From: Limnohabitans sp. WS1
GTDB taxonomy: Bacteria; Pseudomonadota; Gammaproteobacteria; Burkholderiales; Burkholderiaceae_C
Length of the DNA: 64,000 nucleotides
Assembly: GCF_003063265.1 (NCBI RefSeq)
Contig: NZ_NERU01000023.1
Span: 1 to 64,000, forward strand
Direction: 5' to 3'
The position numbers and the translations under genes were made by a program. Each line of letters starts with the position of its first letter. The first letter of the stretch is position 1. The notes below the pieces were generated by a model. That model searched no databases. It was not told the DNA's origin and saw only the letters and a program-made list of their open reading frames with translations. Positions 1-64,000 of the stretch are shown here, one piece after another.

Positions 1-104
1 CCACCCCGCTTCGCAGCGACGCAGTTACCTTCGACTACGGGGCCTTGGCTTACCCCGACATGGACTCTCACCATGCTGTGTACGCGCCTTCACGGGCGCA
101 CTAG
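1..104 (+). CDS. C-terminal end of an unidentified protein (partial)
   Basis: Reading frame 3 is open from the window edge and ends at TAG 102-104. About 33 residues are visible, ending in PDMDSHHAVYAPSRAH. The composition reads like real coding sequence rather than a shadow frame. I do not recognise the family. The stop codon lies inside the first copy of the GGAGCGACG palindromic repeat, so the repeat starts exactly at the 3' end of the gene. The next gene downstream is on the opposite strand. Confidence 0.5.
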   Translation, partial: TPLRSDAVTFDYGALAYPDMDSHHAVYAPSRAH

Positions 105-173
105 GAGCGACGCCCCCGTCGCGAAAATCCTCGCAGACCACCACCCATCGCCCCGAGGGCGGGGCTCCCACAA
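102..173 (+). repeat. REP-like palindromic element, copy A1
   Basis: This is a unit of about 72 bases: TAGGAGCGACGCCCCCGTCG, an A/T-rich step, a conserved CTCGCAGACCACCACCCATCG segment, then a GCCCCGAGGGCGGGGC hairpin and GCTCCCACA. The two inner hairpins are GCGACG/CGTCGC and GCCCCG/CGGGGC. The outer ends (TAGGAGC and GCTCCCA) also nearly pair. The same unit recurs at 234-307, in a tandem array at 3189-3645, and as diverged copies near 43.6 kb and 55.8 kb. Confidence 0.8.
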
Positions 174-233
174 ACTGCAGAACACCTCCCCCTGCAATGG
201 CAGGCCTCCCCCTGCAATGGCAGACATGCCCCC

Positions 234-307
234 TGTAGTAGCGACGCCCCCGTCGCGATCACCCTCGCAAACCAACAACAATCGCCCCAAGGCCGGGGCT
301 CCCACAA
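234..307 (+). repeat. REP-like palindromic element, copy A2
   Basis: This is a second, slightly diverged copy of the unit at 102-173, with TGTAGTAGCG at its left end and GCCGGGGCTCCCACA at its right end. Between the two copies lies a small tandem duplication of CCTCCCCCTGCAATGGCAG (about 185-223). Both copies lie between the partial upstream gene and the 3' end of the LysR gene. Confidence 0.75.
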
Positions 308-323
308 AAGGCAGGGCATTGCT

Positions 324-1259
324 TCAGACGGCTTGCTCGTTTTGGGGTGTTTCGCCATCGCCAAAAAGCTTTTGGATGGCTTGCCGTAGCCACTGATGCC
401 CGGGATCTCGGTGCAAGCGACCGTGCCAAAACTGGTGTATGGCGCTCTCATCCACGGGCATGGGCAAGTCCCGCTTGACCAGGCCAAAAGGTCCCAAGGT
501 GCGGTCTGCAAACCGCTCGGGCACGGTGGCAATCAAATCGGAATGGCTCAACACATCGCCCAAGGCCACGTAATGCGGAACCGTCAGACGAAAGTGTCGG
601 CGCAGTTTTTGCTGGGCCAAGGCCACGTCGACCCGACCATGCCCTGTGCCTGCAGCCACCACACGCACATGTTCAGCGGCAGTGAACGAAGCCAAATTCA
701 ACGGGTTTGGACCCGCCAAAGCATGCCCTTGCCGCATCAAACAAATGTATTTCTGCCGAAACAAGGCTTGCTGAAAAAAACCCGCCTGCAGCTGCGGCAA
801 CAAACCCATGGCCAGGTCAATGCGGCCGGTGGCCATGTCTTCTTTGAGCGAAGCCTGCGTCACGCTGACCACCTGCAAAGTCACCCCGGGGGCTGACCGC
901 GTCAAAGCATCCACCAACACGGGCAAAAAATACATCTCGCCCACATCGGTCATGGCCAGGCAAAAGCTGCGTGTGCTCAGCGCAGGGTCAAATGCCGCCC
1001 GCACATTCAAGGCCTGTTGCAAACCATCCAAAGCCATGGCCACGGGTTCGGCCAATTGCAAGGCATAGGGCGTGGGCTCCATGCGCCCTTGTGTGCGCAA
1101 AAAAAGCTCATCGCCCAATGTGCTGCGCAAACGCCCCAAGGCACTGCTGACGGCTGGCTGGCTCATGCCCAGCACCTCAGCCACCGTGGACACCCGCTTC
1201 TTCAAAAGCAAATGATGCAAGACCACCAGCAAGTTCAGATCGATTTTGGAGATGTCCAT
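324..1259 (-). CDS. LysR-type regulator of the NahR/NagR type
   Basis: The protein has 311 residues. Its N-terminal winged helix-turn-helix contains MDISKIDLNLLVVLHHLL and MSQPAVSSALGRLR, followed by a LysR effector-binding domain. The HTH context (DLNLLVV, RMEPTPYALQLAEPV) and the middle section (LAMTDVGEMYFLPVL, AAGTGHGRVDVAL) resemble my memory of NahR/NagR, the salicylate-responsive activators of naphthalene and salicylate genes. It is divergent from the nagG-like gene, with a 21-base perfect palindrome in the gap. The ATG at 1259 is preferred over the upstream in-frame extension because it begins directly at the HTH. It probably activates the oxygenase genes with an aromatic acid as co-inducer (inference). 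Confidence 0.88.
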   Translation of the reverse strand: MDISKIDLNLLVVLHHLLLKKRVSTVAEVLGMSQPAVSSALGRLRSTLGDELFLRTQGRMEPTPYALQLAEPVAMALDGLQQALNVRAAFDPALSTRSFCLAMTDVGEMYFLPVLVDALTRSAPGVTLQVVSVTQASLKEDMATGRIDLAMGLLPQLQAGFFQQALFRQKYICLMRQGHALAGPNPLNLASFTAAEHVRVVAAGTGHGRVDVALAQQKLRRHFRLTVPHYVALGDVLSHSDLIATVPERFADRTLGPFGLVKRDLPMPVDESAIHQFWHGRLHRDPGHQWLRQAIQKLFGDGETPQNEQAV

Positions 1260-1309
1260 GGGGAGAGGCTCTTTGGTAATTCGTGTTTTGAATTTTGTAA
1301 AACTCACTT

Positions 1310-1330
1310 GATATTTGAATTTCAAATATC
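1310..1330. promoter_or_regulatory. Perfect palindrome, candidate LysR operator
   Basis: The bases GATATTTGAA-T-TTCAAATATC form a perfect 10+1+10 palindrome between the divergent LysR gene and the nagG-like oxygenase gene, centred about 85 bases before the oxygenase ATG. It contains the T-N11-A signature expected of LysR-family sites. The surrounding sequence is AT-rich compared with the coding regions, as expected for a shared control region. Confidence 0.6.
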
Positions 1331-1405
1331 GACTATACAAATAATCCGGTTTACTAATTTTTGGATTTTACGCATGATTCACGTCAAGTTTCATCAGGAG
1401 TCCCC

Positions 1406-2671
1406 ATGCAGGAACACCCCATTCATTGGGAGACACAGGGCACGAGCCGTGTGCCCTTTGCCCTTTATGCCAACGCGGACAGCCACAAAAAAGAGCTGGA
1501 CCGTTTTTTCTACAAAGCCCACTGGAGCTATGTGGGCCTGGAGGCAGAAGTGCCCAACCCGGGCGACTTCAAACGCACCGTGATTGGCGAACGCTCGGTC
1601 ATCATGACGCGCAGCCAAGACGGTCAAATTCACGTCGTTGAAAACGTCTGCGCACACCGGGGCATGGCGTTTTGCCGTGAGCGGCATGGCAACAAAAAAG
1701 AACTGGTCTGCCCCTACCACCAGTGGAGCTACGCCTTGGACGGCAAGCTGCAAGGCGTGCCCTTCAGGCGTGGCGTGCGCCAGGATGGCAAGGTCAACGG
1801 CGGCATGCCCGCCGACTTTGACCCCAAGGACCACGGACTGACTTCGCTCAAAGTGGCCACACGGGGCGGCGTGGTGTTTGCCTCGTTTGACCATGCGGTG
1901 GAGTCCCTCGAAGACTTCATGGGCCCCACCATCCTCAAGTACTTCGACCGCCTGTTCAACGGCCGCAAGCTCACCATCCTGGGCTACAACCGTCAACGCA
2001 TCCCGGGCAACTGGAAGCTGATGCAGGAAAACATCAAAGACCCTTACCACCCCGGTCTGCTGCACACCTGGTTTGTGACCTTTGGCCTCTGGCGTGCTGA
2101 CAACAAGTCTGAGCTGCGCATGGACGAACACCACCGCCACGCGGCCATGATTTCCACGCGCGGCTCAGCAGGTCAGGCGGCGGGAGACAAAGCCCAGGTC
2201 ACGCAAGTGAGCAGCTTCAAGGCCAGCATGCAGCTCCATGACCCAAGCTTTCTGGACATCGTGCCCGAGCCTTGGTGGCAACTGGGTGATCAGATGCCCA
2301 CGGCCGTGATGATGACGCTGTTTCCCAGCGTGATTTTTCAGCAGCAGGTCAACAGCGTGTCCACCCGCCACATCCAGCCCGATGGCCATGGCGCATTTGA
2401 CTTTGTCTGGACGCACTTTGGCTTTGAAGACGACACGCCCGAGATGACCGAGCGCCGCTTGCGCCAGTCCAACTTGTTTGGCCCGGCGGGCTTCGTGTCG
2501 GCAGACGACGGCGAAGTGATCGAGTTTTCGCAGCAGGCCTTTGAAAGCAAACCCGAGCACCGCATGCTGGTGGAGCTGGGCGGACGCGATGTGGGTGAGA
2601 CCGACCACATGGTGACCGAAACGCTCATCAGGGGCATGTACGAATACTGGCGCAAAGTGATGGAGGATTGA
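1406..2671 (+). CDS. nagG: Salicylate 5-hydroxylase-like oxygenase, large subunit
   Basis: This is the alpha subunit of a Rieske non-heme iron ring-hydroxylating oxygenase, 421 residues. The Rieske [2Fe-2S] ligands are C82/H84 (VCAHRG) and C102/H105 (CPYHQW). The catalytic iron motif D-x2-H-x4-H is DPYHPGLLH, with H215 and H220. Long stretches such as [24 protein letters not shown] and [11 protein letters not shown] match my memory of NagG, the large subunit of salicylate 5-hydroxylase, which makes gentisate. The start at 1406 has a CAGGAG ribosome site five bases upstream. The beta subunit follows with a short overlap. Other ortho-substituted benzoates remain possible substrates. Confidence 0.9.
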
Positions 2672-2673
2672 TG

Positions 2674-3159
2674 ATGGCCAAACCCTTGATAGACCTGCAA
2701 ACCTGGTTCGACATTCAGCAGCTTTATGCCGATTACGCCAGCGCCGTGGACAGCGGCCAATGGGACCTGTGGCCCGAGTTTTTCACCGAGCAGTGCGTGT
2801 ACAAACTGCAACCGCGTGAAAACTTTGAGCGCGGCTTTCCGCTGTGCACACTGTCTTTCACCAGCAAGGGCATGCTCAAGGACCGCGCCTATGGCATCCA
2901 AGAGACGCTTTACCACGACCCCTATTACCAGCGGCATGTGGTGGGGGCGCCCGTGGTGAGGCGCGTTGAAGACGGTCGCATTTATGCCGAAGCCAACTAC
3001 GCGGTGTTTCGCACCAAGCTCGACAAGGAAAGCACCGTGTTCAATGTGGGCCGCTACATCGACACCATCGTGTCAACCCCCGAAGGCCTGAAGTTTGCCG
3101 AGCGCCTGTGCGTTTACGACAGCGAAATGATCCCCAACTCCATCATTTACCCCATCTGA
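2674..3159 (+). CDS. nagH: Salicylate 5-hydroxylase-like oxygenase, small subunit
   Basis: This is the 161-residue beta subunit of the ring-hydroxylating oxygenase, with the NTF2-like fold of the family, pairing with the upstream alpha subunit. [24 protein letters not shown] and the C-terminal [16 protein letters not shown] resemble my memory of NagH. Two ATG codons lie at 2671 and 2674. The second is better spaced from the GGAGGA ribosome site at 2662-2667, although the first overlaps the alpha-subunit stop. No catalytic residues are expected, because the subunit is structural. The downstream ferredoxin is separated from it by a 0.5 kb repeat array. Confidence 0.9.
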
Positions 3160-3188
3160 CCATGGATGATGCCGTTTTGAGACCCCCC

Positions 3189-3645
3189 TGTAGGAGCGAC
3201 GCCCCCGTTGCGATAAGCCTCGCAGACCACCACCCATCGCCCCGAGGGCGGAACTCCCAAAAATGCCAGCCATTCCCCTGTAGGAGCGACGCCCCCGTCG
3301 CGATAAGACTCGCAGACCACAAGCCATCGCCCCGAGGGCGGGGCTCCCAAAAACGGCAGCCATTCCCCTGTAGGAGCGACGCCCCCGTCGCGATAAGCCT
3401 TGCAGACCACCACCCATCGCCCCGAGGGCGGGGCTCCCACAAAATCGCGATACTCCTCGCAGACCACCACCCATCGCCCCGAGGGCAGGGCCCCCAAAAA
3501 TGCCAGGCATTCCCCTGTAGGAGCGACGCCCCCGTCGCGATAAGCCTTGCAGACCACAAGCCATCGCCCCGAGGCCGGGGCTCCCACATAATTGCGATAA
3601 GCCTCGCAGACCACCACCCATCGCCCCGAGGGTGGGGCTCCCGCA
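3189..3645 (+). repeat. Tandem array of REP-like palindromic elements
   Basis: This stretch fills nearly the whole gap between the oxygenase beta subunit and its ferredoxin. Full units begin TGTAGGAGCGACGCCCCCG at 3189, 3279, 3369 and 3516. The first three are exactly 90 bases apart and are joined by a CCAGCCATTCCCC linker. Two shortened units lacking the left hairpin lie at about 3444-3497 and 3590-3645. Each full unit has a GCGACG/CGTCGC hairpin, a constant CGCAGACCAC middle and a GCCCCGAGGGCGGGGC hairpin. Long open frames across it on the minus strand reflect the repeat composition and are not genes. Confidence 0.9.
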
Positions 3646-3673
3646 TCACCACACACCTCAAGAGAGAACACCT

Positions 3674-3991
3674 ATGACCCCATGGACCGACGTGGCCGCC
3701 GAGGCCGATTTGTTTGAAGGCGCTGGCATCGCCGTGACGCCTGAGGGCCAAGACATTGCCCTCTTCAAACTCGATGATGGCGGCGTGTATGCCATCAACA
3801 ACCTGTGCAGCCATGGCAACGCCAAACTCTGCGACGGCTTTGTCGAAGGCCACCATGTGGAGTGCCCCTTTCATCAGGCGCTGTTTGATGTGCGTGACGG
3901 CACCGTCAGCTGTGGCCCGGCCACCGAGCCGGTCAAGTCTTGGCCGGTCAAAATTGAGAACGGCCGAGTTCTGCTCAAGCTCGATCAGTGA
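3674..3991 (+). CDS. Rieske-type ferredoxin for the ring-hydroxylating oxygenase
   Basis: This 105-residue Rieske [2Fe-2S] ferredoxin should carry electrons to the oxygenase. The ligands are C45/H47 (CSHGNA) and C64/H67 (CPFHQALFDV), and the spacing is typical of the NagAb/NahAb-type components. The ATG at 3674 follows an AGAGAG ribosome site. It lies 514 bases after the beta subunit, separated by the palindromic repeat array. A hairpin terminator follows it. No ferredoxin reductase is encoded next to it or elsewhere in this window, so electrons must come from a reductase encoded elsewhere (inference). Confidence 0.88.
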   Translation: MTPWTDVAAEADLFEGAGIAVTPEGQDIALFKLDDGGVYAINNLCSHGNAKLCDGFVEGHHVECPFHQALFDVRDGTVSCGPATEPVKSWPVKIENGRVLLKLDQ

Positions 3992-4018
3992 CGGCAAAGC
4001 AACCGTTAAACTAGCCAG

Positions 4019-4042
4019 CGGCGGACTTGTTCCGCCGTTTTT
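4019..4042 (+). terminator. Rho-independent terminator after the ferredoxin gene
   Basis: CGGCGGA (4019-4025) pairs perfectly with TCCGCCG (4031-4037) across a five-base loop, followed by five T residues. It lies 28 bases after the ferredoxin stop and about 40 bases before livH, so it separates the oxygenase genes from the transporter operon. Confidence 0.75.
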
Positions 4043-4084
4043 ACAAGCGCTTTTGCTTGACCCTTTCCTTTGGTCGCAGATCTG

Positions 4085-4948
4085 ATGGACTTTGTGAATT
4101 TTTTGATCCAGCTGCTCAACAGTGTCCAGTACGGGCTGCTGCTGTTCATGCTGGCAGCGGGCCTGACGCTGATCTTCGGCATCATGGGCGTGGTCAACCT
4201 GGCCCACGGCAGCTTTTACATGCTGGGCGCTTACCTGGCTTGGTCTTTGGCAGCGCAGCTGGGCAGCTTCACGCTGGCCATCATTGTGGGTACCGCCTTG
4301 TCGGTGGCCTTTGGCTTGCTGATTGAGCGTTTGCTGTTTCGGCACTTCTACCACCGCGACCACTTGGACCAAGTGCTGCTCACGTTTGGCCTGATATACG
4401 TGTTTGAAGAGCTGCGCTCCATGATTTGGGGTGATGACGTGCACGGTCTGCCCGTGCCCGAGCTGCTGGCCGCGTCCATTCCCCTGACCGAGAACCTGTC
4501 TTATCCGGTGTACCGCCTGTTCATGTCGGGCGTGTGCCTGGTGTTGGCGCTGGGCTTGTATTTGCTGATCTCCAAAACCCGACTGGGCATGAAAATCCGC
4601 GCCGGGGCCTTCAACCGCGAGATGACCGAATCGCTGGGTGTGAACATCAAGCTCATCCACTCGGTGGTGTTCGCTTTGGGCATTGGCTTGGCCTCGATCG
4701 CGGGCATAATCGCCGCGCCTGTGTCGAGCGTCTACCCCAATATGGGCAGCCAAGTTTTGATCATGTGCTTTGTGGTGGTGGTGATTGGCGGCATCGGCTC
4801 GGTGCGGGGTGCTTTGATTGCCGCCTTGTTGGTCGGCCTGGTCGATACCTTTGGCAAGGTGCTGCTGCCCCAGGCCTCGGGCATGCTGGTGTATGTGCTG
4901 ATGGCCTTGGTGCTGCTGTACAAACCCGAAGGCCTGTTCAAGCAATGA
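4085..4948 (+). CDS. livH: Branched-chain-type ABC transporter permease LivH
   Basis: This 287-residue inner-membrane permease has many hydrophobic helices. The N-terminal LTLIFGIMGVVNLAHGSFYM is the hallmark of LivH-type permeases of the hydrophobic amino acid uptake family. The ATG at 4085 is chosen over an upstream in-frame TTG. It heads a livHMGF operon. No periplasmic binding protein (LivK) is encoded next to it. With its aromatic-catabolic neighbours on both sides, the cargo may be an aromatic acid rather than leucine (inference). Confidence 0.92.
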   Translation: MDFVNFLIQLLNSVQYGLLLFMLAAGLTLIFGIMGVVNLAHGSFYMLGAYLAWSLAAQLGSFTLAIIVGTALSVAFGLLIERLLFRHFYHRDHLDQVLLTFGLIYVFEELRSMIWGDDVHGLPVPELLAASIPLTENLSYPVYRLFMSGVCLVLALGLYLLISKTRLGMKIRAGAFNREMTESLGVNIKLIHSVVFALGIGLASIAGIIAAPVSSVYPNMGSQVLIMCFVVVVIGGIGSVRGALIAALLVGLVDTFGKVLLPQASGMLVYVLMALVLLYKPEGLFKQ

Positions 4949-4961
4949 AAAAGAGTTCAAC

Positions 4962-5969
4962 ATGAGCACGCCCCAAATTCACCTTGAAACCCTGCCGCGC
5001 AGCATCCAGCTGGTGATGGTGCTGGGCTTTTTGGCGCTCGCCGCCTTCCCCTTTGTCGGAACCGACTTCTACACGGCCATGGTCGTGCGCATGATGATCC
5101 TGGCCATCTTGGCCATGAGCCTCGACTTGCTGCAAGGCGTCACGGGCCTGGTATCGCTGGGCCATGCGGCCTACTTTGGCTTGGCGGGTTATGTGCTGGC
5201 TTTTGTCACGCCGCAAAACGAGCCCATCAGCCTGTACACCAGCTTGCCGCTGGCCGTGGGTGGGGCGGCGCTGGCCGCTTTGGTCATTGGCTTTTTGGTG
5301 GTGCGCACGCACGGCATCTACTTCATCATGGTGACCATGGCCTTTGCGCAGATGATTTTTTACATCTTCTTTGACAACAAGGCGCTGGGCGGCTCGGACG
5401 GTTTGTTCCTGAACTTCCGCCCCGATGCGGGCGTCATCGACCTGGAAAACAAGCGGGTGTTTTATTACTTCACGCTGGGCTGTTTGCTGGCGGTGTATGT
5501 GTTTTTGCGCCGCCTGCTCTGGAGCCCCTTTGGCCGGGCGCTGTCGGGCATCCGCGTGAACGAGCACCGCATGCGGGCGCTGGGCTTCAACACCTTCAGC
5601 CACAAGCTGGCGGCCTTCACGCTGGCCGGTGCCTTGGCGGGCCTGGCGGGTTATTTGTGGGCCGCACAAACCGGTTTTGTGAACCCCGAGCTCATGGGCT
5701 TTCACATGAGTGCACACGCCATCATGATGGTCATTCTGGGCGGCATGGGCAATTTTGCGGGGGCCATTGTGGGCGCCTTCAGCTTTGAGTATTTACTGCA
5801 TGTGTTCAAAGACTTGCCAGAGGTGGGCAACTTCAAAACCGGCAAACACTGGCAGATGTGGATGGGCCTGTTCATCGTGGCGCTGATCATCTTTGCCCCT
5901 AAGGGCATTTTGGGTCTGATCAACCGGGCTTTCGGCAGCAAAACGGCCAAGGAGGCAGGTCATGACTGA
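4962..5969 (+). CDS. livM: Branched-chain-type ABC transporter permease LivM
   Basis: This is the 335-residue second permease of the transporter. It shows the LivM signature region MILAILAMSLDLLQGVTGLV followed by SLGHAAYFGLAGY, and about ten predicted membrane segments. It starts 13 bases after the livH stop. Its end overlaps the livG start by eight bases, which points to translational coupling. It forms the channel with LivH, powered by the two ATPases downstream. Confidence 0.92.
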   Translation: MSTPQIHLETLPRSIQLVMVLGFLALAAFPFVGTDFYTAMVVRMMILAILAMSLDLLQGVTGLVSLGHAAYFGLAGYVLAFVTPQNEPISLYTSLPLAVGGAALAALVIGFLVVRTHGIYFIMVTMAFAQMIFYIFFDNKALGGSDGLFLNFRPDAGVIDLENKRVFYYFTLGCLLAVYVFLRRLLWSPFGRALSGIRVNEHRMRALGFNTFSHKLAAFTLAGALAGLAGYLWAAQTGFVNPELMGFHMSAHAIMMVILGGMGNFAGAIVGAFSFEYLLHVFKDLPEVGNFKTGKHWQMWMGLFIVALIIFAPKGILGLINRAFGSKTAKEAGHD

Positions 5970-6729
5970 TCGTCAAGTCTTGTTGTCCGCCCGTGGCTTG
6001 ACCAAGCGCTTTGGCGGCTTGGCGGCTGTGAATGAGGTTTCGCTGGATTTGTGGCTGGGCCACATCCATGCCGTCATCGGTCCCAACGGCGCGGGCAAGT
6101 CCACGCTGACCAACCTGCTCTCGGGCGATTTGCCGCCCACCAGCGGCAGCATCACCTTGGGCGAGCACCCCATCAGCGGCTGGACGCCTGAAAAAATATC
6201 GCGCCACGGCTTGGGGCGCAGCTACCAAAAAACCAACATCTTCACCACCTTCACGGTGTGGGACAACGTGCGCCTGGCCGCGCAATCGCGTGTGCAGCCC
6301 TCGCCTTTCAACCCATTGGGCTGGTTGAAAACAGCGGCCCGAATGCAGGCTGTGAACCAGCGGGCTGAACGCGCCATCGAATTGGCAGGCTTGCAAGACC
6401 GCCGCCACGCCCAAGCCGGGGCCACCAGCCACGGCGAGCAACGCCAGCTCGAAATTGCCATGACCCTGGCCACCGAGCCCCGCGTGCTGCTGCTCGACGA
6501 GCCACTGGCCGGCATGGGCCAAGCCGAGGCCGAGCGCATGGTGCAGCTGCTGCTGCGCCTCAAAAAAGACCACGCCATTTTGCTGGTGGAGCACGACATG
6601 GACGCCGTGTTCACCCTGGCAGACCACCTCACGGTCATGGTAAACGGGCAAGTGATTGCGAGCGACACGCCTGCTGCTGTGCGTGCCGATGTAGGTGTGC
6701 AGGCCGCTTACCTCGGTGAGGAGCACTGA
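5962..6729 (+). CDS. livG: ABC transporter ATP-binding protein LivG
   Basis: This is a 255-residue ATPase. Walker A is GPNGAGKST, Walker B is RVLLLDEPLAGM, and a switch histidine lies in LVEHDMD. The ABC signature reads TSHGEQRQLEI, so a histidine replaces the usual first glycine of LSGGQ, as is often seen in LivG proteins. The gene overlaps livM by eight bases, and the next gene starts one base after its stop. Confidence 0.92.
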   Translation: MTDRQVLLSARGLTKRFGGLAAVNEVSLDLWLGHIHAVIGPNGAGKSTLTNLLSGDLPPTSGSITLGEHPISGWTPEKISRHGLGRSYQKTNIFTTFTVWDNVRLAAQSRVQPSPFNPLGWLKTAARMQAVNQRAERAIELAGLQDRRHAQAGATSHGEQRQLEIAMTLATEPRVLLLDEPLAGMGQAEAERMVQLLLRLKKDHAILLVEHDMDAVFTLADHLTVMVNGQVIASDTPAAVRADVGVQAAYLGEEH

Positions 6730-6730
6730 C

Positions 6731-7444
6731 ATGAACGATTTGTTGATCCAGGCCCAAGACCTGAACACCTATTACGGCGCGAGCCACATCCTGCGTGGCG
6801 TGAACTTTTCTGTCGGCCGGGGAGAAACGATTGGCCTCATGGGCCGCAACGGCATGGGCAAAAGCACCCTGCTCAAAACCCTCATGGGCATCGTGCCGCC
6901 GCGCAGCGGCACGGTGGACATCAAGGGCCAGCGCATGAACGGCCGACCCACGTTTGAAGTGGCGCAACTGGGCATCGCCTACGTGCCCGAAGGCCGGGGT
7001 ATTTTTGGCAACCTGAGCGTGGTGGAAAACCTGCAAATGGCGGCACGGCCTGGCACTCAAGGCCAGCGCGACTGGACCTACGAGCGCGTGCTCGAGACCT
7101 TTCCACGCCTGAAGGAACGTCTGGGGCACGGCGGACAGCAACTGTCGGGCGGCGAGCAGCAAATGCTGACCATCGGCCGGGCACTCATGACCAACCCCGA
7201 CGTGCTGATCTTGGACGAAGCCACCGAAGGGCTGGCCCCGCTGATCGCCCGCGACATCTGGCGCATCTGCAGCCTCATCAAAGAGAGTGGCATCAGCTCG
7301 ATCATCGTGGACAAGAACTGGAAACACGTCACCCAGATCACCGACCGCAACATCATCTTGGTCAAAGGGCAAGTGGTGTTCGAAGGTTCGTCACAAATCC
7401 TGCTGGATGACCCGAGCGTGCTGGAGCAGCATTTGGGGGTTTGA
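6731..7444 (+). CDS. livF: ABC transporter ATP-binding protein LivF
   Basis: This 237-residue ATPase has Walker A GRNGMGKST, the canonical signature LSGGEQQML and Walker B DVLILDEATEGLAP. The EGLAP motif is typical of LivF. The ATG at 6731 directly follows the livG stop. It completes a four-gene transporter without a binding protein. About 117 bases with no clear terminator separate it from the next co-directional gene, so the SDR-FMO-symporter group downstream could be transcribed with it. Confidence 0.92.
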   Translation: MNDLLIQAQDLNTYYGASHILRGVNFSVGRGETIGLMGRNGMGKSTLLKTLMGIVPPRSGTVDIKGQRMNGRPTFEVAQLGIAYVPEGRGIFGNLSVVENLQMAARPGTQGQRDWTYERVLETFPRLKERLGHGGQQLSGGEQQMLTIGRALMTNPDVLILDEATEGLAPLIARDIWRICSLIKESGISSIIVDKNWKHVTQITDRNIILVKGQVVFEGSSQILLDDPSVLEQHLGV

Positions 7445-7561
7445 AAGGTTTGAAGGGCTTGGCGGTGGGCGTCCCGCAAGGGTCTTCACCGAGACGCGAG
7501 TGGGCTGGGGCGTGCCAAAATTGAACGCTATTTCACTCGCCAGCTGTCAAGCCCGTCATCC

Positions 7562-8383
7562 ATGCCCCCATTCCAACGCGCCGTCATCACTGGAGCCTGC
7601 GGGGGCTTGGGTCAGGCCTTGGCACGGCAGCTGCTGGACTCGGGTGCAAAGGTCGCCTTGGTCGGTCTGAACCTCGAAGCCTTGCAGTCACTGGCCAAGC
7701 TGGCCCCCGAGCGCTGTCGCATCTACACCCCCGACGTCTCCAATGCAGCGGCCATGCAAGCCATGGCCGCCGACTTTTTGCAGCACTGGGGCGTGCCCGA
7801 TCTGGTGATCGCCAACGCGGGTGTGGCAGGCGGCTACGAGACCGCCGACCCGGCCGATCTGGCGGTGATGCGCCGAATGCTGGAGATCAACCTGCTGGGC
7901 GTCGCCACCACCTTCCAACCTTTTTTGAGCGCCATGCAACACAGCGGCCAAAAGGGCGCGTTGGTCGGCGTGGCCAGTGTGGCGGGCTGGCGCGGCATGC
8001 CGGGCAACGGGGCGTATTGTGCGAGCAAAGCCGGACTGATCGCGTATCTGCAAAGCTTGCGGGCCGAGCTGCGCCCCACCCGGCTCACCGTGCACACCAT
8101 CAGTCCCGGTTATTTGCGCACCGCGCTCACCGCAGGCAACACCTTTGCCATGCCCGGCTTGCTGGGCCCCGACGAGGCGGCCCGCGATTTGCTGCGCGGC
8201 GTGGCGCAAGGCCGCGAACACATTGTTTTGCCACGCCGCATTGGCTGGCTGTCACGGGCTTTGTCCCTGCTGCCTGCACGCTGGCACGACCGCATCTTGC
8301 TGGGCCAGCCGCGCAAACCCCGCGCCCACCAAGCTGGCGCCACCCCCATTCCCGGACTCTCGCACCCGCACGACAAGACATGA
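7562..8383 (+). CDS. Short-chain dehydrogenase/reductase
   Basis: This is a 273-residue classical SDR. The nucleotide-binding motif TGACGGLG lies near residues 10-17, NAG near residue 85, the catalytic Ser is in GVASVAGW and the Tyr-Lys pair is in YCASK. The family interconverts alcohols and ketones with NAD(P)H. The substrate cannot be read from sequence. The stop overlaps the start of the following flavin monooxygenase (ATGA), so the two are translationally coupled and probably act on one pathway. Confidence 0.85.
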   Translation: MPPFQRAVITGACGGLGQALARQLLDSGAKVALVGLNLEALQSLAKLAPERCRIYTPDVSNAAAMQAMAADFLQHWGVPDLVIANAGVAGGYETADPADLAVMRRMLEINLLGVATTFQPFLSAMQHSGQKGALVGVASVAGWRGMPGNGAYCASKAGLIAYLQSLRAELRPTRLTVHTISPGYLRTALTAGNTFAMPGLLGPDEAARDLLRGVAQGREHIVLPRRIGWLSRALSLLPARWHDRILLGQPRKPRAHQAGATPIPGLSHPHDKT

Positions 8384-9705
8384 GCCCAAACAAGCACATC
8401 GCCACCCACACCCAAATCGCGCTGATCGGCGCAGGCCCCTCGGGTCTGTCAGGCGCAAGGGCGCTCAGTAAACACGGCATCGCTTTCCAGGGCTTTGAAG
8501 CCCACACCGATGTGGGCGGTTTGTGGAACATCGGCAACGAGCGCTCCACCGTGTACGAATCGGCCCACCTGATCTCCAGCAAGCGCACCACCGAATTCAA
8601 AGAATTCCCCATGCCAGAGGGCACGGCCGATTACCCCAGTCATCGTGAGCTGCTGGACTACTTCAAGGCCTACGCTGAGCACTTTGACCTCAAGCGCCAT
8701 TACCGCTTTGGCGTGCGTGTGCTGCGTGTGGAGCCGGTGAGCGATGCGCCCGACACGCTGTGGCGGGTGACGATTGATGCAGGTGGAGGCCAACACGAAA
8801 CTCACGAATACAAAGGCGTGGTGATCGCCAACGGCATCTTGGCCGAACCCAACAAGCCCGAGTGGCCCGGGCAGTTCAGCGGGCAGTTGCTGCACACCTC
8901 GGCCTACAAAAAAGCCGAGCAGTTCAAGGGCCAGCGCGTGCTGATTGTGGGCGCGGGCAACTCGGGCTGCGACATCGCTGTCGACGCGGTGCACCACGCG
9001 CAAAGCGTGGACATCTCGGTGCGCAGGGGCTATTACTTCGTGCCCAAATATGTGTTCGGTCTGCCCGCCGACACGGTGGGCGGCAAAACCAAGCTGCCGC
9101 GCTGGCTCAAACAAAAAGTCGACAGCACGATGCTCAAGTGGTTCACGGGCGACCCGGTCCGTTTTGGTTTTCCCAAGCCCGACTACAAAATGTACGAGTC
9201 ACACCCCATCGTGAACTCGCTCATCCTGCACCACATCGGCCACGGCGACGTCAAGGTACGGCCTGACGTGAGCCGCCTTGATGGCCACACCGTGCACTTC
9301 AAGGACGGGACCCAAGCCGACTACGACCTGGTCATGACCGCCACCGGCTACAAGCTGCACTACCCCTTCATCAACAACGCCTTGCTCAACTGGCAAGGCA
9401 TGTCGCCCCAGCTGTACCTGAACATCTTTGCGCCGCGCTTTGACCGCCTGGCCGTGCTCGGCATGGTCGAGGCCGCAGGCTTGGGCTGGGAAGGCCGGGC
9501 CGAGCAGGCCGAGGTGATGGCGCGGTATTTCAAAGGCCTGGATGCGGGCCAGGCCAAGGCCCTGGCATTTTCCAAAGCGCGGCAAGGCCCCTCGCCCGAT
9601 TTGTCGGCCGGCTACCGCTACCTGAAGGTGGAGCGCATGGCCTGTTATGTGAACAAAGACGTGTACCGCGACACCATGCGCCAAACTGCGGCCGAGCTGG
9701 CCTGA
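8380..9705 (+). CDS. Flavin-containing monooxygenase
   Basis: This 441-residue class B flavoprotein monooxygenase has an FAD-binding GAGPSG motif near the N terminus and a second, NADPH-binding GAGNSG motif. Between them lies FSGQLLHTSAY, an exact fit to the FMO fingerprint FxGxxxHxxxY. Such enzymes oxygenate N, S or carbonyl groups. The ATG at 8380 overlaps the SDR stop. A BASS-type symporter starts 27 bases downstream. A Baeyer-Villiger or N/S-oxygenation role cannot be decided here. Confidence 0.87.
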   Translation: MSPNKHIATHTQIALIGAGPSGLSGARALSKHGIAFQGFEAHTDVGGLWNIGNERSTVYESAHLISSKRTTEFKEFPMPEGTADYPSHRELLDYFKAYAEHFDLKRHYRFGVRVLRVEPVSDAPDTLWRVTIDAGGGQHETHEYKGVVIANGILAEPNKPEWPGQFSGQLLHTSAYKKAEQFKGQRVLIVGAGNSGCDIAVDAVHHAQSVDISVRRGYYFVPKYVFGLPADTVGGKTKLPRWLKQKVDSTMLKWFTGDPVRFGFPKPDYKMYESHPIVNSLILHHIGHGDVKVRPDVSRLDGHTVHFKDGTQADYDLVMTATGYKLHYPFINNALLNWQGMSPQLYLNIFAPRFDRLAVLGMVEAAGLGWEGRAEQAEVMARYFKGLDAGQAKALAFSKARQGPSPDLSAGYRYLKVERMACYVNKDVYRDTMRQTAAELA

Positions 9706-9732
9706 GCTCCCCATTCCCACACGAAAGCCCCC

Positions 9733-10644
9733 ATGCTGCCTGTTGACGAAATTCGCCTGAACTTCAACCCCGCCTCGCTGGCCCTGCTCAACGGGGTGCT
9801 GGCATTTTTGATGTTCGGCATCGCGCTGGACACGCGGGCCGAAGACTTTCGCCGCCTGCTGCGCATGCCCATGGCTTTTGCGGTGGGCATTGGGGCGCAG
9901 TTCCTGCTTTTGCCCGCCATCACCTTTGTGCTGACTCTGGTGCTGCAGCCCTCGCCCAGCATCGCACTGGGCATGATCCTGGTGGCCTGCTGCCCGCCGG
10001 GCAATGTGAGCAACATCCTCACGCACCGGGCCAAGGGCAATGTGGCGCTGAGCGTGTCGATGACCGCCGTGTCGAATGCCATCGCGGTGGTGGCCATGCC
10101 GCTGAACTTCGCGTTCTGGGGCGGCCTGCACCCCACCGGCTCCAAGTTGTTGACCAGCATCGCCCTGGACCCGGTACAAATGTTTGTGCACATCCTGCTC
10201 ATCATCGGCCTGCCCTTTGTGCTGGGCCTGCTGTGCATCCGCTATTTGCCCGTCTGGACCGAGCGCTTCAAAAAGCCGCTGCGCATCATCAGCTTCTTGG
10301 CCCTGATCGGCTTCATCGTGGCCGCCATTGCGGGCAACTGGCGCTACTTTTTGGACTATGTGGGCCTGGTGCTGGTGGCCGTCATCTTGCATGACGCGCT
10401 GGCTTTTGGCACCGGGTGGTTTTGCGCCAAAGCGGCCCGTTTGTCAGACTACGACAGCCGCGCCTTGTCGATCGAAGTCGGCATCCGCAACGCGGGCTTG
10501 GGGCTGGTGCTGATCTTCAGCTTCTTTGACGGGCTGGGTGGCATGGCCGTGGTGGCCGGTGTCTGGGGCTTTTGGGACATCATCGCCGGGCTGGTGCTGG
10601 CAGGATGGTGGGCACGCCGACCGCTCAAGGACCCAAGCGCATGA
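9733..10644 (+). CDS. Bile acid:sodium symporter (BASS) family transporter
   Basis: This 303-residue membrane protein has about nine hydrophobic segments. The conserved BASS motif region reads ACCPPGNVSNILTHRAKGNV, followed by SVSMTAVSNAIAVV. Bacterial members move organic anions with sodium. The substrate is unknown. Its stop overlaps the ATG of the following epimerase gene (ATGA), so uptake and modification are probably linked. The aromatic/organic acid context suggests an acid substrate (inference). Confidence 0.87.
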   Translation: MLPVDEIRLNFNPASLALLNGVLAFLMFGIALDTRAEDFRRLLRMPMAFAVGIGAQFLLLPAITFVLTLVLQPSPSIALGMILVACCPPGNVSNILTHRAKGNVALSVSMTAVSNAIAVVAMPLNFAFWGGLHPTGSKLLTSIALDPVQMFVHILLIIGLPFVLGLLCIRYLPVWTERFKKPLRIISFLALIGFIVAAIAGNWRYFLDYVGLVLVAVILHDALAFGTGWFCAKAARLSDYDSRALSIEVGIRNAGLGLVLIFSFFDGLGGMAVVAGVWGFWDIIAGLVLAGWWARRPLKDPSA

Positions 10645-11669
10645 GCGCCCAGTCCCTGCACAACACGCCGCGTGCACGGCGCGTGTTGGTCACGGGCGCA
10701 GCAGGCTTTTTGGGTCAGGGCCTGATCGCCCAACTCGCCCGCCAGGGCGACTCCGAGGCCGTGGTCGCAGTGGACGTGCGTGAGGTGCCCGAGGCGCAGC
10801 GCCTGAGTGGCATCACCTACCTGACACAAGACGTGCGCGACCCGGCCTTGGCATACACCGTGGCCGCCCACCAGATCGACACCCTGGTGCACCTAGCCGC
10901 CATCGTCACGCCCGGCAAAGACGCCAACCGCGCCTTCGAATACTCGGTCGACGTGGAAGGCACACGCAACGTGTTGCAAGCCTGTGTGGCGCATGGCGTG
11001 CAACACATCGTGGTCTCGTCCAGCGGTGCGGCCTATGGTTATCACGCAGACAACCCCGCTTGGCTCACCGAAAACATGCCCCTGCGCGGCAACGAGAGCT
11101 TTGCTTACAGCCACCACAAACGCTTGGTCGAAGAGATGCTGGCGCAGTACCGCCAAAGCCACCCCCAGCTGCAGCAAACCGTGCTGCGCATCGGCACCAT
11201 CTTGGGCGAGCGGGTCAACAACCAAATCACCGCCCTGTTTGAAAAACCCCGCCTGCTGGCCGTGCAAGGCAGCGACAGCCCCTTCGTGTTCATTTGGGAT
11301 GAAGACGTGACCGGAGCCATATTGCATGCCTTGAGTGGTGAGGCCCCCAGTGGCTGCTTCAATTTGGCGGGCGACGGGGCCTTGACGATTTTTGAGATCG
11401 CGCAGCGCCTGAACAAGCGCCCTCGCGTCTTGCCCGCGTGGCTCCTGAAAACCGCTTTGTGGCTGGGCAGCCGCCTGGGCCTGAGCCGCTACGGCCCAGA
11501 ACAACTCGACTTTTTGCGCTACCGGCCTGTGCTGCTCAACACCGCACTCAAGCGCCGATTTGGCTACACACCGCAAAAAACCAGTGCCCAGGCACTGGAC
11601 GCCTTGATCAGCGCACGCAAGGCGCACAACCCCATTCAGGCTCACTCAAAGCACGATGTCATGCGTTAA
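10641..11669 (+). CDS. NAD-dependent epimerase/dehydratase (extended SDR)
   Basis: This 342-residue extended SDR has the Rossmann motif VLVTGAAGFLG near residues 14-24, a HLAAIV segment, and a serine-rich SSSGAAYGY catalytic stretch with YSHHK giving the Tyr-x3-Lys pair. The family includes sugar epimerases and hydroxysteroid-type dehydrogenases. No sugar pathway is nearby. It is the last gene of the SDR-FMO-symporter group. Its 3' end overlaps the convergent LysR gene by 24 bases. Confidence 0.85.
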   Translation: MSAQSLHNTPRARRVLVTGAAGFLGQGLIAQLARQGDSEAVVAVDVREVPEAQRLSGITYLTQDVRDPALAYTVAAHQIDTLVHLAAIVTPGKDANRAFEYSVDVEGTRNVLQACVAHGVQHIVVSSSGAAYGYHADNPAWLTENMPLRGNESFAYSHHKRLVEEMLAQYRQSHPQLQQTVLRIGTILGERVNNQITALFEKPRLLAVQGSDSPFVFIWDEDVTGAILHALSGEAPSGCFNLAGDGALTIFEIAQRLNKRPRVLPAWLLKTALWLGSRLGLSRYGPEQLDFLRYRPVLLNTALKRRFGYTPQKTSAQALDALISARKAHNPIQAHSKHDVMR

Positions 11670-12590
11670 AGCGGTGGATGGGTTTTGCGCTGCGATGGCC
11701 AGGATCTGGCCTTTTAACCATTCAACGCCAGGGTCGTGCACTGACTTTTTGTCCCAGCACAAAAACGACGAATAGGCGGGTAAATCGAAGGGCAAACTTC
11801 GCGTGACCAGTTGCTTGGCATGGGTCATCGCCACCCGATTCCCCATCACGGCGGCATAGTCGCTGTGCTCGAGTTGATGGATGATCTGGGCAAAACTCGA
11901 CACCACCATTTGGGCATTTCTTTGCCTGCCAGTGGCAGCCAGAATTTCGTCAATCCGGTCATCCAAAGTCGAGGTGCCATAACCCAAGAATATCTGCGGA
12001 ATGGCGCAAAAGCTGTCCAGCGACACGGCCTCAGCAGCACGGGGGTGGTCTCGCCGCAGCGCATAGACATAGTGGTCTTGGTACAGCGCCAAATGCTCTA
12101 AATCATGAGGGGGTTTGATGCGGGCGATCACGGCCAGATCCAGCTCGCCCCGAGACAAACTGTCCTGCAAGTTCAAGCTGCCCACAGGCTCCCAAACGAT
12201 GCGGATGGCAGATCCGCAAGCGGCCAAAACGCGTCCCAAGGCGGGCAACACCCAGCTGCTGGGGTAATCCGAGCCTGCGACACGAAAAATGCGGCTCGAT
12301 TGACCAGGCGAAAAGTCCAACTCTTCATCGAACAAGGCTGAAAACTCAAACAAGGTTTTTTCGATTTTCGGCGCCAGGCGCAGGGCTTTGGGTGTCGGGC
12401 TCACACCGTGGCCTGTGCGGATGAACAAGGGGTCATTGAATATTTTTCTTAACCGAGCCAATGAAGCACTGACCGCAGGCTGGCTCAGGAACAGCCGCGC
12501 CGCGGCCCGCGAGACGCTGCGCTCGCGCATCAGCGCGTCAAAGGTCCGAATCATGCCGATGTCGAGACTGCGAATATCACTTTGGCTCAT
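11646..12590 (-). CDS. LysR-type transcriptional regulator
   Basis: The protein has 314 residues. It contains an N-terminal HTH (IRTFDALMRERSVSRAAARL, then LSQPAVSASLARLRKIF) and a typical LysR effector domain. It is divergent from the Bug-type binding protein at 12672 and separated by 81 AT-rich bases. That gap holds a CTCATAT direct repeat and ATAT-N10-ATAT. It most likely controls the binding protein and the Rieske oxygenase that follows it. Its last codons are antisense to the end of the epimerase gene. Confidence 0.88.
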   Translation of the reverse strand: MSQSDIRSLDIGMIRTFDALMRERSVSRAAARLFLSQPAVSASLARLRKIFNDPLFIRTGHGVSPTPKALRLAPKIEKTLFEFSALFDEELDFSPGQSSRIFRVAGSDYPSSWVLPALGRVLAACGSAIRIVWEPVGSLNLQDSLSRGELDLAVIARIKPPHDLEHLALYQDHYVYALRRDHPRAAEAVSLDSFCAIPQIFLGYGTSTLDDRIDEILAATGRQRNAQMVVSSFAQIIHQLEHSDYAAVMGNRVAMTHAKQLVTRSLPFDLPAYSSFLCWDKKSVHDPGVEWLKGQILAIAAQNPSTALTHDIVL

Positions 12591-12671
12591 ATCTCATATC
12601 CAAATTTTCATATTGTCTGCACGCCAAGCTTGACCGAAGATACAAACACATTTTCACAACCAGAGACAAGC

Positions 12672-13643
12672 ATGCACATCAACCGTCGCCAATTGCTGAC
12701 TGCTGCCACCGCCATGGTCGGCGCAAGCGCCTGGTCGCAAACTTCTGCATTTCCCAACCGCCCTGTTCGCATCGTTCCCTTTGGTACGGCGGGCGGCCCG
12801 ATTGATGGTCTGGCCCGCGCCTATGGCGAAAAACTGCAACAAAGATGGGGGCAGTCCATCATCGTTGACGCCAAACCGGGTGCCAGTGGCATCATCGCTG
12901 CCGATTTTGTAGCCAAGTCCGCACCCGATGGGCACACCGTGATGATGACACTGCCACTGACCCATGTGAACAACGCCATTTTGCAGGCCAAGCTGCCTTA
13001 CGACCCGGTCAAGGACTTCACCCCTTTGTCCATGTTGGCCACCGGAGGCCCCATGCTGGTGGCCCGGGCCAATGCACCCTACAACAACCTCAAGGAATTT
13101 GTGGAGTTTGCAAAGAAGAAAGGTGCCATGTCCTTTGGCACTTGGGGCAACGGCTCCACCGCCCATCTTTTTGGCGAGTTGCTCAAGCGTCAGGCGGGCC
13201 TGAACCTGGTGCATGCGGCCTACAAATCCGAAGCTGCCGCGCACAACGACTTGTTCGGCGATTTGCTCGATTTCGCGTGGGCCAACCCCTCCACCGCCAA
13301 GGCCCAAACACAAGGCGGCCGAATGAAAGTCATCGGTATCGCAGGCACTCGCCGCGTCTCGACCATGCCGCAAGTGCCCACCTTCAAGGAGCAAGGATTC
13401 CAGGGCTTTGACGTTGACAGCTGGATCGGCATGTACGCCCCGGCGGGTTTGAGCCCCGAGGTGCAAAACAGCTGGGTCAACGCCTTGCGTGACATCACCC
13501 AAATGCCCGACATCCAAGCCCGCCTGAGCGCCTTTGGCTTCGAGCCCCTGGGCAACACCCCCGCACAGTTCATGGAGGTTTACAAAGCCGACTTTCCTCG
13601 GGTCTCCGAACTGATCAAAGCTGCCGGCGTGACCGCCAACTGA
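12672..13643 (+). CDS. Bug/TctC-type periplasmic solute-binding protein
   Basis: This is a 323-residue tripartite tricarboxylate transporter receptor-family protein. It has a signal peptide (MHINRRQLLTAATAMVGASA) with an RRQLL motif suggestive of Tat export. Typical Bug features are FPNRPVRIVPFGTAGG near the mature N terminus and GQSIIVDAKPGASG. The ATG at 12672 is preferred because it begins the signal peptide. Membrane components TctA/TctB are absent here, as is common for Burkholderiales Bug genes. It is followed ten bases later by a Rieske oxygenase, whose substrate it may bind. Confidence 0.9.
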   Translation: MHINRRQLLTAATAMVGASAWSQTSAFPNRPVRIVPFGTAGGPIDGLARAYGEKLQQRWGQSIIVDAKPGASGIIAADFVAKSAPDGHTVMMTLPLTHVNNAILQAKLPYDPVKDFTPLSMLATGGPMLVARANAPYNNLKEFVEFAKKKGAMSFGTWGNGSTAHLFGELLKRQAGLNLVHAAYKSEAAAHNDLFGDLLDFAWANPSTAKAQTQGGRMKVIGIAGTRRVSTMPQVPTFKEQGFQGFDVDSWIGMYAPAGLSPEVQNSWVNALRDITQMPDIQARLSAFGFEPLGNTPAQFMEVYKADFPRVSELIKAAGVTAN

Positions 13644-13652
13644 AGCCACCCC

Positions 13653-14846
13653 ATGCACAAGATCATTCCCTTGGTACCCGCAGACACCGGCACCGCTTAT
13701 GGACGCCCCGCCCCCAGCCACCAAAAAAACATGACCGAAGTGGGTCCGGGCACCCCGATGGGCGAGCTGCTTCGCCGCTACTGGCACCCGATTGGCTTGA
13801 CCCGTGACGCCACAGCCACCCCCAAAAAGGTCCGGGTTTTGGGCGAAGACCTGATCCTTTTTCGCAACCTGTCAGGCCAGCCCGGCCTGCTGTACCCGCA
13901 TTGCACGCACCGAGGCACTTCGCTGTTTTACGGCAAAGTCGACGAGACCGGTATTCGCTGCTGTTACCACGGCTGGAAGTTCGATGCCGCAGGCCATTGC
14001 CTGGACCAACCATGTGAGCCCGGTGGTGGCCGCTTCAGGGACAAAGTTCGCCAGCCCTGGTATCCGCTGCAGGAGCACTATGGATTGATCTGGGCGTACA
14101 TGGGGCCCCCAGACAAAAAGCCGGTGCTGCCAACCTACGAATGTCTGGACGTGCTCGACGCAGGTGAGTTTCTCGAAACCGATGACAGCAGCATCGGTGG
14201 TGGTGGACCCCGCGTCATCCCCTGCAACTGGCTGCAGCATTACGAAAACCTGGTTGACCCTTTTCACGTCGTGATCCTGCATTCATCATTCAGCGGCACC
14301 CAATTTGTAGAAGAAATGGCCGTGATGCCCGAGGTCAACTGGGAGAACACCGAACTGGGGGTCCGAACCATTTCCATGCGCCAATTGCCCGATGGCCGGG
14401 CTTTCAAGCGCATCAGTGAAGCCGGCTTGCCCACCCTGCGCGTGATTCCCAGCCCCAAAATCGGCCGCATGGGGCGGGTCGAGTCCATCGGATGGATCTT
14501 GCCCATCGATGACCACAGTTTCCGGATTTTTGTGGTGGGCCGCGTGCGAGAAGAAGGCGAGTTGTCACGCATGCGCACCCGCATGAACGGCAAGCTGTGG
14601 GAAGAGATGAGCGAAGAGGAACACCAGCTGTTTCCCAACGACGTGGAAGCCATGGTCAGCCAAGGCGTGATCGCTCATCACTCCGAAGAACACCTGGCCA
14701 CCAGCGACCGAGGCATCGTGATGCTGCGCCGCATGCTGCTCAAGCAACTGGACACCGTGGCTGCCGGAGGAGACCCGGCAGGGGTTCAATTCGATACAGA
14801 CGCCCCGCCTGTGCACTTCACATCCGGCAACTTCATGTTGGACTGA
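13653..14846 (+). CDS. Rieske oxygenase of the phthalate/vanillate type
   Basis: The protein has 397 residues. The Rieske ligands are C84/H86 (CTHRGTS) and C103/H106 (CCYHGWKF). The catalytic iron motif DPFHVVILH has H205 and H210. The layout resembles one-component oxygenases of the phthalate 4,5-dioxygenase and chlorobenzoate dioxygenase group, which use a separate reductase and no beta subunit. No reductase gene is adjacent. It is co-directional with, and ten bases after, the Bug binding protein. The substrate is not identifiable, but an aromatic carboxylate is likely (inference). Confidence 0.87.
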   Translation: MHKIIPLVPADTGTAYGRPAPSHQKNMTEVGPGTPMGELLRRYWHPIGLTRDATATPKKVRVLGEDLILFRNLSGQPGLLYPHCTHRGTSLFYGKVDETGIRCCYHGWKFDAAGHCLDQPCEPGGGRFRDKVRQPWYPLQEHYGLIWAYMGPPDKKPVLPTYECLDVLDAGEFLETDDSSIGGGGPRVIPCNWLQHYENLVDPFHVVILHSSFSGTQFVEEMAVMPEVNWENTELGVRTISMRQLPDGRAFKRISEAGLPTLRVIPSPKIGRMGRVESIGWILPIDDHSFRIFVVGRVREEGELSRMRTRMNGKLWEEMSEEEHQLFPNDVEAMVSQGVIAHHSEEHLATSDRGIVMLRRMLLKQLDTVAAGGDPAGVQFDTDAPPVHFTSGNFMLD

Positions 14847-14847
14847 T

Positions 14848-15618
14848 TCAAAGCAAAGGCCGCAACTCCCGAGCGGCTTCCAGCAGCAAGGGCAGCCATT
14901 GGCGCTGCACTGCGGCATCGCTCAAGTGCTCGGCCGTGCCCACCACGTTCAGTGCGGCCAAGGTCTGCCCCTGCATGTTGCGCAACGGTACCGCCAAGGC
15001 ATGGATGCCCAGCTCGTGCCCGTCGCGGGCCAAACAGTGGTCTGCCTGCCGCACTTGCGCGATCAAGGCCTTAAACCGGGTGGCGTTCACTTCGGTTTGC
15101 GGCGTGATGCGGGCCAATTCCCGGCCCTTGAGCCAGGCGGCAAATTCGGTCTTGGGCAAGCTGGCCAGCAGCACCCGCCCGGTAGATGTGGCGTGCGCGG
15201 GCAAGCGTGCCCCCAGGTGCAAGCCATAGGCCAAGTGCCGCACCGGCTCGCCCACACCAGCGCTGCGGGCCACGATGACGCACTCATCGCCATCACGCAC
15301 CACCGCGCTGAAGGCCGCCTGCGTTTGCGCGGCCAAACGGTTGAGTGTGGGCTGCAGCATGCGCGGCAAGCGCGAAGTGGCCATGTAGCTGCCCGCCAGG
15401 CGCAACACCCTTGCCGACAACCAGTAATGCGAGCCATCGGTGTCCAGATAACCCAGCTCGGCCAGCGTGAGCAAATGCCGCCGCGCCGCCGCCCGCGTGA
15501 TGCCCGTGCGCTGTGCGGCCAGTGTGGCATTCAAGCGCTGGCGCTCGGTATCAAAGGCTTCGAGTACAGCCAGTCCTTTGGCCAAGCCTTCGATGTAGTC
15601 GGCTTTCGCGATGGTCAT
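14848..15618 (-). CDS. pobR: IclR-family regulator, PobR/PcaR type
   Basis: This 256-residue IclR-family protein has an N-terminal winged HTH (KGLAVLEAFDTERQRLNATL, TRAAARRHLLTLAELGYLD) and a C-terminal effector domain (VGEPVRHLAYGLHLGARLPA, STGRVLLASLP). Members of this subgroup activate aromatic acid genes. It is divergent from pobA, with a nested palindrome in the 189-base gap, so a 4-hydroxybenzoate-responsive PobR role is likely. Its stop codon lies two bases from the end of the Rieske oxygenase on the other strand. Confidence 0.88.
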   Translation of the reverse strand: MTIAKADYIEGLAKGLAVLEAFDTERQRLNATLAAQRTGITRAAARRHLLTLAELGYLDTDGSHYWLSARVLRLAGSYMATSRLPRMLQPTLNRLAAQTQAAFSAVVRDGDECVIVARSAGVGEPVRHLAYGLHLGARLPAHATSTGRVLLASLPKTEFAAWLKGRELARITPQTEVNATRFKALIAQVRQADHCLARDGHELGIHALAVPLRNMQGQTLAALNVVGTAEHLSDAAVQRQWLPLLLEAARELRPLL

Positions 15619-15673
15619 GGAGAAATCTCAAAAATGCATCTCTGACCTGAAGATGCGACCTGCCAAATGCAAT

Positions 15674-15718
15674 TGATTGGAGTCATATTGCGCGATGATC
15701 GCACAAAAAATCCAATCA
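15674..15718. promoter_or_regulatory. Nested inverted repeats in the pobR-pobA gap
   Basis: An outer perfect 8-base inverted repeat, TGATTGGA (15674-15681) and TCCAATCA (15711-15718), encloses an inner perfect palindrome GCGAT-G-ATCGC (15692-15702). Their centres differ by one base. The site lies between the divergent IclR regulator and pobA. This makes it the best candidate operator for the regulator. Confidence 0.6.
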
Positions 15719-15768
15719 CCGCACAAACTTCATCACCACCTCAGGGTCAAAACAAGCCTGTCTCTTAA

Positions 15769-17004
<1,236 letters not shown>

Positions 17005-17015
17005 TCCCCCGGTCC

Positions 17016-17654
17016 TCAGGCAGTTTGGCGGGCCTTCCACGCCCCCAACATGGCGATCAGGCCGGGCACGATGATCAAGGCCCAGATGATCTTGGACAGG
17101 TGCTGCTGCACGATGGGCAGGTTGCCGAACAGGTAACCTGCCAGTGTCAAACCCACCACCCAAATGAAACCGCCCACCACGTTGTACAAGGTGAATTTGC
17201 TGCGTGTCATCTCGGCCACCCCCGCCACAAAAGGCACAAAGGTGCGAATGAACGGCATGAACCGCGCCAGGATGATGGTGATGCCGCCATATTTCTCGTA
17301 AAACGCGTGGGCTTGGTCAAAGCCCTTGCGGCTGAAAAACCGGGAATCTTCCCATTGGAAGACACGGGGTCCAAAGTAGCGCCCGATGGTGTAGTTGGTC
17401 TGGTCGCCCAAAATGGCCGCCACCAGCAACAAACCCATGACCAAGGGCAGGTTCATCAAGCCCGCGCCGCACATGGCGCCCACAATGAAGAGCAGCGAAT
17501 CGCCCGGCAAAAACGGCATGACCACCACGCCTGTTTCCACAAAGATGATGAGAAACAGCAAGGCATACACCCAAGCCCCATATTGAGCGACAAAGGCCTC
17601 CAAATAACGGTCCACGTGGAGGATGAAATCAACGAGTTGCAAAAGAATGTCCAT
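17016..17654 (-). CDS. DedA-family membrane protein
   Basis: This 212-residue inner-membrane protein has DedA signatures: FVETGVVVMPFLPGDSLLF near the N terminus and ARFMPFIRTFVPFVAGVAEM in the middle. Family members are linked to lipid scrambling and membrane homeostasis. The ATG at 17654 is preferred to an upstream TTG. It converges with pobA, with only 11 bases between the stops, and is divergent from mutL. Confidence 0.9.
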   Translation of the reverse strand: MDILLQLVDFILHVDRYLEAFVAQYGAWVYALLFLIIFVETGVVVMPFLPGDSLLFIVGAMCGAGLMNLPLVMGLLLVAAILGDQTNYTIGRYFGPRVFQWEDSRFFSRKGFDQAHAFYEKYGGITIILARFMPFIRTFVPFVAGVAEMTRSKFTLYNVVGGFIWVVGLTLAGYLFGNLPIVQQHLSKIIWALIIVPGLIAMLGAWKARQTA

Positions 17655-17691
17655 GCGCGGATTATCCCTGCCCAAGCCCTAAAATCAGGCA

Positions 17692-19677
17692 GTGACCTTT
17701 GAACAAACCCCGGCTTCCGCGCGCCGCCCCATCCGCGAACTCCCCGATGAACTGATCAGCCAAATCGCCGCAGGCGAGGTGGTCGAGCGCCCCGCCTCGG
17801 TGGTGCGCGAGCTGGTGGACAACGCCATGGACGCGGGCGCACGCAGCATCACGCTGCGCCTGATGGGCGGCGGCACGCGGCTGATTTCGGTGGAAGACGA
17901 CGGCGGCGGCATTGCGCCCGATGAGCTGGCCACGGCCTTGAAGCGCCACGCCACCAGCAAGATTGGCAACTTGGACGAGCTTGAATCGGTCATGACCATG
18001 GGTTTCCGGGGGGAGGCGCTGGCCGCCATCAACTCGGTGTCCGAACTCACCCTGCTCTCGCGCATGGACGGCCAGCCCACGGCCTTTGCGCTGGACGGCC
18101 GCACAGGCGAGATCCGCCCCGCCGCCCGCGCTGTGGGCACCACGGTGGAGGTCAAAGAGCTGTTTTTCTCGACCCCCGCCCGCCGCAAGTTTTTGAAAAG
18201 TGACAGCACCGAGTTGGCACATTGCATCGAGGCCGTGCGACGCCACTCCCTGGCCCGCCCCGACGTAGGCTTTGCCATCTGGCACGAGGGCAAATTGGTC
18301 GAACAGTGGCGCGTGCACCCTGGCGCTGCGGGTCTGGAGCAACGCCTGGCCGATGTGCTGGGCGAGGAGTTTGTGGCCCAGTCCATTGCGGTGGACTACC
18401 ACGCCGGGCCGCTCAAGGTGATGGGCCGCGCAGGGCTCCCCGACGCTGCCCGCTCACGCCCGGACCACCAGTTCGCCTATGTGAATGGCCGTTTTGTGCG
18501 GGACAAAGTGGTCATGCACGGCGCGCGCAGCGCTTACGAAGACGTGCTGCACGGCCACAAACAACCGGCCTATGCGCTGTTCATGGAAATCGATCCGACC
18601 TTGGTCGATGTGAACGTGCACCCCACCAAGATCGAGGTGCGATTCAGGGACAGCCGCGCCGTGCACCAGGCGGTGCGGCACGCACTCGAAAACGCGCTGG
18701 CCGCCCCGCGTGCACACCAGCTGTCTGACGAAGCCCCGAACACAGGCCGTGCCTTTGAACTCCAAAACGGCCCTGCCCCCCAACCCTTGCCCGAATCAGC
18801 GGCTTGGCAACAAAGCGGCATGGCGTTTGAACGCCCTGGCCCTGCCAGCTTCAATGCCCCTGCCTACAAGCCAGCTGACTTTGTTCGTCCAAGGGTGGAC
18901 GGCGATCGCGCCATGGCCGACCTGAAGGCGCTGTGGAAGCCGCCAGAGCCCAGCGATGACCTGGGCGCACACGAGCGTCCCTCGCCCGCCTGGCTTCAGG
19001 GTGCTCACGCCCTCAAGCCCAGCGTGCAGGCCAGCCCCACTGCCCCTGCGTCTGAATCAACACCTTTGCCCGAAGGCGACTGGCCTTTGGGCCGCGCCAT
19101 TGCGCAGCTGCACGGGGTCTACATCTTGGCTGAAAACAAGCAAGGCCTGGTGGTGGTCGACATGCACGCGGCACACGAACGCATCGTGTACGAACGCCTG
19201 AAAAACCAGCTCCACACCCCAGGCAGCGAAGGCCCTCGCATTGCCAGTCAACCCCTGTTGATTCCGGCCACCTTTGCGGCACACCCCACCGAGGTGGCCA
19301 CTGCAGAGGCCTGCGCAGAAGCACTGGAACAACTCGGCCTGGAAATCTCGCCCCTGTCGGCCAAAACCCTGGCTGTGCGAGCCGTGCCCACCAGCCTCGC
19401 ACAAGGCGACGCGGTGGAACTGGCCCGCAGCGTACTGGCCGAGCTGGCCCAGCACGACGCAAGCACGGTGGTGCAACGCGCCCAAAACGAAATCCTGGCC
19501 ACCATGGCCTGTCACGGTGCCGTTCGCGCCAACCGCCGCCTGACGCTGGATGAAATGAACGCGCTGCTGCGCCAGATGGAAGAGACCGAACGCTCTGACC
19601 AGTGCAACCACGACCGCCCCACTTGGCGTCAAATGACGATGCGGGATCTGGATGCGCTGTTTTTGCGGGGGCGGTGA
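17692..19677 (+). CDS. mutL: DNA mismatch repair protein MutL
   Basis: The protein has 661 residues. The GHKL ATPase motifs are visible: LVDNAMDAGA, VEDDGGGI, HATSKI and GFRGEALAAI. The C-terminal domain carries DMHAAHERIVYE, a fit to the metal-binding endonuclease motif DQHA-x2-E-x4-E apart from Q to M. It also has ACHGAVRAN and CNHDRPTWRQM, so this MutL is probably a nicking enzyme that does not need MutH. The linker is proline- and alanine-rich. The start is GTG. The stop overlaps the next gene (TGATG). Confidence 0.95.
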   Translation: MTFEQTPASARRPIRELPDELISQIAAGEVVERPASVVRELVDNAMDAGARSITLRLMGGGTRLISVEDDGGGIAPDELATALKRHATSKIGNLDELESVMTMGFRGEALAAINSVSELTLLSRMDGQPTAFALDGRTGEIRPAARAVGTTVEVKELFFSTPARRKFLKSDSTELAHCIEAVRRHSLARPDVGFAIWHEGKLVEQWRVHPGAAGLEQRLADVLGEEFVAQSIAVDYHAGPLKVMGRAGLPDAARSRPDHQFAYVNGRFVRDKVVMHGARSAYEDVLHGHKQPAYALFMEIDPTLVDVNVHPTKIEVRFRDSRAVHQAVRHALENALAAPRAHQLSDEAPNTGRAFELQNGPAPQPLPESAAWQQSGMAFERPGPASFNAPAYKPADFVRPRVDGDRAMADLKALWKPPEPSDDLGAHERPSPAWLQGAHALKPSVQASPTAPASESTPLPEGDWPLGRAIAQLHGVYILAENKQGLVVVDMHAAHERIVYERLKNQLHTPGSEGPRIASQPLLIPATFAAHPTEVATAEACAEALEQLGLEISPLSAKTLAVRAVPTSLAQGDAVELARSVLAELAQHDASTVVQRAQNEILATMACHGAVRANRRLTLDEMNALLRQMEETERSDQCNHDRPTWRQMTMRDLDALFLRGR

Positions 19678-20891
19678 TGAACCCCCAACTCGTTGTCTTG
19701 CTCATGGCCCTGCTGCTCGGCCTGCAACCCGTCACCACCGACCTGTACCTGCCCGCCTTGCCCGCCATCACCGAAGGCTTTGGGGCGGGCATGGGTCAGG
19801 CTCAACTCACCCTGACCGCCTTGCTGCTGGCTTTTGGCCTGTCGCAGCTGGTCTGGGGGCCCTTGTCGGACCGATTTGGCAGACGTCCGATTTTGTTGTG
19901 GGGCATGGCGGCCTACACCCTGGCCTCGGTGGCCTGTGCTTGGGCACCGAACATGGCTTGGCTGATCGCAGGCCGCACCTTGCAAGGCATGGCCATGGGC
20001 GCGGGTGTGATGGGGGCACGCGCCGTGGTGCGCGATTTGTTTGCGCCAGTGCAAGGGGCTCACGTCATGTCACAGGCCCTGACAGGACTGGGCATCATCG
20101 CTTGTGCCTGCGCCCCCTTGGGCGGTTTGTTGACCGATGCCATGGGTTGGCGCACGGCCCTGCTTTCTTTGGCTGTGTATGGTGCCGTCACCTTCGCCTT
20201 GCTGGCTTGGCGTTTTGAAGAAACACTGGCACAACCTGATCCACGAGCACTTCAGTTCCGCCCTTTGTTGCGAGCCAATCTGGACATCTTGCGCCACCCC
20301 ACTTTTTTAACTTGGTGTGCCTTGTCCTCGGCCTCGTACCTGGGTTTGTTCACATTTTTGGCCAGCTCCTCCTTTGTTTTTATCCAAAGCATGGGCTACA
20401 GCAAAACCGCCTACGGTCTGCTCATGCTGAGCATGTCCTTGTCTTACATCGCGGGCACGTTTGTCTGCCGATGGATGCTGCGCCGCAACAGTGTGCACCG
20501 CACCGTGGGCATGGCGGCGATTTTGACACTCACCGGCGGGGTGAGCATGGTGGCACTGGCCTATGCGGGCCAAGGACAGGACTGGTTTGGCGCTTGGGCC
20601 GTCATGGTGCCCATGTACATCTTCATGATTGGCCATGGGGTGCACCAGCCTTGCGGTCAAAGTGGCGCGGTTGCACCCTTCCCCCACCGTGCGGGCACGG
20701 CCTCGGCGCTCAATGGTTTTTTGATGATGCTGGGGGCATTTTTCATGGGCGCTTGGTTGAGTCGCCACCTTGATGAACCGGTATTTGCCCTCGCCCATGG
20801 CCTGCTGCTGTGGGCACTGATCATCACGGGGCTGGCCTGGACACGCGTTCAACGCCTGGGCCGCCCAGTCCTTTTGAAGCCTGCCACATGA
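19677..20891 (+). CDS. Bcr/CflA-type MFS drug efflux transporter
   Basis: This 404-residue 12-helix major facilitator protein shows [12 protein letters not shown] in helix 1, [20 protein letters not shown] in the loop 2-3 region and [15 protein letters not shown] in helix 5. All are hallmarks of the Bcr/CflA drug-resistance subfamily. The start overlaps the mutL stop, and the end overlaps the miaA start by four bases. The mutL-MFS-miaA order keeps the conserved mutL-miaA neighbourhood with an inserted transporter. Confidence 0.88.
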
Positions 20892-21856
20892 ACGATCAAC
20901 ACCTTGAAACCTCCGCCAAAGCAGACGCCATCGCCTTGGTTGGCCCCACTGCCAGCGGCAAAACAGCCGTTGCTTTGGCCTTGGCCGAAGCCATGCAATC
21001 GCAAGGCGGCGTCGAGATCATCAGCCTGGATTCAGCACTCGTTTACAAAGGCATGGACATTGGCACAGCCAAACCCACCGTTCAAGAACAAGCCCAAGTC
21101 ACCCACCATCTGATCGACATCATCGAGCCGACACAAAGCTTCAGTGCGGCCGAATTCGCACGAGAAGCAGCTCGTCTCATGGCCGACATTCGGGCGCGAG
21201 GCAAAACACCCTTGATTGTGGGCGGCACCATGCTGTACCTCAAGGCCCTGGTGGAGGGCCTTGATGACATTCCCGCTGCCAACGCAGAGATTCGCGCCGA
21301 CATTCACCAACAAGCCCAAAAACTCGGTTGGCCTGCCATGCATGGTTTGTTGGCCCAAATCGACCCGGCCACGGCAGCACGGTTGGCACCGGGCGACAGC
21401 CAACGCATTGGCCGCGCCTTGGAGGTGTGGACCGCCACAGGCCAAACGCTTTCGTCTTTTCACCAAAGCGCCAAGACACCTACCCCCGATTGGCACATTC
21501 CGATCATCAGCCTGGAGCCCAACGACCGGACATGGCTGCACCAACGCATTGCGCAAAGGTTTGACCACATGATGGCCAACGGCTTCATGGACGAGGTGCA
21601 GCAGTTGCGTGCCCGAGGTGATCTGCACCCAGACCTGCCGGCCATGCGTTGTGTGGGTTACCGTCAGGCTTGGGAAGGACTGGACGCCAACTGGAGCCAA
21701 GCCGAGATCCGCGAACGGGGTATTTTTGCCACCCGCCAACTGGCCAAACGTCAAATCACTTGGCTGCGCAGCATGCCCCATCGGGTGGTGGTGGACGCTG
21801 AGGAGTCCCAAGCCAGTGCAAGGGTGATTGATTTGGCCCTGCCAATGTGCCCTTAA
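20888..21856 (+). CDS. miaA: tRNA dimethylallyltransferase MiaA
   Basis: The 322-residue enzyme transfers a dimethylallyl group to A37 of tRNAs reading UNN codons. The P-loop is [28 protein letters not shown] is the characteristic substrate-binding segment, and [11 protein letters not shown] follows. The C-terminal part has [11 protein letters not shown]. The ATG overlaps the MFS stop. Its last four bases overlap the convergent arfB stop. Confidence 0.95.
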
Positions 21857-22260
21857 TCGGGCAAATTCTTGCTGCGCCCACTTTTGATTTTCGACTGCAT
21901 CGCCTTGCCTTCCAGGCGTCTTTGAACCGAGCCATAGCTGGGTTTTGTGGCTTTACGGGGTTTGGGAGGCTTGGCGTACAGATCCAGCGTTTCATACAAG
22001 CGTGCCCAAGCGTCCACACGATTGGCTTCTTGGGTGCGATGGCGCTGGGCTTTGAGAATGAACACGCCTTCTTGAGTCAGGCGACTGTCGCCCGACGCCA
22101 GCCAACGCTGCTTGACGTCCTCAGGCAAAGAAGCATTGGCCAGATCAAAGCGCAATTGAACGGCACTGGAAACCTTGTTGACGTTTTGCCCCCCGGGGCC
22201 TTGAGCCCTGATGGCGATCAAGTCGACCTGGCTGTCGTCAATGTGCAAAGCGTGTTTCAT
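21853..22260 (-). CDS. arfB: Alternative ribosome-rescue factor ArfB
   Basis: This 135-residue peptidyl-tRNA hydrolase releases stalled ribosomes. The catalytic GGQ lies in [20 protein letters not shown]. The basic C-terminal tail ([28 protein letters not shown]) is the part that enters the mRNA channel in ArfB and is absent from full release factors. It converges with miaA. Confidence 0.93.
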
Positions 22261-22324
22261 GTGGACTCAAAGGAGGAACGGTGGACGCGCCATCGCAAAG
22301 ATTGAAACAAGCAAGCCCCCGGGC

Positions 22325-22849
22325 CTATTGCAATGGCCCTTTGAGGCTTTCGGGCACCGGCAAGGGCAAGACATCAATGCCTTCGTCGAGCAAAGCCTCT
22401 GTTTCTTCTCGGGTGGCTTGCCCCCGGATGTTGCGCTCCTCGCGCTCTCCGTAATGGATTTTTCGCGCCTCTTCGGCAAAACGCCCCCCCACATCTTCGG
22501 TGTTGGCCATCACATGACGCACCATCTTCATCATGGCCGCTTGCATCTGTTGCAAAGCTTCAGAGGGCACAGCAGGCGAATGGGCGCTTGTGGTCGCGTC
22601 TACTGAGACCTCATCACGGGTGGGTGCCGGGCTGGCAGAACTTGAAGGTGAGTCGCCTTGACTTGAAACAGGGGCTGTGCCGTGACCCAGATTCAAGTGG
22701 GGTGCCGACAACATCTTGGTGATTTCGCTGTCGTTGCACACTGGACATGTGACCAGGCCGCGTCCGCGCTGCGCGTCATAGTCGTCTTGTGAAGCAAACC
22801 AGCCTTCAAAACTGTGGCCTTGGCGGCATTGAAGATCAAGCACTTTCAT
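22325..22849 (-). CDS. DUF1178 family protein
   Basis: The protein has 174 residues. The N terminus MKVLDLQCRQGHSFEGWF, with the pair CPVC further on, resembles a small zinc ribbon (one cysteine in LQCRQGH and two in TCPVCND). The serine- and alanine-rich middle is probably disordered, and the C-terminal helix contains AEEARKIHYGE. These features are typical of DUF1178. The function is unknown. It is the third gene after nuoN on the same strand, as expected in this lineage. Confidence 0.85.
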   Translation of the reverse strand: MKVLDLQCRQGHSFEGWFASQDDYDAQRGRGLVTCPVCNDSEITKMLSAPHLNLGHGTAPVSSQGDSPSSSASPAPTRDEVSVDATTSAHSPAVPSEALQQMQAAMMKMVRHVMANTEDVGGRFAEEARKIHYGEREERNIRGQATREETEALLDEGIDVLPLPVPESLKGPLQ

Positions 22850-22858
22850 CGGGAAGGT

Positions 22859-23443
22859 TCAGGTAGCGGTTTGCCAGTGCAAAGACCATTGACCTGAAAG
22901 CACATTTTGCAGCCACAACAGACCCGTCAAGGTTTTGCCATCGGTGACCAAACCTTGCTGACAAGCGGACATCAGTTCGTCGGGCGTGGCCGTGAAGACA
23001 TCAAGAAACTCGTCTTGATCGAGTTGGCGCTCACCCAAACTCAAATCTTTGGCAAACCAGATTTCAATGACCTCGGTAGAGTAAGCAATGACTGGATGCA
23101 ACACACCCGCACGCGCCCACTGCGCTGCGGAGTAACCTGTTTCCTCGAGCAATTCGCGTTGTGCGCACACAAAAGGATCTTCACCGGCGTCGAGTTTTCC
23201 CGCAGGAAACTCGACCATCACCTGCCCCACTGGGTAGCGGAACTGACGCTCCATGACCAAGCGCAAACCTTCAGAGGTCTCAAGCATGGGAATGACCATC
23301 ACGGCGCCGGGATGAACCACGTACTCGCGGGTGGCCAAACGCTGGTTGGGCAGGCGAACCGAATCACGCACCACATGCAGAAAATGACCGCGCAACAACT
23401 CTTGTTGCTGCACCGTGTGTTCGATCAAATGATCGTCTGACAT
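22859..23443 (-). CDS. nudF: NUDIX hydrolase, ADP-ribose pyrophosphatase type
   Basis: The protein has 194 residues. The Nudix box GKLDAGEDPFVCAQRELLEE followed by TGY is complete (G-x5-E-x7-REUxEExGU). The segment FRYPVGQVMVEFPAG upstream and the EVIEIWFAKDLS stretch fit the ADP-sugar pyrophosphatase subgroup, which clears ADP-ribose. The ATG at 23443 is preferred over an upstream in-frame start that lacks homology. It lies ten bases before the DUF1178 gene. Confidence 0.87.
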   Translation of the reverse strand: MSDDHLIEHTVQQQELLRGHFLHVVRDSVRLPNQRLATREYVVHPGAVMVIPMLETSEGLRLVMERQFRYPVGQVMVEFPAGKLDAGEDPFVCAQRELLEETGYSAAQWARAGVLHPVIAYSTEVIEIWFAKDLSLGERQLDQDEFLDVFTATPDELMSACQQGLVTDGKTLTGLLWLQNVLSGQWSLHWQTAT

Positions 23444-23469
23444 GCCATGCTTTGAAGAAGAATGGACAT

Positions 23470-23772
23470 TCAATGCTTGCGGTGCATCAAATATCGAAAG
23501 ACAAAACCCGGAAAAGCCAATGTCACAAACATGGTGCCTGTGATGGCATAAAACTCCCAACCCTGAGGTGCGATTTGTCCGCTGTGATTTTCCAGCGCCA
23601 AGCCAAAGGCACCCACCAAAAAGTACAAAAGCACCAACTCAGCCAGACGCCAAATCAAAGGTTTGGTGGCCCGCGCAGGCCCGAGCAACAAGAGTCGCTG
23701 GTTGGCAAATGGCAAATTGGCTGCTAGGAAAGCCAGAAGCACCAACAAAGCGATTTGCAAACTGAGCGACAT
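23470..23772 (-). CDS. DUF2818 family membrane protein
   Basis: The 100-residue protein has about three hydrophobic segments: SLQIALLVLLAFLAANLPFA, LAELVLLYFLVGAFGLAL and FYAITGTMFVTLAFPGFVF. It matches DUF2818, a short family placed directly after nuoN in beta-proteobacteria. The ATG at 23772 begins the first helix. Its position 19 bases after nuoN suggests cotranscription and a possible accessory link with complex I. That link is inference from position only. Confidence 0.85.
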   Translation of the reverse strand: MSLSLQIALLVLLAFLAANLPFANQRLLLLGPARATKPLIWRLAELVLLYFLVGAFGLALENHSGQIAPQGWEFYAITGTMFVTLAFPGFVFRYLMHRKH

Positions 23773-23791
23773 GAGAGATGAAATCCTGTTT

Positions 23792-25279
23792 TCAAGCAGC
23801 CAGCATGCGAACCACCGCATCGGCACACAAAGCCATCAAAGCGCCCGGCACAATGCCCAGCACCAACACGAGCAAACCATTCAAGGACAGTACCACACGC
23901 ACATCCAGATCGGCCGACACCGTGGCAGCGGTCAGCGGTTCATCGAAGTACATCACTTTGACAACACGCAAATAGTAAAAGGCGCCAATCAAGGACATCA
24001 TGACAGCAAAGATGGCCAAGCCCATGTAAAAACCTTGCCCAGATGCGATCAATGATTGCAACACCGCCAATTTGGCATAAAAGCCAACCATGGGTGGAAT
24101 GCCTGCCAAGGAGAAAAGGCAAATGGCCATGACACCTGCATACAGGGGATTGCGCTGGTTCAAACCGGCCAAATCTGTGATTTCTTCGCTCTCAAAGCCT
24201 TGGCGAGCCAACAGCATGATGATGCCAAAACTGGCCAGCGTGGTCAGCACATAGCCGATCATGTAGAACATGGCCGAGCTGTAAGCGTTGGCTGCCAAGG
24301 TGGTTTGACCATTGATCACACCGGCCACAAAACCCAACAACACAAAACCCATTTGCGCAATGGTGGAATAAGCCAGCATGCGTTTGAGGTTGGTCTGAGC
24401 GATGGCCGCGAGGTTACCAATCAGCAAGGAAGCAATGGCCAGCAAAGACAGCATTTGCTGCCAATCAAAAGCCAGGGGCAAAAGGCCTTCCACGAGCAAG
24501 CGGATCATGATGGCAAAGGCGGCCAACTTGGGCGCTCCGCCGATCATCAAAGTCGCTGCTGTGGGCGCACCTTGGTAAACGTCAGGAATCCACATGTGAA
24601 ATGGCACTGCACCGATCTTGAATGCCAAACCAGACACAATAAAGACCAATCCAAACACCAAGACTTGGTGATTGACCTGTCCCGAAGCGATGGCCTTGAG
24701 CACCGCAGACAGTTCGAGACTGCCGGTGGCACCGTACAACATGGACATGCCGTAGAGCAAAAAGCCAGAGGCCATGGCACCCAGAACGAAATACTTCATG
24801 GCCGCTTCGGTGGCTTGTGTGTGGTCTCGGCGAAGGGCGACCAAGGCGTAGCTTGACAGCGTCAACAGCTCCAGACCCAGATAAATCACGATGAAGTTCT
24901 GGCCAGAGATCATGAAACTCATGCCCAGCAATGCAAACAAACTCAGGCTGAACAATTCACCACCACGCAGCATGTCGCGATCGGCCGCATAGGGGCGCGA
25001 ATAAACCAAAGTGACCATGACTGCGATCGTGGCAAAGCAGCGCAGCCAATGACCCATCGAATCACTGACCACCAAGCGGCCAAAGCCGTACAAGGTTTGG
25101 CCTGCATCGGCATACATGGCGTGCAGCAAGGCCACCCCACCCAATGACAACAAGGTCAAACCGTAAGTGGCGGTGCGCTTGGGGCTTTTCACAAAAAGGT
25201 CGACCAGCGCTATCACGCAGGCCATGACCAGCAACACGATCTCCGGATAAACCGTCATCCAGCTGGAGTTGTCCATCAT
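23792..25279 (-). CDS. nuoN: NADH-quinone oxidoreductase subunit N
   Basis: This 495-residue antiporter-like membrane subunit of complex I is the last gene of the 14-gene operon. Typical proton-channel segments are visible, including [20 protein letters not shown] and [15 protein letters not shown] with conserved lysines. Two consecutive ATG codons occur at 25279 and 25276, and either could be used. Confidence 0.95.
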
Positions 25280-25340
25280 CTGTGTTCTCTCAATTCTTCA
25301 AATCAGGCGTAAACATTCAATGTCCAAGGAGCCCACAAAC

Positions 25341-26816
25341 TCAAGGCAATTTGGACAAAGCCACATGCTTGAGCAAGTCGGCCACCGAGGTGTCCATCAC
25401 GTCGGTAAAGGGTTTGGGGTAGACACCCATGTAAAGGACAGCAGCAGCCAACAAGGCCATCACCAGGAATTCACGACCGTTGATGTCAGTGAGTTCCTTG
25501 ACATCGTCATTGGCCACAGGACCCAGGTAAACACGCTTGTACATCCACAGGGTGTAAGCCGCGCCAAAGATCAGCGCAGAAGCCGCCAGCAAACCAATCC
25601 AGAAGTTGAATTTGACAGCCCCCAAAATGACCATCCACTCGCCCACAAAACCGGCTGTGCCTGGCAAGCCGCAGTTGGCCATGGCAAAGAACAGGGCAAA
25701 AGCTGCGAACTTGGGCATGGTGTTGACCACGCCGCCGTAGCTGGCGATTTCACGCGAGTGCACACGGTCGTACAACACACCAATCGACAAGAACATGGCC
25801 GCCGACACAAAACCATGGGCAATCATTTGCACGATGCCGCCGGACACGCCCAGTGGATTGAAGATGAAAAAGCCCAAGGTCACAAAACCCATGTGCGCCA
25901 CAGACGAATAAGCCACGAGCTTTTTCATGTCTTGCTGAACCATGGCCACCAGGCCCACATAGACCACCGCCACCAGCGACAAGACAATGATCAGCATGCC
26001 CCACTCTCGTGCGGCATCGGGGGCGATGGGCATCGAAAAACGCAGGAAACCATAGGCACCCAACTTGAGCATGATGGCCGCCAGCACAGCGGAACCACCT
26101 GTTGGCGCTTCGACGTGCACGTCGGGCAGCCAAGTGTGCACTGGCCACATGGGCACCTTGACGGCAAAAGCCGAGAAGAAGGCAAAGAACAGCAAAGTCT
26201 GCACCGAACCCGACAAAGGCAGTTTGTGCCAGGTCAGGATGTCAAAGCTGCCACCCGAAGCCACGTACAAATAAATCAAGGCAATCAGCATCAGCAAGGA
26301 GCCGAGCAAGGTGTACAAGAAGAACTTGAAGGCCGCGTAGATTTTGTTCGGGCCGCCCCAAATGCCGATGATCAGGTACATCGGGATCAGCGTGGCTTCA
26401 AAAAAGACGTAGAACAAAATGCCGTCCAGTGCACTGAACACGCCAATCATGAGACCCGACAGGATCAGAAAAGCGGCCATGTACTGGTTGACCTTGCGGG
26501 TGATGACTTCCCAGCCTGCAATCACCACGATCACGTTGATGAAAGCGGTCAAGAGCACCAGCCACAGCGAAATGCCGTCGACGCCCAGGTGGTAATGCAC
26601 ATTGAAACGCTCGATCCACGAGGCTTTTTCAACAAACTGCATGGCCGATGAGCCGAGCTGAAAGCCCGAATACAGCGGCAATGTGACCAAGAAACTGGCG
26701 ATCGATCCGACCAGTGCCAACCAGCGCACGGCGCGGGCTTGGCTGTCACGACCGAAGGCCAGCAAGACGATGCCAAAAGCAATCGGCATCCAGATGGCAA
26801 GGCTTAACAATCCCAT
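25341..26816 (-). CDS. nuoM: NADH-quinone oxidoreductase subunit M
   Basis: This is the 491-residue antiporter-like subunit of the complex I membrane arm. The conserved helix 7-8 region is FFAFFSAFAVKVPMWPVHTW followed by LPDVHVEAP, and the broken-helix region includes MKKLVAYSSVAHMGFV. It lies 61 bases before nuoN and 22 bases after nuoL. Confidence 0.95.
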   Translation of the reverse strand: MGLLSLAIWMPIAFGIVLLAFGRDSQARAVRWLALVGSIASFLVTLPLYSGFQLGSSAMQFVEKASWIERFNVHYHLGVDGISLWLVLLTAFINVIVVIAGWEVITRKVNQYMAAFLILSGLMIGVFSALDGILFYVFFEATLIPMYLIIGIWGGPNKIYAAFKFFLYTLLGSLLMLIALIYLYVASGGSFDILTWHKLPLSGSVQTLLFFAFFSAFAVKVPMWPVHTWLPDVHVEAPTGGSAVLAAIMLKLGAYGFLRFSMPIAPDAAREWGMLIIVLSLVAVVYVGLVAMVQQDMKKLVAYSSVAHMGFVTLGFFIFNPLGVSGGIVQMIAHGFVSAAMFLSIGVLYDRVHSREIASYGGVVNTMPKFAAFALFFAMANCGLPGTAGFVGEWMVILGAVKFNFWIGLLAASALIFGAAYTLWMYKRVYLGPVANDDVKELTDINGREFLVMALLAAAVLYMGVYPKPFTDVMDTSVADLLKHVALSKLP

Positions 26817-26838
26817 TTTTATCTTGTCCTCAAAACCG

Positions 26839-28872
26839 TTAAGCGAGCCAGACGAAATACGTCATCAGCACGAACACACCCAAAATCATGACCAGGGCGT
26901 AGTGGTACAGGAAACCGGACTGGAACCAGCGCACCACACCAGACACCCAACCCACGACTTTCCAGGAACCATTGACGAAGAAGCCGTCAATGATGGCGCG
27001 ATCGCCGACTTTCCACAGACCCAGGCCCAAGCCGCGAGCCCCCTTGGCCAGGATGTTTTCGTTGATCCAGTCCATGAAGTACTTGTTTTCCAGAACCACG
27101 ATCACAGGACGCAGAGCACGGGCAAAGAAAACGGGGACCTTGGGGTTGACCAGGTACATGTACCAAGCCGTGACCACACCGGCCAAAGCCAGCCAGAACG
27201 GTGCCGTGCTCAGACCATGCAGCGCCATGGCCACAGGACCGTGGAACAGCTCACCGAGTTGCTTCATGGCGGGGTGTTTGACCGCGTCAATGAAGATCAC
27301 GTCTTTGAAGAAGTCGCCATACAGCATGGGCTGGATGGTCATGAAACCGATCACCACCGAAGGAATGGCCAGCAAGACCAGCGGCACTGTGACCACCCAT
27401 GGCGATTCGTGGGGTTTATCATGGCCATGGTCATCGTGTCCGTGGTGGTCATCGTGGTCATGGTGCGCATCCGGATTCTGGTCGTAACGCTCTTTTCCAT
27501 GGAAGACCAGGAAATACATGCGGAAAGAATAGAAGGCAGTGACGAACACACCGGCCAGCACCGCGAAGTTGGCAAAGCCAGCCGCAGGCAAGGTGCTCAA
27601 GTGCACAGCTTCGATGATGCTGTCCTTGGAGTAAAAACCCGAGAACAGGGGCGTGCCAATCAAGGCCAGCGAACCCAGCAGCGACGTGATCCAGGTGATG
27701 GGCATGTACTTGCGAACGCCACCCATCCAGCGGATGTCCTGGTTGTGGTGCATGCCCATGATGACCGAGCCAGCACCCAAGAACAACAGCGCCTTGAAGA
27801 ATGCGTGCGTCATCAGGTGGAACACCGCCACCGAGTAAGCCGATGCGCCCAATGCCACTGTCATGTAGCCGAGCTGTGACAAGGTGGAATAAGCCACCAC
27901 ACGCTTGATGTCGTTTTGGATGATGCCCAAAAAGCCCATGAACAAGGCCGTGATCGAGCCGATCACCATGATGAAGTTGAGGGCCGCATCGGACAACTCA
28001 AACAGCGGCGACATGCGGGCCACCATGAAGATACCCGCTGTGACCATGGTCGCGGCGTGGATCAGGGCAGAGATGGGCGTGGGGCCTTCCATGGAGTCAG
28101 GCAACCACACATGCAGCGGGAACTGGGCCGACTTGCCCATGGCACCAATGAACAAGCAAATGCAGATCACGGTGATCAGCATGGCGTCCATGCCAAAGAT
28201 GTACCAAGGGAAATCAATCGTCGCCAACTCGTTGGCCTTGGCAAACAACTCGGTGTAATTGAGTGTGCCGGTGTAAGCGGCGATCAGACCAATACCGAGG
28301 ATGAAACCGAAGTCACCCACACGGTTGACCAAAAAGGCCTTCATGTTGGCAAAGATGGCGGTCGGCTTGTTGTACCAGAAACCGATCAGCAAGTACGACA
28401 CCAAACCCACTGCTTCCCAGCCGAAGAACAACTGCAGCAAGTTGTTGCTCATCACCAACATCAACATGGAGAAGGTGAACAGCGAGATGTAGGCGAAGAA
28501 GCGGTTGTAGCCTTCGTCTTCTTCCATGTAGCCAATGGTGTAGATGTGCACCATCAGCGACACGAAGGTCACCACACACATCATCATGGCGGTGATGCCA
28601 TCGATCAAAAAGCCGACTTCCATCTTCAAGCCACCCACCACCATCCAGGTGTAGAGGGTTTCGTTGAAACGGGCGCCATCGATGACGCTCTTGAGCGTCA
28701 TGGCAGAGAGGATAAAAGCCACCAGCACACCCAGAATGGTCAGGGTATGAGACAGGCGTCGGCCTATCCAGTTGCCACCGAATTGGGTGCCCAGCACACC
28801 GGCCAATGCCGAGCCCACCAAGGGCGCGAGGGGAACTGCCAGCAGCGTGCTGGCGTTGAGGGTTTGACTCAT
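26839..28872 (-). CDS. nuoL: NADH-quinone oxidoreductase subunit L
   Basis: This is the largest antiporter-like subunit, 677 residues. Conserved channel segments include AMGKSAQFPLHVWLPDSMEG and IKRVVAYSTLSQLGYM, and the long C-terminal amphipathic arm is present. An unusual histidine/aspartate-rich stretch (AHHDHDDHHGHDDHGHD, nine His in about 20 residues), encoded near 27412-27480, lies in a loop before the C-terminal helices. The ATG at 28872 is chosen over an upstream in-frame start. nuoK ends seven bases upstream. Confidence 0.95.
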   Translation of the reverse strand: MSQTLNASTLLAVPLAPLVGSALAGVLGTQFGGNWIGRRLSHTLTILGVLVAFILSAMTLKSVIDGARFNETLYTWMVVGGLKMEVGFLIDGITAMMMCVVTFVSLMVHIYTIGYMEEDEGYNRFFAYISLFTFSMLMLVMSNNLLQLFFGWEAVGLVSYLLIGFWYNKPTAIFANMKAFLVNRVGDFGFILGIGLIAAYTGTLNYTELFAKANELATIDFPWYIFGMDAMLITVICICLFIGAMGKSAQFPLHVWLPDSMEGPTPISALIHAATMVTAGIFMVARMSPLFELSDAALNFIMVIGSITALFMGFLGIIQNDIKRVVAYSTLSQLGYMTVALGASAYSVAVFHLMTHAFFKALLFLGAGSVIMGMHHNQDIRWMGGVRKYMPITWITSLLGSLALIGTPLFSGFYSKDSIIEAVHLSTLPAAGFANFAVLAGVFVTAFYSFRMYFLVFHGKERYDQNPDAHHDHDDHHGHDDHGHDKPHESPWVVTVPLVLLAIPSVVIGFMTIQPMLYGDFFKDVIFIDAVKHPAMKQLGELFHGPVAMALHGLSTAPFWLALAGVVTAWYMYLVNPKVPVFFARALRPVIVVLENKYFMDWINENILAKGARGLGLGLWKVGDRAIIDGFFVNGSWKVVGWVSGVVRWFQSGFLYHYALVMILGVFVLMTYFVWLA

Positions 28873-28879
28873 ATTCTTG

Positions 28880-29191
28880 TTAACCCTTGAGCGAATTGAG
28901 TTCGTCCACGTTGATGTTGTGCTGATTACGGAACAACAACACGAGGATCGCCAAGCCAATGGCCGACTCGGCGGCGGCCACCGTCAGGATGAAAAACACA
29001 AACACTTGGCCGTGCATATCACCCAGGTAATGAGAGAACGCCACAAAGTTCATGTTCACGGCCAGCAGCATCAGCTCGATGGCCATGAGCAAAACGATCA
29101 GGTTCTTTCTGTTCAGAAAGATGCCGATCACCGCCAATGCAAACAGCATGGCGCCAAGCGACAGGTAATGTCCCAGGGTCAGTGTCATCAT
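28880..29191 (-). CDS. nuoK: NADH-quinone oxidoreductase subunit K
   Basis: This 103-residue complex I membrane subunit has three helices. It contains the conserved glutamate segments [19 protein letters not shown] and [13 protein letters not shown], part of the proton path. Two ATG codons lie at 29191 and 29188. A GAGGTG ribosome site upstream is better spaced for 29191. It overlaps the nuoJ stop. Confidence 0.94.
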
Positions 29192-29838
29192 TTTTTCACC
29201 TCATTAGAGGCTGCATCTGTTTCAGCAACACGGTCAGGTGCCGCTTGTGTCGGAGCCATCTTGACCACCTGCATGCGGTCAGCCGCACGCACACGGACCT
29301 GGATGGACGGGTCAATCGCCTTGCTGTCCTTGCGCTCACGCAGAGTCAGTGCAATGGCCGCGATCATGGCCACCAACAAAATGGCCGCAGCAATCTGGAT
29401 CGGCATCAGGTATTCGGTGTAAAGCAAAATGCCCAAGGCTTTGGCATTGTCGACCTGCACCGCACCGGCGGCCATGGCAGGCGCTTCGGACATGCGAAAA
29501 CCAGACAACAACACAGCGGCCATTTCCAAAGCCACGATGGCCCCCAAGGTAGCCGCCAGAGGGAAGTTTTTCCAGAAGCCCTTGCGCACGGTATCGATGC
29601 CAATGTCCAGCATCATCACCACGAACAAGAAAAGCACCATCACGGCACCCAGGTAAACCAGCACCAGCAAAATGGCCAGGAATTCGGCGTTGAGCAAGAA
29701 CCACACGGCTGAAGCTTGCGAGAAAGCGAGCATGAGGTACAGCACCGCGTGCACAGGGTTGCGTGCGGTGACCACCCGGAAGGCTGCAAACAGCAGCACC
29801 ACCGAGAAGAGGTAGAAGAAACCGGTCTTGACGTCCAT
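29188..29838 (-). CDS. nuoJ: NADH-quinone oxidoreductase subunit J
   Basis: This 216-residue complex I subunit has five helices and the conserved [15 protein letters not shown] and [20 protein letters not shown] segments, the latter carrying the pi-bulge helix region. A charged C-terminal tail of about 45 residues ([15 protein letters not shown] onward) extends beyond the core fold. Confidence 0.94.
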
Positions 29839-29875
29839 AGGTCTGTCTTTTTAAGTGTTCAGGACTGGGCGGCGT

Positions 29876-30385
29876 TCAACGGTAAGGAGCGTCAGCGGCC
29901 TTGGCGGCAGCGATCTCTTTTTCGTAACGGTCGCCCACGGCCAGCAACATGTCCTTGGTGAAGTACAGGTCACCGCGTTTTTCGCCGTGGTATTCAAAAA
30001 TGTGCGTCTCGACGATCGAATCCACCGGGCAGCTTTCTTCACAAAAACCACAGAAGATGCATTTGGTGAGGTCAATGTCATAACGCGTGGTGCGGCGCGA
30101 GCCGTCTTCGCGTTGACCCGCCTCGATGGTGATGGCCATCGCGGGGCACACGGCTTCGCACAGTTTGCAGGCGATGCAGCGCTCTTCGCCGTTGTCATAA
30201 CGGCGCAGGGCGTGCAGGCCGCGAAAACGCGGCGACAGCGGGGTTTTTTCTTCCGGGAACTGCACTGTCACCTTGCGGGCAAATGCATAACGTCCGGTCA
30301 GGGCCATGCCCTTGAACAACTCCACGAGCATGAAGCTCTTGAGGAAGTCCTTGATCGAGAAAGAGGAAGCAGTCATTGTGGTCAT
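29876..30385 (-). CDS. nuoI: NADH-quinone oxidoreductase subunit I
   Basis: The 169-residue ferredoxin-like subunit carries two [4Fe-4S] clusters (N6a, N6b). The motifs are [12 protein letters not shown] and [12 protein letters not shown]. The N-terminal helix that anchors it to the membrane arm is present ([15 protein letters not shown]). An alternative ATG lies three codons downstream at 30376. No strong ribosome site distinguishes the two. Confidence 0.95.
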
Positions 30386-30397
30386 GTGGTGCGCCGC

Positions 30398-31480
30398 TTA
30401 TTTCCAGATGTTCCATGGTGAGTGGAGCCATACGCCCACCACCAGCAGCCACACCAGGGTGACCGGGATGAAAATCTTCCAGCCCAGACGCATGATCTGG
30501 TCGTAGCGGAAGCGCGGGAAGGTGGCGCGAATCCAGATGAACATGGACACAACCAGGAAAGTCTTGAGACCCAGCCAGATCCAGCCTGGAATGGCGTTGA
30601 ACAAGGCGCTGTCGATGGGCGACAACCAGCCGCCCAAGAACATGATCACGGCCAAAATGGACACCAACCACATGCTGGCGTATTCGGCCAGGAAGAAGAT
30701 GGCAAAACCCATGCCCGAATATTCAACCATGTGACCGGCCACGATTTCGGCTTCGCCTTCGACCACGTCAAAGGGATGACGGTTGGTTTCGGCCACACCC
30801 GAGATCAGGTAAACCAAGAAAATGGGCAGCAGCGGCAGCCAGTTCCAGGACAGGAAACCCAAACCCATGTGCGCCATTTGGCCCTGGCCTTGCGCCAACA
30901 CAATGGCGGTCAGGTTCATGCTGCCCGAGACCATCAAGACCACCAAGAAGCAAAAACCCATGGCGATTTCGTAGCTGACCATCTGGGCCGATGCACGCAG
31001 CGCACCCAAAAAGGCGTACTTGGAGTTGGAGGCCCAACCCGCGATGATCACGCCATACACCTCGATGGAGGTGATCGCCATCACCAGCATCAAACCGGCG
31101 TTGATGTTGGTGAGTGCCACTTCGGGTCCAAAAGGAATCACGACCCAAGCGGCCAAAGCCGGCATGATGGCCATGATCGGACCCAAGCGGAACAATCCCA
31201 AGCTCGCAGCACTCGGATTGATCAGTTCTTTGGTCAACAACTTGAGGGCATCGGCAATGGGTTGCAGCAAACCAAAAGGACCCACGCGGTTGGGACCGTG
31301 GCGCACTTGCATGAAGCCCAAAAGCTTGCGCTCCCAGAGCGTCAGGTAAGCCACAGCGCCCATCAAAGGCGCAAGAATGGCAACAATCTTCAGCAAAATC
31401 CACAGCACTGGCCAAACCAAAGTGGCCCACCAGCTGGCAGCGATCAAATTCAGACCGCCGTTGTACAGCGCGTCAATCAT
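30398..31480 (-). CDS. nuoH: NADH-quinone oxidoreductase subunit H
   Basis: This 360-residue membrane subunit forms the quinone chamber with NuoB and NuoD. Hallmarks include [21 protein letters not shown] and the acidic loop [20 protein letters not shown]. The ATG overlaps the nuoG stop by four bases. The length is typical for beta-proteobacteria. Confidence 0.95.
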
Positions 31481-33588
31481 GGGGTGACCTCCAAGCGTGC
31501 GTCTGCGGTCAGCTGCAAAGACGGCGCACGGCGCACGATGCCGTCGAGCTGGTAAATGGAAGCAATCGCTGGCGCGGGTGTGGTGGTCCCGCTCAGGTTG
31601 ATCGCGGACCGTGTGGCGTTCGATGCCGCCAGGGGCTGGGCCGTGGCGCGGGCCAGAACATCTTGCGAGGTCTCAAAAGACACGCCCGGGATGTCCAGCA
31701 GATTGGCCAGTACGCGCAGCACTTTCCATGCGGGGCGTGTTTCGGCCAAAGGCTTGACCACGGCGTGGAAGCTTTGCAAGCGGCCTTCGGCATTGACAAA
31801 GCTGCCCGAGGTTTCAGTGAACGGGGCAATGGGCAAGAGCACGTCGCTGAAAGCCATGTTGGCCTTGAAGGGACTGAGCGTGACAACCATCTCGGCCTGG
31901 CCCAGGGCCTTGGCCGCTGCTGCACCTGCTGCGCTGTCGAACTCGGGCTCGGTGTTGAGCAAGAGCGCTGCTTTGAGGCCACCGGCCAGCATTTGGCCGG
32001 CGTGCTTGCCACCGGTTTGCGGCTGGGCACCCACCCACTGCGCACCCACGGTGTTGGCCGCTTCGGTCAGGTAACCCACGCTGGCACCGGTTTGTACGCC
32101 AATCCAGTTGGCCAAGGCCAACAGCGTCGAGGCGTTGCCATGGTGCGCAGCAGCGTTGCCCAACAACAGGGCTTTGCGCTCGCCACCCAACAGGGACTTG
32201 GCCATGGCTTGGGCCGAGGCGGAAGCCGTACCCGTACAAGGCGCTTCCACGCCTTTTTCAGCAGCAATGGCCACGGCCAGATCGGCCATGGTTTGGGCCC
32301 AAGCAAAAGCTTCGGTCACGGCCGCGTTGGCCACGGGCATGGCCCAAGCGTCGGCGTGGCTGAATGACGCAGGGTCGGTGATCACGTTCAGCTGAGCGCC
32401 ATGGCGCACCGCGTGGCGCACGCGCAGGGCAAACAGCGGGTGGTCCTTGCGCAGGTTAGAACCCACGACCAAAACGCGCTGCAATGAGCTCAGCGAAGCA
32501 ATCGATGTGCCCAAAGTGCGCACGCCTTCGGTTGCGGCAAACTCGCCGTTGCGCAGGCGGTGGTCAATGTTGTCCGAACCCAAACCGCGCACCAAAGCAC
32601 CTGCCAAATACAACTCTTCGACGGTGCTGTGTGGGCTGACCAATGCGCCAATGCTGTTGGCACCATGGTCACGCTGGATGTTGCGCAGGCCATTGGCCAC
32701 GTATTCGAGGGCGGTTTGCCAGTCAACTTCTTTCCATTCGCCGCCCTGCTTGAGCATGGGGCGTGTCAAGCGGTCAGAGCCGTTGAGTGCTTCGTATGAG
32801 AAGCGCTCACGGTCTGCAATCCAGCACTCGTTGACGTCTTCGTTCTCCAAGGGCACAACGCGCATGACCTGGTTGTTCTTGACTTGCACGATCAGGTTGG
32901 CACCGGATGAGTCGTGCGCTGCAATCGACTTGCGGCGCGACAGCTCCCAAGTGCGGGCGTGGTAGCGGAAAGGCTTGCTGGTCAAGGCGCCCACGGGGCA
33001 GATGTCGATCATGTTGCCCGACAACTCGGAGTCGATCGTCTGGCCCAAGAAGGTTTCGATTTCGGCGTGCTCACCGCGGTGGGACATGCCCAACTCCATG
33101 GCACCGGCTACTTCTTGGCCGAAGCGCACGCAGCGTGTGCAGTGGATGCATCGGCTCATCTCTTCCATCGAAATCAGCGGGCCGACTTCCTTGTGGAAGA
33201 CCACACGCTTTTCTTCTTCGTAGCGAGATTTTGTGCCGCCGTATCCCACAGCCAAATCTTGCAACTGGCATTCGCCCCCTTGATCACAAATGGGGCAATC
33301 CAGCGGGTGGTTGATCAGCAGGAATTCCATGACCGACTTTTGGGCGGCAATGGCTTTTTCGCTCTTGGTGCGCACGATCATGCCTTGTGTCACAGGTGTG
33401 GCACACGCTGGCATCGGTTTGGGGGCCTTTTCGACCTCCACCAAGCACATGCGGCAGTTGGCCGCGATGGAAAGTTTCTTGTGGTAACAGAAATGAGGAA
33501 TGTAGGTGCCTGCTTTTTCAGCGGCATGCATCACCATGCTGCCCGCGGCAACTTCCACTTTCTGACCGTCGAGTTCTATTTCAACCAT
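31477..33588 (-). CDS. nuoG: NADH-quinone oxidoreductase subunit G
   Basis: This is the 703-residue Fe-S subunit of the NADH dehydrogenase arm. The N-terminal [2Fe-2S] site uses [16 protein letters not shown]. The His-ligated N4 cluster region is [16 protein letters not shown] with its upstream H, and the N5 site lies in CIHCTRC with CPVGAL. The extra CxxCxxxC site for cluster N7 seen in E. coli NuoG is absent after the N-terminal domain. The molybdopterin-fold C-terminal part is degenerate, as usual. The gene overlaps nuoF by eight bases. Confidence 0.95.
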
Positions 33589-34957
33589 GGGTCTTCACCG
33601 ATGTTGCATCGACACCGACCATGGAGGTCTTGTGCTCGATGAGGTGTACAAATTCGTGACGGAAATGCTTGAGCATGCCGCGCACCGGCATGGCCGCAGC
33701 GTCGCCCAAGGCGCAAATCGTTCGGCCCATGATGTTGCCGGCCACGCTGTCGAGCATGTCGATGTCGCTGGCACGGCCCTGGCCGTGTTCAATGCGGTCG
33801 ACCATGCGCCAGAGCCAGCCTGTGCCTTCACGGCAAGGCGTGCATTGGCCGCATGACTCGTGAGAATAAAAGTAAGACAAACGCGCCAAGGCCTTGACCA
33901 TGCAACGCGTCTCGTCCATGACGATCACCGCACCGGAACCCAACATCGAACCGCCTTCTTTGGCGATGCTGTCGTAGTCCATGGTGAGCTTCATCATCAA
34001 ATCGGCCGGAATCACGGGCGATGAAGAGCCGCCAGGAATCACGGCTTTGAGCTTGCGACCGCCACGTACGCCACCGGCGAGCTCGAGCAACTTGGCAAAC
34101 GGCGTGCCCATGGGCACTTCGTAGTTGCCGGGGCGCTCCACGTCACCGCTGACCGAGAAGATCTTGGTACCACCGTTGTTGGGCTTGCCGCATTCCAGAT
34201 ACGCCTGGCCACCGTTGCGGATGATCCAGGGCACAGCCGCAAAAGTCTCGGTGTTGTTGATGGTGGTGGGCTTGCCGTACAAACCGAAGCTGGCCGGGAA
34301 CGGTGGCTTGAAGCGGGGCTGGCCTTTTTTGCCTTCGAGCGATTCGAGCAAAGCAGTTTCTTCACCGCAGATGTAAGCGCCAAAACCATGCGAGGCGTGC
34401 AACTGGAAGCTAAAGCTGCTGCCCAGAATGTTGTCGCCCAGGTAGCCTGCAGCGCGGGCTTCTTCGAGGGCTGCTTCAAAGCGCTCGTAGGTGTGGAAAA
34501 TTTCCCCGTGGATGTAGTTGTAGCCCACACTGATGCCCATGGCATAAGCAGCGATGATCATGCCTTCGATCACCGTGTGCGGGTTGTACTCCATGATGTC
34601 GCGGTCTTTGCAAGTGCCCGGCTCGCCTTCGTCCGAGTTGCACACCAAATACTTTTGACCGGGGAACTGACGGGGCATGAAGCTCCACTTCAGTCCCGTG
34701 GGGAAGCCCGCACCGCCTCGACCGCGCAAGCCCGACTCTTTGACGGTGGCAATCACTTGGTCTTGCGTGAGGCCTTCGCTGCCATCTTTGCCCAAAATCT
34801 TGCGCAAAGCCGCATAGCCACCGCGTACTTCGTAGTCTTGGATGCCCCAGTTCTTACCGTTCAAACCGGCATAGATTTGCGGATTGATGTGGCGGTCATG
34901 GAAGCAAGTTTCAACGCCAGTTGCCTGGAATTGATTGAGAATTTGTTCGACGTTCAT
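33581..34957 (-). CDS. nuoF: NADH-quinone oxidoreductase subunit F
   Basis: This is the 458-residue flavin subunit that binds NADH. The nucleotide/FMN region [16 protein letters not shown] and [14 protein letters not shown] are conserved. The N3 [4Fe-4S] cluster ligands are in [14 protein letters not shown] plus a distal Cys in [13 protein letters not shown]. The ATG shares one base with the nuoE stop, and the 3' end overlaps nuoG. Confidence 0.95.
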
Positions 34958-35445
34958 CAGGCGGCCTCGGCTTTCTTCAGGCTGTCAACGAGTTGGTCGA
35001 GCTTTTCGTGGCTCATGAAGCTGCACATGTGGCGGTCATTGACCAACAGCACCGGCGCATCGGCGCAAGCGCCCTGGCACTCGCTGGGCTGCAGCGTGAA
35101 CAGGCCGTCGGCGGTGGTTTCTCCGGCGTGCACACCCAATATGTGCTCCAGATGCGCCAGCGCCTGAGCACCGCCACGCAACTGGCAAGGCAGGTTGGTG
35201 CAGACGTTCAGCTTGAACTTGCCCACCGGCTTTTGGTTGTACATGTTGTAGAAGGTGGTGACCTCGTGCACCGCCATCACCGGCATGCCCAACACCTCGG
35301 CCACAACTTGCTCACTCTCGGGGCTGACCCAGCCCAGTTCTTGCTGCACGATCGACAGGCAGGCCATGACAGCCGACTGCTTTTGGTCTGCAGGGAACTT
35401 GGCGACTTCACGCGCAAAGCGTGCTTTGGTTGACTCAGAGATCAT
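34957..35445 (-). CDS. nuoE: NADH-quinone oxidoreductase subunit E
   Basis: This 162-residue thioredoxin-like subunit carries the N1a [2Fe-2S] cluster. The ligands follow the C-x4-C and C-x3-C pattern: CTNLPC and CQGAC. It works with NuoF at the NADH entry site. The gene overlaps nuoD by four bases. Confidence 0.95.
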
Positions 35446-36695
35446 CGGTCAATCTCTCCAAAAACAATGTCCATGGTCCCGATGATCGCGACCGCATCGG
35501 CCAGCATGTGGCCACGGGCCATTTCATCGAGGGTGGCCAAATGGGCAAAGCCCGGGGCGCGAATTTTGAGGCGATAAGGCTTGTTGGCCCCATCGCTCAC
35601 CATGTAAATGCCGAACTCGCCTTTCGGATGTTCGACAGCGGCATAGGCCTCGCCTTCGGGCACATGAAAACCTTCGGTGAAGAGCTTGAAGTGGTGGATC
35701 AAGTCTTCCATGTTGGACTTCATGCCTTCGCGCGAGGGCGGTGCCACCTTGTGGTTGTCGGTGATGACCGGACCGGGGTTGGCACGCAACCACTTCACGC
35801 ATTGCTGGATGATTCGGTTGGATTCGCGCATCTCTTGAACACGCACCAAATAGCGGTCGTAGCTGTCGCCGGTCTTGCCCACAGGCACGTCGAATTCGAC
35901 TTGGTCGTAGGCGTCGTAAGGCTGCTTTTTGCGCAAGTCCCACGCGAAGCCGGAGCCACGCAACATGGGGCCGGTCATGCCGAGATTCAGAGCACGCTCA
36001 GGGGCCACCACTCCGATGCCCACGGTGCGCTGCTTCCAGATGCGGTTGTCGGTCAACAGGGTTTCGTACTCGTCCACGCACTTGGGAAAGCGCTGAGTGA
36101 AGTCGTCGATGAAATCCAGCAAAGAGCCGTTGCGGTTGCTGTTGAGCTGCTCGATGGCCTTGGCGTTTTTGATCTTGCTGACCTTGTACTGCGGCATGCT
36201 GTCCGGCAGGTCACGGTACACACCACCGGGTCGGAAGTAAGCCGCATGCATGCGTGCGCCCGACACGGCTTCATACATGTCAAACAAATCTTCACGTTCA
36301 CGGAAGGTGTAGATCAGGATGGTGGAGCTGCCGCAGTCGTTGCCGTGCGAGCCGAGCCACATGAGGTGGTTCAGGATGCGGGTGATTTCGGAGAACATCA
36401 CACGGATGTACTGCGCACGCATCGGCACTTCCAAACCCAGCATCTTCTCGATGGCCAGGCAGTAAGCGTGCTCGTTGCACATCATGGACACGTAATCCAG
36501 ACGGTCCATGTAGGGCAGCGACTGGATATAGGTTTTGCTCTCCGCGAGTTTTTCTGTGGCACGGTGCAGCAAACCGATATGTGGGTCAGCGCGTTGCACC
36601 ACCTCACCGTCCAGCTCAAGCACCAAACGCAGCACGCCGTGCGCTGCCGGGTGCTGTGGACCGAAGTTCAGCGTGTAATTCTTGATTTCGGCCAT
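35442..36695 (-). CDS. nuoD: NADH-quinone oxidoreductase subunit D
   Basis: This 417-residue subunit is related to the hydrogenase large chain and forms the quinone site with NuoB. The N terminus has [20 protein letters not shown] with the key histidine pair. [19 protein letters not shown] and the C-terminal [12 protein letters not shown] are conserved. nuoC and nuoD are separate genes here, unlike the fused E. coli nuoCD. Confidence 0.96.
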
Positions 36696-36696
36696 A

Positions 36697-37305
36697 TCAG
36701 TTCAGGCCTCCATAGTTGTCTTCGCGGATGATGCGCGGTGTGATTTCGCGAGGCTCAATGCTCACCGGCTCATAAATCACTCGCTTGCGTTCGGCGTCAT
36801 AGCGCATTTCAACGTGCCCCGACAAAGGGAAGTCCTTGCGGAAGGGGTGACCGATGAATCCATAGTCGGTCAGGATGCGGCGCAGGTCGTTGTGACCTTC
36901 AAACACGATGCCGTACAGGTCAAAGGCTTCGCGCTCGTACCAGTTGGCCGAGTTCCAGATCTCGTTGACCGAGTCCACCAGTGGCAGATCATCTTCAGGG
37001 CACAGCACTTTGACACGCACGCGCTGGTTCAGGCTCACCGACAACAAGTGCACGGTGACTCCAAAACGCGGGCCGTCTGTGCCCACTTCACGGTAGGCCG
37101 AGTAATCGAGGCCGGCCAAATCAACGAGTTGCTCAAATTGGCAACCGGGCGCATCACGCAGGGTTTGCATCACACCCAGGTAATGCTGTGCGTTCACATG
37201 AACAGTCACTTCACCCAAAGCGATGGAAATATTTTGAACCCGATCACCCAGGGCGGCAGCCAGAGTGTCTTGCAGATCTTCGGGTCGAATGGCGAAATCG
37301 GTCAT
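36697..37305 (-). CDS. nuoC: NADH-quinone oxidoreductase subunit C
   Basis: This 202-residue peripheral-arm subunit contains [21 protein letters not shown] and [19 protein letters not shown], which are family hallmarks. Of the three possible starts, ATG 37305 is best placed relative to the GAAGGGA ribosome site. ATG 37311 would sit almost on it. It is separate from nuoD by one base. Confidence 0.94.
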
Positions 37306-37316
37306 CGTCATTCCCT

Positions 37317-37796
37317 TCAAGCACGCGCAATGGTTTGTGTGCGGCGAATTTTTTGCTGCAACTGGATGATGCCGTAAATCAAGGCCTCAGCCGTGGGTGG
37401 GCAGCCCGGCACATACACATCCACTGGCACGATGCGGTCACAACCCCGCACCACCGAATAGCTGTAGTGGTAATAACCACCGCCATTGGCACATGAGCCC
37501 ATGGAGATCACCCACCGCGGCTCTGACATTTGGTCATAGACCTTGCGCAAGGCGGGTGCCATTTTGTTGCACAGGGTGCCGGCCACAATCATCAAGTCAG
37601 CCTGACGAGGACTGGCACGAAAAACTTCAGCACCAAAACGTGCCAAGTCATAACGTGCTGTGGCCGAATGCATCATTTCAACCGCGCAGCAAGCCAGACC
37701 AAAAGTCATGGGCCAAAGCGAGCCGGTTTTAGCCCAATTCACCACAGAGTCGTAACTCGTGGTGATGAAGCCTTCCTTCATCACACCTTCAATCAT
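37317..37796 (-). CDS. nuoB: NADH-quinone oxidoreductase subunit B
   Basis: This 159-residue subunit holds the N2 [4Fe-4S] cluster that reduces quinone. Ligands are the tandem cysteines in [11 protein letters not shown], one in [10 protein letters not shown] and one in [11 protein letters not shown]. It lies 44 bases after nuoA. Confidence 0.96.
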
Positions 37797-37840
37797 TTGG
37801 ATTCCTCAAACAGGCAGTTTGCTGTTGTGTGCAAGAACGC

Positions 37841-38200
37841 TCATTCCCAATCCAGGGCGCCTTTTTTCCACTCATAGACGAAGCCCACCACCAAAATGGC
37901 CAAGAAGATCACCACAGCTACAAACCCAGCCATGCCGACTTCCTTGAGGGCGATGGCCCAAGGGAATAAAAAAGCAATTTCCAGATCGAACAAAATGAAC
38001 AAAATGGCCACCAAGTAGTAGCGCACATCGAACTTCATTCGAGCATCTTCAAAGGCTTCAAAGCCACATTCGTAGGGAGAATTTTTTTCCGCATCAGGTT
38101 TGTTGGGGCCAAGAATGTAGCCTAAAACCTGGGGAATGATGCCGACCGCGATGCCGACCAAAATGAACAAAAGAATGGGGAGATATTGAGAGAGGTTCAT
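37841..38200 (-). CDS. nuoA: NADH-quinone oxidoreductase subunit A
   Basis: This 119-residue three-helix subunit is the first gene of the nuo operon. The conserved loop [20 protein letters not shown], with its cysteine, and [12 protein letters not shown] identify it. The ATG at 38200 follows GAGAG-rich bases and begins the first helix. A strong RNA hairpin lies 30-55 bases upstream in the leader, between this gene and the tRNA. Confidence 0.95.
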
Positions 38201-38228
38201 TTTGGGACTTGCGGTATCACCGAAGGAA

Positions 38229-38254
38229 CAGCCCCAATTTTTCAATTTGGGCTG
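38229..38254 (-). terminator. Hairpin between tRNA-Leu and nuoA
   Basis: Read on the minus strand, CAGCCCAAATT pairs with AATTGGGGCTG around a short A-rich loop, with one mismatch in 11 pairs. It begins 11 bases after the tRNA 3' end and ends about 28 bases before nuoA. No good T-run follows, so it may be a tRNA processing or attenuation hairpin rather than a full terminator. Confidence 0.5.
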
Positions 38255-38265
38255 CTCTGTTTATC

Positions 38266-38350
38266 TGGTGCCGTCGGCGAGACTCGAACTCGCACAGCTT
38301 TCGCCACTACCCCCTCAAGATAGCGTGTCTACCAATTTCACCACGACGGC
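38266..38350 (-). tRNA. tRNA-Leu (anticodon GAG)
   Basis: Read on the minus strand, the 85-base sequence starts GCCGTCG and ends CGACGGCACCA, giving a complete seven-pair acceptor stem and an encoded CCA. The D-arm region reads TGGTGAAATTGGTAGACAC. The anticodon stem is CTATC/GGTAG with loop TTGAGGG, giving anticodon GAG. A variable arm follows, then the T-arm GCGAGTTCGAGTCTCGC. The long variable arm fits leucine. It lies between secG and nuoA. Confidence 0.95.
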
Positions 38351-38493
38351 TGGATACATTTGCCCAGTTTGCAAGAGGTACATCATACAACGTATTTAGC
38401 TCTCCGGGCATTCCCGTATTTTACTCTGAAAACCCGTCCATTTCCTTCGAAAAACACGTAAATTTGTGCAGAGCAGCAATGCTTAAATGAAGC

Positions 38494-38877
38494 TTACTTG
38501 GCTGGTGCTGGCGGCACGCTGTTGTCGGTCTTTGCAGCAGGTTCGTTGCCTGGAATTTGCGCTGCAGGACTCACATTGGCAGGTGCAGCTGGGGCCGTGA
38601 CCGCAACACCTTCAAGCACACTGCCCGAAGAAGCTGGACGGACGTTGCTGAAATATGCCAACAACAAAGTACACACAAAAAACACAGCAGCCAAAACCGC
38701 CGTGGTGCGGGACAAGAAATTGGCACCTCCCGTTGCACCGAACAAACTGCCCGAACCACCACTGCCAAAAGCTGCACCCATGTCAGCACCTTTGCCATGT
38801 TGAATCAGGATCAAACCAATCATGGCCAAAGCCGACAACATCTGAACCACCAAAATCAAAGTCAACATCACGCTCAT
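38494..38877 (-). CDS. secG: Preprotein translocase subunit SecG
   Basis: This 127-residue accessory subunit of the SecYEG channel has two membrane helices: LTLILVVQMLSALAMIGLIL and TAVLAAVFFVCTLLLAYF. Between them is the family loop IQHGKGADMGAAFGSGGSGS followed by LFG. An alanine/proline-rich C-terminal tail follows. It sits between tpiA and tRNA-Leu, the usual neighbourhood in beta-proteobacteria. Confidence 0.95.
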   Translation of the reverse strand: MSVMLTLILVVQMLSALAMIGLILIQHGKGADMGAAFGSGGSGSLFGATGGANFLSRTTAVLAAVFFVCTLLLAYFSNVRPASSGSVLEGVAVTAPAAPANVSPAAQIPGNEPAAKTDNSVPPAPAK

Positions 38878-38916
38878 CAGAGTTCTCCGAAAAATTTACA
38901 AACAAGGATTGAAAGC

Positions 38917-39669
38917 TCAGCGCGAAGCGGCTTTCAACATGGATAAAAAGTCGGCGGCCTTGAGGGAGGCACCGCCAATCAAACCGCCGTCGACATCGGG
39001 CTGAGCCAACAAGTCTGCTGCGTTAGCAGCATTCATGCTGCCGCCGTACAAAATCGAAATGCGCGTGGCTTGGGCACTGGCCGCTTGCAATTGAGAACGC
39101 AAAACAGCATGTACCTGCTGGGCTTGCTCGGGCGTGGCTGTCAGGCCCGTGCCAATGGCCCAAACGGGTTCATAGGCCACCACAATTTCACTGATGCAAT
39201 GGCCGTTGGTTTGGATCACCGCTGCCAATTGCCGCTTGACCACCGCCTCGGTTTGACCGGCTTCTCGTTCGGCCAAGCTCTCGCCCACACACACAATCGG
39301 GGTGATGCCTACCGCCAAGGCACGTTGTGTCTTGGCCGCCACTGTGGCATCAGATTCTGCGTGGTACTGACGGCGTTCAGAATGACCGACGATCACATAA
39401 CGCACTGAAAAATCACGCAGCATGTCAGCAGACGCCTCACCCGTGTAAGCACCCGAGGCATGGGCGGACACATCTTGTGCACCCAAGTCCACAGACGAGT
39501 CCGTCAACAGATGTTGCATCTGCGCCAAATACGGTGCGGGCACGCAAAGTGCCGAACGGCATGACACCGCTCCGATGCCCTCCAAGAGCTGCGCCACCAA
39601 AGATGCATTGGCAGCCAAGCTGCCATTCATCTTCCAGTTGCCCACCATCAATTTACTGGATGGGCTCAT
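38917..39669 (-). CDS. tpiA: Triosephosphate isomerase
   Basis: This 250-residue TIM barrel interconverts dihydroxyacetone phosphate and glyceraldehyde 3-phosphate. GNWKMNG holds the substrate lysine, [12 protein letters not shown] the catalytic histidine, and [13 protein letters not shown] the catalytic glutamate. The phosphate loop is [10 protein letters not shown]. The ATG at 39669 shares one base with the stop of the upstream oxidoreductase gene. An in-frame GTG at 39675 is a less likely start. Confidence 0.96.
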
Positions 39670-40679
39670 CACCAAGTCACCACCAATTTACCGACATGTT
39701 GATTGCTCTCCATCAAGGCATGCGCCTGAGCTGCACCCGTGGTCAAGTCACCCACCGCATCCATCGCCCCAAAGACCGTGTGAATCACCGGCTTGATGCT
39801 GCCCGACTCGATCCAGGGCCAAACGGTTTGACGCAAAGACTGCGCAATCGCCGCCTTGAAAGCCACAGGGCGCGGACGCAGCGTAGAGCCCGTGATGGTC
39901 AAGCGCCGACGCAACACCAAGCCCGCATTGAACTCGCTCTTGATGCCGCCTTGCACCGCGATGATGACCAAGCGACCGTCTTCGGCCAAGGCCTCGACTT
40001 CACGCGCCACATAGTCACCCGCAACCATGTCCAACACCACATTCACACCCACACCGCCAGTGATGCGTTTGACCTCAGCCACAAAGTCGGTGGTTTTGTA
40101 ATTGATGGCCTGGTCCGCACCCAAAGCCAAGCAAGCCTGGCATTTGGCATCAGATCCCGCCGTGACGATCACCGTGGCTCCTGCCGCTTTGGCCATTTGA
40201 ATGGCGGTCACGCCAATGCCGCTGGTGCCGCCTTGGATCAACAAAGTCTCACCCGCTTGCAAGCGGCCACGGTCAAACACATTGCTCCACACCGTGAAAA
40301 ACGTCTCAGGCAGAGAAGCGGCTTCGGTATCGGTCAGTCCTGTGGGGACAGGCAAACACTGCGCGACAGGCGCAACGCACAGTTGCGCATAACCACCGCC
40401 GGCCACCAAAGCGCACACACGATCCCCCACCGCCAGGCCCGCCTCAACCATGGCTGCGGCGTCACCCGACACCACCACACCGGCCACTTCGAGCCCTGGA
40501 ATGTCCGAGGCACCCGGTGGCACGGGATAGTGACCGGTACGTTGCAACACATCGGGGCGGTTGATGCCGCTGGCCGAGACACGAATGAGCAACTCCCCTG
40601 CCCCGGCCACAGGGTCGGGACGGGAGCCGGGCACCAGCACGGAGGGAGCGCCGTAGCTTTGAATTTCAATGACGTTCAT
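39669..40679 (-). CDS. NAD(P)H-quinone oxidoreductase, zinc-free MDR type
   Basis: This 336-residue medium-chain reductase of the quinone oxidoreductase/PIG3 group has the NADPH-binding motif [20 protein letters not shown] and the family segment [20 protein letters not shown]. The catalytic zinc cysteines of alcohol dehydrogenases are absent. The ATG at 40679 is chosen over an upstream in-frame extension. The stop overlaps the tpiA start, and pnp lies upstream on the same strand. Confidence 0.88.
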
Positions 40680-40740
40680 GGTTTGTGCGTTCAGCGTTCT
40701 GGGTTTGGCGTTGAGCATTCAGCGTTTTGTGTGATGGGCA

Positions 40741-40777
40741 GGTTGAGCAGTGCGGCTAAAAAGCTTCTCGCTCAACC
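40741..40777. other. Inverted repeat after pnp
   Basis: GGTTGAGC (40741-40748) pairs perfectly with GCTCAACC (40770-40777), with a 21-base interior that can pair further. It lies between the pnp stop and the quinone oxidoreductase start. No T-run follows on the minus strand, so it may stabilise the pnp mRNA 3' end or be a weak terminator. Confidence 0.4.
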
Positions 40778-40803
40778 CCCAACCCTCCACACAAAACCCC
40801 GCA

Positions 40804-42909
40804 TCAGCCTTGTGAAGGACGGTCCAACAAAGCCTTCATCGACAGCTTGATGCGGCCCTTTTCGTCGGTTTCCATGACCTTGACTTTGACGATCTGGCCT
40901 TCGCTCAGGTAGTCGGTCACTTTTTCGACGCGCTCGTGGGCGATCTGGCTGATGTGCAGCAGACCGTCTTTGCCAGGCAACAAGTTGATCAGGGCACCGA
41001 AGTCCAGGATCTTGGTCACAGGGCCTTCGTAGACCTTGCCGATTTCGACTTCGGCGGTGATCTGCTCGATGCGCTTCTTGGCGATGTCAGCTTTCTCGCC
41101 GTCGGTGGCCGCGATGGTGATCGTGCCGTCTTCACCGATGTTGATCTGGCAACCGGTCTCTTCGGTCAGGGCGCGGATGGTCGCGCCGCCCTTGCCGATC
41201 ACATCACGGATTTTCTCGGGGTTGATCTTCATGGTGAAGAGCTTGGGTGCGAAATCCGACACTTCGGTATTGGCCGTACTCATCGCCTCTTGCATCTTGC
41301 CCAGAATGTGCATGCGGGCTTCTTTGGCCTGGGCCAAAGCGACTTGCATGATTTCTTTGGTGATGCCCTGGATCTTGATGTCCATCTGCAGCGCGGTGAT
41401 ACCGTTGGTGGTACCGGCCACTTTGAAGTCCATGTCGCCCAGGTGATCTTCGTCACCCAAGATGTCGGTCAACACCGCAAAGCGGTTGTCTTCCTTGATC
41501 AGGCCCATGGCGATACCGGCCACGTGGGCTTTCATCGGCACACCCGCGTCCATCATCGACAGGCAGCCGCCGCAGACCGAAGCCATGGACGAAGAACCGT
41601 TCGATTCGGTGATTTCGGACACCACACGCACGGTGTAGGGGAATTCTTCTTTGCTTGGCAACACAGCGGCCAAAGCACGCTTGGCCAAACGGCCGTGGCC
41701 GATTTCGCGGCGCTTGGTCGAACCCATGCGGCCCACTTCGCCAGTGGCAAAGGGAGGCATGTTGTAGTGGAACATGAAGCGGTCTTCGAACTCACCCGCC
41801 AGCGCGTCGATGCGCTGCGCATCGCGCTCGGTGCCCAAAGTGGTGATCACCAAAGCCTGGGTTTCGCCACGTGTGAACAAGGCCGAGCCGTGTGTGCGGG
41901 GCAGCACGCTGTTGCGGATTTCGATGGGGCGCACAGTGCGTGTGTCGCGGCCGTCGATGCGGGGCTCACCGGCCAAAATCTGGCTGCGCACGATGCGCGC
42001 TTCGATTTCGAACATCAGGCCGTCGAGCTTGACGCTGTCAAACGCCACGCCCTCATCGGCCAAAGCCACTTTGACCGAAGCGTAAGCTTCACGGCAAGCG
42101 TGGGTGCGGGCTTGCTTGTTACGGATCTGGTAAGCCGCACGCAGTTTTTCTTCGGCCAAAGAGGCCAGCTTGGCTTCAAAAGCGGTGTCGCGGGCAGGCG
42201 CTTGCCAGTCCCACACAGGCTTGCCAGCGTCGCGCACCAACTCGTGGATGGCGTTGATGGCAATGGCCGACTGCTCGTGACCGTACACCACGCCACCCAA
42301 CATGATTTCTTCGGACAGTTGCTGGGCTTCGGATTCGACCATCAGCACAGCGGCTTCGGTACCGGCGACCACCAGGTCCATGACGCTGCCTTTGCGCTGG
42401 GTCTGGCCAGGGTTCAGGACGTATTCACCGTTGATGTAACCCACGCGGGCAGCACCGATGGGGCCGTTGAACGGGATGCCCGAGATGGACAGGGCGGCAG
42501 ACACGGCGATCATCGCGGCGATGTCGGCGTCGACTTCAGGGTTCAAAGACACGGTATGGATGACCACATGCACGTCGTTGTAGAAACCTTCAGGGAACAG
42601 AGGACGGATCGGACGGTCGATCAGGCGGCTGGTCAGGGTCTCGTGCTCGCTGGGCTTGGCTTCACGCTTGAAGAAGCTGCCAGGAATCTTGCCTGCAGCG
42701 TAAGTCTTCTCGATGTAATCCACCGTGAGGGGGAAAAAGTCTTGACCGGCTTTGGCGATCTTGGAACCCACGACGGTGGCCAGCACCACAGTGCCTTCCA
42801 TGTCGAGCAGCACAGCGCCGCCGGCTTGGCGAGCGACTTCGCCGGTTTCCATCTTGACCGTGTGCTGGCCCCACTGGAAGGTTTTGGTAACTTTGTTAAA
42901 AATAGACAT
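40804..42909 (-). CDS. pnp: Polyribonucleotide nucleotidyltransferase (PNPase)
   Basis: This 701-residue phosphorolytic 3'-5' exoribonuclease of the degradosome has two RNase PH domains (the second with [17 protein letters not shown] and [20 protein letters not shown]). A KH domain ([20 protein letters not shown]) and an S1 domain ([20 protein letters not shown]) follow at the C terminus. The ATG at 42909 is chosen over an upstream in-frame start because it begins with the conserved family N terminus. It follows rpsO, with a terminator and a leader hairpin between. Confidence 0.96.
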
Positions 42910-42983
42910 GTTCAGAACTCCTGAAAACAAAAGCGCATGAGGCTGCACTGTGGGCCCGGAAGTTGACGCTCTGAACTCGATGC

Positions 42984-43030
42984 CATTCCACAAAACCTTG
43001 CAAAACTTTGCTGTAAAGCTTTGTGGAATG
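42984..43030 (-). promoter_or_regulatory. Long hairpin in the pnp leader
   Basis: CATTCCACAAA (42984-42994) and TTTGTGGAATG (43020-43030) form a perfect 11-pair stem in the 5' leader of pnp, about 75 bases before the start codon. The interior holds a smaller GCAAA/TTTGC pairing. In E. coli a pnp leader hairpin is cut by RNase III and lets PNPase repress itself. The position here suggests a similar role (inference). Confidence 0.6.
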
Positions 43031-43075
43031 ACACAGCGCGAGATCGCCCTGACAAATTCCGACTGAAAAAAGAAT

Positions 43076-43111
43076 AAAGCGCCTGAGCTAGTGACCTAAC
43101 TCAGGCGCTTT
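43076..43111 (-). terminator. Terminator/attenuator between rpsO and pnp
   Basis: AAAGCGCCTGAG (43076-43087) and CTCAGGCGCTTT (43100-43111) form a perfect 12-pair stem. On the minus strand a T-rich tail (TTTATTC then TTTTTT) follows, so transcripts from rpsO would end here. On the plus strand only a short T-run follows. It lies 17 bases after the rpsO stop. Confidence 0.85.
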
Positions 43112-43127
43112 TCATCTGGAGAGACGA

Positions 43128-43394
43128 TTACTTACGCAGGCCAAGCTTGGCGATCAGCGCAACGTAACGGTCAGCATCACGCGACTTGAGGTAGTCCAAC
43201 AGTTTGCGGCGACGGCTCACCATGCGCAGCAGACCGCGGCGACCGTGATGGTCTTTGGCGTGTGTTTTGAAGTGGGGAGTCAGCTCGTTGATGCGAGCAG
43301 TCAGCAAAGCGACTTGGACTTCTGGGGAGCCAGTGTCGTTGGCAGCACGTGCGTTGGCCTTGACGACCTCAGCCTTGATTGAAGATGCAATCAT
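43128..43394 (-). CDS. rpsO: 30S ribosomal protein S15
   Basis: This 88-residue primary 16S rRNA-binding protein of the small subunit has the typical segments [42 protein letters not shown] and [13 protein letters not shown]. The ATG at 43394 gives the standard length and follows an AAGGAAAA ribosome site. The rpsO-pnp order is conserved in most proteobacteria. Confidence 0.97.
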
Positions 43395-43575
43395 GGGTTT
43401 TCCTTGTTTTTCGCCTCGACTCAAGAATGAACGTCGGCGGGTGAATGACTTGCGCCACCTGCCGGAAAAGCGGATGGCGTGCGCTTTGCAAATCGCAAAA
43501 CAGGCGGATTATAGCCCGAAAAGCTGCCCTATAACCCATATGAATGGGGCTCGATGATGTCTGCATGAGCCCTTT

Positions 43576-43643
43576 TGTGGGAGCGGTGCCCTCGCCGCGA
43601 TGGTGTCTCGCAGACCACCTCCCATCGCGCCTAAGACGGGGCT
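43576..43643 (+). repeat. REP-like palindromic element, diverged copy
   Basis: TGTGGGAGCGGTGCCCTCGC followed by CGCGATGG, CTCGCAGACCACCTCCCATCG and a weakened right hairpin ending in GGGGCT. This is the same architecture as the 3.2-3.6 kb array but with a GGTGCCCTCGCC left hairpin, a distinct subtype shared with the 55.8 kb copy. It lies in the 300-base gap between rpsO and the convergent aminotransferase, which otherwise holds only the presumed rpsO promoter. Confidence 0.7.
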
Positions 43644-43694
43644 AAATTCTGATCCCATGGCTTATTGCCAAATCAATGGGGGCTCAGATCCCCA

Positions 43695-44879
43695 TCAATT
43701 CTTGGCCAACCACCCCTTGAGCCGCTCCACGCCCTCCCCCAGCCGCCCCAAATCCTTCGACGCAAAGCACCAGCGCAGCCAGCCTGCGGCCTCGGGCGCA
43801 AAGGCTTCGCCGGGGGCCAGCCCCAGACCGGCTTCGGACACCAAACGCTTGGCGGTGGCGACCGAGTCGGGGTGGCCTTCGAGTTTGAAAAACGCGTACA
43901 TGCCTCCCCTGGCCGGGGCCAGTTGCACGCCCGGCAAAGCCTGCAACAAGGGCACCAAGGTGTCGCGGCAAGCCTTGAGATGCGCGACCACACGGGGCGT
44001 GATGTCGGCGGTGTTTTGCAAGGCCACAATGCCGGCTTTTTGGGTGAAGACCGAGGCGCATGAGGTGTTGAATTCGATCAGCTTGCCCATGTGTTGCGTC
44101 ATGGCTGCGGGCATGACCAGCCAGCCCAAGCGCCAGCCGGTCATCAAAAAGCTCTTGGAAAAGCTGTGCACCACCACCAAGCTGTCGTCGGGCTCGGCCA
44201 CGTCCAGAAATGAGGGCGCGCAGCCGTTGGCGGTGTCGGTTTCGTAATACAGGCGCTCGTACACCTCGTCGGCCAGCACCCAAGTGCCGGTGGTGCGGCA
44301 GTGCGCCAGGATTTCGGCCTGCTCGGTGCTGCTGAGTGTCCAGCCCGTGGGGTTGTTGGGCGAGTTGACGATGAGCATTCGGGTGGCGGGTGTGATGGCG
44401 GCTTTGAGGGCGGCCATGTCGAGCTGCCACTGGCCATTGACTGGACGCAATGACACGCACTTCAGATTGGCCCCCATGACCAGCGCCTGCGCCGTCAGGT
44501 TGGGCCACACGGGGGTGACGGCAACGACCTCGTCACCAGCGTCAATCAAGGCTTGGGCGGCCAGCATGAGCGCGTTCACGCCGCCTGAGGTGATGGCGAT
44601 GCGGTCCACACCCACCGGGCCATGCAAGGCCGACATGTAGTCGGACACGGCCTGGCGCAGCTCAGGCAAGCCCAGGTTGTGTGAATAAAAGGTCTCGCCG
44701 CGCTGCATCGAATCGATGGCGGCTTGGCGCACGATGTCGGGCGTGACCTCGTCGGACTCGCCAAACCAGAAGGCCAGCACGTCGGGGCGGCCCATGCCCG
44801 CGTTGGCGACTTCGCGGATGCGGGACTCTTCCAGGTCCATGACGGCCTGGCGCATGAAAGGGGGGGTCTTGGAGTTCAT
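43695..44879 (-). CDS. PLP-dependent class I/II aminotransferase
   Basis: This 394-residue fold-type I aminotransferase has the NSPNNPTGWTL motif, the ADEVYERLYY segment and the PLP lysine in SFSKSFLMTGWRLGWLV. The C-terminal Arg for carboxylate binding lies in GWLRWCFA. The ATG at 44879 begins a family-like N terminus and is preferred over an upstream extension. The substrate cannot be fixed; aspartate or aromatic amino acids are possible. It is divergent from a small secreted protein gene. Confidence 0.88.
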   Translation of the reverse strand: MNSKTPPFMRQAVMDLEESRIREVANAGMGRPDVLAFWFGESDEVTPDIVRQAAIDSMQRGETFYSHNLGLPELRQAVSDYMSALHGPVGVDRIAITSGGVNALMLAAQALIDAGDEVVAVTPVWPNLTAQALVMGANLKCVSLRPVNGQWQLDMAALKAAITPATRMLIVNSPNNPTGWTLSSTEQAEILAHCRTTGTWVLADEVYERLYYETDTANGCAPSFLDVAEPDDSLVVVHSFSKSFLMTGWRLGWLVMPAAMTQHMGKLIEFNTSCASVFTQKAGIVALQNTADITPRVVAHLKACRDTLVPLLQALPGVQLAPARGGMYAFFKLEGHPDSVATAKRLVSEAGLGLAPGEAFAPEAAGWLRWCFASKDLGRLGEGVERLKGWLAKN

Positions 44880-44980
44880 GCGCTTATCGTAAGGGCTGCC
44901 ACGCCGGGGCCTTGTCACCCTTTGCACAGCGGCCTGTCCTGCCTATGATGAAGGGCATCAAAAACATCAGGGAGACAGGC

Positions 44981-45253
44981 ATGACACAACCCCATTTTGC
45001 CCACACGCTGGCCCGCATGGTGCTGGCCCTGGCTTTAACCGGCGCTGCCCCCGTGTGCAGCGCGGTGGATACCTTCACCGCCACCACCGGCGCTGAAAAA
45101 CCTGCCAAAGGCAAAAAGGCCAAGGCGGGCAAAGCCCCCAAAATGCCCAACGACAAATCGGGATCAGAAAACCGGGCCGAGCGCGACAAACGGCTGCTGC
45201 GTGAATGCAAAGGCCGCCCCAACGCTGGGGCGTGCGAAGGCTACGCCAACTAA
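44981..45253 (+). CDS. Small secreted lysine-rich protein, unknown function
   Basis: The protein has 90 residues. A signal peptide (HTLARMVLALALTGAAPVCS, then AVDTF) is followed by a lysine/glycine-rich stretch (KPAKGKKAKAGKAPKMPNDK) and a C-terminal RLLRECKGRPNAGACEGYAN with two cysteines that could form a disulfide. An AGGGAGA ribosome site precedes the ATG. The last four bases overlap the convergent recD stop. I do not recognise a characterised family. Confidence 0.65.
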   Translation: MTQPHFAHTLARMVLALALTGAAPVCSAVDTFTATTGAEKPAKGKKAKAGKAPKMPNDKSGSENRAERDKRLLRECKGRPNAGACEGYAN

Positions 45254-47406
45254 ACCCACCACAGCCGCAAGCCGCTGGCCCGCACGCTGGGCCGGGCCAT
45301 GGCAGCGTTGAGCAGACCGGCCTGGCCTTCAACCAGGGTGAACTGCTCGCGGGCACGGGTGATGCCGGTGTAGACCAACTCGCGCGTCAGCAAATCGGCT
45401 GCGCCCGCAGGCAAAACCATCGCGGTGTGTGCGAATTCCGAACCCTGGCTTTTGTGCACCGTCATGACAAAGGCCGTTTCGGCATGGGCCAGGCGCGACA
45501 CGCTGACCGAGCGCAGTTGCTCACCGTCCAGAAACCAGACCTTGAGCACGCCTTGTGCGTTGGGCAAAACCACCCCCACATCGCCGTTGAACACGCCCAG
45601 CTGGGCATCGTTGCGCGTGACCATGACTGGGCGGCCGGCAAACCATTCGCCTTGGGGTTTGAGCCACCCGGCATCGGCCAGCGCCTTTTGCACGGCCAAG
45701 TTGAGCGCCAGCGTGCCCCAATCGCCCTGGTGCACGGCGCACAAAATCCGAAACCGATCAAAAGCGAGCAACACGCTGCGAACCCAATGGCCGTGCGCTG
45801 TCGCGTCCAGACCTGCAGGGCTTGGCGTGAGGAGCTTTAAATAATCGGTGTAAGAAGATTGGCCCGTGCTGCCCAACGCCAGCGCACACACGGTCTGGGG
45901 AGTGTCTGGTTGCAAAGCCTGCAAGGGCCAGGCCAAGGTGTTGCCACCCCGCAGGCACGCCCAAGCGGCTTCGGCGTCACCGGTATTCACGGCCAGGGCC
46001 AGCTGCCCAATCGGGCCCTCGAAGCGACGGCTTTGCCGCAGCATCACGGTTTGCTGGGCCAGGGCCGAGACCGACTGCCCGGCTTTGGCCTGAAACCGGG
46101 GGACCAGGCTTTGCCCCGCCGCTGCCTGCGCAAAGCGCCAAGTTTCGGGCAGGTAAGCGCCTTGGGCGGCGTCGCGGCACACATCCCCCAGCACCGCGCC
46201 AGCCTCCACCGAGGCCAATTGGTCTTTGTCGCCCAGCAACACCAATCGGGCCGTGGGGGGCAGCGCTTGCAGCAGGGCGTCCATCATTTCCAGATGCACC
46301 ATCGAGGCTTCGTCCACGATCAACACATCGACATCGAGCGGATTGGCCGCGTGGTGGCGGAACATGCGGGTGTCGGGCCGAGCCCCCAAAAGCGCATGCA
46401 AAGTACGCGCGGGGCCAATGCGCTGGATGAGGGTGTCCAAGTCCAGCGCTGCATCGCTCTGGGCTGCGCCTGTTGCATCGGCGGTTCCGGACACGTTCAG
46501 TGATTGCCCTTTGAGTGCTTTGAGCGAGCCGTCAATCGACTGCTTGAGTCGGGCTGCGGCCTTGCCCGTGGGCGCCGCCAATGCCACACGCAAAGGATGG
46601 GGACCCTCGTGCAAAGCAAGCAGCAAAGCCAGCAAACGTGCAGCGGTGTAGGTTTTGCCCGTGCCCGGTCCCCCGGTGATGACCGATAAATGCGAACGCA
46701 AAGCCACGGCGCAGGCCAGCTTTTGCCAGTCGGTCTGCGCCTCGGCGGCCTTGTTTGAGTTGGGCAGGGCCTTCGCCCCCCCACCCTCCAGCGCTTGGCC
46801 AAAAAAGCGGTCCAGCCACACCCGCGCCAAAGCTTCGTCCACAGGCACCGCATTTTGGGCACGTTGCAGCAGGTTTTGGCCCACCCGCTCTTCGTAAACA
46901 CGGTAGCGGCGCAAGTAAAGCAATGGGGCGTCCTCGGTGCCCCCCAACACCAAGGGTTGCCCAAGGTCAGGCGCACTGGCCAGGCGCAGGCAAGCAGGCG
47001 GTGCTGCTCGCAAGGCGACGCTCCAAGCTTGTGCGCTGGGGGGCATGTGGGCCCACAAGGCGGGCAAGCCCAGTGCAAAGGCCTGCACCTCGGGAGCCGC
47101 CGCACCGAGCCAATCCACAGGCGGCGCAGCCAGGGCGTGCACGGCCAAACAGGTATGACCGCGCCCCTCCATTTGCGCCAGCACGGCAGCGGCCACCAAC
47201 ACGGCAGGTGATGTGGTCGCGTCCAGGCGATGCAGTTGGGTGGCCAAAGCGCTGTCCAAGCGGCGCAACCAGCCCAGCTCGGCCCAAGCGTGCAGCCACA
47301 GCAAGCAGTGTTCGGCGTTCAAACCGTGCACAGGCACATCGTTGACCCAATCCATTTGGGCGGCCTGTGCCAAAACGGGGGTTGGCGGGGTTTTACGCTG
47401 GTTCAC
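45250..47406 (-). CDS. recD: Exodeoxyribonuclease V alpha subunit RecD
   Basis: This is the 718-residue 5'-3' helicase motor of RecBCD. Walker A is VITGGPGTGKTYTA, Walker B is VDVLIVDEASMV, and the motif-III-like region has LLGDKDQLASVEAG. The C-terminal helicase motif is AFVMTVHKSQGSEF. The GTG at 47406 is chosen because it has AGGAG seven bases upstream and overlaps the recB stop as GTGA. Longer in-frame starts would run far into recB. Confidence 0.94.
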   Translation of the reverse strand: MNQRKTPPTPVLAQAAQMDWVNDVPVHGLNAEHCLLWLHAWAELGWLRRLDSALATQLHRLDATTSPAVLVAAAVLAQMEGRGHTCLAVHALAAPPVDWLGAAAPEVQAFALGLPALWAHMPPSAQAWSVALRAAPPACLRLASAPDLGQPLVLGGTEDAPLLYLRRYRVYEERVGQNLLQRAQNAVPVDEALARVWLDRFFGQALEGGGAKALPNSNKAAEAQTDWQKLACAVALRSHLSVITGGPGTGKTYTAARLLALLLALHEGPHPLRVALAAPTGKAAARLKQSIDGSLKALKGQSLNVSGTADATGAAQSDAALDLDTLIQRIGPARTLHALLGARPDTRMFRHHAANPLDVDVLIVDEASMVHLEMMDALLQALPPTARLVLLGDKDQLASVEAGAVLGDVCRDAAQGAYLPETWRFAQAAAGQSLVPRFQAKAGQSVSALAQQTVMLRQSRRFEGPIGQLALAVNTGDAEAAWACLRGGNTLAWPLQALQPDTPQTVCALALGSTGQSSYTDYLKLLTPSPAGLDATAHGHWVRSVLLAFDRFRILCAVHQGDWGTLALNLAVQKALADAGWLKPQGEWFAGRPVMVTRNDAQLGVFNGDVGVVLPNAQGVLKVWFLDGEQLRSVSVSRLAHAETAFVMTVHKSQGSEFAHTAMVLPAGAADLLTRELVYTGITRAREQFTLVEGQAGLLNAAMARPSVRASGLRLWWV

Positions 47407-50400
47407 AAAGACACTCCTGACGGCTCTGGTGCATGCACAACACCCCCCAACATCGCATCCAGGCCATCCATCAAGGCCGTCGGTGCAGGCAAACAGCAGC
47501 AACCGCCCACAGGCCCGTCCAAGCCCCGCATGAACAGGTACACCGCGCCCCCCAGATGCTGGGCCGGGTCATACGCTGAGCCCAGACGTGAGCGCAGCAA
47601 GCGGTGCAGGGCCAACATGTAAAGGGCGGCCTGCACCTCGTAGCGGTGCTCGGCCATGGCTTGGTCCAGGGCCTCGGCGCTGTAGTTTGCATCTTGAGCA
47701 CCCAAGTGGTTGGACTTGTAGTCCAGCACCCAGTAGCGCCCCGCGTGCTCGAACACCAGATCGGCAAAGCCCATGAGCATGCCGTGCAACTGGGCGTCGG
47801 GCAGCTGGGGCCGCGCCACACCGGGCAGCAAATGCTGCTGACACAGGGTGTCGATTTCTCGGGCATGCAAGCGCTCGGCCGGCAGCCAAAACTCCATCTC
47901 GGGCAGCACGGTTTGCAGCGCATTCAAGGACACATGGGGTCCACGCCCGGGGCTCCCCAGGGGCTGGGCCACCAAACGCGACAACCACTGCACCACGCCA
48001 TCGGCCTGCGCTGTGTAGCCCGAGCGCTCGCAGCGCTTGGCCAGGCGTTCGGCGGTGGGGGTGCCCGGCTCCAGCACAAAACCCTCGGCGGCCAGCCACT
48101 CCATTTGGTCGTGCAAAAAGTTGCCTGCACTCGGTCCACGGGCAAAGCTGTGCCAAGGCGCTGTCTGTGCTGACAACGCTGATTGCGCCAAGTCGTCAAG
48201 GCTCAAGGCTGTTTGCAGCTCAATCGGCAGAGATTCGGGCCAAGCCGTGGCGACCTCCTCCTTGTCAGATTCGTCATCGGCGCGGCGTGGTGTGGCCATG
48301 TCCAGACTGACCGCCCCAGACGCCACGGGCGGGGCCGACACCCAGGCAGCCGAAGACAGCGCCTGAGAAGACAAGCCCCGTGTCAGCCGAGAAAAACTCG
48401 CGATGCCCCAAGTTTTGTCAATGCGGGCATTGCAAACCAAGGCCTCGCGCAGTGCCACGGGCTGCTCGGTGCGCTGCCAGCGGGTCAGACTCGCCTCGCC
48501 AGTCGCCCGCGTGAAGTGCACCGACAAGGGCTGGCCTTGGGCATGGGTTTGCAAGGCCTGCAGCTTGGGCCACCAGCCGTTTTCGTCGGGCTCGTCGCCC
48601 CCTGCCAGCAAATGGCCTGAGGCGCTGTCGTGGTTGACACACTTTTTGCCGTTGCCGCGCTTGACCGGGCTCCAGCCCACCCACAGCGCATGCCGTGCCC
48701 GGGTCAGCGCCACGTACCAAAGCCGCAGGTCTTCGCGCAGGCGGTCTTGGTCGGCCGCTTGTGCATCGGTCCGGTCAAAGTCCAGCGTCCAGTGGCGGTC
48801 GCCGCCCGCCTGGCCGACCTGCATGACAGACGCTTTGCCAGCCGTTACTTCGCGGTGGCTGTGTGCAAAAGGCAGGCACACCACCGGGTACTCCAGGCCC
48901 TTGCTGGCGTGGATGGTGATGACCTTGACCTGGTCTTCGTCGCTTTCCAGGCGCACGGTTTTTTCTTCGCTCTCGCCCGCGCTGCCGTCCAAGGCTTCGT
49001 CGATTTGCTGAAGCAACCAGCGGATCAGGGACTGCTCGCCATCGAGCTGGCTGCTGGCCGTTTGCAGCAACTCGGCCAAATGCAGCACATTGGTCAAACG
49101 CCGCTCGCCATCGGACTGACCACGCCAGCGGCCTGCCAGTTGCAGCCTGTGCAGCGACTGGCGCAACATGGCCAGCACGCCCTGGGTTTGCCAGATCTGG
49201 TGCAGCTCGCGCATTTGTTCGGCACGCTGGTCCAGCAAGTCATCTTGGGTGGCCAGCGCGTGCAACTCGGCCAGCGACAAGCCCACGGTGCGTGTGCCCA
49301 GTGCTGCTCGCACGCGTCGCATGTCCTGGGGCTCGGCCACACCGCGCAGCCACAAACACAGGTCCTGCGCCTCGTCACTGGCAAACACCGAATCGCGGTC
49401 TGACAAATACACCGAAGCCACGCCCCGCAAGCGCAGGGCATCGCGCACGGCGGCGGCCTCGACCCCGGTGCGCACCAGCACGGCAATGTCTTTGGGCTTG
49501 AGCGGGGCATCGCCTTGTTGAGGGTGCACAAAACGGGCATTCGGGTCACCCAGCCAGGCCACGATCTGTTCGGCGCACAGGGCAGACAGGTGCACACGCG
49601 CATCGCGCTGGCTGCGCAGCGTGGCGTCGTGCACCAGGGTCATGGCCGGGACGGCGCCGCCGCTGACATGCAGCACTTCGGCACGGCCGTGCGCTTTCAC
49701 GCTCTGAAAAGGCAGCGGGTCCTCCAAAGCGGTGCGGTAGCCAAAGGCGTCTGCTGGAATTTCAAACCAACGGTTGACCGCATCGACCATGGCCTGGGTG
49801 GACCGGAAATTGGTGCCCAGCACATGGTGGCGGCCCTCGGTGGCTCGACGCGCGGCCAGGTAGCTGTGAATGTCGGCCCCCCTGAAACCATAAATCGATT
49901 GTTTGGGGTCACCGATCAACAACAAGGCCGTGTCCTGGCGGTTGTCGGCTGTGCGGTAAATGCGGTCAAAAATGCGGAACTGCAGCGGTGAGGTGTCTTG
50001 AAACTCGTCGATCAAGGCCACCGGAAACTGCTCACGCAGGCGCTGCGCCAGACGCTCGCCCGACTCCGGGTCGGCCAGCGCCACATCCAGGCGCTCCAGC
50101 ATGTCGGCAAAACCAAACAAGCCGCTGCGCCGCTTGAGTTCATTCATGCGTTGCAGCACATGGCTGCGGGCATGCAGCCGGGCCTGTTGCTGCGGGTCGG
50201 GCAAGGCTTTCAAAGCGGTTTGCAGCTGGGCATAGGCCTGGCTTTCGGGCGGCAAGGTCACCGGGTCTTCACCAGGCTTGCGGCACGCCATCAGGCCTTC
50301 GGGGGTGAAGCGGTCCCAACCCGCTTTCATGGCCGCTTCCAGGGCCTGGCCATCGTCCGGGCCTTGCGACCAGGCTTTGAGCACCCCCAGCCACTCGGCG

Positions 50401-51209
50401 GATTTTTTGACCGTCAGCTTGTGGCCATTCCAACCGTGTTTTTTGGGGGCCAGTTGCGCCTCGATCCAGCCCAGCAAGTTGTCGGCTTGGACATCCCAAG
50501 CGGTTTTGAGGGCTTGCAGCTGCGCCTCGCGATCGGCCAAGGCAGCCGCGTAGACCTGCGCCAGTGTGCCTGGCGAGGTTTCGGGCAGGGGCACGGCCAT
50601 CAGGGCACGCATATCGGCTTCCAGCGCGGGCACGTCGCGCCAAATGGTTTGCACCTGCGCCACTTGCTCGGGGAGCATGGGGTAGAGCTGTTGCCGCCAA
50701 TAGTCCTGCACCGCCTCCAGGCGCAAGGCGGCCTCGTCGCCGACCAGGTTTTCTTCAAACAGGTTGCCGCTGTCAAAGGCGTGCTCGCGCAACATGCGCT
50801 GGCACCAAGCGTCGATGGTGTAGACGGACGCATCGTCCATGGCTTGGGCCGCCAGCGCCAAACGGTAGGCCGCTTGCTCGCGCACACGCCCTTCGGGGTA
50901 GTCGGCCATCAGGCGCATCAAAAATGCATCTTCACTGCGGGCCAGGCCCCGAAAAACCTGCGCAGCTTCGGTCAGGCGGGCGCGAATGCGGTCTGACAAC
51001 TCCCGCGTTGCGGCGCGTGTGAAGGTCATGACCAGCACGTCTTGCGGCAGCATGGGGCGCACCGGCGCGGTGTCCGCCGTGCCATGGCCCAGCACCAGGC
51101 GCACATAAAGCGCAGCAATCGTCCAGGTTTTGCCGGTCCCGGCGCTGGCCTCGATCAGGTGGCTGCCGCGCAGCGGGAAGCCGGGGGCGTCCAGGGCATG
51201 GGCACTCAT
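47403..51209 (-). CDS. recB: Exodeoxyribonuclease V beta subunit RecB
   Basis: This is the 1268-residue 3'-5' helicase plus nuclease of RecBCD. Walker A is ASAGTGKTWTI, the motif II region has VALIDEFQDTSPLQF, motif III has GDPKQSIYGFRGADI, and TIHASKGLEYPVV is motif V. The C-terminal nuclease domain carries GFADLVFEHAGRYWVLDYKS, with the catalytic Asp and Lys. The start overlaps the recC stop by four bases. Confidence 0.96.
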   Translation of the reverse strand: MSAHALDAPGFPLRGSHLIEASAGTGKTWTIAALYVRLVLGHGTADTAPVRPMLPQDVLVMTFTRAATRELSDRIRARLTEAAQVFRGLARSEDAFLMRLMADYPEGRVREQAAYRLALAAQAMDDASVYTIDAWCQRMLREHAFDSGNLFEENLVGDEAALRLEAVQDYWRQQLYPMLPEQVAQVQTIWRDVPALEADMRALMAVPLPETSPGTLAQVYAAALADREAQLQALKTAWDVQADNLLGWIEAQLAPKKHGWNGHKLTVKKSAEWLGVLKAWSQGPDDGQALEAAMKAGWDRFTPEGLMACRKPGEDPVTLPPESQAYAQLQTALKALPDPQQQARLHARSHVLQRMNELKRRSGLFGFADMLERLDVALADPESGERLAQRLREQFPVALIDEFQDTSPLQFRIFDRIYRTADNRQDTALLLIGDPKQSIYGFRGADIHSYLAARRATEGRHHVLGTNFRSTQAMVDAVNRWFEIPADAFGYRTALEDPLPFQSVKAHGRAEVLHVSGGAVPAMTLVHDATLRSQRDARVHLSALCAEQIVAWLGDPNARFVHPQQGDAPLKPKDIAVLVRTGVEAAAVRDALRLRGVASVYLSDRDSVFASDEAQDLCLWLRGVAEPQDMRRVRAALGTRTVGLSLAELHALATQDDLLDQRAEQMRELHQIWQTQGVLAMLRQSLHRLQLAGRWRGQSDGERRLTNVLHLAELLQTASSQLDGEQSLIRWLLQQIDEALDGSAGESEEKTVRLESDEDQVKVITIHASKGLEYPVVCLPFAHSHREVTAGKASVMQVGQAGGDRHWTLDFDRTDAQAADQDRLREDLRLWYVALTRARHALWVGWSPVKRGNGKKCVNHDSASGHLLAGGDEPDENGWWPKLQALQTHAQGQPLSVHFTRATGEASLTRWQRTEQPVALREALVCNARIDKTWGIASFSRLTRGLSSQALSSAAWVSAPPVASGAVSLDMATPRRADDESDKEEVATAWPESLPIELQTALSLDDLAQSALSAQTAPWHSFARGPSAGNFLHDQMEWLAAEGFVLEPGTPTAERLAKRCERSGYTAQADGVVQWLSRLVAQPLGSPGRGPHVSLNALQTVLPEMEFWLPAERLHAREIDTLCQQHLLPGVARPQLPDAQLHGMLMGFADLVFEHAGRYWVLDYKSNHLGAQDANYSAEALDQAMAEHRYEVQAALYMLALHRLLRSRLGSAYDPAQHLGGAVYLFMRGLDGPVGGCCCLPAPTALMDGLDAMLGGVVHAPEPSGVSL

Positions 51210-54200
51210 GACAGTTCCTCTTGTTCATCTTGTGCAGAGTCTTCGGGCAATGCCTCGACCACGATGTGCGCGGCCCAGTCGCGCAAAGGGGCATAAACGG
51301 CTTGGGCGATTCGCTCAAAATGGCCGCTGTCCAGCACATCGCTGAGCGTGGGGTAGGTGCGGGCCAGCGCCGGGTCTTTGTTGCGCTCGGCACGCACATG
51401 GCTGCTGCCTTCGTACAGGTCGTGCAAAGCGTTCAGGTTGTCCGGGTCTTTGAGCCACTGCAAAGCCAGCACCGGGGGCACAGGCAGGGGCCAGCGCATG
51501 CCCTCGGTCCAAGTGTCCAGCAAGACCTGCAACTGGGCGCGGGCCGCTTGGGGCTCTGGAGGCGGCACACGCAGCACCGCATTGGCCCCCACCACCACAC
51601 ACACCAAGGGCTGCCCCATGGCGGCACTGGCCAGCGAGATCAGCCAGACGTCGATCAATTTTGCAGGCAAGGCCTTGGGCGGTTTGCCCTTCAAGTCAGC
51701 CAAAGCATTGGCCCGCAGGCTGAGCAGCATCCAAGCATGGCCGTGACGGCTCAAAACGCCGCTCAGGGCGTCTTGCAGATGCACTTGAGGGTGCGCCAGA
51801 TCGATCAACACCCGAGGCGCTGGCTGGGGGTAATCCTGGCGCTCTTGCAAGGCGGCGCCCAGCATCGCCTCGAGCTTGAGGCTGAGTTTGCTGGCTTCGA
51901 GTTCGCCCACGCCTGCCAAGGGCATCGCCCCAGCCTGGCGCAAACGCTGCACCACGCGCTGGGTGTAACTGGGCATGTTGTGCGGGGTCACATCGGTGGG
52001 CACATGCTGCAGTTCATGGTCCAGCAGCTGGTACAGGTCCAGCCCCCCCAGTCCAAACAGCTCTTCGCCGGGCAGTTCACTGCGCTCAACGTCCAGGTTC
52101 ACCTGCAAGCGTTCACGAAAAAATGCCCCGACCGGTTTTTGCAAAAACCGCCCCAATTGGCCCAGGGTGATGACCGGTGTGCCCGTGGCCGACTGCAAGG
52201 GCTCGAGCTGGATGGGGTCATTCTGGGGCTTGCTCGGCTGAGCGTTCAAGGGGTCGTGCAAGTTACCGTTCGAGTTACCGTGCAAGGCGGCAGCGTCATC
52301 ACCAGGGCGGGCGTCGGTTTGCGCCGCTCGCCACTCCAGGGCAAAGGTCTGCAACGTGCTGTCTTGTTCAAAATACTGGCGGCTAAAGGGCTGCAGCGGG
52401 TGCACCGTGGTCAGGCGTTTGACCGTGCCCTCGCCCCACAGCGCATCGATCTCATCACGCAGCTGCGACACCAGCACCGACGGCGGTTGTTCGCTGTTGT
52501 TGCGCACACTGCGGCCGCTCCAGCTCACGTACAGGGTGCGCCGTGCAGACAACAGGGCTTCGAGCATCAGCTGGCGGTCGTCGTCCCGGCGCGAACGGTC
52601 ACCCGGGCGGCTCAGGCCGGGCAGGCCCAGCAAGTCAAAGTCGGCACGCGGGCTGCGGCGCGGGTAGTCGGCGTCGTTCATGCCCAGCAAACACACCCGC
52701 GCAAAAGGAATGGCCCGCATGGGCATGAGCGTGCAAAAGGTCACACCTCCCGCCCGAAAACGCTGCTCCAGCTTGGGCACCTTGAGCGCCTCCATCCAGG
52801 CTGCGCGGGCCACCGTCAGTGGCACAGCCTGCGCAAAGTCAGCCTGATCGGCGGAGCGGGTCCAGTCGTTCAGGGCCTGATCCAGAGCCGACAGTGCGTT
52901 GCGGTCGGTGTCGTCTTGCGCCTTGAACAAGGCGGCCAACAGGGCGCGACCGCGCTGGGCCCATTGCAGGGGCGTGGCCTCACTGGCGCATTGCTGCCAC
53001 CAGTCCATCAAGGCTTGCAACAGGTGCGCCAAAGCCCCGGCCAATTCGGCGTCCAGCCCCCCGACCTCGGCATAAGGGTCAATGCCTGCAAGGTGCGGGG
53101 CACTTTGCGGTGAAAGGCCCGGCGCATCGGGCACCGGGTCGGCCCCGCAGGCGTAACCCATCAGCATGCGTTGCACACCAAACAAGGCCGAGTTGTCATC
53201 AGCGCAAGTGTCCAGGCCCAAACCCGCCCGGTGCGGTGCCGACAAGCCCCATCGAATGCCCGAGCCCACCATCCAGCGCGTGAGCGTGGGCAACTGCTCG
53301 GGCTTGAGGCCAAAGCGGGCGGCCAAAGCGGGCACTTCGAGCAGCGCCACCCACTCGCTCATGCGGCTGCGTTGCTGGGGCAAGGCCAACAACCACTCCA
53401 CCGCATGGATCAAGGGGCTGGTGGCCTGCGCCCCCAAGTCGGCAATGTCATAGGGAATAAAACGCGCATCACCCCGCTTGTACTGGCCAAACACGGCGCG
53501 AATGGCCGGGGCCATGACTTCGATGTCGGGCACCATCACCACCACGTCGCGCGGCGAAACCTCGGGTTGAGCGTGAAACCACAGCAAAAGTTGGTCATGC
53601 AGCACCTCGAGTTCACGCACCGGGCTGTGCGCCACTTTGAAAACCAGCGAGTCATCGTGCGCGTCCAGCGCGGCCTCGACCGGCTCCTGGCTCGACTTCA
53701 AATCGCGGATGCGGTTTTGCAGTTGCGTGAGCAAACGGCGGCCGTCGGCCCCCGGCGCATCGTCAAACAGGTCCAGCCGAACACCCGGATGGCGCTCTTG
53801 CGCCGCTTGCAGGTCGTCAAAGGCGTCCAGCTGCCGAATGAAGTCGCGCCCCTGTCGCCCCCAAGCGGCCAGCAAGGTCGGCGCGTGCAAATGCATCTGC
53901 TCAAAATCCACGGTCGACAGGTTTTCTTTCTTGTAGGCATGACGTCTGCGCTCGGCCCGCAGCGCATCGCGCCCGTCCATGATGTCGCCCCAGTGGTGCT
54001 GGCAAGGGTTGGGCACGGCCAGCAGGACTTGGCTGTGCGCCGACAAAGCGCCCAGCATGTCCAGCAACTGGCTGGGCATGTGGCTCATGCCAAAGACCGA
54101 CACGCGCCGCGCCACCGGACTGGCCAGTGCTTGGCCCGACTGCAAAAGTGCCAGCGCACGCAGATGCAACGCAGGCCGAGTGGCTTGTTTTTCTGCATCG

Positions 54201-54823
54201 GTCAAAGTGGCCAGCACACGCCGCCACAGCTCGGCCTGCCACCGCTGGTCCTCGGGCAAGAGGCCCGCCTTGTCATCGGGGCGCACGGGCTGGCCCGACT
54301 GGCGACGCAACACATCGCGCCCCTCGGCCCAGTCTTGCAACCAATCGGGGCGGTAAATTTGGTACTGGTCAAACAAGTCGGCCAAACGACTGGCCAATTG
54401 CAAGAGGCGTTCAGGCTCAGGCTCGGGTCGCTTGCCACGCAAATAACCGGCCACGGGCTGAAACACCGGATCGCCCACACAGGCTGGCAACAAAGCCATC
54501 AAACGCCACGTCATGGGCAATTTGTCCAGCGGTGAGTCGGGCGGCACGTTGCTCGCACCCAGCACCTGGCGGTAGGTGCGCCACAAAAACCGCGAGGGCA
54601 GCTCCACCCGGGTGGCCGCGCAGACCCCCCCGCCAGGTCCGCCCTGCCCGGCCAACGCCATCTTGATCCACTCGGCCATGCCGTTGCTTTGCACCAGCAC
54701 CACCTCCTGCTCCAGCGCAGCCAAAGGCTGGCGCATCAACCAAGCCGACAAGGTTTCGGCCAACACCTCAGAGCGGTGGCTGTGCAGGGCCAAAAAGCCG
54801 GGGACGATCGAAGAAGTGGTCAT
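51206..54823 (-). CDS. recC: Exodeoxyribonuclease V gamma subunit RecC
   Basis: This 1205-residue inactive helicase-like subunit recognises Chi sites. Family segments include LALHSHRSEVLAETLSAWL, VLVQSNGMAEWIKMAL and VSVFGMSHMPSQLLDML near the N terminus. The C-terminal part includes LPAKLIDVWLISLA. ATG 54823 gives an N terminus that matches the family. An in-frame ATG at 54865 is a possible alternative. It heads the recCBD operon. The clustering is typical, but the Chi sequence of this organism is unknown. Confidence 0.94.
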   Translation of the reverse strand: MTTSSIVPGFLALHSHRSEVLAETLSAWLMRQPLAALEQEVVLVQSNGMAEWIKMALAGQGGPGGGVCAATRVELPSRFLWRTYRQVLGASNVPPDSPLDKLPMTWRLMALLPACVGDPVFQPVAGYLRGKRPEPEPERLLQLASRLADLFDQYQIYRPDWLQDWAEGRDVLRRQSGQPVRPDDKAGLLPEDQRWQAELWRRVLATLTDAEKQATRPALHLRALALLQSGQALASPVARRVSVFGMSHMPSQLLDMLGALSAHSQVLLAVPNPCQHHWGDIMDGRDALRAERRRHAYKKENLSTVDFEQMHLHAPTLLAAWGRQGRDFIRQLDAFDDLQAAQERHPGVRLDLFDDAPGADGRRLLTQLQNRIRDLKSSQEPVEAALDAHDDSLVFKVAHSPVRELEVLHDQLLLWFHAQPEVSPRDVVVMVPDIEVMAPAIRAVFGQYKRGDARFIPYDIADLGAQATSPLIHAVEWLLALPQQRSRMSEWVALLEVPALAARFGLKPEQLPTLTRWMVGSGIRWGLSAPHRAGLGLDTCADDNSALFGVQRMLMGYACGADPVPDAPGLSPQSAPHLAGIDPYAEVGGLDAELAGALAHLLQALMDWWQQCASEATPLQWAQRGRALLAALFKAQDDTDRNALSALDQALNDWTRSADQADFAQAVPLTVARAAWMEALKVPKLEQRFRAGGVTFCTLMPMRAIPFARVCLLGMNDADYPRRSPRADFDLLGLPGLSRPGDRSRRDDDRQLMLEALLSARRTLYVSWSGRSVRNNSEQPPSVLVSQLRDEIDALWGEGTVKRLTTVHPLQPFSRQYFEQDSTLQTFALEWRAAQTDARPGDDAAALHGNSNGNLHDPLNAQPSKPQNDPIQLEPLQSATGTPVITLGQLGRFLQKPVGAFFRERLQVNLDVERSELPGEELFGLGGLDLYQLLDHELQHVPTDVTPHNMPSYTQRVVQRLRQAGAMPLAGVGELEASKLSLKLEAMLGAALQERQDYPQPAPRVLIDLAHPQVHLQDALSGVLSRHGHAWMLLSLRANALADLKGKPPKALPAKLIDVWLISLASAAMGQPLVCVVVGANAVLRVPPPEPQAARAQLQVLLDTWTEGMRWPLPVPPVLALQWLKDPDNLNALHDLYEGSSHVRAERNKDPALARTYPTLSDVLDSGHFERIAQAVYAPLRDWAAHIVVEALPEDSAQDEQEELS

Positions 54824-55151
54824 GCGCGTCAATTGAGAGACAAACACCGAGTCCAGGCGGGCCATCCATCGGCCCCGCCTTGGCGAACGGAAGGCTACAA
54901 GAATAGCCGCAAAACAATGGCCCATGGCCGCACGCAGTGCGAGACGCAAGCCCTCAACTGCCTATTTTTAAGGCACACCCCGCCAAGCCAACAGGCATGC
55001 GCCCTCGCAGGCTTGTTCCATCACTTATCCACAGCTTTGAGCCCGGTGTTTGGGGACAGCCATCGCGGCAAAAAACAAGCCTGGGGGTGATGACAAAAGC
55101 TCTAATCAAACACTTATACTTGCACATATGTTTGGATTCTGGAGCTTGACC
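54824..55151. other. Gap between recC and the toxin-antitoxin pair
   Basis: These 328 bases contain no convincing gene. They should hold the recCBD promoter (minus) and the antitoxin promoter (plus). A single consensus DnaA box TTATCCACA lies at 55025-55033, too isolated to suggest an origin. The AT-richer right end carries the antitoxin control region. Confidence 0.5.
55090..55134 (+). promoter_or_regulatory. Candidate promoter/operator of the vapBC pair
   Basis: A -10-like TATACT (55115-55120) is preceded at 18-19 bases by a TGACA-containing -35-like element (55090-55096). An inverted repeat CAAACA (55107-55112)/TGTTTG (55129-55134) spans the -10. Autoregulating antitoxins bind such repeats over their own promoter. 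The site ends 17 bases before the antitoxin ATG. Confidence 0.5.
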
Positions 55152-55382
55152 ATGTCACAAATCACGCTGTATCTGGACGATGCCACACAGGCTTTGGTGG
55201 ATGAAGCAGCCAAGGCCAACGGTGTCTCCAAAAGTCGCTGGGTGGCGGACATCATTCGCACTTATGCTGCACACGATTGGCCACAAGACTGTTTGGCGCT
55301 GGCGGGCCGTTTTTCGGACTTTCCTTTGCGGGGTGATACCGCCAAAGAACAGCCCACCGATGTCCCACGCCAGTCTTTTTAA
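55152..55382 (+). CDS. Antitoxin with ribbon-helix-helix fold (VapB-like)
   Basis: This 76-residue protein has N-terminal MSQITLYLDDATQALVDEAA and KANGVSKSRWVADIIRTY, the beta-strand plus two helices of a CopG/RHH DNA-binding domain. An acidic/proline C-terminal tail would neutralise the toxin. GGAGC precedes the ATG at 55152. The toxin gene begins nine bases later, so the pair is co-translated. Confidence 0.85.
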   Translation: MSQITLYLDDATQALVDEAAKANGVSKSRWVADIIRTYAAHDWPQDCLALAGRFSDFPLRGDTAKEQPTDVPRQSF

Positions 55383-55391
55383 TCAGCGGCC

Positions 55392-55796
55392 ATGTTGATC
55401 CTGGACAGCAACACCATCAGCTATTACTTCAGGGGTGACCCGCAGGTCGTGCCGCGCATGCAAGCGCTCAGGCCGGGCACTCTGGGCGTTCCGGCCGTTG
55501 TGGAATACGAGTTACGCTGTGGTTTGTTGCGCTTGCCTCAAGAGGCGGCCACACCCAGGTTGGCCGCTTTGACGCAATTTCTTCGCCCCTTGCAAATGCT
55601 GCCTTTCGATCACGAATGCGCTGCACATGCGGCCAAACTTCGCGTCGCACTGGAAGCCGCAGGCACCCCCATCGGTCCGCACGACACCCTGATTGCGGCC
55701 ACTGCATTGCGCCACCAAGCCACCTTGATCACGCGCCATATGCGTGAATTTTCACGGGTGCCTGGCCTGCAATGGATCAACTGGCATGAGGATTAG
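55392..55796 (+). CDS. vapC: PIN-domain toxin (VapC type ribonuclease)
   Basis: The 134-residue PIN domain contains the acidic active-site residues: Asp in LILDSNTISYYF, Glu in VVEYELRCGL and Asp in GPHDTLIAATAL, plus a distal acidic end. VapC toxins cleave tRNA or rRNA and are held inactive by the upstream antitoxin. The length and gene order fit a type II pair. Confidence 0.9.
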   Translation: MLILDSNTISYYFRGDPQVVPRMQALRPGTLGVPAVVEYELRCGLLRLPQEAATPRLAALTQFLRPLQMLPFDHECAAHAAKLRVALEAAGTPIGPHDTLIAATALRHQATLITRHMREFSRVPGLQWINWHED

Positions 55797-55814
55797 CGAT
55801 CAATCAGGCGCTGC

Positions 55815-55890
55815 GTGGGGGTGCCCCAGCCGCCCGGGCGATGGGAGGAGGTCTGCGAGGCTTTATCGCGGCGAGGGCACCGCTCCTACA
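55815..55890 (-). repeat. REP-like palindromic element, inverted copy
   Basis: On the minus strand this reads TGTAGGAGCGGTGCCCTCGC, CGCGATAAAG, CCTCGCAGACCTCCTCCCATCG, then a CGCCCGGGCGG hairpin and GCACCCCCAC. It has the same architecture and same left-hairpin subtype as the 43.6 kb copy but the opposite orientation. It lies between vapC and the convergent HupE-like gene. Confidence 0.75.
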
Positions 55891-55922
55891 AAAAGGCTTT
55901 GAGCCAACATCACCCGGCTGGC

Positions 55923-57104
55923 TCAATTGAGCCAGCCCAAGCGCTCAAACGTCCAAAACAAACCCAACACCACGATGGCCGAGGAGCCCCCAAACACCAG
56001 CACCCAGCGGTAAAACCAGGTGCGCCGCAAACCCCAGGCCAAGGGCAAAAACGCCCCCACAATGGCCAGTTGCCCCAACTCGACCCCCAAGTTAAAGCCC
56101 CCCAACGCGGCCAGCAAGGCGCTGGCGGGCAAGCCCAAGTCCAGCAACACACTGGCAAAGCCAAAGCCGTGCACCAGGCCAAACACAAACGCCAGACGCC
56201 AGCGCTTGAGGGCACTGAAACCCAACAGGTTGTTCAGTGCCGCCAGCACCACCGACAAGGCAATGGCAGGCTCCACCCAATCAGCAGGCGGCGTGAGCAC
56301 GTCCGTGATGGTCAGCCCCAGCGTGATGGAGTGCGCCACCGTGAAGGCCGTGACCACCGCCAACACATCCATGACCACGGGCCTTGCTTGCGGGGCGGCA
56401 GGCCAATGCGTCACCCTTTGGCGTGTGGCTTGCAAAGGGGCCAGCAGCAAGAGGCTGAGCAAAAAAACAATGTGATCGATGCCGATCCAGATGTGCCAAA
56501 CGCCCTCCAGGATGTAACGGCCAAAGACTTTCCAAGGGCGGCTGTCTGCCAGGCTGACCTGCGCCTCTGGCCTGTCCGGGCTGAGCAAAACGCTGCTTTG
56601 CACACCCGCCAGGTCCACCTTGAGCAAGCCTCGGTGCAAGCTGTCACGGTCAAACATCAAGCCATAGCGCAGCCCCAAACTGGCGTTGGCCGCGTCGGCT
56701 GCCGAAGACAGGCCCGGGCATTGCACCGCCCACAGGGCACTGAGGTATGTGCCATCGGCTCGCTCACTCGCTTGCAAGTCGGCGGTGCCCAAGGTGCAGG
56801 CTTGGCCACTGGCCGTCAGACCAAGGCCTTGGGCCAACCAAAGCTGCAGCTCAGCGCTTCGGGCCTGGGTTTCAGCCCAAGTGACCTGGCCGTCACGGTC
56901 TGCGTCCAGATCAAAAATCAGGTCCACATCGCGCCAATGAACATCGGCTCGCAAGCTCAGCTCAGAACCCGATGCGCTGAGCGTCAAAAAACTGTTGCTG
57001 CTGGAGTGCGCCTGCACCCCTTGTGCACACAACAGTCCCACCCAAACCATGGCAAACGCCACAAGCCCATGGCGAAGCCCACCCCGTTGAGACAAGATCA
57101 TCAT
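55923..57104 (-). CDS. HupE/UreJ-type membrane protein with EF-hand-like loop
   Basis: This 393-residue protein has a signal peptide ending near VQAHSSS, a soluble N-terminal part and about six C-terminal helices. The helix region GVWHIWIGIDHIVFLLSLLL, TAFTVAHSITLGLTI and FGLVHGFGFAS carries the conserved histidines of HupE/UreJ metal-transport-like proteins. The soluble part contains DLDADRDGQVTWAE, a good EF-hand calcium loop. It overlaps the upstream TPR gene by four bases. No hydrogenase or urease genes are nearby. Confidence 0.82.
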   Translation of the reverse strand: MMILSQRGGLRHGLVAFAMVWVGLLCAQGVQAHSSSNSFLTLSASGSELSLRADVHWRDVDLIFDLDADRDGQVTWAETQARSAELQLWLAQGLGLTASGQACTLGTADLQASERADGTYLSALWAVQCPGLSSAADAANASLGLRYGLMFDRDSLHRGLLKVDLAGVQSSVLLSPDRPEAQVSLADSRPWKVFGRYILEGVWHIWIGIDHIVFLLSLLLLAPLQATRQRVTHWPAAPQARPVVMDVLAVVTAFTVAHSITLGLTITDVLTPPADWVEPAIALSVVLAALNNLLGFSALKRWRLAFVFGLVHGFGFASVLLDLGLPASALLAALGGFNLGVELGQLAIVGAFLPLAWGLRRTWFYRWVLVFGGSSAIVVLGLFWTFERLGWLN

Positions 57105-58369
57105 GGTCGGCCCCCTGTCCAGCTGGGATGTGACTGGAGCTGAGCCAAGAGGGGCTTCAATTGGGGGTCGGTGTAGCCGGTTTTTTGGGCCCAATTGAGC
57201 ACCGGTTCCGCCGCGCGGACTTGGCCCTGAGCCAGCGCAGCCTGAACAAACAGCAGCGCATCGGGGGGTTCTTTTTGCAGCTGCCAATTTCGAATCGACA
57301 AGGCCAGCCCCGCTTTCACGTCGCGGCCGTAACTGATTTGGTAAATCAAAGCAGGCCGCTCGATCAGTGACTCTTGCCGCTGCCCTTGTGATTGCTGCCG
57401 CGCCTCGAACTGTTGGGCCAAACGGGGTTCATCGGCATCTTTCAGCCCCCGGCTGGCCAGCAGGGCTTGCATCAGCAGGGCGTCGGTCATGATGGCCGTG
57501 CCACTTTGCGCTTGGCCGGGGGTTGCCATGGCGATGGTTTTGGCTTGTTTGAACTGGCCTTGCTGATTGAGCAGTTCGGCCAAAGACAGGCGAATCAGAT
57601 GCGACTGTGGACTGACTTTCAGGCGCTGCCCCCACACCTCCAGGGCACGGGCAGGCTGCCCGGCCACGCGGTGCGCCTCACCCCTGTGAAAACTCAACCA
57701 GTCTTGCGACGAGTCGTCTTGAAAGCGGGCCCATCGAATCGCGCGGCTCAGCATGTCCACAGCGTCCAAGGGCTGACCACTGCGGTAGCGCAAAACCGCG
57801 CGGTAGGCCAAGGCTTCCTCGTCGCCAAAACGCCGGGCGATCTCGTCGGCATCTTGCTCGGCGGCTCGCATGTCGGCCAACAACAGATGCAAGGCAAAGC
57901 GCCAAGACCACAATTCAGGGCGACCGGGCTCCAGGGCAATGGCCCGCTCAATGTCCTGCAACCCCTCATGGAAATCATGAAAGCCCTGCTTGACCAAACC
58001 CCTTAAAAAATAAGCCTCGGCAGGCAAATTTTGCGCATGCCACCAAGGGCTCAAAGCCGCCTTGGCCGAGCCATACCAACGCAAATCACCCTCGGTCAGG
58101 CCCAATGTAAAAACGGCCCGGGCATAGGCCAGCGATGCGCTCAAATCTTGAGGTTGGGCACGCCAGGCCTTGTCCAAAGTGCGCCAAGCGGCCTGGCGGT
58201 CACTGCCAGCATGCACCGACGTGGGCAACACCACATGCGTCTGTGTCGGATTGAAACGCTCTTGCGCCGAGGCCAGCGACACCCCCCAACACAGCACGCA
58301 CAAGGCCACAGTTGCACGGGTTGGCAGGGGAATGGCACGCACTGAAGTGGGCCGACGACTTTTGTCCAT
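57101..58369 (-). CDS. Secreted TPR-repeat protein, unknown function
   Basis: The 422-residue protein has a signal peptide (TRATVALCVLCWGVSLASAQ) followed by helical tetratricopeptide-like repeats, for example AYFLRGLVKQGFHDFHEGLQ and AIALEPGRPELW, with ALEVWGQRLKVSPQSHLIRL later. This points to a periplasmic scaffold. The ATG at 58369 is chosen over an in-frame TTG. The stop overlaps the HupE-like start, so the two are probably translated together and work as a pair. Confidence 0.75.
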   Translation of the reverse strand: MDKSRRPTSVRAIPLPTRATVALCVLCWGVSLASAQERFNPTQTHVVLPTSVHAGSDRQAAWRTLDKAWRAQPQDLSASLAYARAVFTLGLTEGDLRWYGSAKAALSPWWHAQNLPAEAYFLRGLVKQGFHDFHEGLQDIERAIALEPGRPELWSWRFALHLLLADMRAAEQDADEIARRFGDEEALAYRAVLRYRSGQPLDAVDMLSRAIRWARFQDDSSQDWLSFHRGEAHRVAGQPARALEVWGQRLKVSPQSHLIRLSLAELLNQQGQFKQAKTIAMATPGQAQSGTAIMTDALLMQALLASRGLKDADEPRLAQQFEARQQSQGQRQESLIERPALIYQISYGRDVKAGLALSIRNWQLQKEPPDALLFVQAALAQGQVRAAEPVLNWAQKTGYTDPQLKPLLAQLQSHPSWTGGRP

Positions 58370-58474
58370 GTTCAACGTGTGCCTTTGATGATCGCTACGA
58401 TGTTAGTGTGTGTTGGCTTACCCTGATGCGCAATTCTGGCCTTTTTTCCATTCTCTTTGCTCGAAGGTATTTTT

Positions 58475-58627
58475 ATGAAATTCGTGATGACCGCTTTTGT
58501 TTCCGCTTTCATGTTGGTGTCCATGCCTGCCTTCGCTGGCAGCCACGGTGGCGGCAAAATGGACGACAAAAAAGTCGACTGCTCCAAAAAAGAAAACGAA
58601 ACCAACCCTGCTTGCGTGAAGAAATAA
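58475..58627 (+). CDS. Small secreted peptide, unknown function
   Basis: A 50-residue gene. The product has a clear signal peptide (MKFVMTAFVSAFMLVSMPAF ending in AG) and a hydrophilic mature part of about 28 residues, GSHGGGKMDDKKVDCSKKEN then ETNPACVKK, with two cysteines ten residues apart. GAAGGT precedes the ATG, and a perfect terminator follows 20 bases after the stop, so it is a free-standing gene. I do not recognise the family. Confidence 0.75.
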   Translation: MKFVMTAFVSAFMLVSMPAFAGSHGGGKMDDKKVDCSKKENETNPACVKK

Positions 58628-58647
58628 ATCCCTTCGCCCTCTGCACC

Positions 58648-58671
58648 AACCCCTCTTGAGGGGTTTTTTTT
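58648..58671 (+). terminator. Rho-independent terminator of the small secreted peptide gene
   Basis: AACCCCT pairs with AGGGGTT around a CTTG loop and runs into eight T residues. It lies 20 bases after the small peptide stop. Confidence 0.88.
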
Positions 58672-58746
58672 CGGGTTCATTGCACCCGGAGCCTGGTCAT
58701 TGGTTCAAGACATGACATGGCGTCAACTCATCGCAACAAAAAAAGA

Positions 58747-58843
58747 TGTCATCTTTGATTTACAAGCGATAACACCTAGGCACTGAAGGCTTTCAAGCCT
58801 TGCAACCCTTGTTTCAAAAGGTTATTGTCAACTCTTATTTACG
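58747..58843 (+). promoter_or_regulatory. PpsR/CrtJ-like TGT-N12-ACA motifs upstream of the AerR-like gene
   Basis: TGT-N12-ACA, the exact consensus of the photosynthesis repressor PpsR/CrtJ, occurs at 58747-58764. A near copy, TGT-N12-ACG, occurs at 58826-58843, ending ten bases before the ATG. Between them is a perfect AAGGCTT-TC-AAGCCTT hairpin (58786-58801). Short motifs can occur by chance, so two sites in one promoter region of an AerR/PpaA-like gene is suggestive, not proof. Confidence 0.45.
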
Positions 58844-58852
58844 GATCACTTG

Positions 58853-59770
58853 ATGTACCTCAATTCAGCGGGCCTTCACTTCAACCCGCTCAGGGTCTAC
58901 GCCAACACCTTGTTGACCTGGATGTCCTCATGGGGTCAGGGTCACAACCCATCAGCCATGCAGCAGTCACGCAACACCGATTTTTCGAACGGTCAGGACG
59001 AGTGCAAAAAATCGCTGACCCAGGTGATCGAAAGCCAGATCATCCCGCGCCTGGTGCAAGCCCACAGGGTGGAAACCCGTGCGCAGACCCGTGAGCTGCC
59101 TGGCGGCCCAACCATTTCCATGAAACAAGTGGCCACCTTTGTGGCGCTGAGCAAATCCAGCCAAACCTCTGAAACCACGCAGTTCATCGACCAACTGCTG
59201 CACGACGGTGTGACCACCGACTGCATTTTTCTGGAGCTGATCGCGCCTGCCGCCCGTCAACTCGGCCAAATGTGGGAACAAGACCTGTGCGATTTCACAG
59301 AAGTGACCTGCGGCTTGGTGCGCATGCACGAAATCACCCACCGCCTGGGTTTTGAATACCAAAACGGCCCCCAACTCGGCGGCGATGTGCAACGCATCAT
59401 GTTGGCCTCAGCCCCCGGATCGCAGCACTTTTTGGGCATGACCATCGTTTCTGATTTCTTTCGCAAAGCAGGCTGGGATGTGGTCATCGAAATTTCGCTC
59501 AGCGAAAAAGAACTGGTCCACGCCGTCAGCAACGAGTGGTTTGACGTGATCGGCATTTCTTGCGCCACCGAAGCACAGCTCAAGGCCCTGCCCGGCCTGA
59601 TCCATGCACTCAAAGGCGCTTCGGGCAACCCTGAGCCCGGCGTCTTGTTGGGTGGCCCCATTTTTACCGTGCAAGAGCACGATGCCCGAAGCCTGGGTGC
59701 CGACGGCATTTGCATCGACGTCAAAGAGGCGGTCGCCTTGGCCGCTTCTTTCCGCACGCGCCCGGACTGA
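58853..59770 (+). CDS. AerR/PpaA-like cobalamin- or heme-binding regulator
   Basis: The protein has 305 residues. After a variable N-terminal part comes IIPRLVQAHR (63-72), a segment shared with AerR/PpaA. A B12-binding-2-type helical region follows (IFLELIAPAARQLGQMWEQD, 125-144), then a Rossmann-like B12-binding domain starting near residue 181. Where cobalamin binders have DxHxxG, it reads GSQHFLG (189-195). The His and Gly are kept but Asp is Gln, as in SCHIC-type heme sensors. Such proteins modulate the PpsR/CrtJ repressor by light or redox. No DNA-binding domain is visible. ATG 58853 is preferred to the adjacent TTG. Confidence 0.72.
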   Translation: MYLNSAGLHFNPLRVYANTLLTWMSSWGQGHNPSAMQQSRNTDFSNGQDECKKSLTQVIESQIIPRLVQAHRVETRAQTRELPGGPTISMKQVATFVALSKSSQTSETTQFIDQLLHDGVTTDCIFLELIAPAARQLGQMWEQDLCDFTEVTCGLVRMHEITHRLGFEYQNGPQLGGDVQRIMLASAPGSQHFLGMTIVSDFFRKAGWDVVIEISLSEKELVHAVSNEWFDVIGISCATEAQLKALPGLIHALKGASGNPEPGVLLGGPIFTVQEHDARSLGADGICIDVKEAVALAASFRTRPD

Positions 59771-59956
59771 GCCCCCGCTGGGCTTGCCCTTGAGGGGCAA
59801 AGACCATTCACACCTTGGCGCTGCACTGCGAGCGGGTCTGCGTTAAAAGCTTGGCTTAGCTCCCATGAAAGCGCTTTTGTGAACAACGCCCCCCTTGGCT
59901 CCGCAACCACCGAATTGCCCCACCCATCGCCGCCCCATGCGCCAACAGGCCCCGAC

Positions 59957-60328
59957 ATGCCCACCGCGTGTGGCACGCTGACGGTGATGTACGACGGCTC
60001 TTGCCCTTTGTGCCAACGCGAAATCGGTCTTTACCAATCGCTCACCCCTTTGCAGCCCGTGGCATGGCTGGACGTGAGCGCGGCGAATTTGACACCCGCG
60101 ACACGCCAGCAACTCATGGCCCGCTTTCACGTTCAACAAAGCGACGGCCAACTGCTCAGCGGCGCTGCAGCCTTTGTGGCCCTGTGGCTGAACATGCCCG
60201 GCTGGCGCTGGCTGGGTCGGCTGGGCCGTTTACCCGGTGTGACACCGGTGTTGGAAGTGCTTTACCGTGGCTTTTTGCCGCTTCGCCCCACGCTTCAAAA
60301 GTGGGTCAAAAAACACACCGCGCCTTGA
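59957..60328 (+). CDS. DCC-family thiol-disulfide protein (DUF393)
   Basis: A small thiol protein of 123 residues from this start. The family motif LTVMYDGSCPLCQREIGLY, with the DGxCxxC signature, lies near the N terminus. The rest (AAFVALWLNMPGWRWLGRLG, VLYRGFLPLRPTL) fits DUF393. Members are predicted thiol oxidoreductases. An in-frame GTG at 59879 would add 26 proline-rich residues; neither start has a strong ribosome site. It follows the AerR-like gene by about 190 bases. Confidence 0.82.
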   Translation: MPTACGTLTVMYDGSCPLCQREIGLYQSLTPLQPVAWLDVSAANLTPATRQQLMARFHVQQSDGQLLSGAAAFVALWLNMPGWRWLGRLGRLPGVTPVLEVLYRGFLPLRPTLQKWVKKHTAP

Positions 60329-60342
60329 GCACTGCACCCTTG

Positions 60343-60717
60343 ATGTCCAGCACACCCTTTGCCATGGAACCTGAGGTCGCCCCTGCAATCGACCCCGCCC
60401 GCGTGTCCGCCATCGTGGCCATGGCTTGGCAAGACAACACGCCCTTTGAAGCCATTGCCTTGCAATTTGAGCTGAGCGAAACCCAGGTGATTGCATTGAT
60501 GCGCGAGCACCTCAAACCCCGATCGTTCAAAGTCTGGCGCATGCGGGTGCGTGGCCGCACGGCCAAGCATTCGGCCTTGCACCAAGCCAAACACCACAGC
60601 AGTCTCCCGCTGGTGTGCGGCCCCAACAGCTTGGCTGCGCTGGCGCTTTTGCACCCGGATGACAGCGAAGACTATCCCCTGCCCCACGCCAACATCACGC
60701 GCCAGTCTTTGCGCTGA
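60343..60717 (+). CDS. TIGR03643 family protein
   Basis: The 124-residue protein has core segments RVSAIVAMAWQDNTPFEAIA, LQFELSETQVIALMREHLKP and RSFKVWRMRVRGRTAKH. These match TIGR03643, a short family with an HTH-like helical start. Members often lie near cryptochrome/photolyase-related genes; this is from memory. It starts 14 bases after the DCC gene and probably shares its transcript. The function is unknown. Confidence 0.8.
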   Translation: MSSTPFAMEPEVAPAIDPARVSAIVAMAWQDNTPFEAIALQFELSETQVIALMREHLKPRSFKVWRMRVRGRTAKHSALHQAKHHSSLPLVCGPNSLAALALLHPDDSEDYPLPHANITRQSLR

Positions 60718-60723
60718 AGCGGC

Positions 60724-61857
60724 TCAAGCCCTTTTTTGAAGCCCAGAGGCGTTGGTCGGCTGCTGCGCATCGGCGGGGTTGTCGTGCGGCAAAAAGTCGT
60801 GCGGCTCAAAGGCCAGGCGCTCGCCGTGCCCCAAGGCGACCGAAGCCTCAAAACCTGAAGGCTCAGGCAGCATGGACTGCAATACGGTCAACACGTTTTG
60901 CAAGCGCGGATCGTGGGCTTGCGCATCATCGGTGGTGTCGTTGATGCAAAAAAACGCCAGCTCACCAAACTCGGCCTGCAAAGCCTGCAACTGCGCGTTT
61001 TGATCGGCTTCGCCCGTTGACACGTAGCGGTGGCGGTAGGGCCGGATACTGGCCAGGCCATGCGCCAAGGCCCAGCGCAACACAAAATCCGACACGATGG
61101 TGGGCTTGTCCCAGCTGCGAAACACGGTCGAACGCACCGCAGCAAACAACTCGGGGGCCGTCTGCTCCAGCTCCATCAAAATCGACTTGAGCATGGGCCG
61201 GGGCGAGTGCGCAAATGTGCGAAACGTGCTTTGGTACAGCGGGTCCTGCTCGCGCAAGGCCGCTGCCCCCGAGCGGGCCTTGTCGCTGAGCCACTGAATC
61301 GACAAACGGCACGCGTTTTCAAGCGAAGTGGCGTCCATGCGCATGGCCTCATCGGTCACCAGCGGCTCATCTGACCAGGTGACGTGAAAACCTACATCGG
61401 TGAACCAATCACTCACCTGCACGGGCGCACCAAAAAATACATCGTCGTTGAAGTAAAAGTACCGCTCGGACAGCCCGGGAATGTGGTGAATCCATGACTC
61501 GATGTGGCCCGAGTCAAAGGTGGGCAAGGACGATTCGGGCATCAAATCGCGGTGATCGACCAGCGTCAACCGGTCTGAAGCTTGCAGCCAATCGGGGGCC
61601 TGTGCGTCGGTCACGATGTAAACATGGCCGTGATCGGGAAAAAACTTCTCCAAAGCCCGCAGGCTGTAGCGCAGCTCGTGGTTGTCGCGAAAGCGGCCCT
61701 CCACATTGCTGTAACGGGCCATGGCCGCGCTGCTGTCAGAAGGCAGCTGCTGCAAAGCTGCTTGGCGCTTGGCTCGCCAAGCCGAATCGTTGCCGTCCAC
61801 CCACAAATAAACAATGTCGATGGCGGCTTGGGGCATGGGGGCGTTGGTTTTTTTCAA
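60724..61857 (-). CDS. Stealth-family hexose-1-phosphate phosphotransferase
   Basis: The protein has 377 residues. It contains the Stealth CR1 segment IDIVYLWVDGNDSAW, the CR2 segment RFRDNHELRYSLRALEKFFP with YFYFNDDVFFG, and later CR3/CR4-like regions. Bacterial members move hexose-1-phosphate units onto capsules and surface glycans. No other capsule or glycosyltransferase gene is in the window, so it is an orphan. It converges with the TIGR03643 gene and is divergent from the 3-hydroxybenzoate gene. Confidence 0.85.
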   Translation of the reverse strand: MKKTNAPMPQAAIDIVYLWVDGNDSAWRAKRQAALQQLPSDSSAAMARYSNVEGRFRDNHELRYSLRALEKFFPDHGHVYIVTDAQAPDWLQASDRLTLVDHRDLMPESSLPTFDSGHIESWIHHIPGLSERYFYFNDDVFFGAPVQVSDWFTDVGFHVTWSDEPLVTDEAMRMDATSLENACRLSIQWLSDKARSGAAALREQDPLYQSTFRTFAHSPRPMLKSILMELEQTAPELFAAVRSTVFRSWDKPTIVSDFVLRWALAHGLASIRPYRHRYVSTGEADQNAQLQALQAEFGELAFFCINDTTDDAQAHDPRLQNVLTVLQSMLPEPSGFEASVALGHGERLAFEPHDFLPHDNPADAQQPTNASGLQKRA

Positions 61858-61948
61858 GGCACGCAGTCTAGCAGTGGTGAATGAAACGGGTTTTCAATAA
61901 CCGCTCTGAGCTCAGGGCCACTGGTCAAAACAAAGCACCAAAAAATTA

Positions 61949-61962
61949 ATAAGCATGCTTAT
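61949..61962. promoter_or_regulatory. Perfect 14-base palindrome before the 3-hydroxybenzoate gene
   Basis: ATAAGCATGCTTAT is a perfect palindrome 34 bases before the hydroxylase ATG, in the only AT-rich stretch of the gap. Its size and position fit an operator for a MarR- or GntR-type repressor of the gentisate pathway. No such regulator gene is in the window, so it may be encoded past the right edge or elsewhere. Confidence 0.55.
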
Positions 61963-61996
61963 AATTTGCCGTCCACATTCTTTCTATTGGAGCGTC

Positions 61997-63214
61997 ATGA
62001 GCAGTGTTTCCACACATCTTCCCGTCCTTGTTGCTGGTGGTGGCATTGGCGGCCTGGCAGCCGCCTTGGCTTTGGTGCGCCAAGGCTTTGCCGTCACCGT
62101 GCTCGAACAAGCCCCCGAAATCGGCGAAATCGGCGCGGGCATCCAAATTGGACCGAATGGGTTTCATGCGTTTGACGCTTTGGGCGTCGGCGACAAGGCC
62201 CGTGGCCGCGCCGTTTACACCGACTTCATGGTGATGCACGACGCGCTCGACGAGTACCAAGTGGGCAAGATCCCCACCGACGAAAAATTCCGCGAACGTT
62301 TTGGCAACCCCTATGCCGTGATCCACCGTGCCGATGTGCACTTGTCCTTGCTCGAAGCAGCGCAAGAAACCGGGCAAGTGCAATTTCACACCAGCACCCG
62401 CGTGGAGCGCATCGAGCAGAACGAGAGCAGTGTGACCGTGTGGGACCAAAACGGCAAAGCCTTCCAGGGCTGTGCCCTGATTGGGGCCGATGGCGTCAAG
62501 TCGGTGGTACGTGAGCAATTTGTGGGCGACCCGGCCCGTGTCACGGGCCATGTGGTCTACCGCGCCGTGGTCGACAAAAAAGACTTTCCCGAAGACTTGC
62601 AATGGAACGCCGCCGCCATCTGGGTGGGCCCCAACTGCCATCTGGTGCACTACCCCCTGCGTGGTGGCGAGCAGTACAACGTGGTCGTGACCTTCCACAG
62701 CCGCGAGCAAGAAGAATGGGGCGTCAAAGACGGCAGCAAGGAAGAAGTGCAAAGCTACTTCCAGGGCATTTGCCCCAAAGCCCGCCAGTTGATCGACCTG
62801 CCCAAGACCTGGAAACGCTGGGCCACGGCCGACCGCGAGCCCATTGGCCAATGGACTTATGGCCGCGTGACCCTGCTGGGCGACGCCGCCCACCCCACCA
62901 CCCAGTACATGGCACAAGGCGCCTGCATGGCCATGGAAGACGCCGTCACTTTGGGCGAAGCCTTGCGCACTCACCACAACGATTGGCCAAAAGCTTTGGA
63001 CATGTACCAACGCGCCCGCGTGGCCCGCACTGCCCGCATCGTGCTGTCCAGCCGCGAGATGGGCCGCATCTACCACGCCAAAGGTGTGGAGCGCCTGGTG
63101 CGCAACGACCTGTGGCGCGGCCGCAGCCCCGAGCGCTTTTATGATGCGATGGAGTGGCTGTATGGCTGGAACGTGGGCAACTGCCTTGACGCCGCCATGG
63201 ATCCTGCACGCTGA
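61997..63214 (+). CDS. 3-hydroxybenzoate 6-hydroxylase (FAD-dependent)
   Basis: This is a 405-residue class A flavin hydroxylase. The N-terminal FAD motif GGGIGGLAAALAL is followed by GAGIQIGPNG. The DG motif is in GADGVKSVVREQF, and the C-terminal FAD motif is LLGDAAHPTTQYMAQGACMA. The sequence fits the 3-hydroxybenzoate 6-monooxygenase group (known as MhbM, NagX or XlnD), which makes gentisate. GGAGC precedes the ATG at 61997. It is followed by gentisate 1,2-dioxygenase, supporting this assignment over salicylate 1-hydroxylase. Confidence 0.9.
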   Translation: MSSVSTHLPVLVAGGGIGGLAAALALVRQGFAVTVLEQAPEIGEIGAGIQIGPNGFHAFDALGVGDKARGRAVYTDFMVMHDALDEYQVGKIPTDEKFRERFGNPYAVIHRADVHLSLLEAAQETGQVQFHTSTRVERIEQNESSVTVWDQNGKAFQGCALIGADGVKSVVREQFVGDPARVTGHVVYRAVVDKKDFPEDLQWNAAAIWVGPNCHLVHYPLRGGEQYNVVVTFHSREQEEWGVKDGSKEEVQSYFQGICPKARQLIDLPKTWKRWATADREPIGQWTYGRVTLLGDAAHPTTQYMAQGACMAMEDAVTLGEALRTHHNDWPKALDMYQRARVARTARIVLSSREMGRIYHAKGVERLVRNDLWRGRSPERFYDAMEWLYGWNVGNCLDAAMDPAR

Positions 63215-63243
63215 TGTTTGAATTTTGTACACAGGTATCTCGC

Positions 63244-63315
63244 AGGTCGGTGGCTATAGCCCCGACATTGCGGGCTTCGGCGCAGGCTGCATGTCGGGGC
63301 TAAAGCCACCGACCT
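63244..63315. repeat. Palindromic element of a second family
   Basis: AGGTCGGTGGCTATAGCCCC GACAT (63244-63268) and ATGTCGGGGCTAAAGCCACC GACCT (63291-63315) are 25-base arms that pair with a single mismatch, with a 22-base interior. The sequence is unrelated to the GGAGCGACG repeats, so it is a separate mobile or REP-like family. It lies between the hydroxylase and gentisate dioxygenase genes, and the transcript would fold into a very stable hairpin there. Confidence 0.75.
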
Positions 63316-63366
63316 ACAACTGCCCACACGCGGCGCAACACAACTGAACAGAACGGAGACACATTC

Positions 63367-64000
63367 ATGAACGACCTTGGACGCATCGAAGACTTGCCCG
63401 CAGACTATGTGCAGGACTTGCGCAACGTGAACCTGGTGCCCCTGTGGCCCAGCCTGCGCGGCGTGCTGCCCCCCAAAGTGCCCACGCGCCAGACACAGCC
63501 CACCTGCTGGGCTTACAAAGACATCAAGCCGCTCTTGCTCAAAGCAGGCGAGCTGACCCCGATTGAAAAAGCCGAGCGCCGCGTGCTGGTGCTGGCCAAC
63601 CCCGGCCATGGTCTTGACAAAATGCAGGCCTCGGCCGCCATGTACTTGGGCATGCAATTGCTCATGCCCGGCGAATGGGCCCCCAGCCACCGCCACACAC
63701 CCAACGCGGTGCGCATGGTGGTGGAAGGCGAAGGCGCCTGGACCACGGTGGACGGCGAAAAATGCCCCATGAGCCGGGGCGACTTGATCCTCACACCCAC
63801 AGGCCTGTGGCACGAACATGGCCACGACGGCACAGACCCCGTCATCTGGCTCGATGTGCTGGACCTGCCCCTGGTCTATTACATGGAGGCCAGCTACCAC
63901 ATCAACGGCGACCGCCAGACCGTGGTGCCCGGCCAGGGCGACAAGCAATACGCCCGTGGCGGCGTGGTGCCCTCGCATGTGTTTGAGCGCAGCAAAAAAG
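63367..64000 (+). CDS. gtdA: Gentisate 1,2-dioxygenase (partial, cut by window edge)
   Basis: The first 211 residues are present and the 3' end is missing. The cupin metal site is visible: APSHRHTPNAVRMVVEGEGA carries the two histidines near residues 99-101, and GDLILTPTGLWHEHGHDG follows. The N terminus WPSLRGVLPPKVPTRQTQP is typical of gentisate dioxygenase, which opens the gentisate ring to maleylpyruvate. It lies 152 bases after the 3-hydroxybenzoate hydroxylase gene, separated by a large palindromic element. Confidence 0.92.
   Translation, partial: MNDLGRIEDLPADYVQDLRNVNLVPLWPSLRGVLPPKVPTRQTQPTCWAYKDIKPLLLKAGELTPIEKAERRVLVLANPGHGLDKMQASAAMYLGMQLLMPGEWAPSHRHTPNAVRMVVEGEGAWTTVDGEKCPMSRGDLILTPTGLWHEHGHDGTDPVIWLDVLDLPLVYYMEASYHINGDRQTVVPGQGDKQYARGGVVPSHVFERSKK

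Follow-up and report, generated by a model that had tools for sequence, protein, structure and literature searches.

The window analysed here (the whole 64-kb stretch of DNA) carries a gene for a protein, P0001, that as judged from its sequence is probably a cobalamin-binding member of the AerR/PpaA type, and we consider it likely that this protein is a second co-regulator of photosynthesis, different from the PpaA whose gene adjoins ppsR, which would serve in trans as a B12- and light-dependent partner of PpsR. A first-pass annotation of this DNA had proposed an AerR/PpaA-like protein here, and the proposal was borne out by the length of the product (305 aa), its PF02310 domain and the finding of AerR as the best match among structures. 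The family is of a known kind; for clade A, the branch to which P0001 belongs, the literature searched, within the portions of the papers covered, gave no description, nor did it describe a second AerR clade apart from ppsR. The coordinates of the gene and of the features discussed below are collected in Table 1. The start ATG of the gene is invariant in 20 aligned sequences, the window included.

Table 1. Features of the AerR/PpaA-type gene and its upstream region (window positions).
Feature	Position	Strand	Remarks
Terminator-like hairpin behind the upstream small ORF	58648..58665	+	5 such sites found versus 2.1 expected in shuffles
PpsR-box-like site TGTCATCTTTGATTTACA	58747..58764	+	exact TGT-N12-ACA; 9/10 to TGTCA-N8-TGACA
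Conserved upstream box ACAAGCGATAACACCTAG (also written AGCGATAACACCTA; GATAACACCTAG)	58762..58779	+	RGYGATWACMCCTA in 24/24 A1
TTGCAA, possible -35 of a sigma-70-like promoter	58800..58805	+	CTTGC in 24/24
TATTGT, possible -10	58823..58828	+	17 bases after TTGCAA; TAnnGT in 24/24
Near copy of the PpsR-box-like site, TGTCAACTCTTATTTACG	58826..58843	+	8/10; overlaps the possible -10; right half not conserved
AerR/PpaA-type protein CDS (P0001, 305 aa, clade A1)	58853..59770	+	ATG 58853, stop 59768-59770
Trp141 codon, position of the B12-capping Trp of AerR	59273..59275	+	aligned to AerR; invariant in 30/30 selected proteins
Phe148 codon, position of the second capping residue of AerR	59294..59296	+	invariant in 30/30 selected proteins
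B12-binding (Rossmann) domain, residues 181-293	59393..59731	+	PF02310, 64.5 bits (cut-off 32.1)
His192 codon, position of the lower axial Co ligand (AerR His145)	59426..59428	+	aligned to 7te2; invariant in 30/30 selected proteins

A Pfam search with P0001 (E up to 1) gave PF02310 as the sole match and no DNA-binding domain, and for that reason the protein would be expected to rely on a partner and act in trans. The solved structure that matched it best in sequence was AerR of Rhodobacter capsulatus (E 1.7e-10). An AlphaFold2 model of P0001 (30 relatives) had a mean pLDDT of 70.8, with residues 1-83 below 50 and of low confidence, and a fold search with this model placed AerR (7te2) at rank 1 (E 5.4e-11), ahead of photocobilins, AppA and, at a lower rank, CarH. 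The PF02310 and 7te2 matches indicated that the helical cap and the B12-binding domain of the AerR/PpaA antirepressors are both present in P0001. In AerR, the residues described as capping and holding cobalamin are Trp94, Phe101 and His145 (PMC9144470), and P0001 matches AerR in all three at the B12 site, at an identity of approximately 23% in the fold alignment. A strict pattern for both cofactor motifs was matched by 24/24 A1, 20/23 A2a, 16/20 A2b, 28/31 B and 10/22 C proteins (the groups are defined below), several of the misses retaining the residues in a slightly altered setting.

The PpaA proteins of Cereibacter/Rhodobacter sphaeroides and Dinoroseobacter shibae belong to the same family of B12-binding antirepressors; their genes are described as sitting upstream of ppsR, and in D. 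shibae contact between PpaA and PpsR is described as being promoted by B12 (PMC10890935). The SCHIC domain of AppA, which is also a PpsR antirepressor, has a similar fold, but its His is described as shifted by two positions and as binding heme (PMC9144470), whereas P0001 lacks this shift and its His192 aligns with the His of AerR. The first-pass annotation had raised both cobalamin and heme as cofactors; cobalamin is favoured on the basis of sequence, since the His stands at the cobalamin position and not at the shifted heme position of AppA. The B12-binding light-sensing domain of CarH/LitR proteins is similar in fold to P0001, but the MerR-type DNA-binding domain at their N terminus was not found in P0001, where PF02310 alone was matched. 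The long form of R. capsulatus AerR (LAerR, as against SAerR) resembles the A1 proteins in having an N-terminal extension, approximately 50 residues long, in which a helix is predicted (residues 13-28 of P0001, at low confidence). In the long form, His10 of the extension is described as becoming the upper Co ligand in the light (PMC9144470). All 24 A1 proteins have at least one His among their first 18 residues, whereas its place, unlike that of His10, is not fixed, and the parallel with the LAerR extension is only suggestive.

The window lies on contig C16 of a 4.60-Mb genome in 48 contigs. Its nearest named relatives are records of Comamonadaceae and of Limnohabitans, a genus abundant in fresh water. 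A whole-genome search located the reaction-centre genes pufL/M at C48:8934-10639, ppsR at C48:78166-79485 (TIGR02040, 407.3 bits, cut-off 275.4) and a classical ppaA at C48:77180-77995, directly before ppsR. Contig C48 also holds homologues of bchN, bchF, bchG, bchP, bchO, bchD, bchI, pufC and crtD, the bch, puf and crt names having been assigned from similarity and order. Thus puf, bch and ppsR genes are all present, and the Limnohabitans-like genome of the window is that of a phototroph. The earlier statement that the window holds no photosynthesis gene agrees with the whole-genome puf and ppsR matches falling on C48 alone, the ORF listing itself covering positions 50000-64000; an extension of that statement to the genome as a whole was ruled out by pufL/M and ppsR on C48. 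Since a classical ppaA is already in the genome, the window gene is a second AerR/PpaA-type gene, its product being 28% identical to that of the C48 ppaA over residues 114-294. In contrast to aerR, it does not stand beside ppsR/crtJ (the gene is on C16 and ppsR on C48) and coexists with a separate ppsR-adjacent ppaA; in contrast to the ppaA genes of the species named above, it is additional to such a gene. The missing adjacency lowers the case for its being the PpaA of this genome, not its membership of the AerR/PpaA family. A second PpsR/CrtJ-like match was seen in 28 of the 64 PpsR-positive genomes of the family sample, usually weaker than the first and frequently located on its contig; that in G311 looks like a split gene.

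For the tree, 151 proteins were extracted (L051 and L081 being among the loci absent from this set), 128 were distinct in their last 150 residues, and 124 were used after four shorter than 200 aa had been omitted. In this tree, made by a quick method and with several long branches, clade A accounted for 67 of the 124 rows (the window and 66 others) and formed one side of a branch with support 100, separate from the ppsR-adjacent groups B and C. Within clade A, the detached genes of A1 (24 rows, at least 77% protein identity) and those of A2a (23 rows) each formed one side of a branch, A1 being sister to A2a with a support of only 88; the 20 rows of A2b did not form one side of a branch.

Clade A genes occur together with reaction-centre genes. 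Among 90 genomes of the genus, 61 of which carry reaction-centre genes, pufL/M was present in 50/54 with clade A versus 11/36 without (Fisher p 6e-10), and in a family sample of 397 genomes in 24/25 versus 42/372 (Fisher p 7e-20), tests that ignore shared ancestry. Membership in both tables was set by score and place; G067 and G001 (approximately 41-43% identical and ppsR-adjacent) and the fragment in G442 (a 111-residue match at 43%, in a genome without pufLM) were not counted as clade A. The clade is not essential to phototrophy, since 11 of the 61 genus genomes with pufLM lack it. For A1, pufL/M was found in 24/26 genomes, the exceptions being G440 (74% complete) and G475 (70% complete). 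Clade A genes without detected pufLM came from four genus genomes and one family genome, with listed completeness of 70-80% for G440, G457 and G475, 94% for G389 (approximately 680 contigs) and 99% for G446 (approximately 290 contigs). A1 and A2 were nearly mutually exclusive, both occurring only in G445 among the 54 genus genomes. A class sample of 276 genomes, the window genome aside, yielded four matches at 1e-15 in three genomes (29-37% identical, three of the four adjoining ppsR) and no clade-A gene outside the family. Clade-A genes also appeared in records titled Akkermansia (L023), Methylobacillus (L058) and Chitinophagaceae (L060), which are probably mislabelled or misbinned.

The genetic context of the clade-A genes places some inside and some away from the photosynthesis cluster. 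In G404, assembled as one contig, the order is ppaA-ppsR-bchG-bch2-bchP-tspO-A2-bchO-bchD-bchI; L048 has the same bchP-tspO-A2-bchO order, and the A2a relative comes after ppaA-ppsR in L049, L053, L056 and L057, the cluster gene names of these relatives being partly author-assigned. A2a relatives follow ppsR at 11 loci (L049, L052-L057, L063, L082, L168 and L176), some of which are from the same genome, and A2b relatives are distant from the cluster in G082 and close to it in G316, G362 and G347. A distance of approximately 1.08 Mb separates the A1 gene (1,780,880) from ppaA (696,458) in G403, a genome of 3.37 Mb in one contig. Both G403 and G350 carry A1, and in both another gene occupies the interval between tspO and bchO, an alpha/beta hydrolase by Pfam in G403 and judged alike in G350 solely from a weak bchO-like match. 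In the window genome (G000), the slot separating bchP from bchO (C48:83126-86148) contains a hydrolase-like, weakly bchO-like stretch and no clade-A gene; tspO was not found in this slot and is kept in G403 and G350. The earlier reading of the window gene as a detached control gene of a phototroph thus gains support from the puf, bch and ppsR genes of its genome and from the tie between the clade and phototrophy.

Upstream of the coding sequence, all 24 A1 regions (window included) share RGYGATWACMCCTA, then CTTGC, then TAnnGT in an ungapped block of 75 columns, with the GATAAC of the upstream box at -84 to -87 from the ATG in all 24; most regions also share TTGAAA and GTCAAA. Farther upstream the subgroups differ for the most part in sequence, which makes the block stand out as selected. 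We infer from its composition a promoter of the form TTGCNN-17-TANNGT together with an activator-like box centred approximately 62 bases before the transcription start expected near 58835; a scan for consensus sigma-70 promoters did not report this promoter. Since the spacing of the block is free of gaps, a protein-DNA element is favoured over an RNA one, and a leader RNA element was rejected, Rfam giving no match up to E 1 and no base pair appearing in a consensus fold computed from 20 of the 24 leaders. The hairpin behind the upstream ORF makes transcription of the gene from its own promoter likely. When G000 was searched for the box with up to three mismatches (copies with more would escape), only this copy was found, and the reversed control also gave one; with the 75-column matrix, nothing in C48:1-100000, which holds the photosynthesis genes, scored above 8 bits, versus 79.6 for the window. 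On these two results, membership of the block in a regulon of the photosynthesis cluster was rejected.

The first-pass annotation had singled out an exact TGT-N12-ACA and a near copy 79 bases apart before the gene, and both are present. The bare motif is uninformative, since it occurs 980 times in the 4.60-Mb genome versus 1052 times for a reversed-pattern control (15 times in the window), and as evidence it was rejected. We also used TGTCA-N8-TGACA, which we take to be the palindromic form of the PpsR site, and which was then seen in the cluster of this genome; it is likely the PpsR box of the window genome. Ten exact copies were found in the genome, five of them in C48 and one shortly before hemA. 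This last copy (L186:1512-1529, G000:C6:84811-84828) lies outside the photosynthesis cluster and starts 22 bases before the first possible start of a hemA-like (glutamyl-tRNA reductase) ORF, L186:1534-2823, which was named from reading its translation and is a likely PpsR target. Sites with at least 9/10 positions number 85 in the genome versus 42 for the control, or approximately 0.5% per 250 bases, and TGTCATCTTTGATTTACA is the sole such site in the 64 kb, while TGTCAACTCTTATTTACG is one of 21 window sites with at least 8/10. The first site thus exceeds chance to a modest degree, whereas the near copy does not; as evidence for control by PpsR, the TGT-N12-ACA pair is weak.

In 8/24 A1 genes, the window among them, an exact TGT-N12-ACA was found at approximately -106; there the stricter TGTCA-N8-TGACA form, with both halves kept, was confined to the window and its three closest relatives (the spacer changes in L021 and L039), and the sites were otherwise largely non-conserved among the orthologues. 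With up to one mismatch and within approximately 550 bases, TGTCA-N8-TGACA occurred in A1 8/24, A2a 1/23, A2b 4/20, B 17/31 and C 20/21, the reversed-pattern control giving 0 in every group and the background being approximately 0.05 per 550 bases. A site of at least 9/10 was thus lacking upstream in 16/24 A1, 22/23 A2a and 16/20 A2b genes. The eight A1 cases are not independent, since they form two subgroups of related genes with the box at two different places. The ppaA genes of group C serve as the positive control; at least in the window genome, the region upstream of ppaA is shared with the divergent bchF, which the box there may serve. Three A2b relatives, L074, L079 and L084, have paired strong PpsR-box-like sites upstream of the clade-A gene, 50, 50 and 32 bases apart, boxes that may act on a divergent gene. 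The 'ACA' of the first window site and the 'GTCAA' of the near copy fall inside the other conserved promoter block. A promoter with PpsR sites, as implied by the first-pass annotation, would thus seem to be no general feature of these genes, the exact motif having this place in eight of the 24 A1 genes and the near copy not being conserved.

Taken with the comparisons above, we infer cobalamin binding, a light response and contact with PpsR for P0001. By homology, cobalamin would be held between the helical cap, with Trp141 and Phe148, and the Rossmann domain, with His192 as the lower Co ligand. A B12- and light-dependent state of the protein would then bind PpsR and alter how tightly it holds the TGTCA-N8-TGACA sites in the photosynthesis cluster of C48. 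Transcription of the gene itself probably starts from a sigma-70-like promoter of its own, with the fixed upstream box, perhaps under the control of one dedicated activator, and in the window genome and its three closest relatives PpsR may add feedback through the box-like site at -106.

That feedback could also be given a larger part. If PpsR, bound to the sites at 58747 and 58826, shut the gene down, P0001 would be an autoregulated antirepressor, which is compatible with its being a co-regulator. The 9/10 score of the first site, its two halves kept in the three closest relatives, the paired boxes of three A2b relatives and the TGT-N12-ACG form of the near copy, which is described for a site at pucB of Rubrivivax (PMC4452267), speak for such a loop; but only a minority of A1 genes have the exact motif at its place, the second site lacks conservation, and both sites partly overlap a block conserved for another reason. 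We regard this reading as rather doubtful, and PpsR feedback on the gene in the subgroup of the window and in three A2b relatives as possible, with no rule for the clade. Should both sites be chance occurrences, as the chance density of the bare motif would allow, the gene might be a decaying remnant left after relocation; yet the identity among A1 proteins, the cofactor pattern kept in every one of them and the ungapped promoter block indicate selection and make this highly improbable.

P0001 might instead have been recruited away from PpsR, as a B12- or light-sensing signal protein of some other response that merely persists in phototrophs. The A1 gene is indeed detached from the cluster, its promoter block was not found in C48:1-100000 and its N-terminal extension is kept throughout A1, and it has company of its own: a Stealth gene is nearby in 19/25 A1 loci, a DUF2805 gene in at least 13 (a lower bound, the query being partly out of frame; that for the small upstream ORF was also out of frame, at least in part), and a downstream DCC1-like gene is confined to the window, L020, L021, L039 and L042. 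Against this, the clade occurs almost exclusively together with pufLM, the inspected members of the A2a sister group sit in the photosynthesis cluster, and the cofactor residues are intact, so that recruitment elsewhere appears unlikely.

More broadly, clade A indicates that genomes of phototrophs can hold two B12-type sensors with one ppsR. A tentative generalisation, on which we would not yet rely, is that phototrophic Burkholderiaceae use two B12 antirepressors, a PpaA with a PpsR box before its gene and an AerR clade encoded inside or outside the cluster, the latter having acquired in one Limnohabitans group a gene-specific promoter with RGYGATWACMCCTA and an undescribed single-gene activator. 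The two paralogues would then feed different signals into one repressor, for example light/B12 versus redox/PpsR feedback. Such a division of labour is directly testable, because the A1 gene lies apart from the cluster and can be deleted without touching it.

Around the A1 gene, the DUF2805 and Stealth genes (60358-61857 in the window) stay close in many relatives while the upstream genes change, and no functional link between the A1 gene and these two neighbours was found. Just upstream of the window gene, at 58475-58627, lies a secreted-looking ORF of 50 residues without a Pfam match; of the other A1 upstream regions, those of L020, L021 and L039 alone contain its DNA.
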